Origin: Zoogloea sp.
GTDB lineage: Bacteria; Pseudomonadota; Gammaproteobacteria; Burkholderiales; Rhodocyclaceae
Direction: 5' to 3'
Assembly (NCBI GenBank): GCA_023150095.1
Contig: JAKLLO010000016.1
Span: 1 to 55,030 of the forward strand
DNA: 55,030 bases
The notes beneath the pieces were generated by a model, which ran no database searches, was not told the origin of the DNA, and worked only from the letters and a program-made list of their open reading frames with translations. A program made the translations under genes and the position numbers. Below, piece by piece: positions 1 to 55,030 of the stretch (position 1 is the stretch's first letter; every line of letters begins with the position of its first letter).

Positions 1-227
1 TGACGGCTCTCGGTTTCGTACTCGACGTGCGCGGTGTTGATGGTGATACCACGAGCCTTTTCTTCCGGCGCCGCATCGATCTGGTCGTAGGCCTTGGCCT
101 CGCCGCCGAACTTGCGCGACAGAACGGTCGTGATTGCAGCGGTCAGCGTGGTCTTGCCGTGGTCAACGTGACCAATCGTGCCGACGTTTACGTGCGGCTT
201 TTTCCGCTCGAATTTTTCCTTGGCCAT
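1..227 (-). CDS. tuf: Elongation factor Tu (5' part only)
   Basis: The first 75 codons of EF-Tu lie on the minus strand and run off the window edge. The N-terminus begins [20 protein letters not shown] and continues into the G1 P-loop ([10 protein letters not shown]), then the switch I region with KARGIT. EF-Tu is the GTPase that delivers aminoacyl-tRNA to the ribosome. The ATG at 227 is preceded by a GGAG-type ribosome binding site. Three tRNA genes lie immediately upstream on the same strand, the classic tRNA-Tyr/Gly/Thr-tufB arrangement, so this is probably the tufB-position copy co-transcribed with them. The identification is essentially certain. Confidence 0.97.
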
Positions 228-293
228 ATCATCAACTCCGCAAAAAAATCAGGAAATTGGAAAACTACTTTGAACGCCGCACCATTGAATCGT

Positions 294-368
294 TGGTGCC
301 CATGGGCAGGATTGAACTGCCGACCTCTCCCTTACCAAGGGAGTGCTCTGCCACTGAGCTACATGGGC
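294..368 (-). tRNA. tRNA-Thr (anticodon GGT)
   Basis: On the minus strand a 75-nt cloverleaf has acceptor arms GCCCATG/CATGGGC, discriminator A and encoded CCA. The anticodon loop TTGGTAA is closed by the CTCCC/GGGAG stem. It lies 66 bp upstream of tuf. Confidence 0.96.
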
Positions 369-383
369 CTCACACACGCAACC

Positions 384-457
384 TGGAGCGGGTGAAGGGA
401 ATCGAACCCTCGTCATAAGCTTGGAAGGCTTCTGCTCTACCATTGAGCTACACCCGC
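384..457 (-). tRNA. tRNA-Gly (anticodon TCC)
   Basis: A 74-nt minus-strand tRNA has acceptor arms GCGGGTG/CACCCGC and encoded CCA. The anticodon loop CTTCCAA gives anticodon TCC, and the T-arm GAGGGTTCGATTCCCTT is intact. It lies between tRNA-Tyr and tRNA-Thr in the same transcript. Confidence 0.95.
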
Positions 458-528
458 GCTATACAACGTACGACTCACATCACCGCTCGCGTTACCGTAA
501 CTCACGGACGGAGCACACAGCTAAACCG

Positions 529-614
<86 letters not shown>

Positions 615-630
615 AAGCGAGAAGCTGCGC

Positions 631-659
631 ATTTTAGTCACCGACTTCCGGATTGTCAA
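631..659 (-). promoter_or_regulatory. sigma70 promoter of the tRNA-tuf operon
   Basis: Read on the minus strand, TTGACA (659-654) is followed by a 17-nt spacer and TAAAAT (636-631). Transcription should start near 624, directly ahead of tRNA-Tyr. A GC-rich discriminator (GCGC) follows the -10 box, as is usual at stringently controlled stable-RNA promoters. Confidence 0.85.
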
Positions 660-729
660 ACACAATCGTCGTTTTTCTTCTTTGCGCTGTGCTTTAATCC
701 GATTCGACGATCAAGCTGTCGGATAACGC

Positions 730-1539
730 ATGTCAATGGACAAGGATTTTCTGGTCGATGCGGTTCTGGCCAGCGGGGTGGTGCTACCGGCCCCGGGCCC
801 GGGCTTCCTGCGCCTGCGGGCAGCGGCAGCAAGCGAGGACGCCGGCCCCCGTGAGATGGCGCAGGCGGTGAACCAGGACCCGGCGATCACCGGCGCACTC
901 CTGCGGGTTGCCAATTCGCCGGTGTTCCGGCCCCGCAGCGCCCCTCGTACCGCCCAGGAGGCGATCGCCATGCTCGGTCGCACCCGCACGCTGGCAACCG
1001 CCGCGAGCGTGGCGTTGAAGGCCCAGAACGACGGGCTCGACCCGCGGGTTGTGGACGCGATCTGGTCCGGCTGTGCGCGGGCTGCGGAGTACAGCTTTGC
1101 GGTGGCGCGGGCGACCCGTTTCAAGTCGCTGGCCGACACCGCCTATCTGGCGGCCCTGATGCAGGACGCGGGGATTGCGGTGGTCCTGAGGCGGTCGCCC
1201 CAGCACGCCGCGTTGCTGATTGGCGAAGGGCCGACCCTCGAAGCCGGAGCCCGGGCGCTCGACGCCCTCAGCGGCACCGACCACGCCGCCGCCGGCTATC
1301 TCGTGGCACGCAACTGGAAGCTGCCGGTGGAGGTGTGCGAGGCGATCCGCGCTCACCACGATCCGAAGCTGTCACGACGGCTCGGCGACGAAGCCCGCCG
1401 GCTGGCCCGCCTGCTGGCGGCCGGGCGGCGCGTGCGGGACGGCATTTCACCGGACTGGGTGGACTGGGCCGACGACGTGGCCGAGGAATTTGGGCTCGGC
1501 GAAGCCGATCTGGACGAACTGGCGGCCGACGCGCGCTGA
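730..1539 (+). CDS. HDOD domain protein
   Basis: This 269-residue protein has the HDOD (metal-dependent-hydrolase-like output) fold. An N-terminal helix pair carries the QAVNQDPAITGALLRVANSP segment, followed by TAQEAIAMLGR and a central region with DTAYLAALMQDAGI. The canonical HD dyad is not evident, as is usual for HDOD proteins, which act in signalling rather than as proven hydrolases. No extra effector domain is fused. The start is the ATG at 730; a second in-frame ATG two codons later is also possible. It is divergent from the tRNA operon. Its stop codon directly abuts the stop of the convergent tonB (TGATCA), so the two transcripts probably overlap. The specific role is unknown. Confidence 0.85.
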   Translation: MSMDKDFLVDAVLASGVVLPAPGPGFLRLRAAAASEDAGPREMAQAVNQDPAITGALLRVANSPVFRPRSAPRTAQEAIAMLGRTRTLATAASVALKAQNDGLDPRVVDAIWSGCARAAEYSFAVARATRFKSLADTAYLAALMQDAGIAVVLRRSPQHAALLIGEGPTLEAGARALDALSGTDHAAAGYLVARNWKLPVEVCEAIRAHHDPKLSRRLGDEARRLARLLAAGRRVRDGISPDWVDWADDVAEEFGLGEADLDELAADAR

Positions 1540-2256
1540 TCAGCCGGCGTCTTCGGGGCCGAGGCGGAAGCGGATCGGCACCACCACCGACGCCTCAACC
1601 GCTTCGCCACCGCGCCGCGCCGGCACGAAACGCCAGTGCCACACGGCGGTGACGGCGGCTTCGTCGAGGGATTCATGTCCGCCGCTCTCGCGCACCTTCA
1701 CGGCCACCGGAATGCCTTCGGCCGACACCCGCACATCGAGACGGACGGTGCCTTCGAGCCCACGCCGCCGGGCGATCATCGGATAGCCGGGCTTGGGGTT
1801 GTCGAGATACCTGGCGCCAAAGCTCGGCGGCGTGTAGCTCGCCGCGGCAGCGGCCGCGACGGGCGGAGCAGCGACCGCAACCGGGGCCGGCGTCTGGTGT
1901 GCCGCCACCGCCGGTGCCGGGCTGGGCGCGGTGGCGATGGCCGGCGCGGGATGATCGGCCCGCGCCTCGGCCACCAGCCGCTGCTGGGGCACGACGGGCT
2001 CGGGTCGGGTAACCGCCTTGGGCGGATGCGGCGTTTCAGCCGGTGTCGGCTTGTGCTGCCGCGGCTGGGGCGGTGGCGGTTCGACGTGGGCTTTCTCGGG
2101 GATCTTCTCGGGCAGGATTTCCTGCACCAGCCGGGCTTCGAGGAGGCGCGGCGGCTCGGTGACCGACGACTTCAATCCGCCGCCCATGCCGAGCGCCAGC
2201 GCATGGACGCACAGGGATGCGCCCACCGCCATCACCAGGCTGCGATCAGAGATCAC
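1540..2256 (-). CDS. tonB: TonB energy-transducing protein
   Basis: A 238-residue TonB. An N-terminal membrane anchor lies at about residues 7-26. A proline-rich periplasm-spanning segment follows (about 50-140, with PPPPQP and many PxP). The C-terminal TonB domain (about 150-235) contains YPMIARRRGLEGTVRLDV and ends AVWHWRFVPARRGG. It transmits proton-motive force from ExbBD to outer-membrane receptors; no exbBD is present here, so they must be elsewhere. The start is a GTG overlapping the stop of the receptor gene by 4 nt (GTGA), implying translational coupling. It is therefore probably dedicated to that receptor and the nickel permease upstream. TonB identity is firm; dedication to nickel is inferred from context. 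Confidence 0.92.
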   Translation of the reverse strand: MISDRSLVMAVGASLCVHALALGMGGGLKSSVTEPPRLLEARLVQEILPEKIPEKAHVEPPPPQPRQHKPTPAETPHPPKAVTRPEPVVPQQRLVAEARADHPAPAIATAPSPAPAVAAHQTPAPVAVAAPPVAAAAAASYTPPSFGARYLDNPKPGYPMIARRRGLEGTVRLDVRVSAEGIPVAVKVRESGGHESLDEAAVTAVWHWRFVPARRGGEAVEASVVVPIRFRLGPEDAG

Positions 2257-4340
2257 AGTGCAACGCGCAGCCCCAGCCGCAGGGTACGGGGCTCCGTGGG
2301 GTGGGTGTGGATGTCGGCGACGGGGAGACTTTCGGACTTCAATTGGGACTCGTAGTAGTAATCGATGTCGCTCACCCGACGGTTGAACAGGTTGAGCACA
2401 TCCAGCGACAGGGTGATTTTCCTGTCCAGGCGGAAGCCTACCTTAAGATTGGTCAAGGTCGAGGGCGCGGATCGTACCGAATTGTCTTCGATCAGGGGGC
2501 GTGCGCCAAAATGTCGCAGGCGCAGGCCGCCAAACCAGCGCTCGCCAGGGTCCACGCCAACCCCCACCGACGCGACGACGCCGACGGCACCCGGGATCCT
2601 CGCGCCGGCCGCATCCGTATCCCGGAAGCGCGCGCTCGACACCGCGAGATCCGCATCCACGCTCACGCCCGGAAGCGGCGTCCACAGGTTGGTCCACTCC
2701 ACGCCCTGACGACGGGACGGCCGGCTCGGCTCGGTGATGCCGGCGTCGCCGACGAACAGCAGCTCGGAGGCGATGTCGAGCCGCCACAGGGCCAGCGTCG
2801 TCACCCAGCCGGCCGCTGGCGCGCTGCGCAGCCCCAGCTCGCCACCACGGGCGCGGACCAGGGGTCGTACCCGCGCCACGGGATCGCCGAACTCCGCACT
2901 GCGCGGATCAGGATTCACGCGGATCGTCGTGCCGCGGGCGTCGTTGCTGTGAAAGCCGTGGCCGTAGTTGGCGTAGAGCTCGGTCCGGGCCCATGGGCCG
3001 GCGACGATGCCAAGCTTGGGCGCCGCCAGAAAGGCGTCCGCCCGGCCGCTGTTGGCCGCGCCGATGGGCGTGTCGTCGCCGGTCACCTGGAAGCGGTATT
3101 GGTCGGCACGCAGCCCGAGGGTGGCGCGCAGCTTTTCGAGAACCTGCACCTGGGCTTCGCCATACACGCCGACGCTGGTCTGATCCACCTTGTCGCTGCG
3201 CACCTGCGTATGCCGCTGGCGGGCCTCGGTGAGGAACAAGCCGACCTGGCCGATGTGGTCATGGCGCAGCTGGCTGCCGAGGGTCAGCTCCACCGGCCGG
3301 CCCGCCCAGTCGGCGAACCACGTGCGGCTGGCGCCACCGCCAACAACCTGGCGACGATCCACCTGCTCGAACTGGTCGCCCCGCACCGGATCGTCCATGG
3401 CGTAGGTGAAGTTTGAGAACAGGTCGAGGCCGTAGTCGATGAAGTAGGCGCTCGCCCGGCTGCGGCCACTGGCATCGCTTGCGGCCCATTCGCCGGACAG
3501 GCTGGCGCGGCGGGTGCGCCCGCCGCTGGCGGGATCGAGGCTACCGAAACGGCCGATCAGCCCCTGCTCCACCGCCCGCCGGGGCACTTGGTCGGTGGCC
3601 GACCAGTGGGACTCGAAGGCCATCAGCGTGGCCGCCCAGCCATTGTCGACGCTGCCGGACGACAGCCGGAGCACGCCGTTCAGCTTGCGCAGGTTCTCCC
3701 GCTCGGCCCACGGCCCGTTGTTGTAGGCGGCTTCGATGGCGCCCAGCAGCACCGGCCCGCCGTCGGTGAGCGGACGAGAGCCTGCCGCTACCAGCCGGTT
3801 GTAGTGATGCTGGCCCAGCTCGATCTGCACGAAATCAGCCGGCAGGCTGCGGAAGTAATCGAGCCGCGCCGAGCCGGCCGCCGAGAAATCCCCGTCCGCC
3901 GCGTGGTACGGCCCCTTCCGGTAGCGCACCGAGGAGACGAGCTCGGGGATCAGCAGGTTGAGATCGGTGTAGCCCTGACCGTGCGCGTGGGTGGGCATGT
4001 TGAGGGGCATGCCCATCAGCCAGGTGGCGAAGTCGGTGCCGTGATCGAGGTTGAAGCCGCGCAGGTAGTACTGGTTGGCCTTGCCGTCACCGCTGTGCTG
4101 GGAAACGATCAGGCCCGGCACCGTTTCCAGCACCTCGGCGGGGCGCAGCAGCGGGCGGGTGGCAAGCTGCCTGCCGCTCACCGTGCCCTCGGTGGCACTG
4201 CTTGCCACACCGATCAGATCGGTGCTGCCAGCCTGAACCTCGACGGTCTCCAGGGTCGGCACACCACCGGCCACCCCATTCCCGGCGAGGAATACGCCTG
4301 CAGTCATGGGCACCGCACGCAAAATTAAGCGAAATTTCAT
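2253..4340 (-). CDS. TonB-dependent outer-membrane receptor, probably for nickel
   Basis: A 695-residue TonB-dependent receptor. It has a signal peptide (about residues 1-25), then a plug domain with LRPAEVLETVPGLIVSQHSG and YYLRGFNLDHGTDFATWLMG, then a 22-strand-type barrel ending in an aromatic/hydrophobic beta strand (RTLRLGLRVAL). Plug and early loops carry His-rich patches (MPTHAHGQGYTD, GQHHYN), compatible with metal or metallophore ligands. It starts only 33 bp after the NiCoT permease gene and overlaps tonB, so the three form one operon behind a NikR-like palindrome. Receptor identity is firm. Nickel as substrate is an inference from neighbours; another metal chelate or cobalamin-like ligand cannot be excluded from sequence alone. 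Confidence 0.88.
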   Translation of the reverse strand: MKFRLILRAVPMTAGVFLAGNGVAGGVPTLETVEVQAGSTDLIGVASSATEGTVSGRQLATRPLLRPAEVLETVPGLIVSQHSGDGKANQYYLRGFNLDHGTDFATWLMGMPLNMPTHAHGQGYTDLNLLIPELVSSVRYRKGPYHAADGDFSAAGSARLDYFRSLPADFVQIELGQHHYNRLVAAGSRPLTDGGPVLLGAIEAAYNNGPWAERENLRKLNGVLRLSSGSVDNGWAATLMAFESHWSATDQVPRRAVEQGLIGRFGSLDPASGGRTRRASLSGEWAASDASGRSRASAYFIDYGLDLFSNFTYAMDDPVRGDQFEQVDRRQVVGGGASRTWFADWAGRPVELTLGSQLRHDHIGQVGLFLTEARQRHTQVRSDKVDQTSVGVYGEAQVQVLEKLRATLGLRADQYRFQVTGDDTPIGAANSGRADAFLAAPKLGIVAGPWARTELYANYGHGFHSNDARGTTIRVNPDPRSAEFGDPVARVRPLVRARGGELGLRSAPAAGWVTTLALWRLDIASELLFVGDAGITEPSRPSRRQGVEWTNLWTPLPGVSVDADLAVSSARFRDTDAAGARIPGAVGVVASVGVGVDPGERWFGGLRLRHFGARPLIEDNSVRSAPSTLTNLKVGFRLDRKITLSLDVLNLFNRRVSDIDYYYESQLKSESLPVADIHTHPTEPRTLRLGLRVAL

Positions 4341-4373
4341 TTTTATCTTACCATGGAACGAAAAAAAACGGCC

Positions 4374-5192
4374 TCAGCCCGCCCCCTCCGGCGCGGGATC
4401 ACGGGCCAGATGAATGCCGAGGAGAAAGCTCAGAAAGATCACGCCGATCACGCCAAAACCCAGCGCGAGCTCCTTGCCCTCGCCCCAGGCCTCGATGCCC
4501 GGCCAGGCCATCCGCGCCGTTCCCCAGGCGGCCACCAGCAGGCTCATGCCGCCCACGGCGAGCGCCATCACCCGGGAGGCGATGCGTGCGGTGCCGTCGG
4601 CTCGGGCGATCAGCCGGGCGATCCAGAAGCCGTTGGCGCCATCGGCCAGCAGCATGCCGAGCATGAAGGTGAGCCCCAGCCCCACCGCGTGGGCGGCGCC
4701 GCCGGCCTGCACGCCGGCCACCGCAAACAGCGCAGCCTGGCTCACCGTGTCGAAGGACAGCGCGAACAGCGCGCCCACCAGCGCCACGCCGGCCGGGTGG
4801 GCGACGCGGCCGAGACGCCCCAGCCAGCGCCCCTTGAGGCCGACCGGCTGCACCATTTCGTGCGCCTCGGCGGCCAGCACTGCACGCAAATTGAGCACGC
4901 CCAGCAGCGTGAGGAAACCGATGGAGATCCACGCGCCGGAGACTTCGAGCCATTCCGGCGTCGTCCAGTGGCGCGAGAGCAGGCTCACCGCCAGCGCGAT
5001 GGCGACCACCACCGCGCCGTGGCCGAGGGAGAACAGGGTGCCGCAAAAGCGCGCCCAGCGCGGGTTGGCGCGGGCGTTGAAGCGCGTCAGGCCGTCGATG
5101 GTGGCGAGGTGGTCGGCATCGAAGCCGTGTTTCACACCGAAAACGAAGACCAGCAGGACGAGGGCGAGTCCGTCGGCAGGCAGGGCGGTCAT
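4374..5192 (-). CDS. Nickel/cobalt permease, NiCoT (HoxN/HupN/NixA) family
   Basis: A polytopic inner-membrane permease of 272 residues. The NiCoT signature in TM2 is present (KHGFDADHLATIDGLTR), as is the TM3 motif LGHGAVVV. The TM5 motif, normally LGxDTATE, is diverged (LSFDTVSQ). At least seven hydrophobic segments are visible. The ATG at 5192 was chosen because the 33 upstream in-frame codons are charged and run through the candidate NikR operator. It is shorter than HoxN of Ralstonia but within the family range. As first gene of the NiCoT-receptor-tonB operon and close to nikR and the hydrogenase genes, high-affinity Ni2+ import for hydrogenase is the likely role. Confidence 0.88.
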   Translation of the reverse strand: MTALPADGLALVLLVFVFGVKHGFDADHLATIDGLTRFNARANPRWARFCGTLFSLGHGAVVVAIALAVSLLSRHWTTPEWLEVSGAWISIGFLTLLGVLNLRAVLAAEAHEMVQPVGLKGRWLGRLGRVAHPAGVALVGALFALSFDTVSQAALFAVAGVQAGGAAHAVGLGLTFMLGMLLADGANGFWIARLIARADGTARIASRVMALAVGGMSLLVAAWGTARMAWPGIEAWGEGKELALGFGVIGVIFLSFLLGIHLARDPAPEGAG

Positions 5193-5211
5193 GGCGGTTT
5201 TCCGGATGCGC

Positions 5212-5238
5212 GTATGAACAAATAATTTTAGTGCATAC
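5212..5238. promoter_or_regulatory. Candidate NikR operator
   Basis: GTATGA (5212-5217) and GCATAC (5233-5238) form an interrupted palindrome around an AT-rich 15-nt centre. It lies 20-46 bp upstream of the NiCoT start codon. The Escherichia coli NikR operator is GTATGA-N16-TCATAC, so the half-sites match but total length is one base shorter. A nikR gene lies about 1.5 kb away. Position over the promoter suggests Ni-dependent repression of the permease-receptor-tonB operon. Confidence 0.65.
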
Positions 5239-5322
5239 AACATCCGTGCCAAGACATCGCGCCCACAAAACCGGCCGGCGCAGCCAATCAACCGATCAGA
5301 CGATGACCAGCCGCGATACCAA

Positions 5323-6681
5323 TCAGGCAGCCGGGTTTCCAGCCAGGGGCAGACGCAGCTCGAACTCGGCGCCGCCAGCGGGATGGTTGCCCGCCTGCAG
5401 CACGCCGCCGTGGCGCTCGACGATGCCGTAGCTGATCGACAGCCCCAGCCCGGTGCCCCGCCCCACCGGCTTGGTGGTGAAGAAGGGGTCGAAGATGTGC
5501 GGCAGGTGCCGCGCGTCGATGCCCGGGCCGTTGTCGTGGAAGCGCAGCACGGCGGCGTCGCCCTCGATGCGGCCGGTGATGCGCAGACGGGCGGTGGGCT
5601 GGCCGGCAGTGGCGTCGGCGGCGTTCTGGACGAGATTCATCACCACCTGCTGCATCGGGCCGGACGCACCCACCACCGACAGGCTGTCGGGGATGTCCAC
5701 CGTCACCTCGAAGCGCTCCGGCGCGGCCTTGCACACCCACGTCACCGAGCGCTCGACCACCGCGCCCAGCTCGAAACGGCTGCTCTCGTCCCTATCCAGC
5801 GCCGAGAAGCGCTTGAGCCCATCGACGATGTCGCGGGTACGCTCGGCGCCTTCGATGGTGCCTTCAATCAGCGGATCGAGATCGCCCAGGATGCGGTCGA
5901 TGCGCAGGCGCTCGCGCAGGGCCTGGATGTCGTCAGGCACGCCGCCGGCGTGGACGGCGCCCAGGTATTCCCCCAGCCGCGAGGCGTAGCGACGCAGCGC
6001 GTGGGTGTTGCCGAGGATGAAGCTGATGGGGTTGTTGAGCTCGTGGGCGACGCCCGCCACCAGCCGCCCCAGGGACGCCATCTTCTCGGAGTGGAGCAGC
6101 TGCTGCTGGGTGCGCTTGAGGTCGTCGTGGGCCTGGCGCAGGGCCGAGTACGCCTTGCGCAGCTCGCCCACCGGCCGGCCGGTGACCACCACGCCCAGCG
6201 ATTTGCCCACCGACGAATAGCGCGGCGTGCAGTTGAGGGACACCGGCACCGCCGAGCCATCGGCCGCGCGCAGGGCCAGCTCGCAGTCGTGCACCGGCGC
6301 GTCGCTGCGCAGGGCGAACAGGCCCTTGGCCACATCCACCGCCGCCGGATCGGCCAGCAGGTCGAAGAACAGGGTGCCGCGCAGGCGCTCCACCGACCGC
6401 CCGGTGAAGACTTCCAGCGAGCGATTCACGTCGTCGATCCGCCCGCTGCGGTCGCACACAACCAGGATGTCCGAGATCGAGGTGAGCACCGACAGGATGA
6501 AACCCTGGCTCTCCTCCAGCTTGGCGTTCTTCTCTTCGAGGGCGACTTCGTACTGGAGAAGGTCGGAATACACCTCGTCCATCTTCTGGATCACGTCGAT
6601 CCAGGCGCCCTCGCCCACCCCTTCCGGCGCGGCGGCCAGCAGGGCGGACGAATCGGGCAACGGACGCTCGGGCTTGGCCAT
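5323..6681 (-). CDS. hupT: Hydrogenase-regulating PAS sensor histidine kinase
   Basis: A soluble 452-residue kinase with the layout of HupT/HoxJ: coiled coil (about 30-62), PAS domain (about 63-165), HisKA with phospho-acceptor H213 in GVAHELNNPISFILGN, and HATPase_c with N-box (VVMNLVQNAADA), G1 (DNGPGI), F (FDPFFTTK) and G2 (GRGTGLGLSIS) boxes. No transmembrane segment is seen. In Rhodobacter and Ralstonia the orthologue is held in check or stimulated by the H2-sensing hydrogenase HupUV/HoxBC and acts on HupR/HoxA; both partners are encoded at 10386-14550. The ATG lies 3 bp after the nikR stop, so the two are co-translated. Separation of about 6.4 kb from hoxA is unusual. A generic PAS kinase is the alternative. 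Confidence 0.85.
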   Translation of the reverse strand: MAKPERPLPDSSALLAAAPEGVGEGAWIDVIQKMDEVYSDLLQYEVALEEKNAKLEESQGFILSVLTSISDILVVCDRSGRIDDVNRSLEVFTGRSVERLRGTLFFDLLADPAAVDVAKGLFALRSDAPVHDCELALRAADGSAVPVSLNCTPRYSSVGKSLGVVVTGRPVGELRKAYSALRQAHDDLKRTQQQLLHSEKMASLGRLVAGVAHELNNPISFILGNTHALRRYASRLGEYLGAVHAGGVPDDIQALRERLRIDRILGDLDPLIEGTIEGAERTRDIVDGLKRFSALDRDESSRFELGAVVERSVTWVCKAAPERFEVTVDIPDSLSVVGASGPMQQVVMNLVQNAADATAGQPTARLRITGRIEGDAAVLRFHDNGPGIDARHLPHIFDPFFTTKPVGRGTGLGLSISYGIVERHGGVLQAGNHPAGGAEFELRLPLAGNPAA

Positions 6682-6684
6682 TGC

Positions 6685-7200
6685 TTACGACCGCGGCCGG
6701 TAGTGGCCGTGGGGATGGGGGTGGGTATGGCTGTGCTCGCCTTCGCCGTGGCTGTGGGGCTGGTTGCGGAAGTCGGCGGTGACGAGGTTGAGCGCCCCGT
6801 GGCGCACGCCGGGCCTGGCGATCAGCGCCTCGGCAAAGGCCCGCACCTGGGCGGTGGGCCCGCGCAGGATCACGCTCTCCATGCAGTTATCGTGATCCAG
6901 GTGGGCGTGCAAGGTGGCCACGCAGATGTCGTGGTGTTCGTGCTGGTCGTGGGTGACGCGCTCGGCGAGCTCCCGCTCGTGGTGGTTGTACACGTACGAG
7001 AGGTTGGCGATGCAGTGGGGCGCCTCTTCCCGCGCCAGGCGGTTCTGTTCGAGCTGGGCGCGCAGGATGTCGCGCACCGCCTCCGAGCGGTTGGAGTAGC
7101 CCCGCGCGGCGATCAGCGCGTCGAAGGCGCGGGCCAGGTCTTCGTCTAGCGAGATGGTGAAGCGTTCCACGATGGGCTCCGGGCAGGACAGGCGGGTCAT
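6685..7200 (-). CDS. nikR: Nickel-responsive regulator NikR
   Basis: A 171-residue NikR. A ribbon-helix-helix DNA-binding domain (RFTISLDEDLARAFDALI, then SNRSEAVRDILR) is followed by the ACT-like nickel domain. The four square-planar Ni ligands of E. coli NikR (H76, H87, H89, C95) match H87, H98, H100 and C106 here (THDQH, LHAHLDHDNC). Unlike the roughly 133-residue E. coli protein it has a C-terminal His-rich tail (about residues 148-167, alternating His with Pro/Ser/Gly). The start is the ATG at 7200 because the DNA-binding domain begins directly after it. It is divergent from a thioesterase and co-transcribed with hupT downstream. The probable target is the palindrome at 5212-5238. Confidence 0.95.
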   Translation of the reverse strand: MTRLSCPEPIVERFTISLDEDLARAFDALIAARGYSNRSEAVRDILRAQLEQNRLAREEAPHCIANLSYVYNHHERELAERVTHDQHEHHDICVATLHAHLDHDNCMESVILRGPTAQVRAFAEALIARPGVRHGALNLVTADFRNQPHSHGEGEHSHTHPHPHGHYRPRS

Positions 7201-7281
7201 TCTGCCCGCCCCCACCGCCGGCGGCAATCGCCGGCCGCGATGCCATAATCCGGCCTTTCCGACTTCCGCCGAGATCGCCCC

Positions 7282-7680
7282 ATGGCCCGCATCAAGATCG
7301 AACTGCCCGCGCGCTTTGCGTTTTCCACCGAGGTGCCGATCCACATCGGCCTCATCAACTACGGCCACCACCTGGACAACGCCGCGCTGCTGTCGCTGGT
7401 GTCCGAGGCGCGGGTGCGCTTCTTCAAGTCGCTGGGCTACACCGAGCTGGACGTGGACGGCGTCGGCATCGTGGTGGCGGACGCCGCGGTGCAGTACAAG
7501 TCCGAGGCCTTCCACGGCGAGGTGCTGGTGTTCGAGATGACCCCGGACGACTTCAACAAATACGGCTGCGACCTGGTGTGGCGCGCCACCGACAAGGCCA
7601 TCATCTTCTTCGACTACCAGCAGCGCAAGGCGGCGCCGGTGCCCGCGGGCTTCGTCGCCAAGACCGCGCCCCAGGCCTGA
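7282..7680 (+). CDS. 4HBT-family acyl-CoA thioesterase
   Basis: A 132-residue hot-dog-fold thioesterase. The N-terminal strand and helix segment HIGLINYGHHLDNAALLSLVSEARVRFF is typical of the 4-hydroxybenzoyl-CoA thioesterase/YbgC group, with the canonical catalytic Asp position in the HLDN segment. The family hydrolyses acyl-CoA thioesters; the substrate cannot be inferred. It stands alone on the plus strand, divergent from nikR (81 bp between starts) and convergent with the gene at 7691, with only 10 bp between stops. No link to hydrogen metabolism is evident. Confidence 0.85.
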   Translation: MARIKIELPARFAFSTEVPIHIGLINYGHHLDNAALLSLVSEARVRFFKSLGYTELDVDGVGIVVADAAVQYKSEAFHGEVLVFEMTPDDFNKYGCDLVWRATDKAIIFFDYQQRKAAPVPAGFVAKTAPQA

Positions 7681-7690
7681 CGCGCCTGCG

Positions 7691-8716
7691 CTACACGTTC
7701 ACATCCACCTGCTGGACGGTGCCCACGGTGCCGTCCTCGCTCACCCAGATGCCCGAGCTGCGCACCGCACCCAGCTCGGCCCCGCCCTCCTTGAGGCTGA
7801 AGGGCGTCGCGCTACGGCCGAGGTAAACCGCCCCCACGCCGCGCTCGCCCAGGCTGGCCACATCGCCGCCGCCTTTCGCATCCGGCGTCCATACGCCCAG
7901 CCGGCCGAACACCGGGTCGGCCTCGTCGATCCAGCCATTGCCGTCGCTGTCGTACGCGGCCAGATCGGCGAAGCCGTCGCCGCTCGCCGGCCCGAACAGC
8001 TGGCGGCCTGATTGCACCTTGCCCGAGTCCACCGCATCCAGCACCAGAAAGCCGCTGCCACCGGCAAGGCGCGGCATGTCCACCTGCTTGCCGTCGCCCA
8101 TCAGGTCGAAGCGGAAGCGCTGGCTGCTGAGGCTCGCCGCATTGCCGCCGAAGTTGATCACCAGCGGATCCTTGCTCACCGCCGCGTTGCCGGCGCGCAG
8201 GCTCACGCTGCTGGTTTCGGTCTCGCTGCGGCTCATGGACAGGCCGACGCTGAACTGGATGTCCTTGCCGTCGGCGGTGCGGATCGTGCCGCTCGCCTCG
8301 AAGCTGCTGGCCTCGAAGGTCTCGCGGGTCTCGCTGCGGTCGTACTCGATGCCGAAATCGGGCGGCGGCGGGGCTGCCGGCGGATCGGCGACCTGGCCGG
8401 ACGCCATGTCGGTCGTCGACATCACCTCGATGCGCCGGCCGGTCATCATCTCGACGATGGACTTGATGAGCGCCAGCCGCGGGTCGATGTCGGCCTCATC
8501 ACCGTCGATCTTTCCAGCGGCGTCGGTGGCAGCGCTCTTGTCGAGATCCAGTGCCTGGCGGGCCGCGTTTGAAACCACCACACTGCGGGCTGTCGGGCGC
8601 TCGGCATCCTCCGTCGGCCGGGCGCCCACCCAGGCCCGCAGACGCTCCGCCACCTCCACCCGGCTGGTGCTGAGATGGGCAGCGGAAAGGCTCAGATCGG
8701 CGGAAGCGATTTTCAT
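7691..8716 (-). CDS. Uncharacterized protein with a calcium-binding-like loop
   Basis: This 341-residue protein has no clear signal peptide. The N-terminus is MKIASADLSLSAAHLSTSRV, followed by a low-complexity Pro/Ala stretch (PPAAPPPPDFGIEYD). A long beta-rich middle follows with alternating polar residues (FSVGLSMSRSETETSSVSLR, VINFGGNAASLSSQRF). Near residue 250 is an EF-hand/dockerin-like loop, YDSDGNGWIDEADPVFGRLG, with Asp/Asn at calcium-coordinating spacing. The end (GVGAVYLGRSATPFSL) resembles VCBS/FG-GAP-type proteins. The C-terminus has no TM segment, and function is unknown. Secretion by a non-Sec route is conceivable but nothing here shows it. A real gene is likely from length, codon use and ATG with upstream GGAG. 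Confidence 0.7.
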   Translation of the reverse strand: MKIASADLSLSAAHLSTSRVEVAERLRAWVGARPTEDAERPTARSVVVSNAARQALDLDKSAATDAAGKIDGDEADIDPRLALIKSIVEMMTGRRIEVMSTTDMASGQVADPPAAPPPPDFGIEYDRSETRETFEASSFEASGTIRTADGKDIQFSVGLSMSRSETETSSVSLRAGNAAVSKDPLVINFGGNAASLSSQRFRFDLMGDGKQVDMPRLAGGSGFLVLDAVDSGKVQSGRQLFGPASGDGFADLAAYDSDGNGWIDEADPVFGRLGVWTPDAKGGGDVASLGERGVGAVYLGRSATPFSLKEGGAELGAVRSSGIWVSEDGTVGTVQQVDVNV

Positions 8717-8927
8717 GGCGGGCTCCTCGAAGGGCAGTGACTTGCCCGATTCAACGGCGCCGCCCCAGCCGACTTGACCACCAGACAGGGGGACGACAGC
8801 CCATCCTTACGCCCGCACCCGTCGTGAAACCTGTGCTTACACAAGGATGGCGACGGCGCTCCGCCAGCCCACTAAGATGCCACTGCCCGCCGCCTCTCCG
8901 GCAGGTCGATCACCTACGGGAAACACC

Positions 8928-9881
8928 ATGCCCAGCCTGTCCTCCCTGCGCCGCCCCCTCGCCGTCCTGGCGGGCAGCGCCGCCCTGCTCCTGCCCCTCA
9001 GCGCCGCCGCGCAGAACGCCATCATCACCCAGCCCGCCCAGCTCTTCGCCGGCCCCGCGCCCGACTACCCGGTGATCGCCGCGGTCCATCCGGGGCTGGA
9101 GGTGAGCGTCATCGGCTGCCTGGCCGATTACATGTGGTGCGACGTGATGCTGCAGGACGGCCTGCGCGGCTGGGCCTACGGGCCGAGCCTGGCCTACGGC
9201 TGGATGGGCAACGCGCTGCCGGTGCCGGATTACGGGCCGTCCCTGGGGATTCCCCTCGTCACCTTCTTCGTCGGTGACTACTGGGGACGCCACTACCGCC
9301 ACCAGCCGTGGTTCGACGAATACCGCTGGCGCCAGCTCCCGCCGCCGCCACCGCGCTTCATCCCGCCCCCGCCCCGCCCCCACGACGGCTGGCAGGCGCC
9401 CTACCCGCCCCGCTGGGTGCAGCCGGGCATGCCGCCCCGTGACGACCGGCGCGATGAACGGTGGAACGATCGTCGCGACGACCGCTGGCGCGGCAACGAC
9501 CAGCCCCCGCGCCGGGATTTCAACCGCGGCGACAGGCCCCAGGCCGCACCGGCACCGATGCCCCAACAGCCACCCCAGCAACCGCCCCAGTTCCACCAGG
9601 AACCCGGCCGCAACTTCAACCCGCGCGCTGACGACAACCGCGAGCGGCGCAACGACGGCGCCCAGCAGCAACCCGTCCCGCCCCGCTTTGCGCCAGCACC
9701 TGCGCCGGCCCCTGCACCCGCAGCTCCGCAAATCGCGCCACCCCAAGCGCCCCGCCAGGAGAACCGCTTCACCCCGCCGCCCCAGCCGCAACCCCAGGCC
9801 CAGCCCGGCGTCGGGCTGCCGGAACGTCGTGGCGGCGACGGCCCGCGCAACCGCTTCGGCGGGCGGAAGGACGAACGCTGA
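8928..9881 (+). CDS. Exported SH3-domain protein with Pro/Arg/Asp-rich tail
   Basis: This 317-residue protein starts at the ATG at 8928, preceded by GGGA. The signal peptide runs about residues 1-28 and ends LPLSAAAQ. A bacterial SH3-like domain follows (about 30-85: PAQLFAGPAPDYPVIAAVHP, then WCDVMLQDGLRGWAYGPSL), then an aromatic segment (FFVGDYWGRHYRHQPWFDEY). The last 200 residues are low complexity: poly-Pro, then DDRRDERWNDRRDDRW repeats, then Gln/Pro/Ala-rich sequence. SH3b domains usually bind peptidoglycan or peptides in the envelope; the tail looks disordered. No operon partner is visible. Confidence 0.75.
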   Translation: MPSLSSLRRPLAVLAGSAALLLPLSAAAQNAIITQPAQLFAGPAPDYPVIAAVHPGLEVSVIGCLADYMWCDVMLQDGLRGWAYGPSLAYGWMGNALPVPDYGPSLGIPLVTFFVGDYWGRHYRHQPWFDEYRWRQLPPPPPRFIPPPPRPHDGWQAPYPPRWVQPGMPPRDDRRDERWNDRRDDRWRGNDQPPRRDFNRGDRPQAAPAPMPQQPPQQPPQFHQEPGRNFNPRADDNRERRNDGAQQQPVPPRFAPAPAPAPAPAAPQIAPPQAPRQENRFTPPPQPQPQAQPGVGLPERRGGDGPRNRFGGRKDER

Positions 9882-10385
9882 AGCTCGCGGCCCGCGGCCT
9901 TGACCTTTCCTGCACGGATGCCGACAGGCGGAAATGCCCGCAGGGGATGGGCCGCAGGCTCGGCCGGGGAATCGCCCACCGGGCACGGGTGACGGCCCAT
10001 CGAAGCCGACGTCGGCCAACCCGGGCTTGATGAAATTCCACCCAACGTCGATGAAATCCGACCCGACGTCGATGAAATCCGACCCACGAGGGGAGTGCCG
10101 CCAACCCCCTGCGGGCAGAAACGCTCATCGACTTCGGGTTCGGCCAAGCCGAAGTCGCCTCGGCGCCACCCGACGTCGCCTCAAAATGAGTCGGCAAGGG
10201 GTGACGGCGACCCCCTAGGGGGGTGGCGGACAGTGTCGGAGGGGTCGGCGGGAGCCGATGTCGATGAGCCAGCACCCAAGGTCGGCGCCCGCGAGGTCGG
10301 GCACGGCTCGACGGAAGGCCACGTCCCTGAAGGCAGCCTCGCCTGCGCAGATCAATCACGCGGCACGGATGGACGAACGCTGACG
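9882..10385. other. 504-bp non-coding region with repeats
   Basis: No convincing gene is visible: the open frames here have arginine/proline-rich shadow composition and no family resemblance. The region holds three 21-bp tandem units (10027-10089) and a perfect ACCCCC-TA-GGGGGT inverted repeat near 10208-10221. It is bracketed by a 13-bp direct repeat, GGACGAACGCTGA, at 9869-9881 and 10371-10383. It separates the plus-strand SH3 gene from the stop of hoxC. Confidence 0.6.
10027..10089. repeat. 21-bp tandem repeat, three units
   Basis: The units at 10027-10047, 10048-10068 and 10069-10089 follow the pattern TCGATGAAATCCGACCCGAC plus G. Unit 1 differs at a few positions and unit 3 at its end. 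There are no spacers, so this is not CRISPR-like. The period is a multiple of three, so the array reads through as a 7-residue repeat in open frames, but none is a plausible gene. Confidence 0.8.
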
Positions 10386-11825
10386 CTAGTGGACGGTGCA
10401 CACCATGCAGGGATCGAAACTGCGCACCACGTGCTGCACCAGGAGCGGCGCGGCTTCCGGCAGGCCGACGAGCGCCTGCTCCAGCGCGCCGGGTGTGCCG
10501 GCCGCGTCGCGGGGCGAGAAGTTCCAGGTGGTCGGGGCGATGAGCTGGTAGCGCACGATGTGGCCGCCGCGCACCGTGAGCCAGTGGCCCAGCGCGCCCC
10601 GGGCGGCCTCCACCAGCCCGCAGCCGCGGCCGTCGGCGGGCAGCATCACCTGCTCGCAGAACGGCCCGTCGTCCAGCGCCGTGAGCCACTGCTCCATCGC
10701 CGGCACCACCAGCGCCAGCTCCAGCAGGCGGGCGATCACGCGGCTCGCCACGTTGCCGCCGTTCTCCATCACCAGCTCGCGGATCAGCGGATGGCCGGCC
10801 ACCACCTGGCGGGCCAGCGCGCCGCATTCGGCCACCTGCCCCTGCCAGCGGGGCGCCTTGCACCAGGTGTAGGCGCCGTCCTTGTGCTCCACGGGGCGGG
10901 TGTCGCCCTCGGAAGGGTGGCGCGGCACATCGGCCTCCAGCCAGGCGTGGGAGACGTCCTCCAGCACGTCGCCGGGCTCGAAGGGCTGCAGCGCGCCGGC
11001 GGGCAGGTCGAGCACGCCGCGGGGGAAGAGCCAGCCGGCGTCCTTGGGATAGGCGCCGTGGCTGAGGAAGCGGTCGGTGGCACGGCCGATCTGGGCCAGT
11101 TTGAGGTCGTCGGCGATGGCGAGGAACAGCCGGAAGTCGCTCGCCGTGGCCGGCCGGGCGTCCATCCAGCGGCGCAGGGCGGCAACCGAGTCGATGCCGG
11201 CGATGGCCTCCAGCCGGTCGCCGAAGAGGTGCCGCTCCAGCCACGCGCGGAACTCCCGCAGCGCCGCGAAGACGCGCAGGCGCTCGGCCATCTGGGGCGC
11301 CCGGGCCACGCCGCCGGGCTGCAGCGTCATGCTGTGGGGCCACTTGCCGGCCAGGCTGCCCATGATCTGCAAAAAGGCCGCCCGGGCCGGCAGGGCGTCG
11401 GCGGTGGCGCTGCCGGTGGTGGCCTTGAAGCGCGCCGCGGCGGCGTCGAACCACGGGCGACCGCGGTAGGCGTCCCGGGCAAAGTCCGGCATGAAGAAGA
11501 GGTAGAAGTGGGTGAAGTGGTCGGCCAGGTTCTCAGCCGCCAGGATCAGGTTGCTCACCCGCTGGCCGTTGGGCGTGGGCCGCACGCCGGCCAGATCGGC
11601 CAGCGCCGCCGCCGCCGCCGCCGACTGGGACACCGAGCAGATGCCACAGATGCGCGGCACGATGGCCAGCGCGTCCATCGGCTCGCGACCGATCAGTATC
11701 TGCTCGAAGCCGCGGAACAGCGGGGAGTTGACGTAGGCCGCGACCACCCGGCCGCCCTCGAAATCGAGGCTCACCTCCAGGTCGCCCTCGACACGGTTGA
11801 AGGGCCCAACGACCACACGATTCAA
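10386..11825 (-). CDS. hoxC: Regulatory (H2-sensing) [NiFe] hydrogenase large subunit
   Basis: HoxC/HupV, 479 residues. The N-terminal Ni-binding motif is RICGICSVSQ and the C-terminal motif DPCMVCTVH is the very end of the protein (C473, C476, H479). Catalytic large subunits have a cleavable extension after that His; its absence is the hallmark of regulatory hydrogenases, so no HupD-type protease is needed. No ATG is suitably placed. The best start is TTG at 11825 with GGGAG 7 nt upstream, giving the family-typical NRVVVGPFNRVEGDLEV; an ATT at 11831 is less likely. A longer open frame extends into the repeat at 11861-12011 and is rejected. With HoxB it forms the H2 receptor acting on HupT/HoxJ. 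Confidence 0.93.
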   Translation of the reverse strand: MNRVVVGPFNRVEGDLEVSLDFEGGRVVAAYVNSPLFRGFEQILIGREPMDALAIVPRICGICSVSQSAAAAAALADLAGVRPTPNGQRVSNLILAAENLADHFTHFYLFFMPDFARDAYRGRPWFDAAAARFKATTGSATADALPARAAFLQIMGSLAGKWPHSMTLQPGGVARAPQMAERLRVFAALREFRAWLERHLFGDRLEAIAGIDSVAALRRWMDARPATASDFRLFLAIADDLKLAQIGRATDRFLSHGAYPKDAGWLFPRGVLDLPAGALQPFEPGDVLEDVSHAWLEADVPRHPSEGDTRPVEHKDGAYTWCKAPRWQGQVAECGALARQVVAGHPLIRELVMENGGNVASRVIARLLELALVVPAMEQWLTALDDGPFCEQVMLPADGRGCGLVEAARGALGHWLTVRGGHIVRYQLIAPTTWNFSPRDAAGTPGALEQALVGLPEAAPLLVQHVVRSFDPCMVCTVH

Positions 11826-11860
11826 TTCAATACTCCCGTTGCCTGAGCGCCACCGGGGCC

Positions 11861-12011
11861 GGCCGCGCACGGCTGCCCCGAAACGGCTGGCCCGCCCCCA
11901 CGCGGAGGGGTGAGGCAGGGAACTCATGGCGCACTGCGCCATGCCTGCCAAACGGCCCGGCCATGCAAAGCCGGGCCTCCGCACCCCAGGCGCGTCGGGG
12001 GGCGTCGTTCA
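11861..12011. repeat. Dispersed structured repeat, copy A (between hoxB and hoxC)
   Basis: This 151-bp element matches 25188-25336 along its whole length, roughly three quarters identical by eye. The perfect palindrome ATGGCGCA-C-TGCGCCAT is unchanged in both copies. Read on the transcribed minus strand it folds into serial hairpins, including GGCCCGGC/GCCGGGCC, a C-run/G-run stem and an outer GGCC-rich arm. Arms of the first hairpin differ between copies yet stay complementary. It starts at the hoxB stop and ends about 20 bp before the hoxC ribosome binding site. Confidence 0.8.
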
Positions 12012-13004
12012 CTTCAGCCCCGTCTTGCGGATGGCCGGCGCGAGGACCGGCGTTTCGACCACCGCGTTCTGGCGCACCCGCGCCGGGGTGGCCGACTTGG
12101 ACAGCGCGGCCAGCGCCACGAACCACGCCTTGGGCATGTCGGACGGCAGCCCGATGGGGATGCCGGCCACCTTGGGCGTGCGGTCGAAGGCGTGGCCCGG
12201 CGACTCGAAGCCCGGCTCGGTGCAGCTGATGCACGGGTAGCCGCCGTTGGTGCACGAGCCGGCGCCGTTCCACGGCCGGGTGTTGCAGTCGGCGTGGGCC
12301 TGGGTGCCCTTGCAGCCCAGGTGCTCCATCATGCAGCCCAGGTCGCCGGGCTTCTCGGCGCTGGCCTTGAACTCGTAGAACTCGTTGCGGTTGCAGCCGT
12401 GATGCACCAGCTGGTCGGCGTAGAAGCGGGGGCGCCCGAGGGCGTCCATGTCAGCCTCGCCGAACTGCCCGAGGGCGAGGGCCAGCAGGGTGTCGGTGAC
12501 CCAGTCCGGGTGGGTCGGGCAGCCGGCCACGTTGATCACCGGCAGGCCGCCGGCCGAGCGGTAGTCGGCCCCCAGCAGGCCGCCCCGGTGGTCGCCGTCG
12601 TACTGCAGGCCGATGGCGCCGGCCGGGTTGTTGCCCGCCGCGGTGATGCCGCCGTAGGCCGCGCAGGTGCCCACGCCCAGGGTGTAGCGGGCGCGGGCGG
12701 CGAGGCTTTTGGCCCAGTCGATCATCGGCCGGCCGGTGCCCGCCAGCATGTGGAAGCGCCCGCTGCCGTTGGGGCCGGTGAGGAGCGAGCCTTCTACGCA
12801 CAGCAGGTCCAGCGGCCGGGCGCCGGATTCAAACTCCGCCAGCAGAGTACGCACCTCGTCGCCGCAGGCTTCGGAGAGCGACGGATGCCAGGCCAGCGTG
12901 ATGCCGGCCGAGCCGAGCAGCCCCAGCACGTCCCGCGCGCCGGAGCACAGCAGCGACATGGTGCAGCCGCCGCAGCCGCCGGACTGGAGCCACAGGAGGT
13001 TCAT
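12009..13004 (-). CDS. hoxB: Regulatory [NiFe] hydrogenase small subunit
   Basis: HoxB/HupU, 331 residues. It begins MNLLWLQSGGCGGCTMSLL with the proximal-cluster CxxC (C11, C14) at the very start, so there is no Tat signal and the protein is cytoplasmic. Further Fe-S cysteines follow in GVGTCAAYGG, NVAGCPTHPDW, HHGCNRNEFYEF, CKGTQAHADCNTRPWN and GYPCISCTEPGF. A C-terminal extension of about 50 residues after the last cluster motif ends IRKTGLK; in Ralstonia such an extension supports HoxBC dimerisation and contact with HoxJ. The ATG at 13004 has AGGAGG close upstream. It is followed by the structured repeat and then hoxC. Confidence 0.94.
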   Translation of the reverse strand: MNLLWLQSGGCGGCTMSLLCSGARDVLGLLGSAGITLAWHPSLSEACGDEVRTLLAEFESGARPLDLLCVEGSLLTGPNGSGRFHMLAGTGRPMIDWAKSLAARARYTLGVGTCAAYGGITAAGNNPAGAIGLQYDGDHRGGLLGADYRSAGGLPVINVAGCPTHPDWVTDTLLALALGQFGEADMDALGRPRFYADQLVHHGCNRNEFYEFKASAEKPGDLGCMMEHLGCKGTQAHADCNTRPWNGAGSCTNGGYPCISCTEPGFESPGHAFDRTPKVAGIPIGLPSDMPKAWFVALAALSKSATPARVRQNAVVETPVLAPAIRKTGLK

Positions 13005-13059
13005 CGTGGCACCGGCGCCGGAAGGTGATGGGCGGCTGAAGCCGCCCCCGCGGAATCAT

Positions 13060-14549
<1,490 letters not shown>

Positions 14550-14550
<1 letters not shown>

Positions 14551-16289
14551 CACTTGGCTGGGCTGGCCCCGGCGCGGTCGCGGTGCCGGGCGAGGTGGCG
14601 CGGCGTCCAGGATTGGGGGCTCTTCATCACGAAATGGTAGCGTGCCCCGTGGTAGCTGGGGTCGAAGCCGTAGAAGTTGCGGCGCATCCGGGCGAGTTCT
14701 TCGTCCCGGTAGGCGGAGAGGGGTTTGGCGGCTTCATCAAACGCGCGTCTCGCCTGCTTGGCGGCGAGGTGCTCGGCGTAGTCGGGCGCGGCGGCCAGCG
14801 CCTGGGCGCGGGCCAGCACCTCGGCCTCGAAGGCCGGGCGGTCGGCGCCAAAGGCGGCGTCGATCAGGCCGGCCTGCGCGGCGCGGGGTGCGCCCAGGGG
14901 CAGGCGCTCGGCCATGATCGCCCGGGCGGCGGCGTCGCCCACCCGGCGCGGCAGCAGGTAGGTCCAGTACTCGGAGCCGTACAGGTTGCCCATGTTCTTG
15001 TAGTGGGGGTTGAGGATGACGCCCTCCCGCGCCCACACGTGGTCGGCCGCCAGCGCCAGGAAGCAGCCGCCGGCGCCGGCATTGCCGCGCATTGCCGCCA
15101 CCGTGAGGCGGTCGGTGAGCTGCAGGATGGCGAGGCACACGTCGTCCATCGCGTTGATGTTGGCCCAGGATTCATCCGCCGCCGAACCGCCGGCCTGCTG
15201 CGCGGCCTCAATGCGGTTGAGGTGGATGCCGTTGGACCAGAAATCCGCCCCGCCTTCCAGCACCAGCACACGGGTGGGCCGGCTGCGGGCGAAGTCGATG
15301 GCGTCGATGAGGCGCCGGCACTGGTCGGTGGCCATCGCGCCGTTGTAGAAGTCGAAGCTCAATACGCCCACGGCGCCCTCCTCCCGGTAGCGCAGCTCGC
15401 CCCAGTCGGCGGCGTCGCGGATCAGCGGCGCGGGGCGCTCGGGCAGCTTGGCAGCCTCGGCCGCGAAGGCGACGGTGGCCGGCAGCTTGATGCCGCCCAC
15501 GCGCTTCACGTGGCCGATCCACAGCGCACCGTCGCGGGTGGCGCGGAGCACGGCGCCGTCGCGGCGGGCGATCAGGTCGCCGGGTATTGCGTCGGCTATT
15601 GCGCCGGGCTCAGACGCCGCCGGGTGGGCGTCGAAGAGGTGACAGGGCTCGCCGAACAGCGCGTCGGCGACGCCGGGAAAACCGTCGGCGGCGCGGATGC
15701 GGGCGAGGATCGTCGCGGTGTCGTCGCGGGCCCAGTCGATGGCGCGATCCAGCTGGCGCATCAGCGGCTGGAGCGTGCCGCGCACGGCGGGGTCGTCGGG
15801 CTGCGGGCGTTGCGGCTGCCAGCGGCCGGCGCACCAGTCGTCGAAGCAAGCCAGGGACTCGCACACCGCGGCCAGCGCGGCGTCGGTCACTTCGCTGCGA
15901 TAGACGCTGGCCTTGGTGGCTGCGCGCAGCGGGAAGACGCGGCTCGCCCACACCGGGCCGGCGTCCATCTCGGCTTCGGCCTGCAGCACCGTCACGCCCC
16001 ACTCGGCCTCGCCGCGCTGGATGGCCCAGTCGAGGGCCGACGGGCCGCGGTCGCCGACGATGCCCGGATGCACGATCAGGCACGGCAGGCGCGACCACAC
16101 GGATTCGGGGATCGCCCGCTTGAGGAAGGGCGCCAGCAGCAGGTCCGGCTGGAACAGCGCGACGGCCTCTTCGGTCACCGAGTCGGCGATGTCGAACTCC
16201 ACCGAGAGCTCGTGGCCGTCCGCCGCCAGCGCGTCGAAGAGGCGCTGGGTGAGGCTGTTGAAGCTGTGGCAGAGGACGAGGATGCGCAT
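14550..16289 (-). CDS. hoxX: Hydrogenase maturation CO synthase HoxX/HypX
   Basis: A protein of about 580 residues fusing an N-terminal formyl-THF transferase-like domain (MRILVLCHSFNSLTQRLF and the HPGIVGDRGPSALDWAI motif) with a C-terminal enoyl-CoA hydratase/isomerase-like domain (GGADFWSNGIHLNRIEA, MRGNAGAGGCFLALAADHV). In Ralstonia HoxX converts the formyl group of formyl-THF, through formyl-CoA, to CO for the active-site ligand under aerobic conditions. The ATG at 16289 gives the family-typical N-terminus; a GTG at 16298 with AAGG 8 nt upstream is an equally viable start. Its stop overlaps hoxA. Presence argues for hydrogenase maturation in air. Confidence 0.94.
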
Positions 16290-16335
16290 TGGGGTCACAG
16301 TTGGAACCTTGCCCAGGCGGGCGGCCGGGCGGCGC

Positions 16336-16638
16336 TCACAGAACGGCTTCGAAGCCCTCGAACTGCGGCGGGCCCAGGTAGATGTCGCGGCTGGAGCCGG
16401 CGCCAGCGTGGGCCTTGCGGAAGGCTTCGGAGCGCGTCCAGGCCTCGAAGGCGGCGGCGGATTCCCACACCGAGTGGCTGGCGAACAGCGTGAAGGCGTC
16501 GGTGGTCGGCCCCTGCAGCAGGTTGAAGGACTGGAAGCCGGGCACCTCGTCCAGGTGGGACTCGCGCTTTTTCCAGATCTCGATGAATTCGGCCTCGCGG
16601 CCGGGGGCGATGCGGAAGCGGTTCATGGCGATGAACAT
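16336..16638 (-). CDS. IsdG-like heme-degrading / ABM-family monooxygenase
   Basis: A 100-residue protein with the ferredoxin-like antibiotic-biosynthesis-monooxygenase fold. It begins MFIAMNRFRIAPGREAEFIE and contains HSVWESAAAFEAWTRSEAF and FRKAH. The Asn-Trp-His triad required by staphylococcal IsdG/IsdI heme monooxygenases can be placed at N6, W67 and H77, with flanking residues and spacing close to IsdG. The family binds heme and opens the porphyrin ring, releasing iron. It lies between hypE (31 bp) and hoxX (under 50 bp) on the same strand, so it is probably co-transcribed with the maturation genes. No IsdG-type protein belongs to the standard hydrogenase set. A different ABM-type activity remains possible. 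Confidence 0.75.
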   Translation of the reverse strand: MFIAMNRFRIAPGREAEFIEIWKKRESHLDEVPGFQSFNLLQGPTTDAFTLFASHSVWESAAAFEAWTRSEAFRKAHAGAGSSRDIYLGPPQFEGFEAVL

Positions 16639-16669
16639 GGCGGGCACTCCGGAAAGGGGAAAAACGGGA

Positions 16670-17716
16670 TCAGCAGATGCGCGGCAGCTGCTCGCCGGCG
16701 AGCCAGTCCACCATGCGGCGGCCACCGAAGGCGGTCTTCATCTGCACGAAGCGGTGATCGTCGGCGATGACCTCGCCCACCCGGGCGGCGCGGGCGCCGA
16801 GGGGATGGGCGCGCAGCGCGGCGACCAGCGCGTCGGCTTCATCGGCCGGGCACACGGCGATCAGCTTGCCTTCGTTGGCGATGTTGAGGGGGTCGAGGCC
16901 GAGGAACTCGCAGGCGGCGGCCACCTGCGGGTCCACGGGGATCGCCGCCTCGTCGAGCACGATGCCGACGCCGGACTGCTGGGCGATCTCGTTGAGGGTC
17001 GCCGCGAGCCCGCCACGGGTCGGGTCGCGCAGCAGGCGCAGGCCGGGCGCGGCGGCCATCGCCACGGCGGCGAGGCCGTGCAGCGCGGCGGTGTCGGAGC
17101 GGATTTCGGAGTCGAAGGCGAGGTTCTCGCGCTGGGCCATGATGGCCATGCCGTGATCGCCGAGGGTGCCGGAGACGATCACCGCGTCGCCGGCCCGGGC
17201 GTTCGCGCCGGAGAGCTGGCGGCCAGCCGACAGCGCGCCGATGCCGGTGGTGGTGGTGAACACCCCGTCGCCCTTGCCCTTCTCGACCACCTTGGTGTCG
17301 CCGGTGACCACCGGCACGCCGGCCTCCCTGGCCGCGGCGGCCATGCTGGCGACGATGCGGGCGAGGTCGGCGAGGGGAAAGCCCTCTTCGAGGATGAAGC
17401 TGGCGGCCAGATACAGCGGCCGGGCGCCCATCACCGCCACGTCGTTGATGGTGCCATGCACCGCCAGGCAGCCGATGTCGCCGCCGGGAAAGAACAGCGG
17501 CGAGACCACGTGGGCGTCGGTGGCGACCACCAGCCGCTCGCCGGGCCCGGGGGCCGGCAGCACCGCGCCGTCGTCGCCCTGGCGCAGCCATTCGTTGTCG
17601 AAGGCCTTGCCGAAGACGTCGCTGATGAGCTGGACCATCGCGCGGCCACCGCCGCCGTGGGAGAGGTCGACGCTGCCGTGACGCAGGTCGAGGGGTCGGA
17701 CGTAGTTTTTCTTCAT
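16670..17716 (-). CDS. hypE: Hydrogenase maturation factor HypE (carbamoyl dehydratase)
   Basis: HypE, 348 residues, with the AIR-synthase-like fold. Motifs are DLSHGGGGRAM and GDDGAVL near the N-terminus, then TINDVAVMGARP, TGDTKVVEKGKGDG and RDPTRGGLAATLNE, ending in the invariant PRIC. The C-terminal Cys receives a carbamoyl group from HypF, is dehydrated with ATP to thiocyanate, and donates CN to the HypCD iron. The ATG at 17716 gives MKKNYVRPLDL; upstream codons lack family similarity. It is flanked by two non-standard genes, the FIST chemoreceptor upstream and the IsdG-like gene downstream. Confidence 0.96.
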   Translation of the reverse strand: MKKNYVRPLDLRHGSVDLSHGGGGRAMVQLISDVFGKAFDNEWLRQGDDGAVLPAPGPGERLVVATDAHVVSPLFFPGGDIGCLAVHGTINDVAVMGARPLYLAASFILEEGFPLADLARIVASMAAAAREAGVPVVTGDTKVVEKGKGDGVFTTTTGIGALSAGRQLSGANARAGDAVIVSGTLGDHGMAIMAQRENLAFDSEIRSDTAALHGLAAVAMAAAPGLRLLRDPTRGGLAATLNEIAQQSGVGIVLDEAAIPVDPQVAAACEFLGLDPLNIANEGKLIAVCPADEADALVAALRAHPLGARAARVGEVIADDHRFVQMKTAFGGRRMVDWLAGEQLPRIC

Positions 17717-17779
17717 GGGCGCGTGTCGTTTCGGTCGGAGGCCCGGCCGGCCCGGCACGCGCGCACGTGCCGGAGCGGA

Positions 17780-19810
17780 TCAGGCCTGGGTCAGCTGGTT
17801 CTCGGTGAGGTGTCTGAGGGTGTCGGCCACCGCCCGGGTGTGGTCGGCGTTGCCGGCGGTCTGGCTGCTGATGGTCTCGATGTCGGTGAGGAGCGTGGAC
17901 AGGCGCGACACGTCGCCAGACTGGCGTTCGATCTCCTGGGCCACGCGGCCGATCTCGCCGGCCAGCGACGAGATGTCGGCGCCGATCTCGCCGGCGCTGG
18001 TGCGGGATTTCTCGGCGAGCTTGCGCACCTCGTCGGCCACCACCGCAAAGCCGCGCCCGGCCTCGCCGGCCCGGGCCGCCTCGATGGCGGCGTTGAGGGC
18101 CAGCAGGTTGGTCTGGTCGGCGATCTGCTGGATCACCTCGACCACGCCCTGGATGCGACCGCTGGCCAGCGCCAGCTGGCGGGCGCTGTCGGCGGCACCG
18201 GCGGCCTGGTTGGTGAGGTTGGTGACCATCGCGCCGGCGTCATGGATGACGCGCCCCTGCTCGTCGATGTGGCCGCCCAGATCGCCCACCGAGGCGTAGA
18301 GATCACCGGCGCAGGCTTCGAGCTGGCGCGCGGTGTCGTTGCGCAGCGCGAAGGACGAATGCAGCGTCTGGCCCAGGCTGTTGAGGCCACGCACCACCAG
18401 GGAGATGTTGTCGTCGAGGCCGGTCGGGTCGAACTGGCTGTCGAAGTGCTCGGACTGGTAATCGGCGATCTGGCGGACGATCACCCGCGACAGGCCGACG
18501 AACTTGTTGCTCTGGCGGCGCAGGAAGAAGGCCTTGAACTCGCCGTAGTGGGCGACGAAGTTGTCCACGAACTCGTCGCGGAAGGGCGCGCCCTCGGGCA
18601 CCCGGAAGAAGAACACCGCGGTGAGGGTCTGGTTGAGGTTGAGGCCGAGGATCTCGCCGAAGGTGGAGAAGCCGGCCATCTGCCCGCCGGGCAGCACGTC
18701 GCCGATGCGGGCGAGCTCCTTGTCGTTGTAGAGCCGGCGCAGGATGCAGTCGTTGAGGATGCCGGCCACCGGCAGGCCCGGCTTGCCGTTCATGAAGGCC
18801 TTGAAATCGCGCTCGGTGGCCTGGGCGAGGCCCGTGCGGCGGACCAGCAGCAGGTCTTCGCCCGGCGAGATGTCGCAGTAGAAATTGACCCGCCCGGCGT
18901 CGAGATTGACATTCACCACCGAGCGGACGAACAGCTCCTCACCGACCCTGATCGCGAAGGAGTAGTCGGCCAGCTTGCTCTCGAGCGCGTGAGGCTGGCA
19001 GCGGAAGTGCCGGCACAGGGCGTCGATGAAGGACACGATGCTGCCGTCCTCGGCGATCACCTGGCTCACGTAGCGCTGCTCCAGCGAGGCGCCGATCACC
19101 GGGAAGCGGGCGCCGTCGGGCTCGAAGTTGTGGCTCTTGAGGACGCCGAAACGTGTGCCCTTCGCCACCTTCAGGAAGGCGATCAGGGCGTGGTTCTCGA
19201 GCTTGCGGGTGCCGTCGTGGATCCAGGTGTTCTTGAAGTCGAACTTGCCGCCGGCCGAACCGCCCACGAACAGGCACGGGAAGCGCCCGGATTCGTAGAG
19301 CGCCTCCATGAAGAAGGATTCGGACGCCGACAGCCCGTCGAACAGGATGTGGGCGAAGGTGTCGCGGTGGTCGACGTCGATGTCCATGCGCACATCGCGG
19401 ATGCGCTTGGCGAGGGCCGCGACCCGGTCGCGCACCGGCATGTCGCGCTGGCCGCGGCGCAGGTCTTCGCTGCCCAGGGGCACGGCCACCACCTGCGCAC
19501 GGGCGATGAGCGAGGCGTCGAAGCACTGGATGACCACCCGATCCCAGCTGTTGCCGGTGGCGCAATAAAGCGGACCGGAACCGCTGCACAGTTCGCCAGC
19601 GGTGGAACACAGCATCACCGGCACCCCGGGGAAGCGCCCGCTCACCGCCCGGGCGACGGGCTCGATATCCACGTGGGGCGACACGTAGGCGCTGATGAAG
19701 GTGGGCTTGATGGCCGCCGCAGCGAGGGTCGATGACACATCGGCGGCGCGGCACTGCAGGGTATGCACGCCAGGCTGCTGCGCGGCGCGCAGCTTGCTGA
19801 ACAGGTTCAC
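17780..19810 (-). CDS. Soluble FIST-domain methyl-accepting chemotaxis protein
   Basis: This 676-residue protein starts at GTG 19810 with AAGGAG 8 nt upstream. N-terminal FIST domains occupy about 25-400, including [35 protein letters not shown] and [16 protein letters not shown] linker follows, then a chemoreceptor signalling domain with the conserved hairpin ([38 protein letters not shown]). No transmembrane segment or signal peptide is seen, so it is cytoplasmic. FIST domains are thought to bind small ligands such as amino acids. It sits between hypD (159-bp gap holding the perfect inverted repeat CTTCGG-AA-CCGAAG at 19927-19940) and hypE (63 bp). The context suggests a sensor tied to hydrogen metabolism; the ligand is unknown. 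Confidence 0.88.
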
Positions 19811-19969
19811 TTCTTGTCTCCTTGCGGGCCTCGAAAGGGGCCCTATCACCCGTGTATCGGCGAAGTTTGCGCAAGGTTGAGCCCCGAGCCGATGCGCGCC
19901 CCCCGCCCGGGGGCGACGTTCGTCATCTTCGGAACCGAAGTGGATAAAAGGATCGGGCGCCACGGAAGC

Positions 19970-21109
19970 TCAGCCGGCCATCACCGGGATGTCGCGGAAA
20001 CGCCCGTAGGTGTAGTGCGCGGCACAGGCGCCCTCGGACGACACCATGCACGAACCCATCGGCGTTTCGGGGGTGCACACGGTGCCGAAGAGCTTGCAGT
20101 CGAGGGGCGTCTTGACCCCGCGCAGGATCGCCCCGCACTCGCACGACTTGTGATCCGGCACCGGCTGGTAGACGAGCCCGAAGCGCGCCTCGGCGTCGAA
20201 GGCGGCGAAGCGCTCGCGGATGCGCAGGGCCGAGTACGGCACCATGCCCAGCCCGCGCCATTCAAACGCCTGGCGCAGCTCGAAGACCTCGGACACCAGC
20301 GCCTGGGCCTTGAGGTTGCCGTCTTCGGTGACAGCGCGGGTGAACTCGTTCTCCACCTCGGCGCGGCCTTCGTTCACCTGGCGCACCAGCATGCGGATGG
20401 CCTGCATCACATCCAGCGGCTCGAAGCCGGCGATCACCACCGGCTTGCGGTATTCCTCGGCGAAGTGGGCGTAGGGCCGGCTGCCGATGATGGTGCTCAC
20501 GTGGGCGGGGCCGATGAAGCCGTCGAGCGGCACCGTGCCCAGGTCGCGCACCTCGGGCGACTCGAGGATGGCGGTGATCGCCGACGGGGTGAGCACGTGG
20601 CAGCTGAGCACCGAGAAGTTGGTGAGCCCCAGCTCGGCCGCCTGGCGGATCACCAGCGCGGTGGGCGGCGTGGTGGTTTCGAAGCCGATGGCGAAGAACA
20701 CCACCTGCCGGTTCGGCTCCTTACGGGCCAGGGCCAGCGCGTCGGCGGCGGAGTAGATCATCCGGATGTCGGCGCCGCGGGCCCGGGCGCGGAGCATCGA
20801 CAGCCCCTCGGACGCCGGCACGCGCAGGGTGTCGCCGTAGGTGCACACGGTGACGCCTTCGGCGAGGGCCAGCTGGATCGCCTGGTCGATGCGGCCGATG
20901 GGCAGCACGCACACTGGGCAGCCGGGGCCGTGGATCATCCGGACTTCCGGCGGCAGCAGGTCGGCCACCCCGTAGCGGGAGATGGCGTGGGTGTGGCCGC
21001 CGCAGAACTCCATGAAGGCGTAGCGCCGGCCGGGCTCAACTTCGCGGGCGATGGCGGCGGCGAGGCCGCGGGCCACGTCGCCGTCGCGGAATTCATCCAC
21101 GTATTTCAT
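19970..21109 (-). CDS. hypD: Hydrogenase maturation factor HypD
   Basis: HypD, 379 residues: the [4Fe-4S] scaffold that, with HypC, holds the Fe(CN)2CO unit during assembly. Family cysteine motifs are all present: MEFCGGHTHAI, HGPGCPVCVLP and the C-terminal cluster set KSCECGAIL, DCKLFGTVCTPE and GSCMVSSEGACAAHY. The ATG at 21109 overlaps the hypC stop by 4 nt (ATGA), showing tight coupling with its partner. Length and motifs are as usual. Confidence 0.97.
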   Translation of the reverse strand: MKYVDEFRDGDVARGLAAAIAREVEPGRRYAFMEFCGGHTHAISRYGVADLLPPEVRMIHGPGCPVCVLPIGRIDQAIQLALAEGVTVCTYGDTLRVPASEGLSMLRARARGADIRMIYSAADALALARKEPNRQVVFFAIGFETTTPPTALVIRQAAELGLTNFSVLSCHVLTPSAITAILESPEVRDLGTVPLDGFIGPAHVSTIIGSRPYAHFAEEYRKPVVIAGFEPLDVMQAIRMLVRQVNEGRAEVENEFTRAVTEDGNLKAQALVSEVFELRQAFEWRGLGMVPYSALRIRERFAAFDAEARFGLVYQPVPDHKSCECGAILRGVKTPLDCKLFGTVCTPETPMGSCMVSSEGACAAHYTYGRFRDIPVMAG

Positions 21110-21342
21110 GCGGCCTCCGCGCCCACGTCGATGCCGGCCTGGGCCATCAGGGCGAGGGTCTGCTCGGCTTCCTCCGGATCGAGCCGGGTGAGCGCGTAGC
21201 CCACGTGGACGATCACGTAGTCGCCCACGACCACGCCGTCGACGAGTTCCAGCGAGATCGTCTTGCGCACGCCGCCGAGATCGACGACGGCCTGGCTGTC
21301 GGGAAGGAGTTCGACCACGCGGGTCGGAATGGCGAGGCACAT
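21106..21342 (-). CDS. hypC: Hydrogenase maturation chaperone HypC
   Basis: HypC, 78 residues, beginning MCLAIPTRVVELL with the essential Cys2 that binds the iron moiety; the small beta-barrel core is complete (GDYVIVHVGYALTRLDPEEA). It carries the Fe(CN)2CO group from HypD to the large-subunit precursor. A second HypC-like protein, HupF, is encoded at 28491. It follows the HhH gene by 18 bp and overlaps hypD by 4 nt. Confidence 0.97.
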   Translation of the reverse strand: MCLAIPTRVVELLPDSQAVVDLGGVRKTISLELVDGVVVGDYVIVHVGYALTRLDPEEAEQTLALMAQAGIDVGAEAA

Positions 21343-21360
21343 GGGTTCAGTCCTTGGGGT

Positions 21361-21650
21361 TCAGTCGCTGCCACCGAGGCGCGCCTTGCGCTCGGCGGTG
21401 TAGGCCCACCACGGGCGGGCCGGCTCGCCGCCCATGAAACGGGTGGCGGCGATGAAGGTGTCGAGCAGGCACGGGTCGCTGCGGATGCCGCAGACGGCGT
21501 TGAACTCGGCGTAGAGCTCGAAGGGATCGCGCCCGGCAAGCTGCGCCGGGGCGTCGATGCCGATCCGGCGCAGGCTGTCGGCGACGGCCTTGCCCACGTT
21601 GGGGATGTCCTCCAGCCGGCGCACGCTGGCCGGAATGGCGTTCAGCTTGC

Positions 21651-21654
<4 letters not shown>
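21361..21654 (-). CDS. Helix-hairpin-helix protein (Cdd1/pathogenicity-locus-like)
   Basis: A 97-residue protein with a helix-hairpin-helix segment near the N-terminus (RLEDIPNVGKAVADSLRRIG). It continues with DPFELYAEFNAVCGIRSDPC and FMGGEPARPWWAYTAERKA, the pattern I associate with the Cdd1 (pathogenicity locus) family. The start is GTG 21654, overlapping the hypF stop by 4 nt (GTGA), so it is translationally coupled to hypF and 18 bp ahead of hypC. HhH motifs usually contact nucleic acid or protein. No role in hydrogenase assembly is known to me; coupling is the only hint. Family assignment is by eye. Confidence 0.75.
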
Positions 21655-24032
<2,378 letters not shown>

Positions 24033-24039
24033 TGGCGGG

Positions 24040-25107
24040 TCAGCCTTTCGCGGCGAGCTGCGCTTCGAGGGCAGCGATGCGCGCCCGAAGCTGCTCCACG
24101 GTGGCCACCCGGGCGGCGCGGGCCGCGGCAAGGCGCGCATCGATCCAGCCCAGCCATTCGTCGAAACCGGCGCCGGTGGTGGCCGACACCTGGATCACCT
24201 GCAGCTGGGGGTTCACGCGGCGGGCGAAGTCGATGGCGCGGGCGACGTCGAAGCTCAGGTAGGGCAATAGATCAACCTTATTGACCAACATCAGGCTGGC
24301 GGCGGCGAACATGTCGGGGTACTTGAGGGGCTTGTCCTCGCCTTCGGTGACCGACAGCACCACCACCTTGGCGGCTTCGCCCAGGTCGAAGGCGGCCGGG
24401 CAGACGAGGTTGCCGACGTTCTCGATGAGCAGCACGCTGTCGTCGGGCGGGGCGAGTTTTTCCAGCGCATGGCCGACCATCAGCGCGTCCAGGTGACAGC
24501 CCTTGCCGGTGTTGATCTGCAGCGCCGGGGCGCCGGTGGCGCGGATGCGCTCGGCGTCGAAGCTGGTCTGCTGGTCGCCCTCGACCACCGCCACCGGCGC
24601 CGCGCCCGGGCGGGCCTTGAGGGCGTCGATGGTGCGCACCAGCAGGGTCGTCTTGCCCGAGCCGGGGCTGGACACGAGGTTGAGGGCCAGGATGCCCCGG
24701 TCGGCCAGCCAGCCGCGGTTGCGCTCGGCGTAGCCGTCGTTCTTGGCGAGGATGTTCTGCTCGATCTTGACCATCTGCGCCTGGCTCATGCCCGGGGCGT
24801 GGGCGCCGGCCGGGCCGTGGCCGTAGTGCAGGCTGCCGTCGCCGGCATCCTCGGCGTGGGAATGGGCGTGGTCGGCGGTGTGCACGTGGTCGTGGGTGTG
24901 CCAGCTGCCGTCGGCGTGCTGGTGCGCATGGCCGTGGGTGCCGGCGGGCACCCACTGGTGGCTGTGGGCGTGCTCGCCATCGTGGCCGTGGGCGTGGCGA
25001 TGGACGGTGCCATCGGCGTGCACGTGTTCGTGGGCGTGACCATCCCGGTCAAGCGCTTCGCCTTCGATACGGGTTTCACCGGCCCCGCAGCCGCACACAT
25101 TGCACAT
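24040..25107 (-). CDS. hypB: Nickel-insertion GTPase HypB
   Basis: HypB, 355 residues. It begins [14 protein letters not shown] with the N-terminal CxxCGC high-affinity nickel motif. A His-rich nickel-storage region follows (about 28-110, dozens of His alternating with Ala/Asp/Gly). The SIMIBI GTPase domain has P-loop [11 protein letters not shown], the metal-switch stretch [19 protein letters not shown] and [11 protein letters not shown]-terminal Ala/Arg coiled-coil-like tail follows. With HypA it loads nickel into large-subunit precursors. The long His tract suggests a storage role, consistent with the NikR and NiCoT genes nearby. The gap to hypA is filled by the structured repeat. Confidence 0.97.
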
Positions 25108-25187
25108 CTCAGTTCTCCATTGCCTCACTTACCACCCCGATACCACCCCAGCGCACGACTGCAACACCCGACCCCCAACCCTAGGTC

Positions 25188-25336
25188 GGCCGCGCGCGGC
25201 CGCTCCGAAGCGGCCGACCTGCCCCCCATTGGGGGGTGAGGTGGGGAATTCATGGCGCACTGCGCCATGCCTGCCGAACGGGTCGGCGGTGCCAGCCGAC
25301 CCTCCGTGCCGCAGGCACATCGGGGGGCGTCGTTCA
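25188..25336. repeat. Dispersed structured repeat, copy B (between hypA and hypB)
   Basis: The counterpart of 11861-12011. On the transcribed minus strand it reads as GTGCC-TGC-GGCAC, GGGTCGGC/GCCGACCC, the invariant 17-nt palindrome ATGGCGCA-G-TGCGCCAT, CCCCCC-AAT-GGGGGG, and nested GGTCGGCCGC/GCGGCCGACC around GGCCGCT-TCGG-AGCGGCC. It begins just after the hypA stop (8-bp gap) and ends about 80 bp before the hypB start. Short open frames across it (MAHCAMPA... on plus, MAQCAM... on minus) come from the palindrome and are not credible genes. Confidence 0.8.
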
Positions 25337-25344
25337 TCTCGGCT

Positions 25345-25686
25345 TCATTCGATTTCGAGTTCCTTCACCCGCATCTCGGTGCCGCCGGTGGCCTGCACCT
25401 GGTAGCTGCCGCAATTGGGGCACGGATCATACAGCGCGCCGATGGGCACGCTCATGGCGCACTGCATGCACCAGCCCTGGCCGGGCACGGCGTCGATCTG
25501 GAGGGCGGCGCCGTCGGCGATGCTGTCCTTCATCACCACGTCGAAGCAGAAGCGCAGGGCCTCGGGTTCGACCGACGAAAGCTGGCCGATTTCCAGCACG
25601 ACCGTCTTCACCTTGCGAAAACCCTGGGCGCGCCCGGCGTCCTCGACGATCTGGCGGATGCCTTCCGCCAGCGACATTTCATGCAT
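25345..25686 (-). CDS. hypA: Nickel metallochaperone HypA
   Basis: HypA, 113 residues. It starts MHEMSLAEGI with the nickel ligand His2; the zinc site is two CxxC pairs, WCMQCAM and PCPNCGSY. It delivers nickel together with HypB. The ATG at 25686 was chosen over an internal ATG three codons later because the MHE N-terminus is needed for Ni binding. It overlaps the end of hupK by 8 bp. The 237-bp gap to hypB, holding the structured repeat, is the largest inside this run. Confidence 0.96.
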   Translation of the reverse strand: MHEMSLAEGIRQIVEDAGRAQGFRKVKTVVLEIGQLSSVEPEALRFCFDVVMKDSIADGAALQIDAVPGQGWCMQCAMSVPIGALYDPCPNCGSYQVQATGGTEMRVKELEIE

Positions 25687-26449
25687 CCACGATCTCCACG
25701 GTGTAAGGCACGCAGGGGTCGAGCTGCAGGACGGCTGTCTCCACTGCGCGGCGGGCCGCATCCAGGGAAGGCAGGCGGGCCGGCAGGCGCTCCACGATAC
25801 CCTTTTCGTCGGTGAAATTGCGATCCGTCGGCGCGTCGATCCGCCACGCGGCGATCCGACCGTCGGCCACGCCCAAAGCGTGACGCAGGCGGCCGCGGGC
25901 GGTGTGCACCCACGCCTCGCCCGCGCCCGCACCCGGATTGCCGGCGCTGCCCCAGGGGTAGGGGCGATCCTCCTCCAGCGCCCGGGCGGCGGCGGCAAAG
26001 GCGGCGAGCTGATCGGCGGCCTCGGCGGTGGCCGGCAGTTCGGCGCTGATCTGCCGGGTGGCGTCGATGACAGCGGCCTGCCCCAGGCTTCGGGCGGCGC
26101 GCCAGGCGGCGAAGGCCGGGGCGCGGGGCGGCTCGCCCGCCAGCCGCGGCCAGTCGAGGAGCAGCCGCCACAGGTGTTCGTGGAGGCACTCGGCCCACAG
26201 CTGCCACGACGGCACCGGCGCATCGACCACGCAGCCGGCGGCGGCCAGGGCCAGCCGGCCGGCTTCACGCTGGGCCCGGGCGCACAGGGAAAAATACAGG
26301 GGCACGCGGGCCAGCGCCTCGGCCGGGGCCAGCCCCACCAGGGCGCGGGCCACCGGCGGGCGGACGAGCTGCACGTGCCAGCCGGTCAACGCGCCGGCGT
26401 CCCAGCGCGCGGCAACCCGCAGGCTGCCGGCGAGCACCGACTGGGTCAC
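25679..26449 (-). CDS. hupK: Hydrogenase assembly protein HupK/HoxV
   Basis: A 256-residue large-subunit paralogue of the HupK/HoxV group, thought to act as a scaffold for the Fe(CN)2CO unit before transfer to HupL. Its C-terminus LQLDPCVPYTVEIVDA resembles the large-subunit DPCxxCxxH motif but has lost the second Cys and the His. A mid-protein HTARGRLRHALGVADG segment matches the HTARG..H pattern of large subunits. The likely start is GTG 26449 (VTQSVLAGSLRV); no upstream ATG gives credible sequence, so the N-terminus is uncertain. It overlaps hypA. Confidence 0.85.
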   Translation of the reverse strand: MTQSVLAGSLRVAARWDAGALTGWHVQLVRPPVARALVGLAPAEALARVPLYFSLCARAQREAGRLALAAAGCVVDAPVPSWQLWAECLHEHLWRLLLDWPRLAGEPPRAPAFAAWRAARSLGQAAVIDATRQISAELPATAEAADQLAAFAAAARALEEDRPYPWGSAGNPGAGAGEAWVHTARGRLRHALGVADGRIAAWRIDAPTDRNFTDEKGIVERLPARLPSLDAARRAVETAVLQLDPCVPYTVEIVDA

Positions 26450-26486
26450 AGGGGGCGCCTCGTCACGGGATGGTGGACGGCGACGC

Positions 26487-26969
26487 TCATGCCGCGTGGC
26501 GCCCGAAGAGCCAGCGGCGGCGGCCGGAGACGTCGGCGTCCGGCCGGGCCTCGACGGGCTCGACCGGCGCCTGCAGCAGCGCGATGAGCGCCGCCGAGGC
26601 GGTGTCGCAGGCGGTTTCCATCGCGTCGAACTCCAGCGCCGGCGAGAACAGCGAGCACACCTGATAGGGGCCGAAGCCCACGTCGGTGCCGTACACAAAC
26701 TCGTAGTCGCCGCTGGGGAAGCGCCAGCGGATCTTGGCGAGCGACTCGGCCGTCTGCCAGGGCGCGCTGCCGGGCAGGATCAGCAGGTTGATCGCCCAGG
26801 GCATCACCAGCGCGGCCACGCGCACGCCGTCCCACTCCACCAGCCGGGCGACGCGCACCGACAGGCGCGGGTTGCACAGGGGCACGTCGGCCATCGGGCC
26901 GGCAGCCACGGCGCGGTAGTGGGCTTCGATGCGGGCCGCCAGCTGGGCGGCGGTGGGCTGGGCGGGCAC
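26487..26969 (-). CDS. hupJ: Hydrogenase assembly chaperone HupJ/HoxT (HybE family)
   Basis: A 160-residue protein of the HybE/HupJ family: RIEAHYRAVAAGPMADVPLC at the N-terminus, the core ALVMPWAINLLILPG, and a C-terminal GYQVCSLFSP-like segment (GPYQVCSLFSPALEFD). In other organisms these proteins chaperone Tat-exported hydrogenase subunits. The start is GTG 26969, directly after the hupI stop with 3 bp between. Order and spacing match hupGHIJ of other uptake-hydrogenase clusters. Confidence 0.9.
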   Translation of the reverse strand: MPAQPTAAQLAARIEAHYRAVAAGPMADVPLCNPRLSVRVARLVEWDGVRVAALVMPWAINLLILPGSAPWQTAESLAKIRWRFPSGDYEFVYGTDVGFGPYQVCSLFSPALEFDAMETACDTASAALIALLQAPVEPVEARPDADVSGRRRWLFGRHAA

Positions 26970-26972
26970 GGA

Positions 26973-27182
26973 TCAGTCCTTCAGCACCATGAACTTGTGG
27001 CGCGGGGCGTCGCAGTTGGGGCAGCGCCAGTGCTCGGGCAGCTGCGCGAAGGGCGTGCCGGCCGGAATGCCCCAGTGGGCGTCGCCCTCGGCCGGGTCGT
27101 ACACCTGCCAGCAGATGCCGCACTCCAGCCGGTCGTCGTCGGCGAGTTTTTCGCCATCGCCCAGGAAGGAACCTTCGAACAT
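26973..27182 (-). CDS. hupI: Hydrogenase-associated rubredoxin HupI/HoxR
   Basis: A 69-residue rubredoxin with the Fe(Cys)4 site CGIC ... CPNC and typical aromatic residues (VYDPAEGDAHWGIPAGTPF). Rubredoxins of this type accompany O2-tolerant uptake hydrogenases and are needed for correct Fe-S maturation of the small subunit in air. The ATG at 27182 is 2 bp after the hupH stop. Confidence 0.95.
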   Translation of the reverse strand: MFEGSFLGDGEKLADDDRLECGICWQVYDPAEGDAHWGIPAGTPFAQLPEHWRCPNCDAPRHKFMVLKD

Positions 27183-27184
27183 CG

Positions 27185-28036
27185 TCAGCTTTCCCGCAGC
27201 ATGGTGATGTATTCGCCCAGGCGCTCGATGGTGTCGGCGTAGTCCTCGTCGGCGGCCAGCACCACGTCGGGCATGTCCACCACCTCGATGGTGTTGAGGA
27301 TCAGGGTGTCCATGCTGTTGAAGTACTGCACCCACCACACGTTGGCGAGCCGCGTGCTGGTGACGCGGCAGTTGCCGTAGCCGCGGGAGAGCATCGACAC
27401 GTCCCGGTGGCCGAGGGCGCCGTAGAGGTAGTCCAGGTCGGCCTCGCTCACCGGCAGCAGGGTGAGGTTGATGACGTGGGCAGGCTGGCCGGCCACGTGG
27501 CGGGCGGACTGCTGCTGGACTTCGGCGAGCAGCGCCTCGCCGTTCATCATCCCGGCGGTGAGCGGCGGCGGGGTGAGCGCCGGCAGGGTGGTGGCGCGCA
27601 TGGCGGCGTAGAGCTCGGCCGGCACCGGGCTGGCTTCGAGCCGGTCGGCGACAATGCGGCCGTCGACGCCCTCCTCCAGCACCCGCCAGAGGGCGGCGAA
27701 GGCGGTTTCCTGGGCGCGGATGCGGGTCGGCGCCAGGGTGAAGGCGGACACTTCGCCGAAGCCGAGGGATTCGGTGAGCAGGTCGCGCACGCCGCGGGGC
27801 TCGGCTGCCAGATCGACGGACGCCGGCTGGGCAGCGCCCAGGGGCCGGGCGCGCATGTCGGCGAGCAGGTGGTCGAGGAGGTCGGCCGCGCGGGTGAGAT
27901 CGGCGTCGCTGACGGACTCCGGCAGGCGCGGCGCGCGGAAGGTGTTCATGCCGCTGGGCATGGCCAGGTATTCGGGGGATTCGTCGGTCTGGGTGCCGGG
28001 GCCGACGGGCACCACGGGGATCGGGAAGGGTTTCAT
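27185..28036 (-). CDS. hupH: Hydrogenase expression/formation protein HupH/HoxQ
   Basis: A 283-residue member of the HupH/HyaF family. Recognisable segments are MKPFPIPVVPVGPGTQ at the start and LTLLPVSEADLDYLYGALG, SRGYGNCRVTSTRLANVWWV and YFNSMDTLILNTIEVVDMP in the C-terminal half. In other systems it works with HupG as a chaperone of the small subunit before Tat export. The ATG at 28036 overlaps the hupG stop by 4 nt. Confidence 0.92.
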   Translation of the reverse strand: MKPFPIPVVPVGPGTQTDESPEYLAMPSGMNTFRAPRLPESVSDADLTRAADLLDHLLADMRARPLGAAQPASVDLAAEPRGVRDLLTESLGFGEVSAFTLAPTRIRAQETAFAALWRVLEEGVDGRIVADRLEASPVPAELYAAMRATTLPALTPPPLTAGMMNGEALLAEVQQQSARHVAGQPAHVINLTLLPVSEADLDYLYGALGHRDVSMLSRGYGNCRVTSTRLANVWWVQYFNSMDTLILNTIEVVDMPDVVLAADEDYADTIERLGEYITMLRES

Positions 28037-28494
28037 GCGCAGCTCCGGGTGGCCTGGGTGGCGATGGAAATGGGCGGACGGCTGGGCGCCAGGGCGCAAA
28101 TCCGAGCGAGCTCGGTGACGAAGGGGCTCCAGTCGAGGATGCCGGAGATCACGCCCAGGTAGGCGCCGCCCCGCAGCACAACCACCGCCGGGTAGCGATT
28201 GACGCCGAAACGGCGGGCCAGCGCGGGGCTCAGGTCGGCACCGGCGGCGAGGCCCCGGGCCGTCACGCCGAGGGCGCGCAGGGCTTCGGGCAGCACCACC
28301 GCCACGTCGAGGGATTCGGGGCTGCGCTGGGGGTCGTCGGTGAGGAGCAGCACGGCGAGGCCATCGGCGTCGAGGGCCGCATCCAGCGCGGCTTCGTCAG
28401 CGAGGCGGAGAAAGCCGTTGCGCTCGGCGAGGCGCTTGAGGGCGGCGTCGAGCTTGTCGAGGGACGACGGGGGCGGGGCGAACTGGGCGCTCAT
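28033..28494 (-). CDS. hupG: Hydrogenase small-subunit chaperone HupG/HoxO (HyaE-like)
   Basis: A 153-residue thioredoxin-fold protein of the HupG/HyaE family without the CxxC redox motif. The fold is seen in AVLLLTDDPQRSPESLDVAV, RRFGVNRYPAVVVLRGGAYL and SGILDWSPFVTEL. It is thought to bind the Tat signal of the small-subunit precursor. Both ends overlap neighbours by 4 nt (hupF stop at its start, hupH start at its end), indicating strict co-translation. Confidence 0.9.
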   Translation of the reverse strand: MSAQFAPPPSSLDKLDAALKRLAERNGFLRLADEAALDAALDADGLAVLLLTDDPQRSPESLDVAVVLPEALRALGVTARGLAAGADLSPALARRFGVNRYPAVVVLRGGAYLGVISGILDWSPFVTELARICALAPSRPPISIATQATRSCA

Positions 28495-28796
28495 TGGGGC
28501 TCCGTTAGGTGGGCGGGGAGAGTCGGCGTGCGCTCGACCAGATCGGCGAACAGGGCGTCGATGCCGGCCTGGTCGCCACGCATCGCGGCGCCGAGGGCCG
28601 CCAGCGCGTTGTTGATGGCGTGGGCGCGCTCCGCGTCGATGACTTCGCGGGCGGCACCGAGAAAGGTGAGCAGCCAGGTGCCCGGCGGCTGTTCGCCAAC
28701 CAGCACCAGGTCGATCGTCTGCTCGCCGTCCGGCCCCTGGCAGAGGGCCGTCCAGCCGGACGCTTCGATGACCTGCACGGGGATCCCGAGGCACAT
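28491..28796 (-). CDS. hupF: HypC-family chaperone HupF/HoxL
   Basis: A 101-residue HypC paralogue beginning MCLGIPVQVIEASG (Cys2 conserved). It has the small-barrel core LVLVGEQPPGTWLLTFLGAA and a longer helical C-terminus than HypC. HupF/HoxL is specific for the uptake hydrogenase large subunit and helps stabilise it in air. It sits 3 bp downstream of hupD and overlaps hupG. Confidence 0.94.
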   Translation of the reverse strand: MCLGIPVQVIEASGWTALCQGPDGEQTIDLVLVGEQPPGTWLLTFLGAAREVIDAERAHAINNALAALGAAMRGDQAGIDALFADLVERTPTLPAHLTEPQ

Positions 28797-28799
28797 GGC

Positions 28800-29411
28800 T
28801 CAGTCCTCCCGGATGAAGCGGGCGTCGCCGGCGCGCCAGGCGTCCTGCTCGCTGGGCCTGCCGGCTTCGTAGGCGTCCATGGTCAGACTGGCGGCGTTGA
28901 GGCGCGGGCCGGCATCCGCCCGCGGCACCGGCGCGGCGCCCCAGCGGGTGAGCCATTCGCAGGCGACATCGAGGGCCGGGCCGATCTGGGCCTTCACCTC
29001 GTCACGCAGGCTGCCGCCGAAGTCTTCCAGCTCGACCGGCTGACAGCCGATCAGCACCAGCTCGTCGGGCAGGCGGCCGAGGAGTTCGGCCGAGGCCAGC
29101 ACTTCCTGGAAGCCGGTCTGGTGCAGGCTCATCTTCTTGGCGCCCATGAAGCGGGGCACCTCGTCGCCGACGACGATGCGCAGCGTGCCCGGCGCGTCGC
29201 CGTAATCCACTGCATCGAACACCAGCAGGCGGCGGGCGTCCTCCACATAGGGCAGCAGGTAGAGGCCCTGGGTGCCGCCGTCCATCACGGTGACCTGCGG
29301 CGGCAGCGCGAAGCGCTCGGCCAGGGCTTCGGCGCAGCGCACGCCAAAGCCTTCGTCGGCCCACAGGAGGTTGCCGATACCCAGAACGAGAATGGAAGGA
29401 TGGCCGGTCAT
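28800..29411 (-). CDS. hupD: Hydrogenase maturation endopeptidase HupD/HoxM
   Basis: A 203-residue protease that removes the C-terminal extension of HupL after nickel insertion. Metal-site residues are at the usual places: Glu/Asp in GIGNLLWADEGFGVR, Asp in LLVFDAVDYGDAPG and His in KKMSLHQTGFQEVL. The C-terminal tail (AASLTMDAYEAGRPSEQDAW) is longer than in E. coli HyaD. It is the first gene of the long hup-hyp-hox run. A sigma54-like element lies 36-48 bp upstream of its ATG, so this is probably the start of a transcript independent of hupSLC. Confidence 0.95.
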   Translation of the reverse strand: MTGHPSILVLGIGNLLWADEGFGVRCAEALAERFALPPQVTVMDGGTQGLYLLPYVEDARRLLVFDAVDYGDAPGTLRIVVGDEVPRFMGAKKMSLHQTGFQEVLASAELLGRLPDELVLIGCQPVELEDFGGSLRDEVKAQIGPALDVACEWLTRWGAAPVPRADAGPRLNAASLTMDAYEAGRPSEQDAWRAGDARFIRED

Positions 29412-29446
29412 GGCGTTTCCGGAAACAGGAAGGTGGTCACTTCAAT

Positions 29447-29459
29447 CAAGTTCCGTGCC
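29447..29459 (-). promoter_or_regulatory. sigma54-like -24/-12 promoter of hupD operon
   Basis: The minus strand reads GGCACGGAACTTG, matching the sigma54 consensus TGGCACG-N4-TTGC except for C in place of the first T and A in place of the -12 C. Transcription would start near 29436, leaving a leader of about 25 nt before hupD. The identical 13-mer occurs upstream of hupS. Confidence 0.7.
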
Positions 29460-29574
29460 GGCTGGCCTTGCCGCACTCCAAGACGCGAAGCCGCTTATGG
29501 GACAAGGCCTTAGCGCACACAGGCATACCGCCGGGCAAGCAAAACGGAAAGCAGACTTCCAGTACATCCAGAAC

Positions 29575-29593
29575 GTGCAAACATCGCTTGCAC
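29575..29593. promoter_or_regulatory. Palindrome, candidate HoxA upstream activating site
   Basis: GTGCAA and TTGCAC flank 7 nt as a perfect inverted repeat. It is centred about 150 bp upstream of the expected hupD transcription start, the usual distance for an NtrC-type activator. A single GTGCAA half-site occurs at 34725-34730 upstream of hupS. Confidence 0.35.
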
Positions 29594-29779
29594 CCGATGC
29601 ACAATCCGCAACCCACGACATTGCCATTTACGCGACATTTCAGGCCCTGAGCGCCGCGAGTGTTAAATCCCATGAATTTTGAGTGAATTTCTGCAGGGTC
29701 TCGATAAATATGACTTTTGTCGCGTCGCCGCATGAGTTCACAATCCGCTCTCGCCTGCGCTGATTTATCGTTCCTGCCC

Positions 29780-30910
29780 ATGAAAAACCTTCTCCCGGCC
29801 ATTTCGGCCCTCGCCCTGCTCGCCTCGCCGCTTCCGGCCCTGTCCGTTTCGGTGGGCGAACCCATTCTCCCCAAGGCAGAAGCGGCGCCACCCGGCCCAC
29901 AGGCCGCCACCACCCCGGCGGGCGGCACGACCCTGCCGGCGCCGCCGAAGGTGACCCGCTGGGAAGATACCGGCATGAAGCCAGTCGAGGCGCGGGAGTG
30001 GCAGAACTACGGCTTCACGCCCCAGGAAGGCATGAACTGGCTCTCCGCCGGCTTCGAGCCGGTCGTCGCCCGCACCTGGTCGGACAAGGGCTTCGACGCC
30101 GACGAAGCGCGCCAGTGGCGTGACTCGGCCCGCCAGAGCCGCTCGATGATGTCCGAGATGGACCACTCCGATCCGGCCGCCTGGAAGCGCGAAGGCTTCT
30201 CGCCGGCCGACCGGCTGGCCTGGTGGGAAGCCGGCTTCGTGTTTGACGACGCGGTGCTGCTGGCCCGCGCGGGCATGAGCCCGGTCCAGGCAGCCTGGCA
30301 TGGCCACGAGAAGCTGAAGGAGATCCGCAGCGGCGCGGCCGGGCAAACCCCATTGGGCAGCGCCGCCATGACCGCCCCCCCCGGCGCAGCGCCCGGGGCA
30401 GCCCAGGGCGCCGCACCTGCCGCGCCCCAACCCCTCGACCCGGCGGCCATCTGGCGCGTGGTCGGGCCCTTCCTGAAGGTCGGCCTGGTGGGCCTGGTGG
30501 CCTTCATCTCGGGGGGCTTTGCCTTCTTCTTCTACCGCCGCGCCCAGGCCAACAGCAAGCTCGCCACGGTCAAGGCCGACGCGCCCGACAGCGAAATGCC
30601 GCCCGAGTCCGTCCCGCCCGCGCGGCTCGGCAAGAAGGTGCTCGAGAAGCGCAAGCCGGCCCGGGCGGTCAAGCTGTTCAAGTCGGCTGCGCCCCACTGC
30701 ATCCACTGCAAGAGCAGCAACGTGCGCCGCTCCAAGATGCATCCGCACAAGTTTGCCGGCATCAACTTCACCGAGTATTTCCGCTGCAAGAACTGCGGCC
30801 GGCATTTCGCGATCGTCAGCTACACCTCGATCCTGGCTACCGGCGGCGCCATCGTCGCGGCGCTGATCCTGGTCACCGCGTCCTTCATCTACGTGTTCTC
30901 GATCGCCTGA
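29780..30910 (+). CDS. Membrane protein with 13-residue W-repeats and zinc ribbon
   Basis: A 376-residue protein of unknown function; the ATG at 29780 is chosen because a signal peptide (about 1-24, ending PLPALSVS) follows it. Residues 61-113 are four perfect-period repeats with Trp at 61, 74, 87, 100 and 113 and Gly at +4 (W-x3-G-F/M-x4-A-x2). Two more degenerate units follow around W135 and W148. After a Pro/Ala linker comes a TM segment (about 229-253). A zinc-ribbon-like domain (C307/C310, C336/C339) follows, then a final TM helix (about 351-374). It is the only plus-strand gene between the two hydrogenase operons. It ends at a strong terminator shared with hupC. Confidence 0.8.
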   Translation: MKNLLPAISALALLASPLPALSVSVGEPILPKAEAAPPGPQAATTPAGGTTLPAPPKVTRWEDTGMKPVEAREWQNYGFTPQEGMNWLSAGFEPVVARTWSDKGFDADEARQWRDSARQSRSMMSEMDHSDPAAWKREGFSPADRLAWWEAGFVFDDAVLLARAGMSPVQAAWHGHEKLKEIRSGAAGQTPLGSAAMTAPPGAAPGAAQGAAPAAPQPLDPAAIWRVVGPFLKVGLVGLVAFISGGFAFFFYRRAQANSKLATVKADAPDSEMPPESVPPARLGKKVLEKRKPARAVKLFKSAAPHCIHCKSSNVRRSKMHPHKFAGINFTEYFRCKNCGRHFAIVSYTSILATGGAIVAALILVTASFIYVFSIA

Positions 30911-30928
30911 CGCGGCGCAGCCAACCAA

Positions 30929-30962
30929 CAAAAATGGCCCGGTCGAAACCGGGCCATTTTTG
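30929..30962. terminator. Bidirectional terminator, W-repeat gene / hupC
   Basis: A perfect 15-bp stem (CAAAAATGGCCCGGT and its complement) with a CGAA loop, TTCG on the minus strand. A-run and T-run flank it, so it can terminate both the plus-strand gene and hupSLC. Confidence 0.9.
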
Positions 30963-30986
30963 TTTGCAGCACATGCGGGCGGTGGG

Positions 30987-31691
30987 TCAGTCCTTGAACA
31001 TCCGCCAGCCCGACACCATCGTGGAGATCAGGCTCTGGCGGCTCATGATGTCCTCACGGATCGCGGCGTAGATGTGCACCACCGCAAAGCTCATCATGAT
31101 CCACATGCCCAGCCGGTGCAGGCTGTGGGTCTGCATCGACCCGCCCAGCAACGGCAGCACCCAGCCGAACAGCCGATCGGCCCACGAGCCCAGCCCCAGG
31201 CCTTCGCTGTACAGCGCGAAGCCGGTGAAGAGCATCCCGAAGGCCAGCACGGTGAAGAAGAAGAACATCATCAGCTGGGCCATCGGGTTGTGGCCGACGT
31301 ACTTCTTCGGGTGCTTCTCGAGGAACAGATACCAGCGCAGTTCGAAGAACACCTCGCTCCACCACTGTCCATTGGTGATCGGCAGCTTGAAGATCTGCCG
31401 GGCGTGGTGGTTGCCCACGAACGCCCAGTAACCCCGCCCGATCAGCCCCACCGCGAAGATGTAGGCCGCCGCGAAGTGGGCGAAGCGGATGTAGCCCATC
31501 AGGAAGTTGTCCGACGCCTCGCCGGGCATCGTCGGCAGCGGCTTGCCGATGAAGTAGCCGCTCACCGCCAGCACGACGATCGCCAGGGCGTTGATCCAGT
31601 GCCACAGGCGCACCGGCGCCTCATACACGTAGATCGAACGTACCTGCCGGCCGTGCCGTTCGGCCTCCAGCATGTCTTGTTGTGAAAGCAT
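30987..31691 (-). CDS. hupC: Uptake hydrogenase cytochrome b subunit HupC/HoxZ
   Basis: A 234-residue di-heme cytochrome b that anchors HupSL and passes electrons to quinone. Four TM helices are visible, including APVRLWHWINALAIVVLAVS, the hydrophobic run LMMFFFFTVLAFGMLFTGFA and HRLGMWIMMSFAVVHIYAAI. His residues in these helices and in GYIRFAHFAAAYIFA are the expected heme ligands. The ATG at 31691 lies 13 bp after the hupL stop. It ends the hupSLC transcript at the terminator around 30945; hupD and the other assembly genes are not directly downstream, unlike most hup operons. Confidence 0.95.
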   Translation of the reverse strand: MLSQQDMLEAERHGRQVRSIYVYEAPVRLWHWINALAIVVLAVSGYFIGKPLPTMPGEASDNFLMGYIRFAHFAAAYIFAVGLIGRGYWAFVGNHHARQIFKLPITNGQWWSEVFFELRWYLFLEKHPKKYVGHNPMAQLMMFFFFTVLAFGMLFTGFALYSEGLGLGSWADRLFGWVLPLLGGSMQTHSLHRLGMWIMMSFAVVHIYAAIREDIMSRQSLISTMVSGWRMFKD

Positions 31692-31704
31692 GACGGCCTC
31701 CCGT

Positions 31705-33498
31705 TCAGCGGACCTTGATCGATGCCATTTCCTGCCCGTCCGGCGACAGCACATGGGTGGAGCAAGCCATGCACGGGTCGAAGGAATGCAGGGTGCGCAG
31801 GATTTCCAGCGGTTCGTCGGCCTTGGCCACCGGGGTGTCCATCAGCGAGGCCTCGAAGGCGCCGATCTGGCCCTTGGCATCCCGCGGACCGCCGTTCCAG
31901 GTGGTGGGCACCACCGCCTGGTAGTTGTCGATGCGGGTGTCCTTGATGCGGATCCAGTGGCCCAGCGCGCCGCGGGGTGCCTCGGTGAAGCCCACGCCCT
32001 TGGCGTCCTTCGGCCAGGTGGAGGGGTCCCACTTTTCGATGTTGGCGGTGGAGAGATCGCCGGCCTTCAGGTTGGCCATCAGCTTGTCGAAGAAGTAGCG
32101 CGACTTATGCGCCGCCCAGGACGCCTCCAGGCCCCGCGCCGCGGTGCGGCCGAGGGTCGAGAAGATCGCCTTGAGGGGCAGGCCGAGATCCTTCAGCAGC
32201 TTGTCCACCGGCTCCTTGAACTCGGGGTTGTTCTGGGCGTAGCCGATCACGTAGCGCGACAGGGGGCCGACCTCCATCGCGTGGCCGCGCCAGCGCGGGG
32301 CCTTGATCCACGAGTACTTGCCGGCTTCGTCCAGGTTCTCGATCCTGGTCTTGGTGCCCTTGGTGGCCTTGCCCAGCTCGAAGTTGGGTTCGGTCACGCC
32401 GTCCCACGGGTGCAGGCCGCGGGTCTCGTCGGCGTACTTGTACCAGCTGTGCGCCACGTGCTCCTGCACCTGCTCGGGGTCGCGCAGGTCGACTTCATGC
32501 ACCTTGCTGAGGTCGCCGTTGATGATGGCGCCGCGGGGCAGCAGCAGGTTCTTGGCCGAGTAGTCGTTGGCCACGTCCGGGATGTCGCCGTACGAGAGCA
32601 CGCACTGGCTCGACAGGCCGCCGCCGTAGGTCCAGTCCTTGTAGAAGCTGGCGATGGCGACGAGATCGGGCACGTACACCATGTCGATGAACTCGATGCA
32701 GCGGTCGATGATCGAGGCGATCAGGTTGAGCCGCTCCATGTTGATCGCGCCGACCGCGCCCGTGCCTTCCAGGTTGATCGCGCAGGGCACGCCACCCACC
32801 AGCCAGTTCGGGTGCGGGTTCTTGCCGCCGAAGATGGTGTGGATCTTGACGATCTCCTTCTGGAAATCGAGCGCCTCCAGGTAGTGCGTCACCGCCATCA
32901 GGTTGGCTTCCGGCGGCAGGCGGTAGGCCGGGCTGCCCCAGTAGCCGTTCATGAAGGGGCCGAGCTGGCCGGATTCGACGAACTTCTTGAGGCGGTTCTG
33001 CACGTCGCGGAAGTAGCCCGGCGACGACAGCGGCCAGGCCGAGATGCTCTGGGCGAGCTCGGAGGTCTTCTTCGGATCGGCCTTCAGGGCCGACACCACA
33101 TCCACCCAGTCGAGCGCGTGCAGGTGGTAGAAGTGCACCAGGTGGTCATGCACCTGCAGCGCCAGCTGCATCAGGTTGCGGATGATGTTGGCGTTCTCGG
33201 GGATCTTGATGTTGAGGGCGTCTTCCACCGCGCGCACCGAGGTGAGCGCGTGGGTGCCGGTGCACACGCCGCAGATCCGCTCGGTGAAGGCCCACGCATC
33301 GCGCGGGTCGCGGCCCTTCAGGATCACCTCCAGCCCGCGCCACATGGTGCCCGTCGACACCGCGTTGCGGATCACGTTCTTCTCGTCGATGTTCACTTCG
33401 ACGCGCAGATGGCCCTCGATCCGACACACCGGATCGACCACCACGCGCTTGCCCGAGTTGTCGAGCTTGAAGCCCTGGGTTTCCAGCACCGTCATCAT
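31705..33498 (-). CDS. hupL: Uptake [NiFe] hydrogenase large subunit
   Basis: HupL/HoxG, 597 residues, carrying the Ni-Fe(CN)2CO site. The N-terminal ligand motif is [13 protein letters not shown] (C76, C79) and the C-terminal one is DPCMACSTH (C576, C579, H582). A 15-residue extension ([15 protein letters not shown]) follows H582 and is the HupD cleavage substrate. The ATG at 33498 overlaps the hupS stop (ATGATGA); the second ATG three bases later is equally good, with GGGAG serving either. It is exported by piggyback on the Tat signal of HupS. Sequence is complete and typical of group 1 membrane-bound enzymes. Confidence 0.97.
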
Positions 33499-34580
33499 TT
33501 GTCTCCCGAATTCTTGTCGTCTTGCTGCGAGCGGGCGCGCGCCAGCGCCGTCACCGCCGCGTGGGCTGCCACTGCCGCGCCCACCGCGCCGGCGGCCGTC
33601 GCGCCGATCTTGTCGGCATTGGCCTCGACGCCGAACTGATGGATGTCGGTCACCCGGTCGTAGAAGCTGCCCTTGTCCCAGAAGCCTTCTTCCGAGCAGC
33701 CGATGCAACCGTGGCCGGATTGCACCGGCCAGCTCACGCCGCCGTTCCAGCGCATCGACGAGCAGGCGTTGTAGGTGGTCGGCCCCTTGCAGCCCATCTT
33801 GTAGAGGCAGTAGCCCTTGCGCGCAGCTTCGTCGTCCCAGTTCTCGACGAACTGGCCGGCGTCGAAGTGCGGGCGGCGGTAGCACTTGTCGTGGATGCGC
33901 TGGCCGTAGAACATCTTCGGCCGGCCCTGGCGGTCGAGCTCGGGGATGCGGTCGAAGGTCAGCATGTAGGTCACCACGCCGGTCATCACCTCGGCGATCG
34001 GCGGGCAGCCGGGCACGCGGACGATCGGCTTGTTGGTGATCACCTGATGCACCGGGGTCGCCCGGGTCGGGTTGGGCTTGGCGGCCTGCACACAGCCGTA
34101 GGACGCGCAGGCGCCCCAGCTGATGATCGCCTTGGCGTCGGCGCAGGTTTCCTTCAGCACCTCAACAAACGGCCGGCCGCCGTGGATGCAGAACATGCCG
34201 TCCTCGTTGAGGGGCGGGTTGCCCTCCACCGCCACGATGTAGTTGCCCTTGTACTTCTTCTTCACCTCTTCGATGATCGCCTCGGCCTGGTGGCCGGCGG
34301 CGGCCATCAGGGTGTCGTCGTAGTCGAGGGACAGCATCGACAGCACCACGTCCTTGGTGAGCGGATGCGCCGAGCGGATGAAGGATTCGGAGCAGCAGGT
34401 GCACTCCAGCCCGTGCAGCCAGATCACCGGCGTACGCGGCTTGGTCTCCAGCGCGTGGGCGATCTTCGGCACGAACGCGCTACCCAGCCCCAGCGACGTG
34501 GCCGTCAGGCTGCAGAACTTCATGAAGCTGCGTCGGGTAATCCCCTGCCGGCGCAGCACCTCGTAAAATGTTTCGGTCAT
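33495..34580 (-). CDS. hupS: Uptake [NiFe] hydrogenase small subunit, O2-tolerant type
   Basis: HupS/HoxK, 361 residues. The Tat signal is ITRRSFMKF (residues 14-22) with a hydrophobic stretch ending near AHALE. The proximal cluster region has ECTCC (C60, C62, C63) and ACASYGC (C158, C163). C62 and C163 correspond to the two supernumerary cysteines (C19, C120) that form the [4Fe-3S] cluster of O2-tolerant group 1d enzymes such as Ralstonia MBH and E. coli Hyd-1. Medial and distal cluster motifs ([33 protein letters not shown]) are intact. A C-terminal hydrophobic anchor follows (about 320-345). The ATG at 34580 is preceded by GGAGGGGAGG. It is first gene of the operon. Confidence 0.97.
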
Positions 34581-34681
34581 GGACGTCAGCCCTCCCCTCC
34601 TGGAACATCACGCCCGGATATCTTCTGATCCGCTGCGACACTGCCGGGCCGACAATGCCGCATCGCCATCAGGGGAATTAA

Positions 34682-34694
34682 CAAGTTCCGTGCC
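34682..34694 (-). promoter_or_regulatory. sigma54-like -24/-12 promoter of hupSLC
   Basis: The minus strand reads GGCACGGAACTTG, the same 13-mer as upstream of hupD, with T in place of the -12 C. It is about 100 bp upstream of the hupS start. It fits activation by HoxA, whose GAFTGA loop is intact. The rest of the 254-bp gap to the divergent acetyltransferase gene shows no gene. Confidence 0.68.
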
Positions 34695-34834
34695 CAGTCC
34701 GGGCCAGGATTGAAAATCCTTTCCGTGCAATGACTTAATCCCGGCGCGGCGCCATGAAGGGCGTCCGCCCACATCGACCGACAAGCCGCTGACCAGCCAA
34801 TCGGAAACCCACTAACCAGCCCCCATCACCTCAG

Positions 34835-35338
34835 ATGACCACCCTGACCATCCAGCCCGTCGACTTCGACGACCCCACGCAGACCGCCGATTTCCTGTTC
34901 CTCCTCGACCACTACATGCGCGGCCCCACCGGCAACGGCCGGCCAATGGACGACGCACTGCGCGCCCGCCTGCCGGACGAAATCCAGCGTCGGCCGACGG
35001 TGCTGTGCCATCTGGGATATCTGGAAGAATCAGGCGCAGCGCGACGCCCCGTGGGGCTGATCAACTGCGTGGAGGGGTTTTCGACGTTTGCGGGCCGGCC
35101 CTTGCTCAACATCCACGACATCGTGGTGCATGCAGACTATCGCCGACGCGGCTTTGCCGGCCAGCTGCTGGCCCACGCAGAAGCGGTGGCACGGGCGCGC
35201 GGTTGCTGCAAGCTGACGCTGGAAGTGCTGACGGGAAACCGCGGCGCTTACGATGCCTACGTGGGCTTCGGTTTCCGGGCCTACGAGCTCGATCCGGCGA
35301 TGGGCGCCGCGACCTTCATGGAGAAGAAGTTCGACTGA
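34835..35338 (+). CDS. GNAT-family N-acetyltransferase
   Basis: A 167-residue GNAT protein. The acetyl-CoA pyrophosphate loop is in VVHADYRRRGFAGQLLAHAE (R/Q-x-x-G-x-G/A type), followed by LTLEVLTGNRGAYDAYVGFGF, the usual beta5-alpha4 region. The substrate is not predictable. It is divergent from hupS and convergent with the FemAB-like gene (21 bp between stops). No functional tie to hydrogenase is evident. Confidence 0.88.
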   Translation: MTTLTIQPVDFDDPTQTADFLFLLDHYMRGPTGNGRPMDDALRARLPDEIQRRPTVLCHLGYLEESGAARRPVGLINCVEGFSTFAGRPLLNIHDIVVHADYRRRGFAGQLLAHAEAVARARGCCKLTLEVLTGNRGAYDAYVGFGFRAYELDPAMGAATFMEKKFD

Positions 35339-35359
35339 GGTGGTTTGGGCGGGCCGCGA

Positions 35360-36346
35360 TCAGAACGCGACCCACTCCTCGAGCAGCCGGTACTCGCTGC
35401 CGCGCAGCCCCTGCTTGAAGCGGCCGTAGCCGTCGGACGACGAATAGCCGCCCAGATCGAAGCGCTCGCACCCCCGGGCCTGCATGGAAAGCAGCGCGTT
35501 CCACATCAGAAAGTTGCCGGCCTTCTTCTGGCGCGCTTCGGGGCCGAACCAGCCGACGAAATACTCGGCACTCCGGGCAAAGCGGAACACGATCATCCCG
35601 GCCAGGGGCTGGCCGTCGTGGAGCGCCCGGCACACGAAGACATCCTCCGGCGCCCGCTCCCGCAGCGCCCGCAGGAAGTCCGGCGACGTGCCGGCAAAGC
35701 CCTTGTCGCGCATGTTTTCCTGGTGACGGGCCAGCATCCAGTCGAAAGCGCAGGACTTGTCCGAGATTTCAAACTCGAGCCCGCCCCGCTCGGCGCCGTT
35801 GAGCTGGGTCCGCCACGTGGACGCCAGCCGCTTGCGCAGGGTGGCGGCATCCTCGGTCAGATCCAGCACCGCCGAGCACCAGCCCGCCGTACCACGGGCG
35901 ATGAAACCGGCCTCACGCAGCCACTGGCGGTGCTCGTCCGAATCCGCAAGGCCCGGCGCCAGCACCAGCAGGCCACGCCGGCCGAAGCGCCAGCGCTTGC
36001 GCAGCGTCGCGTACACCGCGCGCACCTCCGACTCCTGGGGCCGGAGCGCGAGGAACTGCGGCCCACGGTTGATCCGCGCCGCCACCGGCAGCCCCAGCAC
36101 CCGCTTCACCAGCACCTGACAGATCGCCACCGGCTGACCGCCCTGCTCGAAGACCAGCCGCTCCACCCGCCAGCCGCCCGCCGCCTTGGCTTCGCCGTAG
36201 CTCCACGCCTGGACGATCGCCGGCGCAGGCAGACGCGCGAACAGCCGCTCCCACTCGTCGCGCCCGGCAACTGCGCGGATCTGGCAGTTGTTCACGGACG
36301 CAAGCGGCAGCGATGCCACGGAAAAATCGCAAGAACCATGCTTCAT
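35360..36346 (-). CDS. FemAB/GNAT-like acyltransferase
   Basis: A 328-residue protein with two GNAT-like halves as in FemX/FemAB and lipid-II aminoacyltransferase-like proteins. Features are QAWSYGEAKAAGGWRVERLV near the N-terminus, a middle RLASTWRTQLNGAERGGLEF, and the C-terminal YFVGWFGPEARQKKAGNFLM followed by FDLGGYSSSDGYGRFKQGL. In Gram-negatives relatives occur in exopolysaccharide or cell-wall contexts, but no such genes are nearby, so function is left open. The ATG at 36346 (MKHGSCDF) follows CCTCC; a later start cannot be excluded because the first 20 residues look unstructured. Confidence 0.75.
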   Translation of the reverse strand: MKHGSCDFSVASLPLASVNNCQIRAVAGRDEWERLFARLPAPAIVQAWSYGEAKAAGGWRVERLVFEQGGQPVAICQVLVKRVLGLPVAARINRGPQFLALRPQESEVRAVYATLRKRWRFGRRGLLVLAPGLADSDEHRQWLREAGFIARGTAGWCSAVLDLTEDAATLRKRLASTWRTQLNGAERGGLEFEISDKSCAFDWMLARHQENMRDKGFAGTSPDFLRALRERAPEDVFVCRALHDGQPLAGMIVFRFARSAEYFVGWFGPEARQKKAGNFLMWNALLSMQARGCERFDLGGYSSSDGYGRFKQGLRGSEYRLLEEWVAF

Positions 36347-36478
36347 GGAGGGATGGATTCGGGAAGTGGGCGGAGTCTACCCGTACATTTCCCTGGCACC
36401 CACGAAGCGTTTCACAACTGGACACAATCCTTCGGAAATCCGGCCTGCATCAGGACGAAATCCACACCGCAAAAGCAG

Positions 36479-36503
36479 AAAGCCCGGCACGGGGCCGGGC
36501 TTT
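36479..36503 (-). terminator. Terminator downstream of ilvD
   Basis: The stem AAAGCCCGGC / GCCGGGCTTT with a 5-nt loop lies 24 bp past the ilvD stop. T-rich sequence follows on the minus strand. Confidence 0.8.
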
Positions 36504-36526
36504 CCTTGCAGCGATAACAGCGAGGA

Positions 36527-38368
36527 TCAGCGCTGGATCTGCGTGACGTCGCGGACCGCGCCCGTGTCGGCGCTGGTGGTGAGCGCGGCGTAAGCCTGCA
36601 GCGCAGCCGACACCACGCGCTCGCGGCTCACCGGCTTCCAGCCGCGGGCGTCCTGGGCAGCCCGGCGGGCGGCCAGCACGTCGTCGGCCACGGCCAGATT
36701 GATGCGGCGGTTCGGGATGTCGATCTCGATCACGTCGCCCTCTTCCACCAGGCCGATGGCGCCGCCACAGGCGGCTTCCGGCGAAGCGTGGCCGATGGAC
36801 AGGCCGGAGGTGCCGCCCGAGAAGCGCCCGTCGGTGAGGAGCGCGCAGGATTTGCCCAGGCCTTTGGACTTCAGATAGCTGGTGGGGTAGAGCATTTCCT
36901 GCATGCCCGGGCCGCCCTTCGGGCCTTCGTAGCGGATCACCACCACGTCGCCGGCGACGATCTGGTCGGCGAGGATGCCGGCCACGGCGTCTTCCTGGCT
37001 CTCGAACACGCGGGCACGGCCGGTGAAGGTCCAGATGGATTCATCCACGCCGGCGGTCTTCACGATGCAGCCCTTCTCGGCGATGTTGCCGTACAGCACG
37101 GCGAGGCCGCCGTCCTGGCTGAAGGCGTGGGCCTTGTCGCGGATCACGCCGTGGCTGCGGTCGAGGTCGAGCTCGTTCCAGCGGCGATCCTGGCTGAACG
37201 CCACCTGCGTGGGCACGCCGCCCGGCGCGGCCTTGAAGAAGTTGAACACGCCGGCGTCGTGGGCCTTCATCACATCCCAGGTGGACAGCGCTTCGGCCAT
37301 GGTCTTGCTGTGGACGGTGGGCAGATCGGTGTGGAGCAGGCCGGCACGGGCCAGCTCGCCCAGGATGCCCATGATGCCGCCGGCGCGATGCACGTCCTCG
37401 ATGTGCACGTCGGCCACCGCCGGCGCCACCTTGCACAGGCAGGGCACCTTGCGGGAGATGCGGTCGATGTCCTTCATGGTGAAATCGACGCCGGCTTCCT
37501 TGGCCGCGGCCAGCAGGTGCAGCACGGTGTTGGTCGAGCCGCCCATCGCCACGTCGAGGCTGATGGCGTTTTCGAAGGCCTTGAAGGTGGCGATGGAGCG
37601 CGGCAGCACCGAGGCGTCGTCCTGCTCGTAGTAGCGGCGGGCCAGATCGACGATGCGGCGGCCGGCTTCCTTGAACAGGCGCTCGCGGTCGGCGTGGGTG
37701 GCGACCACCGTGCCGTTGCCGGGCAGCGACAGGCCCAGGGCTTCGGTCAGGCAGTTCATGGAGTTGGCGGTGAACATGCCGGAGCACGAGCCGCAGGTCG
37801 GGCAGGCGGAGCGCTCGACGGCGTCCACTTCCTCGTCGGAGCAGCTGCTGTCGGCGGCCTTGACCATCGCATCGACCAGATCGAGCGAGATCACCTTGGC
37901 TTCCCACTTCACCTTGCCGGCTTCCATCGGGCCACCGGAGACGAAGATCGCGGGGATGTTGAGGCGCATCGCGGCCATCAGCATACCCGGGGTGATCTTG
38001 TCGCAGTTGGAGATGCACACCAGCGCATCGGCGGTGTGGGCGTTGGCCATGTATTCGACGCTGTCGGCGATCAGATCGCGGGACGGCAGCGAGTACAGCA
38101 TGCCGCCGTGACCCATGGCGATGCCGTCGTCGATGGCGATGGTGTTGAATTCCTTGGCTACGCCGCCGGCGGCCTCGATCTCGCGCGCGACCAGCTGGCC
38201 CAGATCCTTCAGGTGCACATGGCCCGGCACGAACTGGGTGAAGCTGTTGACCACGGCGATGATCGGCTTTTCGAAATCGCCGTCCTTCATGCCGGTGGCG
38301 CGCCACAGGGCGCGGGCGCCGGCCATGTTGCGACCGGCGGTGGAGGTGCGGGAACGATACTGGGGCAT
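36527..38368 (-). CDS. ilvD: Dihydroxy-acid dehydratase
   Basis: IlvD, 613 residues, converts 2,3-dihydroxy-isovalerate and its homologue to the keto acids of valine, leucine and isoleucine synthesis. Fe-S and Mg-site motifs are present: [20 protein letters not shown] and [19 protein letters not shown], plus [20 protein letters not shown] and the C-terminal [20 protein letters not shown]. The ATG at 38368 ([15 protein letters not shown]) matches the family start and has GGAG 9 nt upstream. A TTG 7 codons earlier is less likely. It is monocistronic with its own terminator. Confidence 0.97.
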
Positions 38369-38453
38369 CTCGGGAAACTCCGTCTTCAACTGATGGGGTG
38401 CTACTAATCTTCCATTCTAGCGCGTTGAGCCGGTTCCGCCGCCCTGCGTTGCA

Positions 38454-39581
38454 TCAATAACGTGCAGCCTCTGCGCCGGCTGCCGGCAGGCCGCCGCTGC
38501 GGGACATCATCTGGATCACCCACAGCAGGATCAGCGACACCGGACTGGCGAAGTAGCGTTCGGTATAGATCGGCAGCAGCAGCAGGTGCGCCACCACGAA
38601 GGCCGCCGGCACCAGCAGGAGCAGGTACAGCGCGGCTTGGTCGGCCTGGCGCTCCGCCGCGCCCTTCAGCAATCCGGATAGCGCCTTGCGGTGGATGATC
38701 GCCAGGCAGGCCGCGACGAAATAGATCACCACGTGGGGGCTGCGGGCGACGGTCTTGAGCATCCGCCCGTAGGCCGCCAGGTAGTCGGCGGGGTTGGTGG
38801 AGACGACCAGCTTGGCCGGATAGGGATCGAGGCCGATCAGCGTGAAGTGGAACACCGTGAGGTAGCTGTAGCCGCCGTTCAGCTTGTTGTTGAGCACGTA
38901 AGCGGCCACCGCGGCCACCAGCCCGCCCACCGCGACGAGGCGACGCCCCTGGAGGAACAGCACTCCCATCAGCAGCGCCGAGAACAGCACGAAATCGGTT
39001 CGCACCAGCGGCAGTGCCACCGCAAACAGGCAGGCCCACGGGCTACGCCGCAGCGCCAGCCAGGTGGCCGCAAGGGAGAAGGCGCAGGCCATCGCGTCGG
39101 GCGTGGAAAGCTGGGCGAGCTCGCCATAGTTGGCGAGGAACACCACGCCCGGCACCACCCACGGCGACACCCCTGCCCGCATTGCGATCAGCCCCAGCAG
39201 CAACACCGACACCGCCTGGAAGAAGGCCGAGATGAGATAGGAGGAGCGGGCGTAATCCACCCCCGCCTTGTGGGCGAGTTCCATCAGCCACACATAGCCC
39301 TGACGGATCGTGTAGAAGGGCAGCTGCTGCTCGAGCGACACGGGGTCGCTGCGCACTGTAGCGCCGTAGGGGCCATTGAGCAGCGCCGACAGGCGGGCGG
39401 GGCCGATCTCGGCGCTCACCTCGGCGTAGGTGCGCTGCGCCAGCGCCTCGCCCCGCAGCCCCTGCTTGTAGTGGGCGGTCGCCACGTAGCCGATGATGTC
39501 GAAGTTATAGGCCGGCCGCAGGGCACCCACCAGAAAGACAGCAATTGCCGTCGCGAGCACGACCAGGTAGCGCAGTTGCAT
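38454..39581 (-). CDS. Polytopic membrane protein, unknown function
   Basis: A 375-residue integral membrane protein; the ATG at 39581 follows AAGGGA. An N-terminal helix (LRYLVVLATAIAVFLVGALR) is followed by a soluble segment with NFDIIGYVATAHY and a conserved-looking TYAEVSAEIG. About seven further hydrophobic helices follow. The large extracytoplasmic loop after TM1 and the following helix array recall glycosyltransferase-C/PMT-type membrane proteins, but no catalytic motif is visible, so no function is assigned. It is transcribed away from the heme-MCP and ends 85 bp before the ilvD start. Confidence 0.7.
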   Translation of the reverse strand: MQLRYLVVLATAIAVFLVGALRPAYNFDIIGYVATAHYKQGLRGEALAQRTYAEVSAEIGPARLSALLNGPYGATVRSDPVSLEQQLPFYTIRQGYVWLMELAHKAGVDYARSSYLISAFFQAVSVLLLGLIAMRAGVSPWVVPGVVFLANYGELAQLSTPDAMACAFSLAATWLALRRSPWACLFAVALPLVRTDFVLFSALLMGVLFLQGRRLVAVGGLVAAVAAYVLNNKLNGGYSYLTVFHFTLIGLDPYPAKLVVSTNPADYLAAYGRMLKTVARSPHVVIYFVAACLAIIHRKALSGLLKGAAERQADQAALYLLLLVPAAFVVAHLLLLPIYTERYFASPVSLILLWVIQMMSRSGGLPAAGAEAARY

Positions 39582-39741
39582 GGGTTCCCTTGAATCAGGT
39601 TCTGACGACCATCGCCGCGTGAAGCCGGAGGTCGTGCATCCAAACCTCCGATTGTGGCTAATTGTCACGCCCGCGCAAGCATGTCGGCCACCTGCGGCGT
39701 GACGTTTTCCCGCTCACCGCGCATTTGTCATTCCCCGATGA

Positions 39742-39767
39742 AAAAGGCCGGGAAGCCCCGGCCTTTT
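39742..39767 (-). terminator. Terminator of the heme-c chemoreceptor gene
   Basis: The stem AAAAGGCCGGG / CCCGGCCTTTT with a 4-nt loop lies 25 bp past the stop at 39792. It ends in a T-run on the minus strand. Confidence 0.85.
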
Positions 39768-39791
39768 GAATGACTCCGGTCTGGAGACGGA

Positions 39792-41414
39792 TCACACCCG
39801 GAAGCGGGACACCGTCTGCTGGAGCTGACTGGCCAGCGTTTCCATGTCGCGAGCTGCGCGAGCCGTGGATTCCACGGCGGAGTCGTTCTCGCGAGCCGTC
39901 TCGGTGATGGCGCCGATACTCTCGACGACAGCCTCGCTGGCCCGGCGCTGGTTCTCGGTGGCAACGGCAATCTCGTCGAGCCCGCGCCCGACGGCCACCA
40001 CGGATTCGTTCGCCGATTCGATGGCCGCGGAGACGGTGCCGACCGCTTCCCGGCTCGACGCCAGGTGATCGAGCCCGGCGTGGATGGCGTCGCGCACCGC
40101 CACCGACTGGCGTGAAATCTGTGATGTGACCGCGTCGATCTCGCCCGCAGAACGGGCGGATTTTTCGGCCAGTTTTCGCACCTCGTCGGCCACCACGGCA
40201 AAGCCGCGGCCCTGCTCACCGGCGCGGGCGGCCTCGATGGCCGCATTGAGCGCGAGCAGGTTGGTCTGATCCGCAATCTCCCGCACCTCGCGGGTCATGG
40301 TGGTGATGACCGAGGTCGACTGAACGAACTGCTCCACCGAATCGGCCATCTGACGTACCGCGCCTTCGGCGTGACTGACCTCGGCAACGAGGGAATCGAG
40401 CGTCTTGCTGCCCTCCCCGGCCCTGCGCAGGCTCTCCTGGGAGCGCACATGAACCTGCTCCGCACTGCTGGTCACATCCGAAATGTTGGAGGTCATCCGG
40501 GCCACGGCCTCACTCGCCTGATCGGACAACCCGTGCTGCCGGCGCGAGCCCTCCGTCACCAGCGCCGCCCCTGCTGCCAGCTGGTGGGACGAGCCGATCA
40601 CCCGACCGGCGGCCTCGCTGACCTGACGGACAAGCTGGGCGATGGTGGCGAGCATCTCGTTGAAGGTCGTCGCAGTCTGGCCGATCTCATCCTTGCCGGC
40701 CACGTCGAGGCGGCGGGTCAGGTCACCTTCGCCCTTGGCGATCTCGGCGAGGCTGCGGTTCATCTCGTTGAGGGGCATCACCACCACGCGATGTACGAAG
40801 AAGCCCACGAACGCGATCAGCGGCAGGCTGATCAGTGCCGCGGCAACGATGCGCTGCCACATGAAACGCTCGACGGCCGCGTCCACCTTCTCGAGGGACA
40901 CCTTCATGCTGACAAGGCCCAGCACGGTGCCAGCCGGCACCTGATGGCAGGAGATGCAGTTCTTGCCCAGATAGTTCTCGGACGCGAGGGCCGGCTTGAC
41001 GACCCGCAGGTACTCGCCGACCTGGGCGTCGCGCTCCACCTGCACGACCTCCTTGCGGGTCGTCATGGCAGACTGCTCGTCCGCGTCGAGTGCGGGCTGG
41101 GTGCGGTTGCCGGCGCCGAACTGGCGGGTGACCGCATCGCCACGAATCACCTGCAGCTCCCGGATCACGCTGAGCTGCTTGATCTGATCGAGGAAAACCT
41201 CGCGCTGACCGACCGTGCCGGTGATCATCATCCCGGTGAGCCCGGCCATCGTCATCTCATGGATCGAGTTGGCGAAATCCTGCGCCTGATCGATGGCGGT
41301 TTCCCGATTGACCTTGGTTTCCCACGCGATCATGCCGCCCCAGGCGATGACCAGCATGAGCCAGATGGCTCCGGTCAGCCGCAACCAGATTGGCGTATCC
41401 GACAACTTGCGCAT
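39792..41414 (-). CDS. Chemoreceptor with periplasmic c-type heme motif
   Basis: A 540-residue methyl-accepting chemotaxis protein. TM1 is about 11-31 and TM2 about 187-209. The periplasmic domain (about 32-186) carries a single CxxCH heme-attachment motif, NCISCHQVP (C153, C156, H157). After TM2 come HAMP (about 210-265) and the signalling domain with the conserved hairpin ([38 protein letters not shown]). Periplasmic heme-c receptors are known to sense redox state, oxygen or other gases. The ATG at 41414 is single and unambiguous. It has its own terminator and no che genes nearby. A role in energy taxis is an inference from the heme motif. Confidence 0.92.
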
Positions 41415-41530
41415 TTACATGTCCCCTTCGGTGGACGAGCGCAGCAGGCACTCACCCCTTTGATGGGCGGGTCTACGGCCAGCGGTCGTCAAGCTTTACG
41501 CCGGAACACAATAATTAGCGACTTGCGTGC

Positions 41531-42130
41531 CTAACGGGCGGCTTTGGGTGCAGCGGGGCGGGTGTTGAGGCGCTGGGTCGCGGCGTTCCAGTCGGCCTTG
41601 GCCATCAGCGGCCAGGCGAGGAGTGCGCGATCGAGGGATTCGCCGATGAGTTCGGACTCCTCGCGCCGGGGCGGCTTGAGGACGAAGTTGACCACTTCGT
41701 TGCGGTCGCCCGGATGGCCGATGCCAACCCGCAGGCGCCAGAAATCCTGGGTGCCCAGATGGGCGGTGATGTCCTTGAGGCCGTTGTGGCCACCGAGTCC
41801 GCCGCCGAACTTGAGGCGCAGCTGGCCCGGCGGGATGTCGAGCTCGTCGTGGACGACGAGAATCTCGGCCGGATTGATCCGGTAGAAACGGGCAAGCGCG
41901 GCCACCGACTGGCCGGACCGGTTCATGAAGGTCTGGGGCATCAGCAGCCACACGCCGTCGGTACGGGCGTTGGCGGCGAGGCCGTGGAAGCGCGCTTCCT
42001 TGCTGAATGAGACGCCCAGCTCGCGGGCCAGGCGCTCACAAAACCAAAACCCGGCGTTATGCCGGGTTTCAGCGTACTCCGCACCGGGGTTGCCAAGGCC
42101 GACGATGAGCTTCGGTGCAAGCTGGCTCAT
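41531..42130 (-). CDS. pth: Peptidyl-tRNA hydrolase
   Basis: Pth, 199 residues, recycles peptidyl-tRNA released from stalled ribosomes. Catalytic His is in [20 protein letters not shown] opens the protein and [10 protein letters not shown] and [10 protein letters not shown] follow as in the family. It follows rplY by 32 bp, the common rplY-pth order. The C-terminus (RPAAPKAAR) is slightly extended. Confidence 0.97.
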
Positions 42131-42162
42131 GGCGTCAGTGGCCCTGCAACCCCGAGGGTCGA

Positions 42163-42759
42163 TCAGGCAGCCGGGGTTTCCTCGGCGGCTTCGTCGCCAC
42201 CGCGGATCGCCAGGATGGTGGCCACGACCGGGTCTTCACCGTGGGTCAGGGCCTTCACGCCCTTCGGCAGGGTCAGGGCGGAAACGTGGATGGAGGAGCC
42301 GGTCTTCAGGTCCTTCAGGTCCACTTCGATGAACTCGGGCAGGTCGCCCGGCAGGCACTCGAGGTCGAGTTCGGTCAGCGGGTGGGAAACCATGCCGCCT
42401 TCGAGCTTGACGCCCGGAGCGATGTCGGCGTTGATGAAGTGCAGGGGCACCTTCACGTGGATCTTGTGGGTGGCGTCAACGCGCTGGAAATCCAGGTGCA
42501 GGACTTGCTGCTTGTACGGGTGCCACTGGGTGTCCTTGAGGATCACGGACTGGTTGGCGCCATCCAGCACCATGGTCAGCACGGAGGCGTGGAAGGCCTC
42601 GTTGCGCAGGGCGTGGAAGATCTCGTTGTGGTCGACTTCGATCTGGGCGGGGGCGCCGGAACCGTAGACGATGCCGGGAACACTGCCAGCGCGACGCAGG
42701 CGGCGGCTCGCACTCGTGCCCTGCAGAACGCGCGTCGTGGCGTTGAATTGAATGGTCAT
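42163..42759 (-). CDS. rplY: 50S ribosomal protein L25/general stress protein Ctc
   Basis: A 198-residue long-form L25: an N-terminal 5S rRNA-binding domain ([36 protein letters not shown]) plus a C-terminal CTC beta domain (GKGV-like [20 protein letters not shown]). The ATG at 42759 has GGAG 8 nt upstream; a GTG two codons earlier sits too close to that site. It lies after the prs terminator, so it may have its own promoter. Confidence 0.96.
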
Positions 42760-42808
42760 GTTCACTACTCCAGTTGATGGGCCCGTCCGCGACCAGGCGG
42801 GCTGAAAA

Positions 42809-42836
42809 AAGCCGGCGGGTTTGCACCCACCGGCTT
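42809..42836 (-). terminator. Terminator of prs
   Basis: A GC-rich stem AAGCCGG(T/C)GGGT/ACCC(G/A)CCGGCTT with a 4-nt loop is followed on the minus strand by six T. It lies just after the prs stop. Confidence 0.88.
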
Positions 42837-42849
42837 GAAAACAGGTCTA

Positions 42850-43800
42850 TTACTCGTTGAAGAGAGAGCTGACGGACTCTTCGTTGCTGATCCGCAGGAT
42901 GGTGTCGGCGAGGAGCTCGGCGATCGACACGAAGCGGATCCGCTTGCAGGCCTTGGCTTCATCGGACAGCGGAATCGTGTCCGTCACCACCAGTTCGTCC
43001 AGATCGGACTCATTGATGCGGCTGATCGCCGGGCCGGACAGCACGGCATGGGTACAGTAGGCCATCACGCGCTTGGCGCCGTTTTCCTTGAGCGCCTGGG
43101 CGGCCTTGCACAGGGTGCCGGCGGTGTCGACGATGTCGTCCATGATCACGCAGGTACGGCCTTCGACCTCACCGATGATGTTCATCACTTCGGACACATT
43201 GGCCTTGGGACGACGCTTGTCGATGATGGCCAGATCGCACTCGAGGCGCTTGGCGAAGGCACGGGCCCGGACCACGCCGCCGACGTCCGGCGACACGACC
43301 ATCAGGTCTTCGTACTTCTGCTTTTCCAGGTCATCGAGCAGCACGGGGGCCGCGTAGATGTTGTCCACCGGAATATCGAAGAAGCCCTGGATCTGGTCGG
43401 CGTGGAGATCGACGGTGAGGACACGCTGCACGCCGGCGGCCTGGAGCATGTTGGCCACCACCTTGGCGGTGATGGGCACACGGGCCGAACGGGGACGACG
43501 ATCCTGACGAGCGTAGCCGAAATAGGGAATCGCTGCAGTGATGCGGCCAGCGGAGGCCCGCTTCAGCGCATCCACCATGATCAGCAATTCCATGATGTTG
43601 TCGTTGGTGGGAACGCAGGTCGGCTGCAGGACGAAGACATCCTTGCCACGCACGTTCTCGAGAAGTTCGACATTGACTTCGCCGTCCGAGAAACGACCAA
43701 CGGTGGCCGAACCCAGAGACTTCCCAAGACGACGCACCACATCTGCGGCCAGTTTGGGATTGGCGTTGCCGGTGAAAACCATCAGGCTGCCCGAAGCCAT
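42850..43800 (-). CDS. prs: Ribose-phosphate pyrophosphokinase
   Basis: Prs, 316 residues, makes PRPP from ribose-5-phosphate and ATP. Present are the ATP-loop region [14 protein letters not shown], the PRPP signature [20 protein letters not shown], and the PRPP-binding loop [17 protein letters not shown]. The ATG at 43800 ([15 protein letters not shown]) has GAGG 5 nt upstream. It lies downstream of ispE and tRNA-Gln, a conserved beta/gammaproteobacterial order. Confidence 0.97.
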
Positions 43801-43843
43801 GATCACCTCTCGTTACAACGAATTAGAACAGCTTAAAACAAAA

Positions 43844-43866
43844 CGGGCAGGTTTTTGGCCTGCCCG
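43844..43866 (-). terminator. Stem-loop between tRNA-Gln and prs
   Basis: CGGGCAGG and CCTGCCCG pair around a 7-nt loop, followed on the minus strand by TTTTGTTTT. It could end the tRNA transcript or attenuate transcription into prs. Confidence 0.7.
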
Positions 43867-43873
43867 CTGAATT

Positions 43874-43950
43874 TGGCTGGGGAAGAAGGATTCGAACCTT
43901 CGAATGCCGGAATCAAAATCCGGTGCCTTGACCAACTTGGCGACTCCCCA
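43874..43950 (-). tRNA. tRNA-Gln (anticodon TTG)
   Basis: A 77-nt minus-strand tRNA with acceptor TGGGGAG and encoded CCA. The anticodon loop TTTTGAT is flanked by CCGGA/TCCGG, giving anticodon TTG. It lies between ispE (19 bp) and prs. Confidence 0.95.
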
Positions 43951-43969
43951 AAAAATCGTTTTCACCACC

Positions 43970-44833
43970 TCACACAAGCCAGCCTTGCAGTGGATGCCTG
44001 TCGAGCCCTGCGGCTACCCAGACCTTCCAGCCCTGCGGGGCTGCTGCGGCAACCTGACTTGCTTCCTCCTCCGAATCGAAGGGGGCGAAGATACAGGCCC
44101 CTGAACCGCTCATTCTTGCTGCCCCATGCTGCGACAACCAGACCAGCGCTTCAGCCACTTCGGGAAACCGTTTGCAGACTGTTGCCTGCATGTCGTTCCG
44201 CGTTGTGTGTGTTGCGAAGGCGCGCATTATTATGGGTTCGGTGTTCCGCGTCAACTCTTCTGCAGAAAAAATTTCGGCAGTGGGCACGGCAACCTTCGGC
44301 GCCACCATCACATACCAGGCCGGAGCCACCCTCAAGGCCTGGAGCGCTTCTCCGACGCCTTCGGCAAAAGCGGTCTGACCAAACACGAAGAAAGGCACAT
44401 CGGCCCCCAGGCGCAAACCGATCTCCTGGAGGCGTTTTCCGGGCAGATTGCAGCCCCACATGCGGTTGAGGGCAATCAGTACGGTGGCCGCATCCGAACT
44501 CCCGCCTCCCAGCCCACCGCCCATGGGAATGCGCTTGTATACGCCGATATCCACCCCCTGCGTTGCGCCCGTTGCCTCCTGCAGGGCCCGCGCTGCGCGC
44601 ACCACCAGGTCGGCCTCGGGCGGAACCCCCGGCACATCGGTGGTGCGCAGGATGCGGCCATCGCTGCGCAGCGAGAGGTGGATCTCGTCCCCCCAATCGA
44701 GGAGGCGAAAGGCTGTTTGCAGCAGATGGTAACCATCCGGGCGGCGGCCGACGATGTGCAGAAAGAGGTTGATCTTGGCGGGCGCCGGCAGGCGCACGTC
44801 CGTGGCCACAGGGTCGAAGGGAATGGCGTGCAT
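43970..44833 (-). CDS. ispE: 4-diphosphocytidyl-2-C-methyl-D-erythritol kinase
   Basis: IspE, 287 residues, a GHMP kinase of the MEP isoprenoid pathway. Motifs: PAKINLFLHIVGRRPDGYH with the catalytic Lys/Asp region, the ATP loop RIPMGGGLGGGSSDAATVL, and the C-terminal ARMSGSGACIFAPF. It starts 1 bp after the lolB stop, so lolB-ispE are coupled. Confidence 0.97.
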   Translation of the reverse strand: MHAIPFDPVATDVRLPAPAKINLFLHIVGRRPDGYHLLQTAFRLLDWGDEIHLSLRSDGRILRTTDVPGVPPEADLVVRAARALQEATGATQGVDIGVYKRIPMGGGLGGGSSDAATVLIALNRMWGCNLPGKRLQEIGLRLGADVPFFVFGQTAFAEGVGEALQALRVAPAWYVMVAPKVAVPTAEIFSAEELTRNTEPIIMRAFATHTTRNDMQATVCKRFPEVAEALVWLSQHGAARMSGSGACIFAPFDSEEEASQVAAAAPQGWKVWVAAGLDRHPLQGWLV

Positions 44834-44834
44834 G

Positions 44835-45395
44835 TCAGGGGTTCCAGCTGTCGACGATCAGGCGCAGGCGGGTATCGCCCCGATGAACGTCGAGCTTGCG
44901 GGGGAGGTCGTCGGGCGCCTCTCCGGTGTATTCGGTGTAATCGATGGTCCAACCGCGATCAATGACCTGGCGCGGACGCCCGAGGGCGTCGAGCTGGCGC
45001 ACCTCTGCGCCCTCGCGCACCCGCGCGGTGACCCAGCGGGGCAGTTCGGCGAAGGGGGCGCTGATGCCGAGCACACGCTCCGCAAGCTCGGCCGCCGTAT
45101 CCGCTTCGACCCGACTACCGTCGGACAGGGTCATGCGTGCCCTGCCGGCCTGGCTTTCTATGCTCGCCAGCCCCTGGCCCAGGGGCCCCGTGAAAAACCA
45201 GACATCCTGCTCGATTGCGTGCTGCCAATCGACACCCACCACGGCGCTGCGCTCGCCGTCGCGCACCTGCAGACGTCCTTCGAGCTGAAACCGGGGCATT
45301 TCGGCCAGGCTCCGCAAGGCGGCACGGGGCGGAGCGTCCTGGGTCGTGGCACAAGCGGCCAGACCCAGCACGCAAATCAGGGCAAGCGCTCTCAA
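44835..45395 (-). CDS. lolB: Outer-membrane lipoprotein insertion factor LolB
   Basis: LolB, 186 residues, the outer-membrane receptor that takes lipoproteins from LolA. The lipobox LGLAAC places the acylated Cys at residue 15. The body shows FQLEGRLQVRDGERSAVVGV, WQHAIEQDVWFFTGPLGQG and GWTIDYTEYTG, as in LolB. The start is TTG 45395, overlapping the TPR gene stop (TTGA); no in-frame ATG precedes the signal sequence. Confidence 0.92.
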   Translation of the reverse strand: MRALALICVLGLAACATTQDAPPRAALRSLAEMPRFQLEGRLQVRDGERSAVVGVDWQHAIEQDVWFFTGPLGQGLASIESQAGRARMTLSDGSRVEADTAAELAERVLGISAPFAELPRWVTARVREGAEVRQLDALGRPRQVIDRGWTIDYTEYTGEAPDDLPRKLDVHRGDTRLRLIVDSWNP

Positions 45396-47119
45396 GGCTT
45401 GAACTTCTTGATGACGTCGGCCAGCACCGTGTTGTCGGGATTTGCCTTGGCGGCATCCTTCCAGGTACGGGCGGCCTCGTCACGCCGCCCCATCATCCAC
45501 AACACTTCCCCCAGGTGTGCGGCGATCTCCGGATCGGCCCGCAACTCAAAGGCCCGCTGGAGCTGGGCAAGGGCGCCGTTCAGGTCTCCACGCCGATACA
45601 GGGCCCACCCCAGGCTATCCAGGATGAAAGCATCGTTCGGAGCGATCTCGAGGCCTTTGCGGATCAGGCCCTCGGCTTCATCGAGCCGCAGGTTGCGATC
45701 CACCAGGGAATAACCCAGCGCGTTGTAGGCGTGGGCATGATCGGGCTTGAGGGCAATCAGCTTGCGCAGCCGCCCTTCCATCACCTCGGGACGGCCAATG
45801 CGCTCGGCCATCAAGGCAGACTCGTAGAGAAGCTCGGCACTTTCCGGATCACCCCGCAAGGCCTCGTCCAGAACATTGAAGGCGTCTTCGTTACGCCCTG
45901 CATCGCGGGCAATCTGCGCCTCGGCCAGAACGAACTGTTGACGCTCGGCCGGCGCCGCGTCACGGGCCAGGGTTTGCAGATACTGCCGGGCCTCGGCGGT
46001 CTGCCCACGGTTCACCATGATCTGGGCCACCCGCGCCTGGGCCGCAACATAACGACTACCGGGGGTTACGGATTTGTACCAGCCGATCGCTTCGTCGTAA
46101 CGCTTTGCCTCCTCCGCAATCTGTCCGAGATAACTGCGGATGCTGTCTTCTTCGGCAAAACCCAGATCGAGCAGGCGGCGGAAATGCGCCTCCGCTCCGG
46201 CGCCATCCCCCAGCTGCATGGCGAGCAGGCCCGCTGCATGAATGGCGTCCTTGTCGTCGGGCTGACGCGTGAGGATCTGCTCGAACTGCGCCCTGGCCGG
46301 CGCAAACTGCTTGCCCGCCACCAGGAACCGGGCCAGGGTGATGCGGGACTCGCGCGCATCCGGATGCTTTTCCAGGTAGGCCTGCAAGGTCCGCATGCCA
46401 GAGCCTGGGGAAGCCTCATGCTCGAACTGGGCCTTGAGGACCACCGCCTGCTCCCAGTCGGGGCGCAGGCGTAGGGCTCCATCCAGATCCTCCGACGCGG
46501 CGGCCCCGTCGCCCGCCACGAAAGCCGCATTGGCGCGGGCGAACCAGGCCTCCGGGTAATTGAGGTAAGGCTCGGTCAGCTCGGTAACGAGGCGCCGGAT
46601 GAGAGGCTTGTCGGGAATGCGTGCCAGCCCCCGGTTGAGCCCCAGCAGCGCCGGACCGATGGCATCACCCTGACGCGTCAGCGCCTCGGCAAGATGGGCG
46701 CGCAAGTCGTCGATGCGGGCCGTGCTGGCCAGGGTTCCGGAGGTGAGCTGCTGTGCCTGGACCGAGCCGGGCTCGATCTCGAGCCACAGCCGCGCGGCCT
46801 CGCTGGACAGATCCGACTCGCGGGAGAACAGCGCCATCTCGGCGGCGCGCCGGGCAATCCGCCCATCCCGCGTACGACGTGCCAGATCCAGGTAGGAGCG
46901 AGCGGCCATCGCAGTCTGCCCACGGGCCGCAGCCACCTCGGCAAGCATCATCTGGTGCAGGATCTGCGGTGTCAGCTCCTGGGCGGGATAGGCCTCCTTC
47001 GCCGCGTCGTTTCCGGGCGCATCCTGCTGGGCATGGGCTGCCCCGGCGAACAGGCCGGCCGAGACGAGCAGGGTGACCAGCAATCCGGCCGCTTGAACAA
47101 GGCGAAAGGTAGGCTTCAT
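45392..47119 (-). CDS. Exported TPR-repeat protein
   Basis: A 575-residue protein with a signal peptide (about 1-31, ending AGAAHAQQ). At least eight tetratricopeptide repeats run to the C-terminus, for example YLEKHPDARESRITLARFLV, HAAGLLAMQLGDGAGAEAHF, YNALGYSLVDRNLRLDEAEG and LDSLGWALYRRGDLNGALAQ. The position directly before lolB-ispE is common in betaproteobacteria, and such proteins are assumed to be periplasmic scaffolds, but a precise role is not known to me. The ATG at 47119 is unambiguous. The 159 bp to divergent mutM should hold both promoters. Confidence 0.88.
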   Translation of the reverse strand: MKPTFRLVQAAGLLVTLLVSAGLFAGAAHAQQDAPGNDAAKEAYPAQELTPQILHQMMLAEVAAARGQTAMAARSYLDLARRTRDGRIARRAAEMALFSRESDLSSEAARLWLEIEPGSVQAQQLTSGTLASTARIDDLRAHLAEALTRQGDAIGPALLGLNRGLARIPDKPLIRRLVTELTEPYLNYPEAWFARANAAFVAGDGAAASEDLDGALRLRPDWEQAVVLKAQFEHEASPGSGMRTLQAYLEKHPDARESRITLARFLVAGKQFAPARAQFEQILTRQPDDKDAIHAAGLLAMQLGDGAGAEAHFRRLLDLGFAEEDSIRSYLGQIAEEAKRYDEAIGWYKSVTPGSRYVAAQARVAQIMVNRGQTAEARQYLQTLARDAAPAERQQFVLAEAQIARDAGRNEDAFNVLDEALRGDPESAELLYESALMAERIGRPEVMEGRLRKLIALKPDHAHAYNALGYSLVDRNLRLDEAEGLIRKGLEIAPNDAFILDSLGWALYRRGDLNGALAQLQRAFELRADPEIAAHLGEVLWMMGRRDEAARTWKDAAKANPDNTVLADVIKKFKP

Positions 47120-47278
47120 GGATGTCTCTGAAAGGCGTTCGGGGTTCGGTCGGCCGCCGTCCCGAAAAGCGCGCAGCGGCGCGACATGGTCTTTGATCGC
47201 ACAGCTACAATAGGGTTCGCCGGATGTTAGGCGGTTTCCCCAAGCCCAGCAAGCGAGCCCCTCCGCCCCGTTTTCCCC

Positions 47279-48088
47279 ATGCCCGAACTGCCTGAAGTCG
47301 AAACCACCCGCCGGGGAATCGCGCCCGAACTGACCCACCTCGGCAGCACCGGCGCCATCGTCCGCAACGCCCGGCTGCGCCACCCGATACCTGAAAACCT
47401 GGATTCCCTCCTCCGCGGACAGACCCTGTTCGCTGTGGAACGCCGCGCCAAGTACCTGCTCCTGCGCTTTCCCGATGGCAGCCTGCTGGTGCACCTGGGC
47501 ATGTCGGGGAGCCTGCGCATCGTGCCCACAGCGACACCACCGGCAAAGCACGACCACCTCGACATCCTTTTCGGCGAGCGTGCGCTGCGCCTGCGCGACC
47601 CCCGCCGCTTCGGACTGGTGCTGTGGCAGAGCGGTGACACGCCCCATCCGCTGCTCGAGAGGCTCGGCATCGAGCCCCTCGACGATGGCTTCGACGGCCC
47701 CTGGCTGCACACGGCCGCGCAGGGCCGCAAGACACCGGCCAAGCTCTTTCTGATGGATGGCCACCAGATCGTGGGCGTCGGCAACATCTACGCCTCCGAG
47801 AGCCTGTTCAGGGCCGGCATCGACCCCACCACGCCCATCGGCGAACTCGGCCCCCGGCGCTGCGCCCGCCTGGCCCGGTGCATTCGCGAAACCCTGCACG
47901 ATGCATTGGCCGCCGGCGGCAGCACGCTGCGGGATTTTGTCGGCAGCAATGGCTCGCCGGGTTACTTCCAGCAGCAGTATTTCGTTTACGGCCGCGAGGG
48001 CGAGGCGTGCCGAAAATGCGCCACTCCGATCCGCAAACGCATCATGGGGCAGCGGGCCAGCTTCTACTGCCCGCGCTGCCAGCGCTGA
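47279..48088 (+). CDS. mutM: Formamidopyrimidine-DNA glycosylase
   Basis: MutM/Fpg, 269 residues, removes 8-oxoguanine and formamidopyrimidines. It begins MPELPEVETTRRGI, giving the catalytic Pro after Met removal and Glu next to it. The H2TH region with NIYASESLFRAGI and the C-terminal zinc finger (CRKCATPIRK ... FYCPRC) are intact. It is divergent from the TPR gene. Confidence 0.97.
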   Translation: MPELPEVETTRRGIAPELTHLGSTGAIVRNARLRHPIPENLDSLLRGQTLFAVERRAKYLLLRFPDGSLLVHLGMSGSLRIVPTATPPAKHDHLDILFGERALRLRDPRRFGLVLWQSGDTPHPLLERLGIEPLDDGFDGPWLHTAAQGRKTPAKLFLMDGHQIVGVGNIYASESLFRAGIDPTTPIGELGPRRCARLARCIRETLHDALAAGGSTLRDFVGSNGSPGYFQQQYFVYGREGEACRKCATPIRKRIMGQRASFYCPRCQR

Positions 48089-48167
48089 AACGGTTTCGGT
48101 CGGCCCCGATCCCGTTTATGCTAACAATATTGACGATTACTGCCGGCGTAGCGGCGCCCAGCCAGGA

Positions 48168-50144
48168 ATGAAGCCCGTGAAAGACGCACACATGCTCGCT
48201 GAACACTTCTCTGCCTACACCCAGTGGCGGGGAGATGTGGCCTCCGGAATCGGGGAGCTGCGCAAGTGGTTGCAGCTCAACGAGATCGGCGATGCCCAGT
48301 CCGATCTGCGCCTCCAGTACCTGCTCGACCGCCTGCGTGAGGACAAGCTGATCGTCGCCTTCGTGGCCGAGTTCTCCCGAGGCAAGTCCGAGCTCATCAA
48401 CGCCGTCTTCTTTGCCGGCTACGGCAACCGCATCCTGCCCTCGAGCGCCGGGCGCACCACCATGTGCCCGACCGAGCTGCAATGGAAGGAAGGGGACAAG
48501 CCGGAAATCCGCCTGCTGCCCATCGAGAGCCGCAAGACCAACGCCAGCATCACCGAACTCAAGCGCTACCCCGAGGAATGGCAGACCCGCCCCCTCGACA
48601 CCAGCTCGGCCGAGAGCCTGCAGCAGGCCCTCGCCCAGGTCGGCGAAACCCGCCTGGCCAGCCAGGCCGAAGCCGAAGAGCTGGGTTTCCCCATCGACGC
48701 AAGCGGCGACCACGGCATCCGCCCCGATGCCGAGGGCAAGCTGGAAATCCCGCGCTGGCGCCATGCCATCATCCAGTTCCCTCACCCGCTGCTCGAACAG
48801 GGCCTGGTGATTCTCGACACCCCGGGCCTCAACGCCATCGGCGCGGAGCCCGAGCTCACCCTCAACCTGCTGCCCAACGCCCACGCGGTACTGTTCATCC
48901 TGGCCGCCGACACCGGCGTCACCCAGAGCGACCTGGCCGTGTGGCGGGAGCACGTCAATGCGGGGCGCCGGCAGCGCGGGCGCATCATCGCCCTCAACAA
49001 GATCGACGGTCTGTGGGACGGCCTGCGCAGCGAGGAAGACATCGAGCGGGAGATTGCCGGCCAGGTGGCCAGCGTCGCCAGCACCCTCGAAGTCTCACCC
49101 GCCCAGGTCTATCCGGTATCGGCCCAGAAGGGGCTGGTCGCCAAGGTCAACGACGACCCCGAGCTGCTCGATCGCAGCCGCATCCTGAGCCTCGAACGGG
49201 CCCTGTCCACCGAGCTGCTCCCCACCAAGCGCGACATCGTCCGCGACAACACCCACGGCGACGTGACCGACATCGTCAGCCGCAGCCGCGAGCTCCTCAA
49301 CGCCCGCCTTTCCGGCCTGCGTGAGCAGCTCCAGGAACTCACCGACCTGCGCGGCAAGAACCAGAACGTCATCGAATACATGATGCGCAAGGTGCGCTCC
49401 GAGAAAGACGAGTTCGAACAGGGCCTGCAGAAGTACTACGCCGTGCGCAGCGTGTTTTCCAGCCTGTCCAACAACCTCTTCGGCCACCTGGGCCTCGACG
49501 CCCTGCGCGACGAGACCCGTCGCACCCGCGAGGCCATGCTCGACGCCGCCTTCTCCCGCGGCCTGCGGGACGCCATGAAGGGCTTTTTCCAGCACCTGCG
49601 CGGCAACCTCAAGAAGTCCACCGACGAGATCGGCGAGATCTCGAAAATGCTCGACGCCATGTACAAGCGCTTCACCGTCGAGCACGGCCTCAAGCTGGCG
49701 GCCCCCACGGCCTTCTCGACCCTGCGCTACGAGAAGGAGATCGAGCGCCTCGAAGAAGCCTTCAACAACCAGTTCAATACCGTGCTGACCATCGTCACCA
49801 CCGAGAAGCACACCCTCACCCAGAAGTTCTTCGAAACCGTGGCCGTCCAGGCCCGGCGCACCTTCGAGATCGCCAACCGGGATGCGGAGCAGTGGCTGCG
49901 GGCCGTGATGGCGCCGCTGGAGACCCAGGTGCGCGAATATCAGCTCCAGCTCAAGCGCCGCCTGGAGAGTGTGAAACGCATCCACCAGGCCACCGACACC
50001 CTTGAAGACCGGGTGCGGGAACTGCAGCAGGCAGAAGATCTGCTGGTCCACCAGGTGGCCCAGCTCAATGCCCTGGCCGAGCGCATCGAACTGGCCCTGG
50101 AAATGCCGGCGGGCAGCAATGCCCCGTCGGCACTGGCCGCCTGA
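48168..50144 (+). CDS. Dynamin-like large GTPase
   Basis: A 658-residue dynamin-superfamily protein. The G1 motif is AEFSRGKSELINAV (about 67-80), where the usual first Gly of the P-loop is Ala. G3 is DTPGLNAIG and G4 is LNKIDGLWDG. The rest is largely helical with coiled-coil character (REQLQELTDLRGKNQNVIEY, EYQLQLKRRLESVKRIHQ), as in the stalk of bacterial dynamin-like proteins. No TM helix is apparent. The ATG at 48168 has AGGA just upstream; ATG 48192 is an alternative. It follows mutM by 79 bp and ends at a strong terminator. Membrane remodelling or stress protection is the family-level expectation. Confidence 0.85.
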   Translation: MKPVKDAHMLAEHFSAYTQWRGDVASGIGELRKWLQLNEIGDAQSDLRLQYLLDRLREDKLIVAFVAEFSRGKSELINAVFFAGYGNRILPSSAGRTTMCPTELQWKEGDKPEIRLLPIESRKTNASITELKRYPEEWQTRPLDTSSAESLQQALAQVGETRLASQAEAEELGFPIDASGDHGIRPDAEGKLEIPRWRHAIIQFPHPLLEQGLVILDTPGLNAIGAEPELTLNLLPNAHAVLFILAADTGVTQSDLAVWREHVNAGRRQRGRIIALNKIDGLWDGLRSEEDIEREIAGQVASVASTLEVSPAQVYPVSAQKGLVAKVNDDPELLDRSRILSLERALSTELLPTKRDIVRDNTHGDVTDIVSRSRELLNARLSGLREQLQELTDLRGKNQNVIEYMMRKVRSEKDEFEQGLQKYYAVRSVFSSLSNNLFGHLGLDALRDETRRTREAMLDAAFSRGLRDAMKGFFQHLRGNLKKSTDEIGEISKMLDAMYKRFTVEHGLKLAAPTAFSTLRYEKEIERLEEAFNNQFNTVLTIVTTEKHTLTQKFFETVAVQARRTFEIANRDAEQWLRAVMAPLETQVREYQLQLKRRLESVKRIHQATDTLEDRVRELQQAEDLLVHQVAQLNALAERIELALEMPAGSNAPSALAA

Positions 50145-50185
50145 GGCCACCGCCGGCCGGGCACGCACCAACCGATGTACGGCAA

Positions 50186-50220
50186 CAGGGCCGGACTCCC
50201 CTCGGGGGAGCCCGGCCCTG
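50186..50220. terminator. Bidirectional terminator, dynamin-like gene / ferredoxin
   Basis: CAGGGCCGG/CCGGCCCTG encloses CTCCCC-TCG-GGGGAG, with one A-C mismatch, between convergent genes. A T-rich run (TCTGTTTCC) follows on plus. Confidence 0.85.
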
Positions 50221-50245
50221 TCTGTTTCCTGCGCAGCCGGCGTGC

Positions 50246-51578
<1,333 letters not shown>

Positions 51579-51582
<4 letters not shown>

Positions 51583-52916
51583 CGGGCAGCCCCGTTGCGG
51601 TTGGCGGGCTTGTCGCCCTCCCCGCCCACCACCACGGTCACCAGGCGCTCGGGCGACACATGACGCCGGAACGCATCGCGGATCTGCGAGGCGGTCACGG
51701 CCGACACCTTGTCGCGATACGTGTCCAGGTAATCAAGGGGCAGACCGTAGCTGCCGATCACCGCCACCTGCTCCAGCATCTTGCGGTTGGAGTCGAGACG
51801 CAGGGCGAAGCCGTTGATCAGGTTTTCCTTGGCGGCTTTCAGCTCACTGTCGGTCGGCCCGTCCTTGAGGAAGGCACCCAGGGTTTCCGACACCACCTTG
51901 AGGGCATCGTCCGCTTGGCTGCCCTTGGTCTGCAGGCCGATCTGGAAGGGGCCGACGCTGCGTTGCGGGGAAAAGTAGCTATAGACGCTGTAGGCATAGC
52001 CTCGCTTCTCGCGGACCTCGCGGGTCAGTCGGGAAACAAAGCCACCGCCACCAAGGATGTAGTTGCCGACCACGAGGGGAAAGAAATCCGGATCGCCGCG
52101 ACGGATGCCCGGCTGGCCCACGGCGATGTGGGCCTGCGCCGACGGATGGGGCACACGGATCGTCTGGCCCGCGGCAGGCACCGCATCGGCCGGCGTCACC
52201 GGCACCTCCCCCGCCGGCAGGGCCCCGGTGAGCCGGGTGGCGATGGCCTCGGCTTCCCCGCGTGAAACATCACCGACAATGCTGACCACAGCGCCGGCCG
52301 CGGTGTAATGGCGCCGATGGAAGTCCACCAGATCCTCACGGGTGAGGGAAGCCATGGTTTCGACCGCAGGTAGACGCCCGTAAGGATGATCCGGGAAGAC
52401 GGCCGCGGCAAAGCGGCGCGACAGGATGGCGTCCGGCTGGGTGTCGGACTCCTTCAGCCCGGCAATGCTGCGCGCCTTCTCCCGCTCCACCGCGGCGGCC
52501 GGGAAGGTCGGCTGCTGGATCAGGGTGGCCAGCAGATCCACCGCCCCGTCCCGCTCCGCGGGGGTGCTGAGGGTGCGCAGGGACACGGAGGCGCGGTCCA
52601 TGTCCGCTCCCCCCCCGATCTGCGCCCCCAGGTCAGCGACCCGGTTGGCAATGGCATCCTCGTCCAGGCTGCCTGCGCCGGTATCGAGCAGACCCCGGGT
52701 CAGGCCGGCAAGACCGGCCTTGCCGGGCGCCACCTCGGCGCCTCCTGCACGGAAGTCCACCTGCACATCGACGATCGGCAAGGCCCGGCTCTCGACGAAG
52801 AACACCCGGGTACCGTTGGCTGCGGTCCAGTTCTGGATGGTCATACCGGCCTGGGCCGAGAGGGTCGCGAAGGTCAGCGCAAGGGCCGCCCCCACACGTT
52901 TGCATTGGAAAATCAT
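51579..52916 (-). CDS. M16-family protein, non-catalytic partner
   Basis: A 445-residue secreted M16 protein with a signal peptide (about 1-24). The HxxEH zinc site of active members is replaced by LAGLTRGLLD. Features of the family are otherwise present, including DFRAGGAEVAPGKAGLAGLT and REKRGYAYSVYSYFSPQRS, the R/Y substrate-binding pair. It follows the catalytic partner by 25 bp; such pairs form heterodimers. The ATG at 52916 is preferred over a TTG one codon upstream. Confidence 0.9.
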
Positions 52917-52941
52917 CAATCAACCTCGAATTCGGGAGCCG

Positions 52942-54315
52942 TCAGTGGCGGTGGGGGGCGGCGGCCTTGGCGCGAGCCTGGGGATCCACCGGCAGGGGAT
53001 CGAGCTGGGCGACGGTCAGGGTCTCATCCCGGAAATACTTGCGGGCCACGGCCTGCACCTCGGCAGCCGTCACGGCGCGGATGCGCTCCAGCATCTGGGC
53101 GTCGTCCTTCCAGGAGTGGCCGACCATCTCGTCCATGCCGATCTCCATGGCCTGGCCCATCAGCGAGTCACGCTTGTAAACCTGACCGGCTACCGCCTGG
53201 GCCTTGACCCGGCGCAGCTCGTCCTCGGACACCCCGTCGTTCTGGATGCGCACGATCTCGGCCTTGAGGGCCGCCTCCACGTCGGCGGGCGTCTGCCCGG
53301 CGGCCGGAGCGCCATCCAGGTAGAACAGGGACTCACCCCGGGCAGTGCCGTCATAGCCGGCCCCGGCGGTCACCGCCACCCGGCTGCCGCGCACGATGTT
53401 CTTTGCCAACCGCGCGCCTTCATAGCCGTCCAGCACGGCCGCCAGCACCTGCAGGGAGTAGAAATCACCATCCGCCTTCACATCCCGCAGCGTGGGCACC
53501 CGCCACGCCAAGGCCACGTAGGGCAGCTCGGCCGGAGCCTTGACTACCGTGCGGCGAGGCCCGGTCTGCTCGGGCTCGATCAGCGGCTTGCGTACCGGGA
53601 GCGGCCGGGCCTTGACCTTGCCGTAAGTGGCCGCAGCCTCCTTGAAGACCGCCTTGTGATCCACGTCACCCACCACCACCAGGGTGGCATTGTTGGGCAC
53701 GTACCAGCGCTGGTACCAGTCCCGGGCGTCCTGGGCCGTCATGTTGTCCAGGTCGCTCATCCAGCCGATGATCGGCCGGCGATAGGGGTGCGCCTGGAAG
53801 GCGGTGGCCATCAGCTGCTCCACCACCAGGGAGCGCGGCTTGTCGTCGGTGCGCAGACGGCGCTCCTCCTTGACCACCTCGATCTCCTTCTTGAAGGATT
53901 CATCGGTGACCTGCAGGTGGGCCATGCGGTCGGCCTCCAGGGCCATCATCCGGCCCAGGGCTTCTTTGGGCACCTGCTGGAAGTAGGCGGTGTAATCGTG
54001 GCTGGTGAAGGCATTGTCGCGCCCGCCCGCCGCCGCCACCTGCTTGTTGAACTCCCCCGGGCCCAGCTTCTTTGTGCCCTTGAACATCATGTGTTCGAGG
54101 AGATGGGCGACCCCTGAGGTGCCATCCACCTCATCCATCGCGCCCACCCGGTACCACACCATATGTACGACGGACGGCGCCCTGCGATCCTCCTTGACGA
54201 TCAGCTTCATTCCGTTGGGAAGTGCCGTCTCGAAAGGGTTGGCCCACACCGGCCCGGCAAGGGCTGCGGTGAGGGCAAGGGCAGTACTGGCGACCCGCAA
54301 TCTGCGATTCATCAT
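52942..54315 (-). CDS. Zinc-dependent M16 peptidase, catalytic partner
   Basis: A secreted M16 (pitrilysin-like) peptidase of 457 residues. A signal peptide follows the first Met (RRLRVASTALALTAALAGPV). The inverted zinc motif is present in SGVAHLLEHMMFKGT (HLLEH), with the distal Glu in the EVVKEERRLRTDD region. The C-terminus is His-rich (AAAPHRH). Two adjacent ATGs (54315, 54312) are possible starts. It is divergent from ftsY, the usual betaproteobacterial arrangement. Confidence 0.92.
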   Translation of the reverse strand: MMNRRLRVASTALALTAALAGPVWANPFETALPNGMKLIVKEDRRAPSVVHMVWYRVGAMDEVDGTSGVAHLLEHMMFKGTKKLGPGEFNKQVAAAGGRDNAFTSHDYTAYFQQVPKEALGRMMALEADRMAHLQVTDESFKKEIEVVKEERRLRTDDKPRSLVVEQLMATAFQAHPYRRPIIGWMSDLDNMTAQDARDWYQRWYVPNNATLVVVGDVDHKAVFKEAAATYGKVKARPLPVRKPLIEPEQTGPRRTVVKAPAELPYVALAWRVPTLRDVKADGDFYSLQVLAAVLDGYEGARLAKNIVRGSRVAVTAGAGYDGTARGESLFYLDGAPAAGQTPADVEAALKAEIVRIQNDGVSEDELRRVKAQAVAGQVYKRDSLMGQAMEIGMDEMVGHSWKDDAQMLERIRAVTAAEVQAVARKYFRDETLTVAQLDPLPVDPQARAKAAAPHRH

Positions 54316-54474
54316 AGGCTCTTGAAGCATCTGGTAAAATTCGGAAACGGTGGCCACCGGCCGGCGTATGGCGCGGCATCATAGCGGCATTCCGGCAGCT
54401 CGGCCAACCGGGCAAAGCAGGGGCATTTTCCCCCGGCCTCGTCCCGATCGACCCACTTTCTGACTCACCACTCC

Positions 54475-55030
54475 ATGTTTGGTTTCCTCAAGAAAGCCCT
54501 GAAGCCGGGCGACGCACCGGCTCCGGAGCCCGAAGCCCCTGAAGCCGCTCCAGCCACCCCTGCCCCCCCGGCAGCGGTCGCCGCACCGGCCGCGACGGCC
54601 CCCGCCCCTGCGGCCGACACGCCCGAACCCGAAAAGAAACGCTCCTGGATGGACCGCCTGCGGGCCGGCCTGTCCCGCACCCGGGAACAGATCGGTGGTG
54701 GCCTTGGCGGCCTGACCAGTCTGTTCTGCCGCCGCAAGATCGACGAAGACCTCCTCGAAGAACTGGAAACGACCCTGCTGATGGCAGACTGCGGCGTCGA
54801 AGCCACCCAGCACCTCCTCAAGGAGCTGCGCCTGCGCTGGAAGCGCGACAAGCTGGAGACGGCCGACCAGCTCCAGGGGGCGCTCTCCGAAGGCCTGCTG
54901 AACATCCTCGCCCCCCTCGAGAAACCCCTCGAGATCAGCGGCCACACGCCCTACATCATCATGATTGCGGGCATCAACGGCTCGGGCAAGACCACCTCCA
55001 TCGGCAAGCTGGCCAAGCATTTCCAGAGCC
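54475..55030 (+). CDS. ftsY: Signal recognition particle receptor FtsY (5' part)
   Basis: The first 185 codons of FtsY, running off the window. It begins MFGFLKKALKPG, then an Ala/Pro/Glu-rich acidic A-domain. The N domain follows (LRAGLSRTREQIGGGLGGL, LEELETTLLMADCGVEAT) and then the G1 P-loop GINGSGKTTSIGKLAKHF. It is the GTPase docking SRP-ribosome complexes at the membrane. The ATG at 54475 is the only start that includes MFGF. Confidence 0.96.
   Translation, partial: MFGFLKKALKPGDAPAPEPEAPEAAPATPAPPAAVAAPAATAPAPAADTPEPEKKRSWMDRLRAGLSRTREQIGGGLGGLTSLFCRRKIDEDLLEELETTLLMADCGVEATQHLLKELRLRWKRDKLETADQLQGALSEGLLNILAPLEKPLEISGHTPYIIMIAGINGSGKTTSIGKLAKHFQS

Follow-up and report, generated by a model that had tools for sequence, protein, structure and literature searches.

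A predicted HmuQ-type heme-degrading monooxygenase encoded between hypE and hoxX in Zoogloea

Why would a gene for a predicted heme-degrading enzyme lie among the genes that mature a NiFe hydrogenase? The question is raised by a 55,030-nucleotide stretch of Zoogloea sp. DNA (GenBank assembly GCA_023150095.1, contig JAKLLO010000016.1), referred to here as the window, in which such a gene separates hypE from hoxX.

The gene and its hydrogenase neighbors

A complete open reading frame of 303 nt (100 codons, 100 aa) occupies exactly positions 16336-16638 of the minus strand, from an ATG start (16638-16636), with GGAG 8 nt 5' of it, to a TGA stop (16338-16336). The last base of hypE, at 16670, leaves a gap of 31 nt, and hoxX follows after 37 nt if it starts at GTG 16298 or 46 nt if it starts at ATG 16289; all three genes are on the same strand. 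The Pfam ABM and NCBIfam HmuQ E-values, together with low dN/dS, confirm that this is a real gene and not a chance reading frame. The original prediction of a gene at this position between hypE and hoxX, within the maturation operon just ahead of hoxX, was borne out by the reading frame coordinates, the models matched by the neighbors, the common strand and the short gaps. The relevant features of the window are as follows.

10386..13004, minus strand: hoxB and hoxC, regulatory (H2-sensing) hydrogenase (small- and large-subunit models below cut-offs; names by position)
13060..14553, minus strand: hoxA-like NtrC-family response regulator (NtrC-family models, all below cut-off; name by position)
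14550..16298, minus strand: hoxX/hypX (Pfam Formyl_trans_N, Formyl_trans_C and ECH_1 in a single chain)
16336..16638, minus strand: predicted HmuQ-type heme-degrading monooxygenase, ABM fold (NF053649, Pfam ABM, AlphaFold/Foldseek)
16670..17758, minus strand: hypE (TIGR02124, 448 bits, cut-off 251.6)
17780..19963, minus strand: FIST-domain (NosP-like) methyl-accepting chemotaxis protein (FIST-MCP), between hypD and hypE (Pfam FIST, FIST_C, MCPsignal)
19970..21340, minus strand: hypD (TIGR00075, 470.8 bits, cut-off 192.8)
21651..24140, minus strand: hypF (TIGR00143, 740.5 bits, cut-off 466.1)
24040..25128, minus strand: hypB (NF007775, 403.2 bits, and TIGR00073, 285 bits, each above cut-off)
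30987..34580, minus strand: membrane-bound hydrogenase hoxK-hoxG-hoxZ (TIGR00391 and TIGR02125 above cut-off, PRK10170 below)

The locus resembles the Cupriavidus necator-type hyp/hox operon in its core order (which we take to be hypE-hoxX-hoxA in that organism), its regulatory hydrogenase and its O2-tolerant membrane-bound hydrogenase. It differs from that type in the addition of FIST-MCP between hypD and hypE and of HmuQ between hypE and hoxX, neither of which is among the ancillary proteins named in the available text of a 2025 review (PMC12134894). The combination of formyl-transferase and enoyl-CoA-hydratase-like domains in one protein is the HoxX/HypX layout in Pfam terms, and HoxX is described in the same excerpts as making the CO ligand in air from formyl-THF (PMC12134894). 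HoxZ is a b-type cytochrome subunit by its model match. The cysteines of HoxK fall at positions 60, 62, 63, 158, 163 and 192, a spacing that we take to be that of the six-cysteine proximal cluster type of O2-tolerant hydrogenases.

The FIST-MCP protein scored 124.5 bits against the NosP model, below its cut-off of 450. FIST/NosP proteins are NO and heme sensors, and a candidate heme-linked receptor and a predicted heme-degrading enzyme possibly share one operon here. The idea of a heme-sensing module made of the two is suggestive only: FIST-MCP accompanies HmuQ at 7/7 HmuQ loci, but it is also present at 9/15 hypE loci without HmuQ. A FIST-MCP homologue lies 5' of hypE at 16 of the 22 hypE loci in 21 genomes of the genus, and none was found in 12 hoxX loci of other genera (L094-L105, short flanks). 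Downstream of the cluster, the minus strand at 1540-5291 encodes a NicO-type nickel/cobalt transporter together with TonB and a TonB-dependent receptor. That receptor reached only 37 and 38 bits against heme-receptor models with cut-offs of 317 and 324, respectively. Adjoining HmuQ, neither a heme-uptake gene nor a dedicated reductase was identified.

A pattern scan of 14000-25500 detected no promoter of sigma-70 type; it did pick out three terminator-like sites, a number not above the shuffled-sequence level, and none of these sites was on the operon strand at 16200-16700. In three carriers (G015, G019 and G021), only a few nt separate the HmuQ stop from the hoxX start. We infer that HmuQ is co-transcribed with the maturation genes. 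Pairwise dN/dS for the seven HmuQ sequences of the genus was 0.04-0.19 (21 pairs); hypE gave 0.03-0.15 over as many pairs, and hoxX 0.13-0.23 over 15. These values indicate that HmuQ is under purifying selection, like hypE.

Protein family, catalytic residues and predicted fold

The protein matched the NCBIfam model for heme-degrading protein HmuQ (NF053649) above its curated cut-off (154.4 bits, cut-off 130, E=8.8e-46) and over its full length (profile positions 1-99 of 102), and it also matched Pfam ABM (76.5 bits, E=1.8e-21). The family includes HmuQ/HmuD of Bradyrhizobium japonicum (Puri and O'Brian 2006, via the available part of review PMC6449446). The Zoogloea protein is like that family in its score, its full-length match and its N/W/H triad, a likeness drawn through the family model and the review. 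Scores against the staphylococcal-type models were far below cut-off (IsdI, 28.8 vs 200 bits; IsdG, 23 vs 156 bits).

The catalytic residues N6, W67 and H77 are all present in the Zoogloea protein. Their conservation was assessed in an alignment of 87 rows, made up of the seven genus sequences and the 80 loci described below (85 distinct records, because two loci duplicate two genus members). N6 is found in 87/87 rows and W67 and H77 in 86/87; the remaining row, L049, is translated only as far as residue 57. Against a profile of the 87 rows, the three further ABM-family genes in this genome scored 9.9 bits or less.

A monomeric AlphaFold model built from 50 window and locus sequences had a mean pLDDT of 93.4 and the ferredoxin-like ABM fold. 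In Foldseek searches, for which TM values are to the query and among the best 50 of 1275 rows, Thermus TT1380 ranked first or third by chain, followed by B. cereus IsdG and heme-bound IsdG/IsdI (TM 0.84-0.87). Among the same best 50, heme-free staphylococcal IsdG/IsdI chains gave TM 0.71-0.82, MhuD 0.76-0.80, HmoB 0.81, and proteins without a recognized heme role 0.62-0.79, including LsrG at 0.67-0.69. Because of these ranks of heme and other ABM-fold proteins, the modeled fold favors the heme branch without proving it. The best match in sequence and fold is the Thermus thermophilus protein TT1380 (PDB: 1iuj), which its deposit calls hypothetical; identity in the structural alignment is 37%. 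The likeness to IsdG/IsdI of staphylococci lies in the fold (best chains TM 0.84-0.87, others 0.71-0.82) and the triad; identity is about 18-24% in structural alignments, and the product may differ.

The gene thus very probably encodes a heme-breaking enzyme of the HmuQ type. The triad named in the original prediction is indeed at those positions and family-wide in the 87-row alignment, whereas the label of IsdG-like heme monooxygenase holds in part: by sequence, the protein is a heme-degrading ABM-fold protein, but it belongs to the HmuQ subfamily and not to IsdG proper.

Distribution and origin of the gene

Among 23 Zoogloea genomes, 21 had hypE over cut-off, nine a near full-length hoxX and seven HmuQ over cut-off. 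All seven HmuQ genes lie directly after hypE on the same strand, a conserved order that speaks for membership of the hyp operon in Zoogloea, and no second HmuQ match was found in any carrier. The order hypE-HmuQ-hoxX is present in six of the seven (G000, G003, G015, G019, G020 and G021). In the seventh (G016, the record of locus L006), hoxA follows HmuQ after approximately 73 nt with no hoxX between; this hypE-HmuQ-hoxA arrangement (L006, 4592-6458; L173, 402-2268) is on a single 6,859-base MAG contig with a stated coverage of approximately 4. G016 is an assembly of approximately 80% completeness with at best a weak match to hoxX. Because the contig is of low coverage, and because a second hyp locus in this genome is truncated within hypE by the end of its own contig, hoxX may be off-contig.

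Three of the nine hoxX-bearing Zoogloea have no HmuQ (G008, G017 and G018); the hoxX match of G008 has one in-frame TGA. One further genome (G010) had a weak HmuQ match of 79.6 bits, below cut-off, on a 2.2 kb locus in which a search for hyp genes found none. One Zoogloea without HmuQ has a ccdAB-like toxin-antitoxin pair at the hypE-hoxX joint (L092, 864-1471). A search for heme oxygenase family PF01126 found no member in the genome of the window, which is 89% complete; the carrier G016 has a PF01126 match. The first result speaks for the role preferred below, the second against it.

The hypE tree does not unite the seven carriers in a single clade: it calls for two changes and places G016 on a branch apart, so that a single HmuQ gain alone does not explain the distribution. 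The history may have been one of gain plus loss, or of transfer of the whole locus. The HmuQ genes of the seven carriers diverge up to dS 0.78. Between the window and G003, dS is 0.34 for HmuQ, above 0.12 for hypE and 0.23 for hoxX, and this higher value hints at a separate exchange of the HmuQ gene.

Outside the genus, a contig scan confirmed at least 511 relatives, and the 80 closest among the matches listed were taken as loci. Two of these 80 are in a hyp operon setting (L005 and L006), both from Zoogloea. The other 78 are not in a hyp operon within the flank (up to 10 kb, shorter in some), where the sole hyp match, in L026, spans 10% of HypF; several also match generic regulator and chemotaxis domains. 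There is no widely common neighbor family among the 80 closest of the matches listed, the largest occurring at nine loci, and no common heme-uptake neighbor. In a Nevskiales MAG (L009, 6389-15259), the HmuQ gene is embedded in antisense orientation in a nif cluster, and a probable rhodanese gene precedes it; three Oxidored_nitro proteins were confirmed there, and nifH, nifK, HAD and rhodanese were named by eye.

Homologues also occur on 66 plasmid records, five of which were inspected. In two of these five, Sinorhizobium pSymB and Chelatococcus, hemin-uptake genes lie within 3 kb of over-cut-off homologues, unlike the Zoogloea gene, which is in a hyp/hox operon. No hemin-uptake genes were found near the plasmid homologues of Azospirillum, Roseomonas and Thermus; the Roseomonas homologue is one gene away from fhuF, and the Thermus homologue, at 71 bits, falls short of the HmuQ cut-off of 130.

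In a phylum sample of 398 genomes (hoxX at E<=1e-90, HmuQ at E<=1e-10, curated cut-off 130 bits), 22 had hoxX and 87 had HmuQ, 58 of them over cut-off. Two had both: the genome of the window and G221, where the genes are on separate contigs. A family sample of 249 genomes contained HmuQ in 34, hoxX in 125 and both in 22; hoxX was present in 22/34 HmuQ genomes compared with 103/215 others (one-sided p=0.05, kinship ignored), and without nine listed genus members in 17/29 compared with 102/211 (p=0.20, kinship ignored). Five of the 22 family genomes with both genes are Zoogloea. In the 17 others, the two genes are together in none: 12 have them on different contigs, and in five they share a contig but are separated by 0.7 Mb or more (tables read by eye). 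A family-wide link between HmuQ and hoxX was rejected on these phylum and family data. The conserved linkage to hyp/hox genes whose absence would count against the original prediction is complete within the genus (7/7) and was not seen outside it in the samples surveyed, and co-occurrence with hoxX is slight in the phylum and family samples.

From 149 hoxX genomes, 63 hoxX loci were checked with flanks of up to 1.5 kb. HmuQ is at six of these, all Zoogloea, and 57 are without it; linkage to hyp/hox genes across genera, as expected of a general hydrogenase maturation factor, was not found in this set. Where hypE is upstream on the same strand, the hypE-hoxX gap exceeds 300 nt in 15/54 loci. Six of these long gaps contain HmuQ, one the ccdAB pair (L092), three a small antisense ORF (L095, L100 and L228), one (L125) long open frames of ambiguous nature, and four nothing nameable. 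The small antisense ORF (L095, 3360-3575; L100, 3381-3599; hypE-hoxX gap of L228) is in genera other than Zoogloea; it encodes approximately 70 aa in L095 and L100, with the core [FY]IAAVR..DG[RK]R, and the L095 stretch, scanned on the plus strand, had no Pfam match.

The origin of the gene was considered with a tree that took 25 of the 29 HmuQ sequences found in the rest of the family. Twenty-four of the 25 group in a single clade that also takes in one Azomonas sequence and is separate from five Zoogloea copies (fork 96/83), a placement which suggests that Zoogloea acquired its HmuQ separately. The Zoogloea copies are nearer to other lineages, at a resolution of 100 columns that cannot resolve the donor, and one supported clade of Zoogloea copies appeared in neither of two trees. 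The tree placement, combined with the stable position and the selection on the gene, indicates that HmuQ was probably gained sideways and then retained.

Possible roles beside hypE and hoxX

Our preferred reading, to which we give a probability of roughly 0.4, is that HmuQ is a heme-degrading monooxygenase with an auxiliary role in iron recycling or heme turnover during the making of the O2-tolerant hydrogenase, and that the gene was gained sideways and is dispensable. The enzyme would be expressed with the maturation genes while the hydrogenase is made in air, and it would open heme using O2 and a reductant to give iron and a bilin. The likeliest use would be iron recycling or heme turnover where the Fe-S clusters, the NiFe site and the cytochrome b of HoxZ are assembled. 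This use is ranked first because it asks least; hitch-hiking is a serious rival, CO from heme a bold proposal and formaldehyde the weakest. The gene appears dispensable because three hoxX-bearing Zoogloea are without it, and it is probably a conserved yet optional side gene of one hydrogenase locus and no general hyp component; a hydrogenase role limited to part of one genus is possible. Against any such role stand the lack of a hyp/hox link outside the genus in the samples surveyed, the 3/9 hoxX-bearing Zoogloea without HmuQ and the frequent presence of other DNA at the hypE-hoxX joint (15/54 gaps of more than 300 nt, six of them with HmuQ). Against iron supply, the iron of the E. coli NiFe cofactor is reported in the available part of a 2024 paper to come via Isc (PMC10847431).

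HmuQ could instead be a stand-alone heme-degrading or detoxifying gene at a permissive hyp joint, where the operon gives it expression alone and it has no part in hydrogenase biology, and we regard this as a real, if tentative, possibility. It fits the scatter of neighbors (largest family at 9/80 loci among the matches listed), the slight co-occurrence with hoxX (phylum 2/398; family p=0.05, or p=0.20 without the genus), the other genes that occupy the same joint and the separate clade of 24/25 other family sequences, which suggests separate acquisition. A mere passenger is harder to reconcile with a place kept in 7/7 carriers despite HmuQ dS of up to 0.78, with near-zero HmuQ-hoxX spacing in several carriers and with the lack of a second HmuQ match in any of them. 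The ABM fold serves several chemistries, and an enzyme of this fold acting on a non-heme substrate, for example a quinone, would agree with the mixed names among the best 50 of 1275 Foldseek matches, with the TM of 0.71-0.72 for some heme-free IsdG chains (no better than the 0.62-0.79 of other ABM proteins) and with the 80 nearest homologues among the matches listed having no common heme-uptake neighbor. Such a substrate is nonetheless rather unlikely, given that the HmuQ cut-off is passed, the triad is invariant, the Thermus relative and heme-degrading enzymes come out as the best structural neighbors among those 50, and some homologues lie near hemin-uptake genes.

It is also unlikely that HmuQ opens heme to biliverdin and CO, with the CO becoming or supplementing the NiFe carbonyl beside HoxX or in its place. 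The Bradyrhizobium HmuQ-type enzyme is described in the review excerpts as HO-1-like in structure and function and as yielding biliverdin, while its membership of the IsdG family is not decided there (PMC6449446). If the same chemistry applied in Zoogloea, the carbon lost from heme would be released as CO, not formaldehyde, judging from HO-1. CO supply would be chemically apt because added CO can be incorporated into the NiFe cofactor under anoxic conditions (PMC12134894, in part). On the other hand, MhuD (PMC8801480), IsdG (PMC10148152) and Chlamydomonas LFO1 (PMC5557675), which share the fold, are reported in the available portions of these papers to release no CO. Six of the seven carriers also have hoxX, and three hoxX-bearing Zoogloea are without HmuQ. 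The adjoining position of HmuQ and hoxX in those six and the one hypE-HmuQ-hoxA locus without hoxX between speak for a CO donor, but that locus is the low-coverage MAG contig, and hoxX may lie elsewhere in its genome. In a bolder form, heme would be a carbon source for the hydrogenase site, with CO (perhaps also iron) passing from HmuQ to HypCD as a second oxic route that backs up HoxX and replaces it in one lineage; we consider this a long shot. Very improbable is the earlier idea that formaldehyde would be converted to formyl-THF and feed HoxX: general metabolism makes formyl-THF, one HmuQ locus has no adjoining hoxX, and 57/63 hoxX loci checked have no HmuQ. In the available text, IsdG-type enzymes do release formaldehyde (PMC10148152) and HoxX does use formyl-THF (PMC12134894), but IsdG paired with one reductase gave little of it, 9.7% of the hemin degraded (PMC10148152). 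Formaldehyde was set aside as a lead in view of the biliverdin reported for HmuQ (PMC6449446, in part) and of the one locus that keeps HmuQ without an adjoining hoxX.

The predicted enzyme is of a known type, and its setting in a hyp/hox operon was found in a single genus among the samples surveyed. No HmuQ or ABM gene tied to a hyp/hox operon was found in the open-licence literature, as represented by titles and abstract openings; the available part of a proteome study of a Mesorhizobium hypE mutant lists a lowered ABM protein with no link to hypE stated (PMC10454058). The origin of the iron and CO of the NiFe cofactor is only partly settled: excerpts of the 2025 review call the anoxic CO source unresolved (PMC12134894), and those of the 2024 paper call the iron source unresolved before indicating Isc in E. 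coli (PMC10847431). A heme-opening enzyme at the hypE-hoxX joint, if true, would free iron and possibly CO there; if the gene is a hitch-hiker, it would be a caution against inferring function from operon position. Either way, the hoxX operons with and without HmuQ in one genus offer a ready natural comparison.
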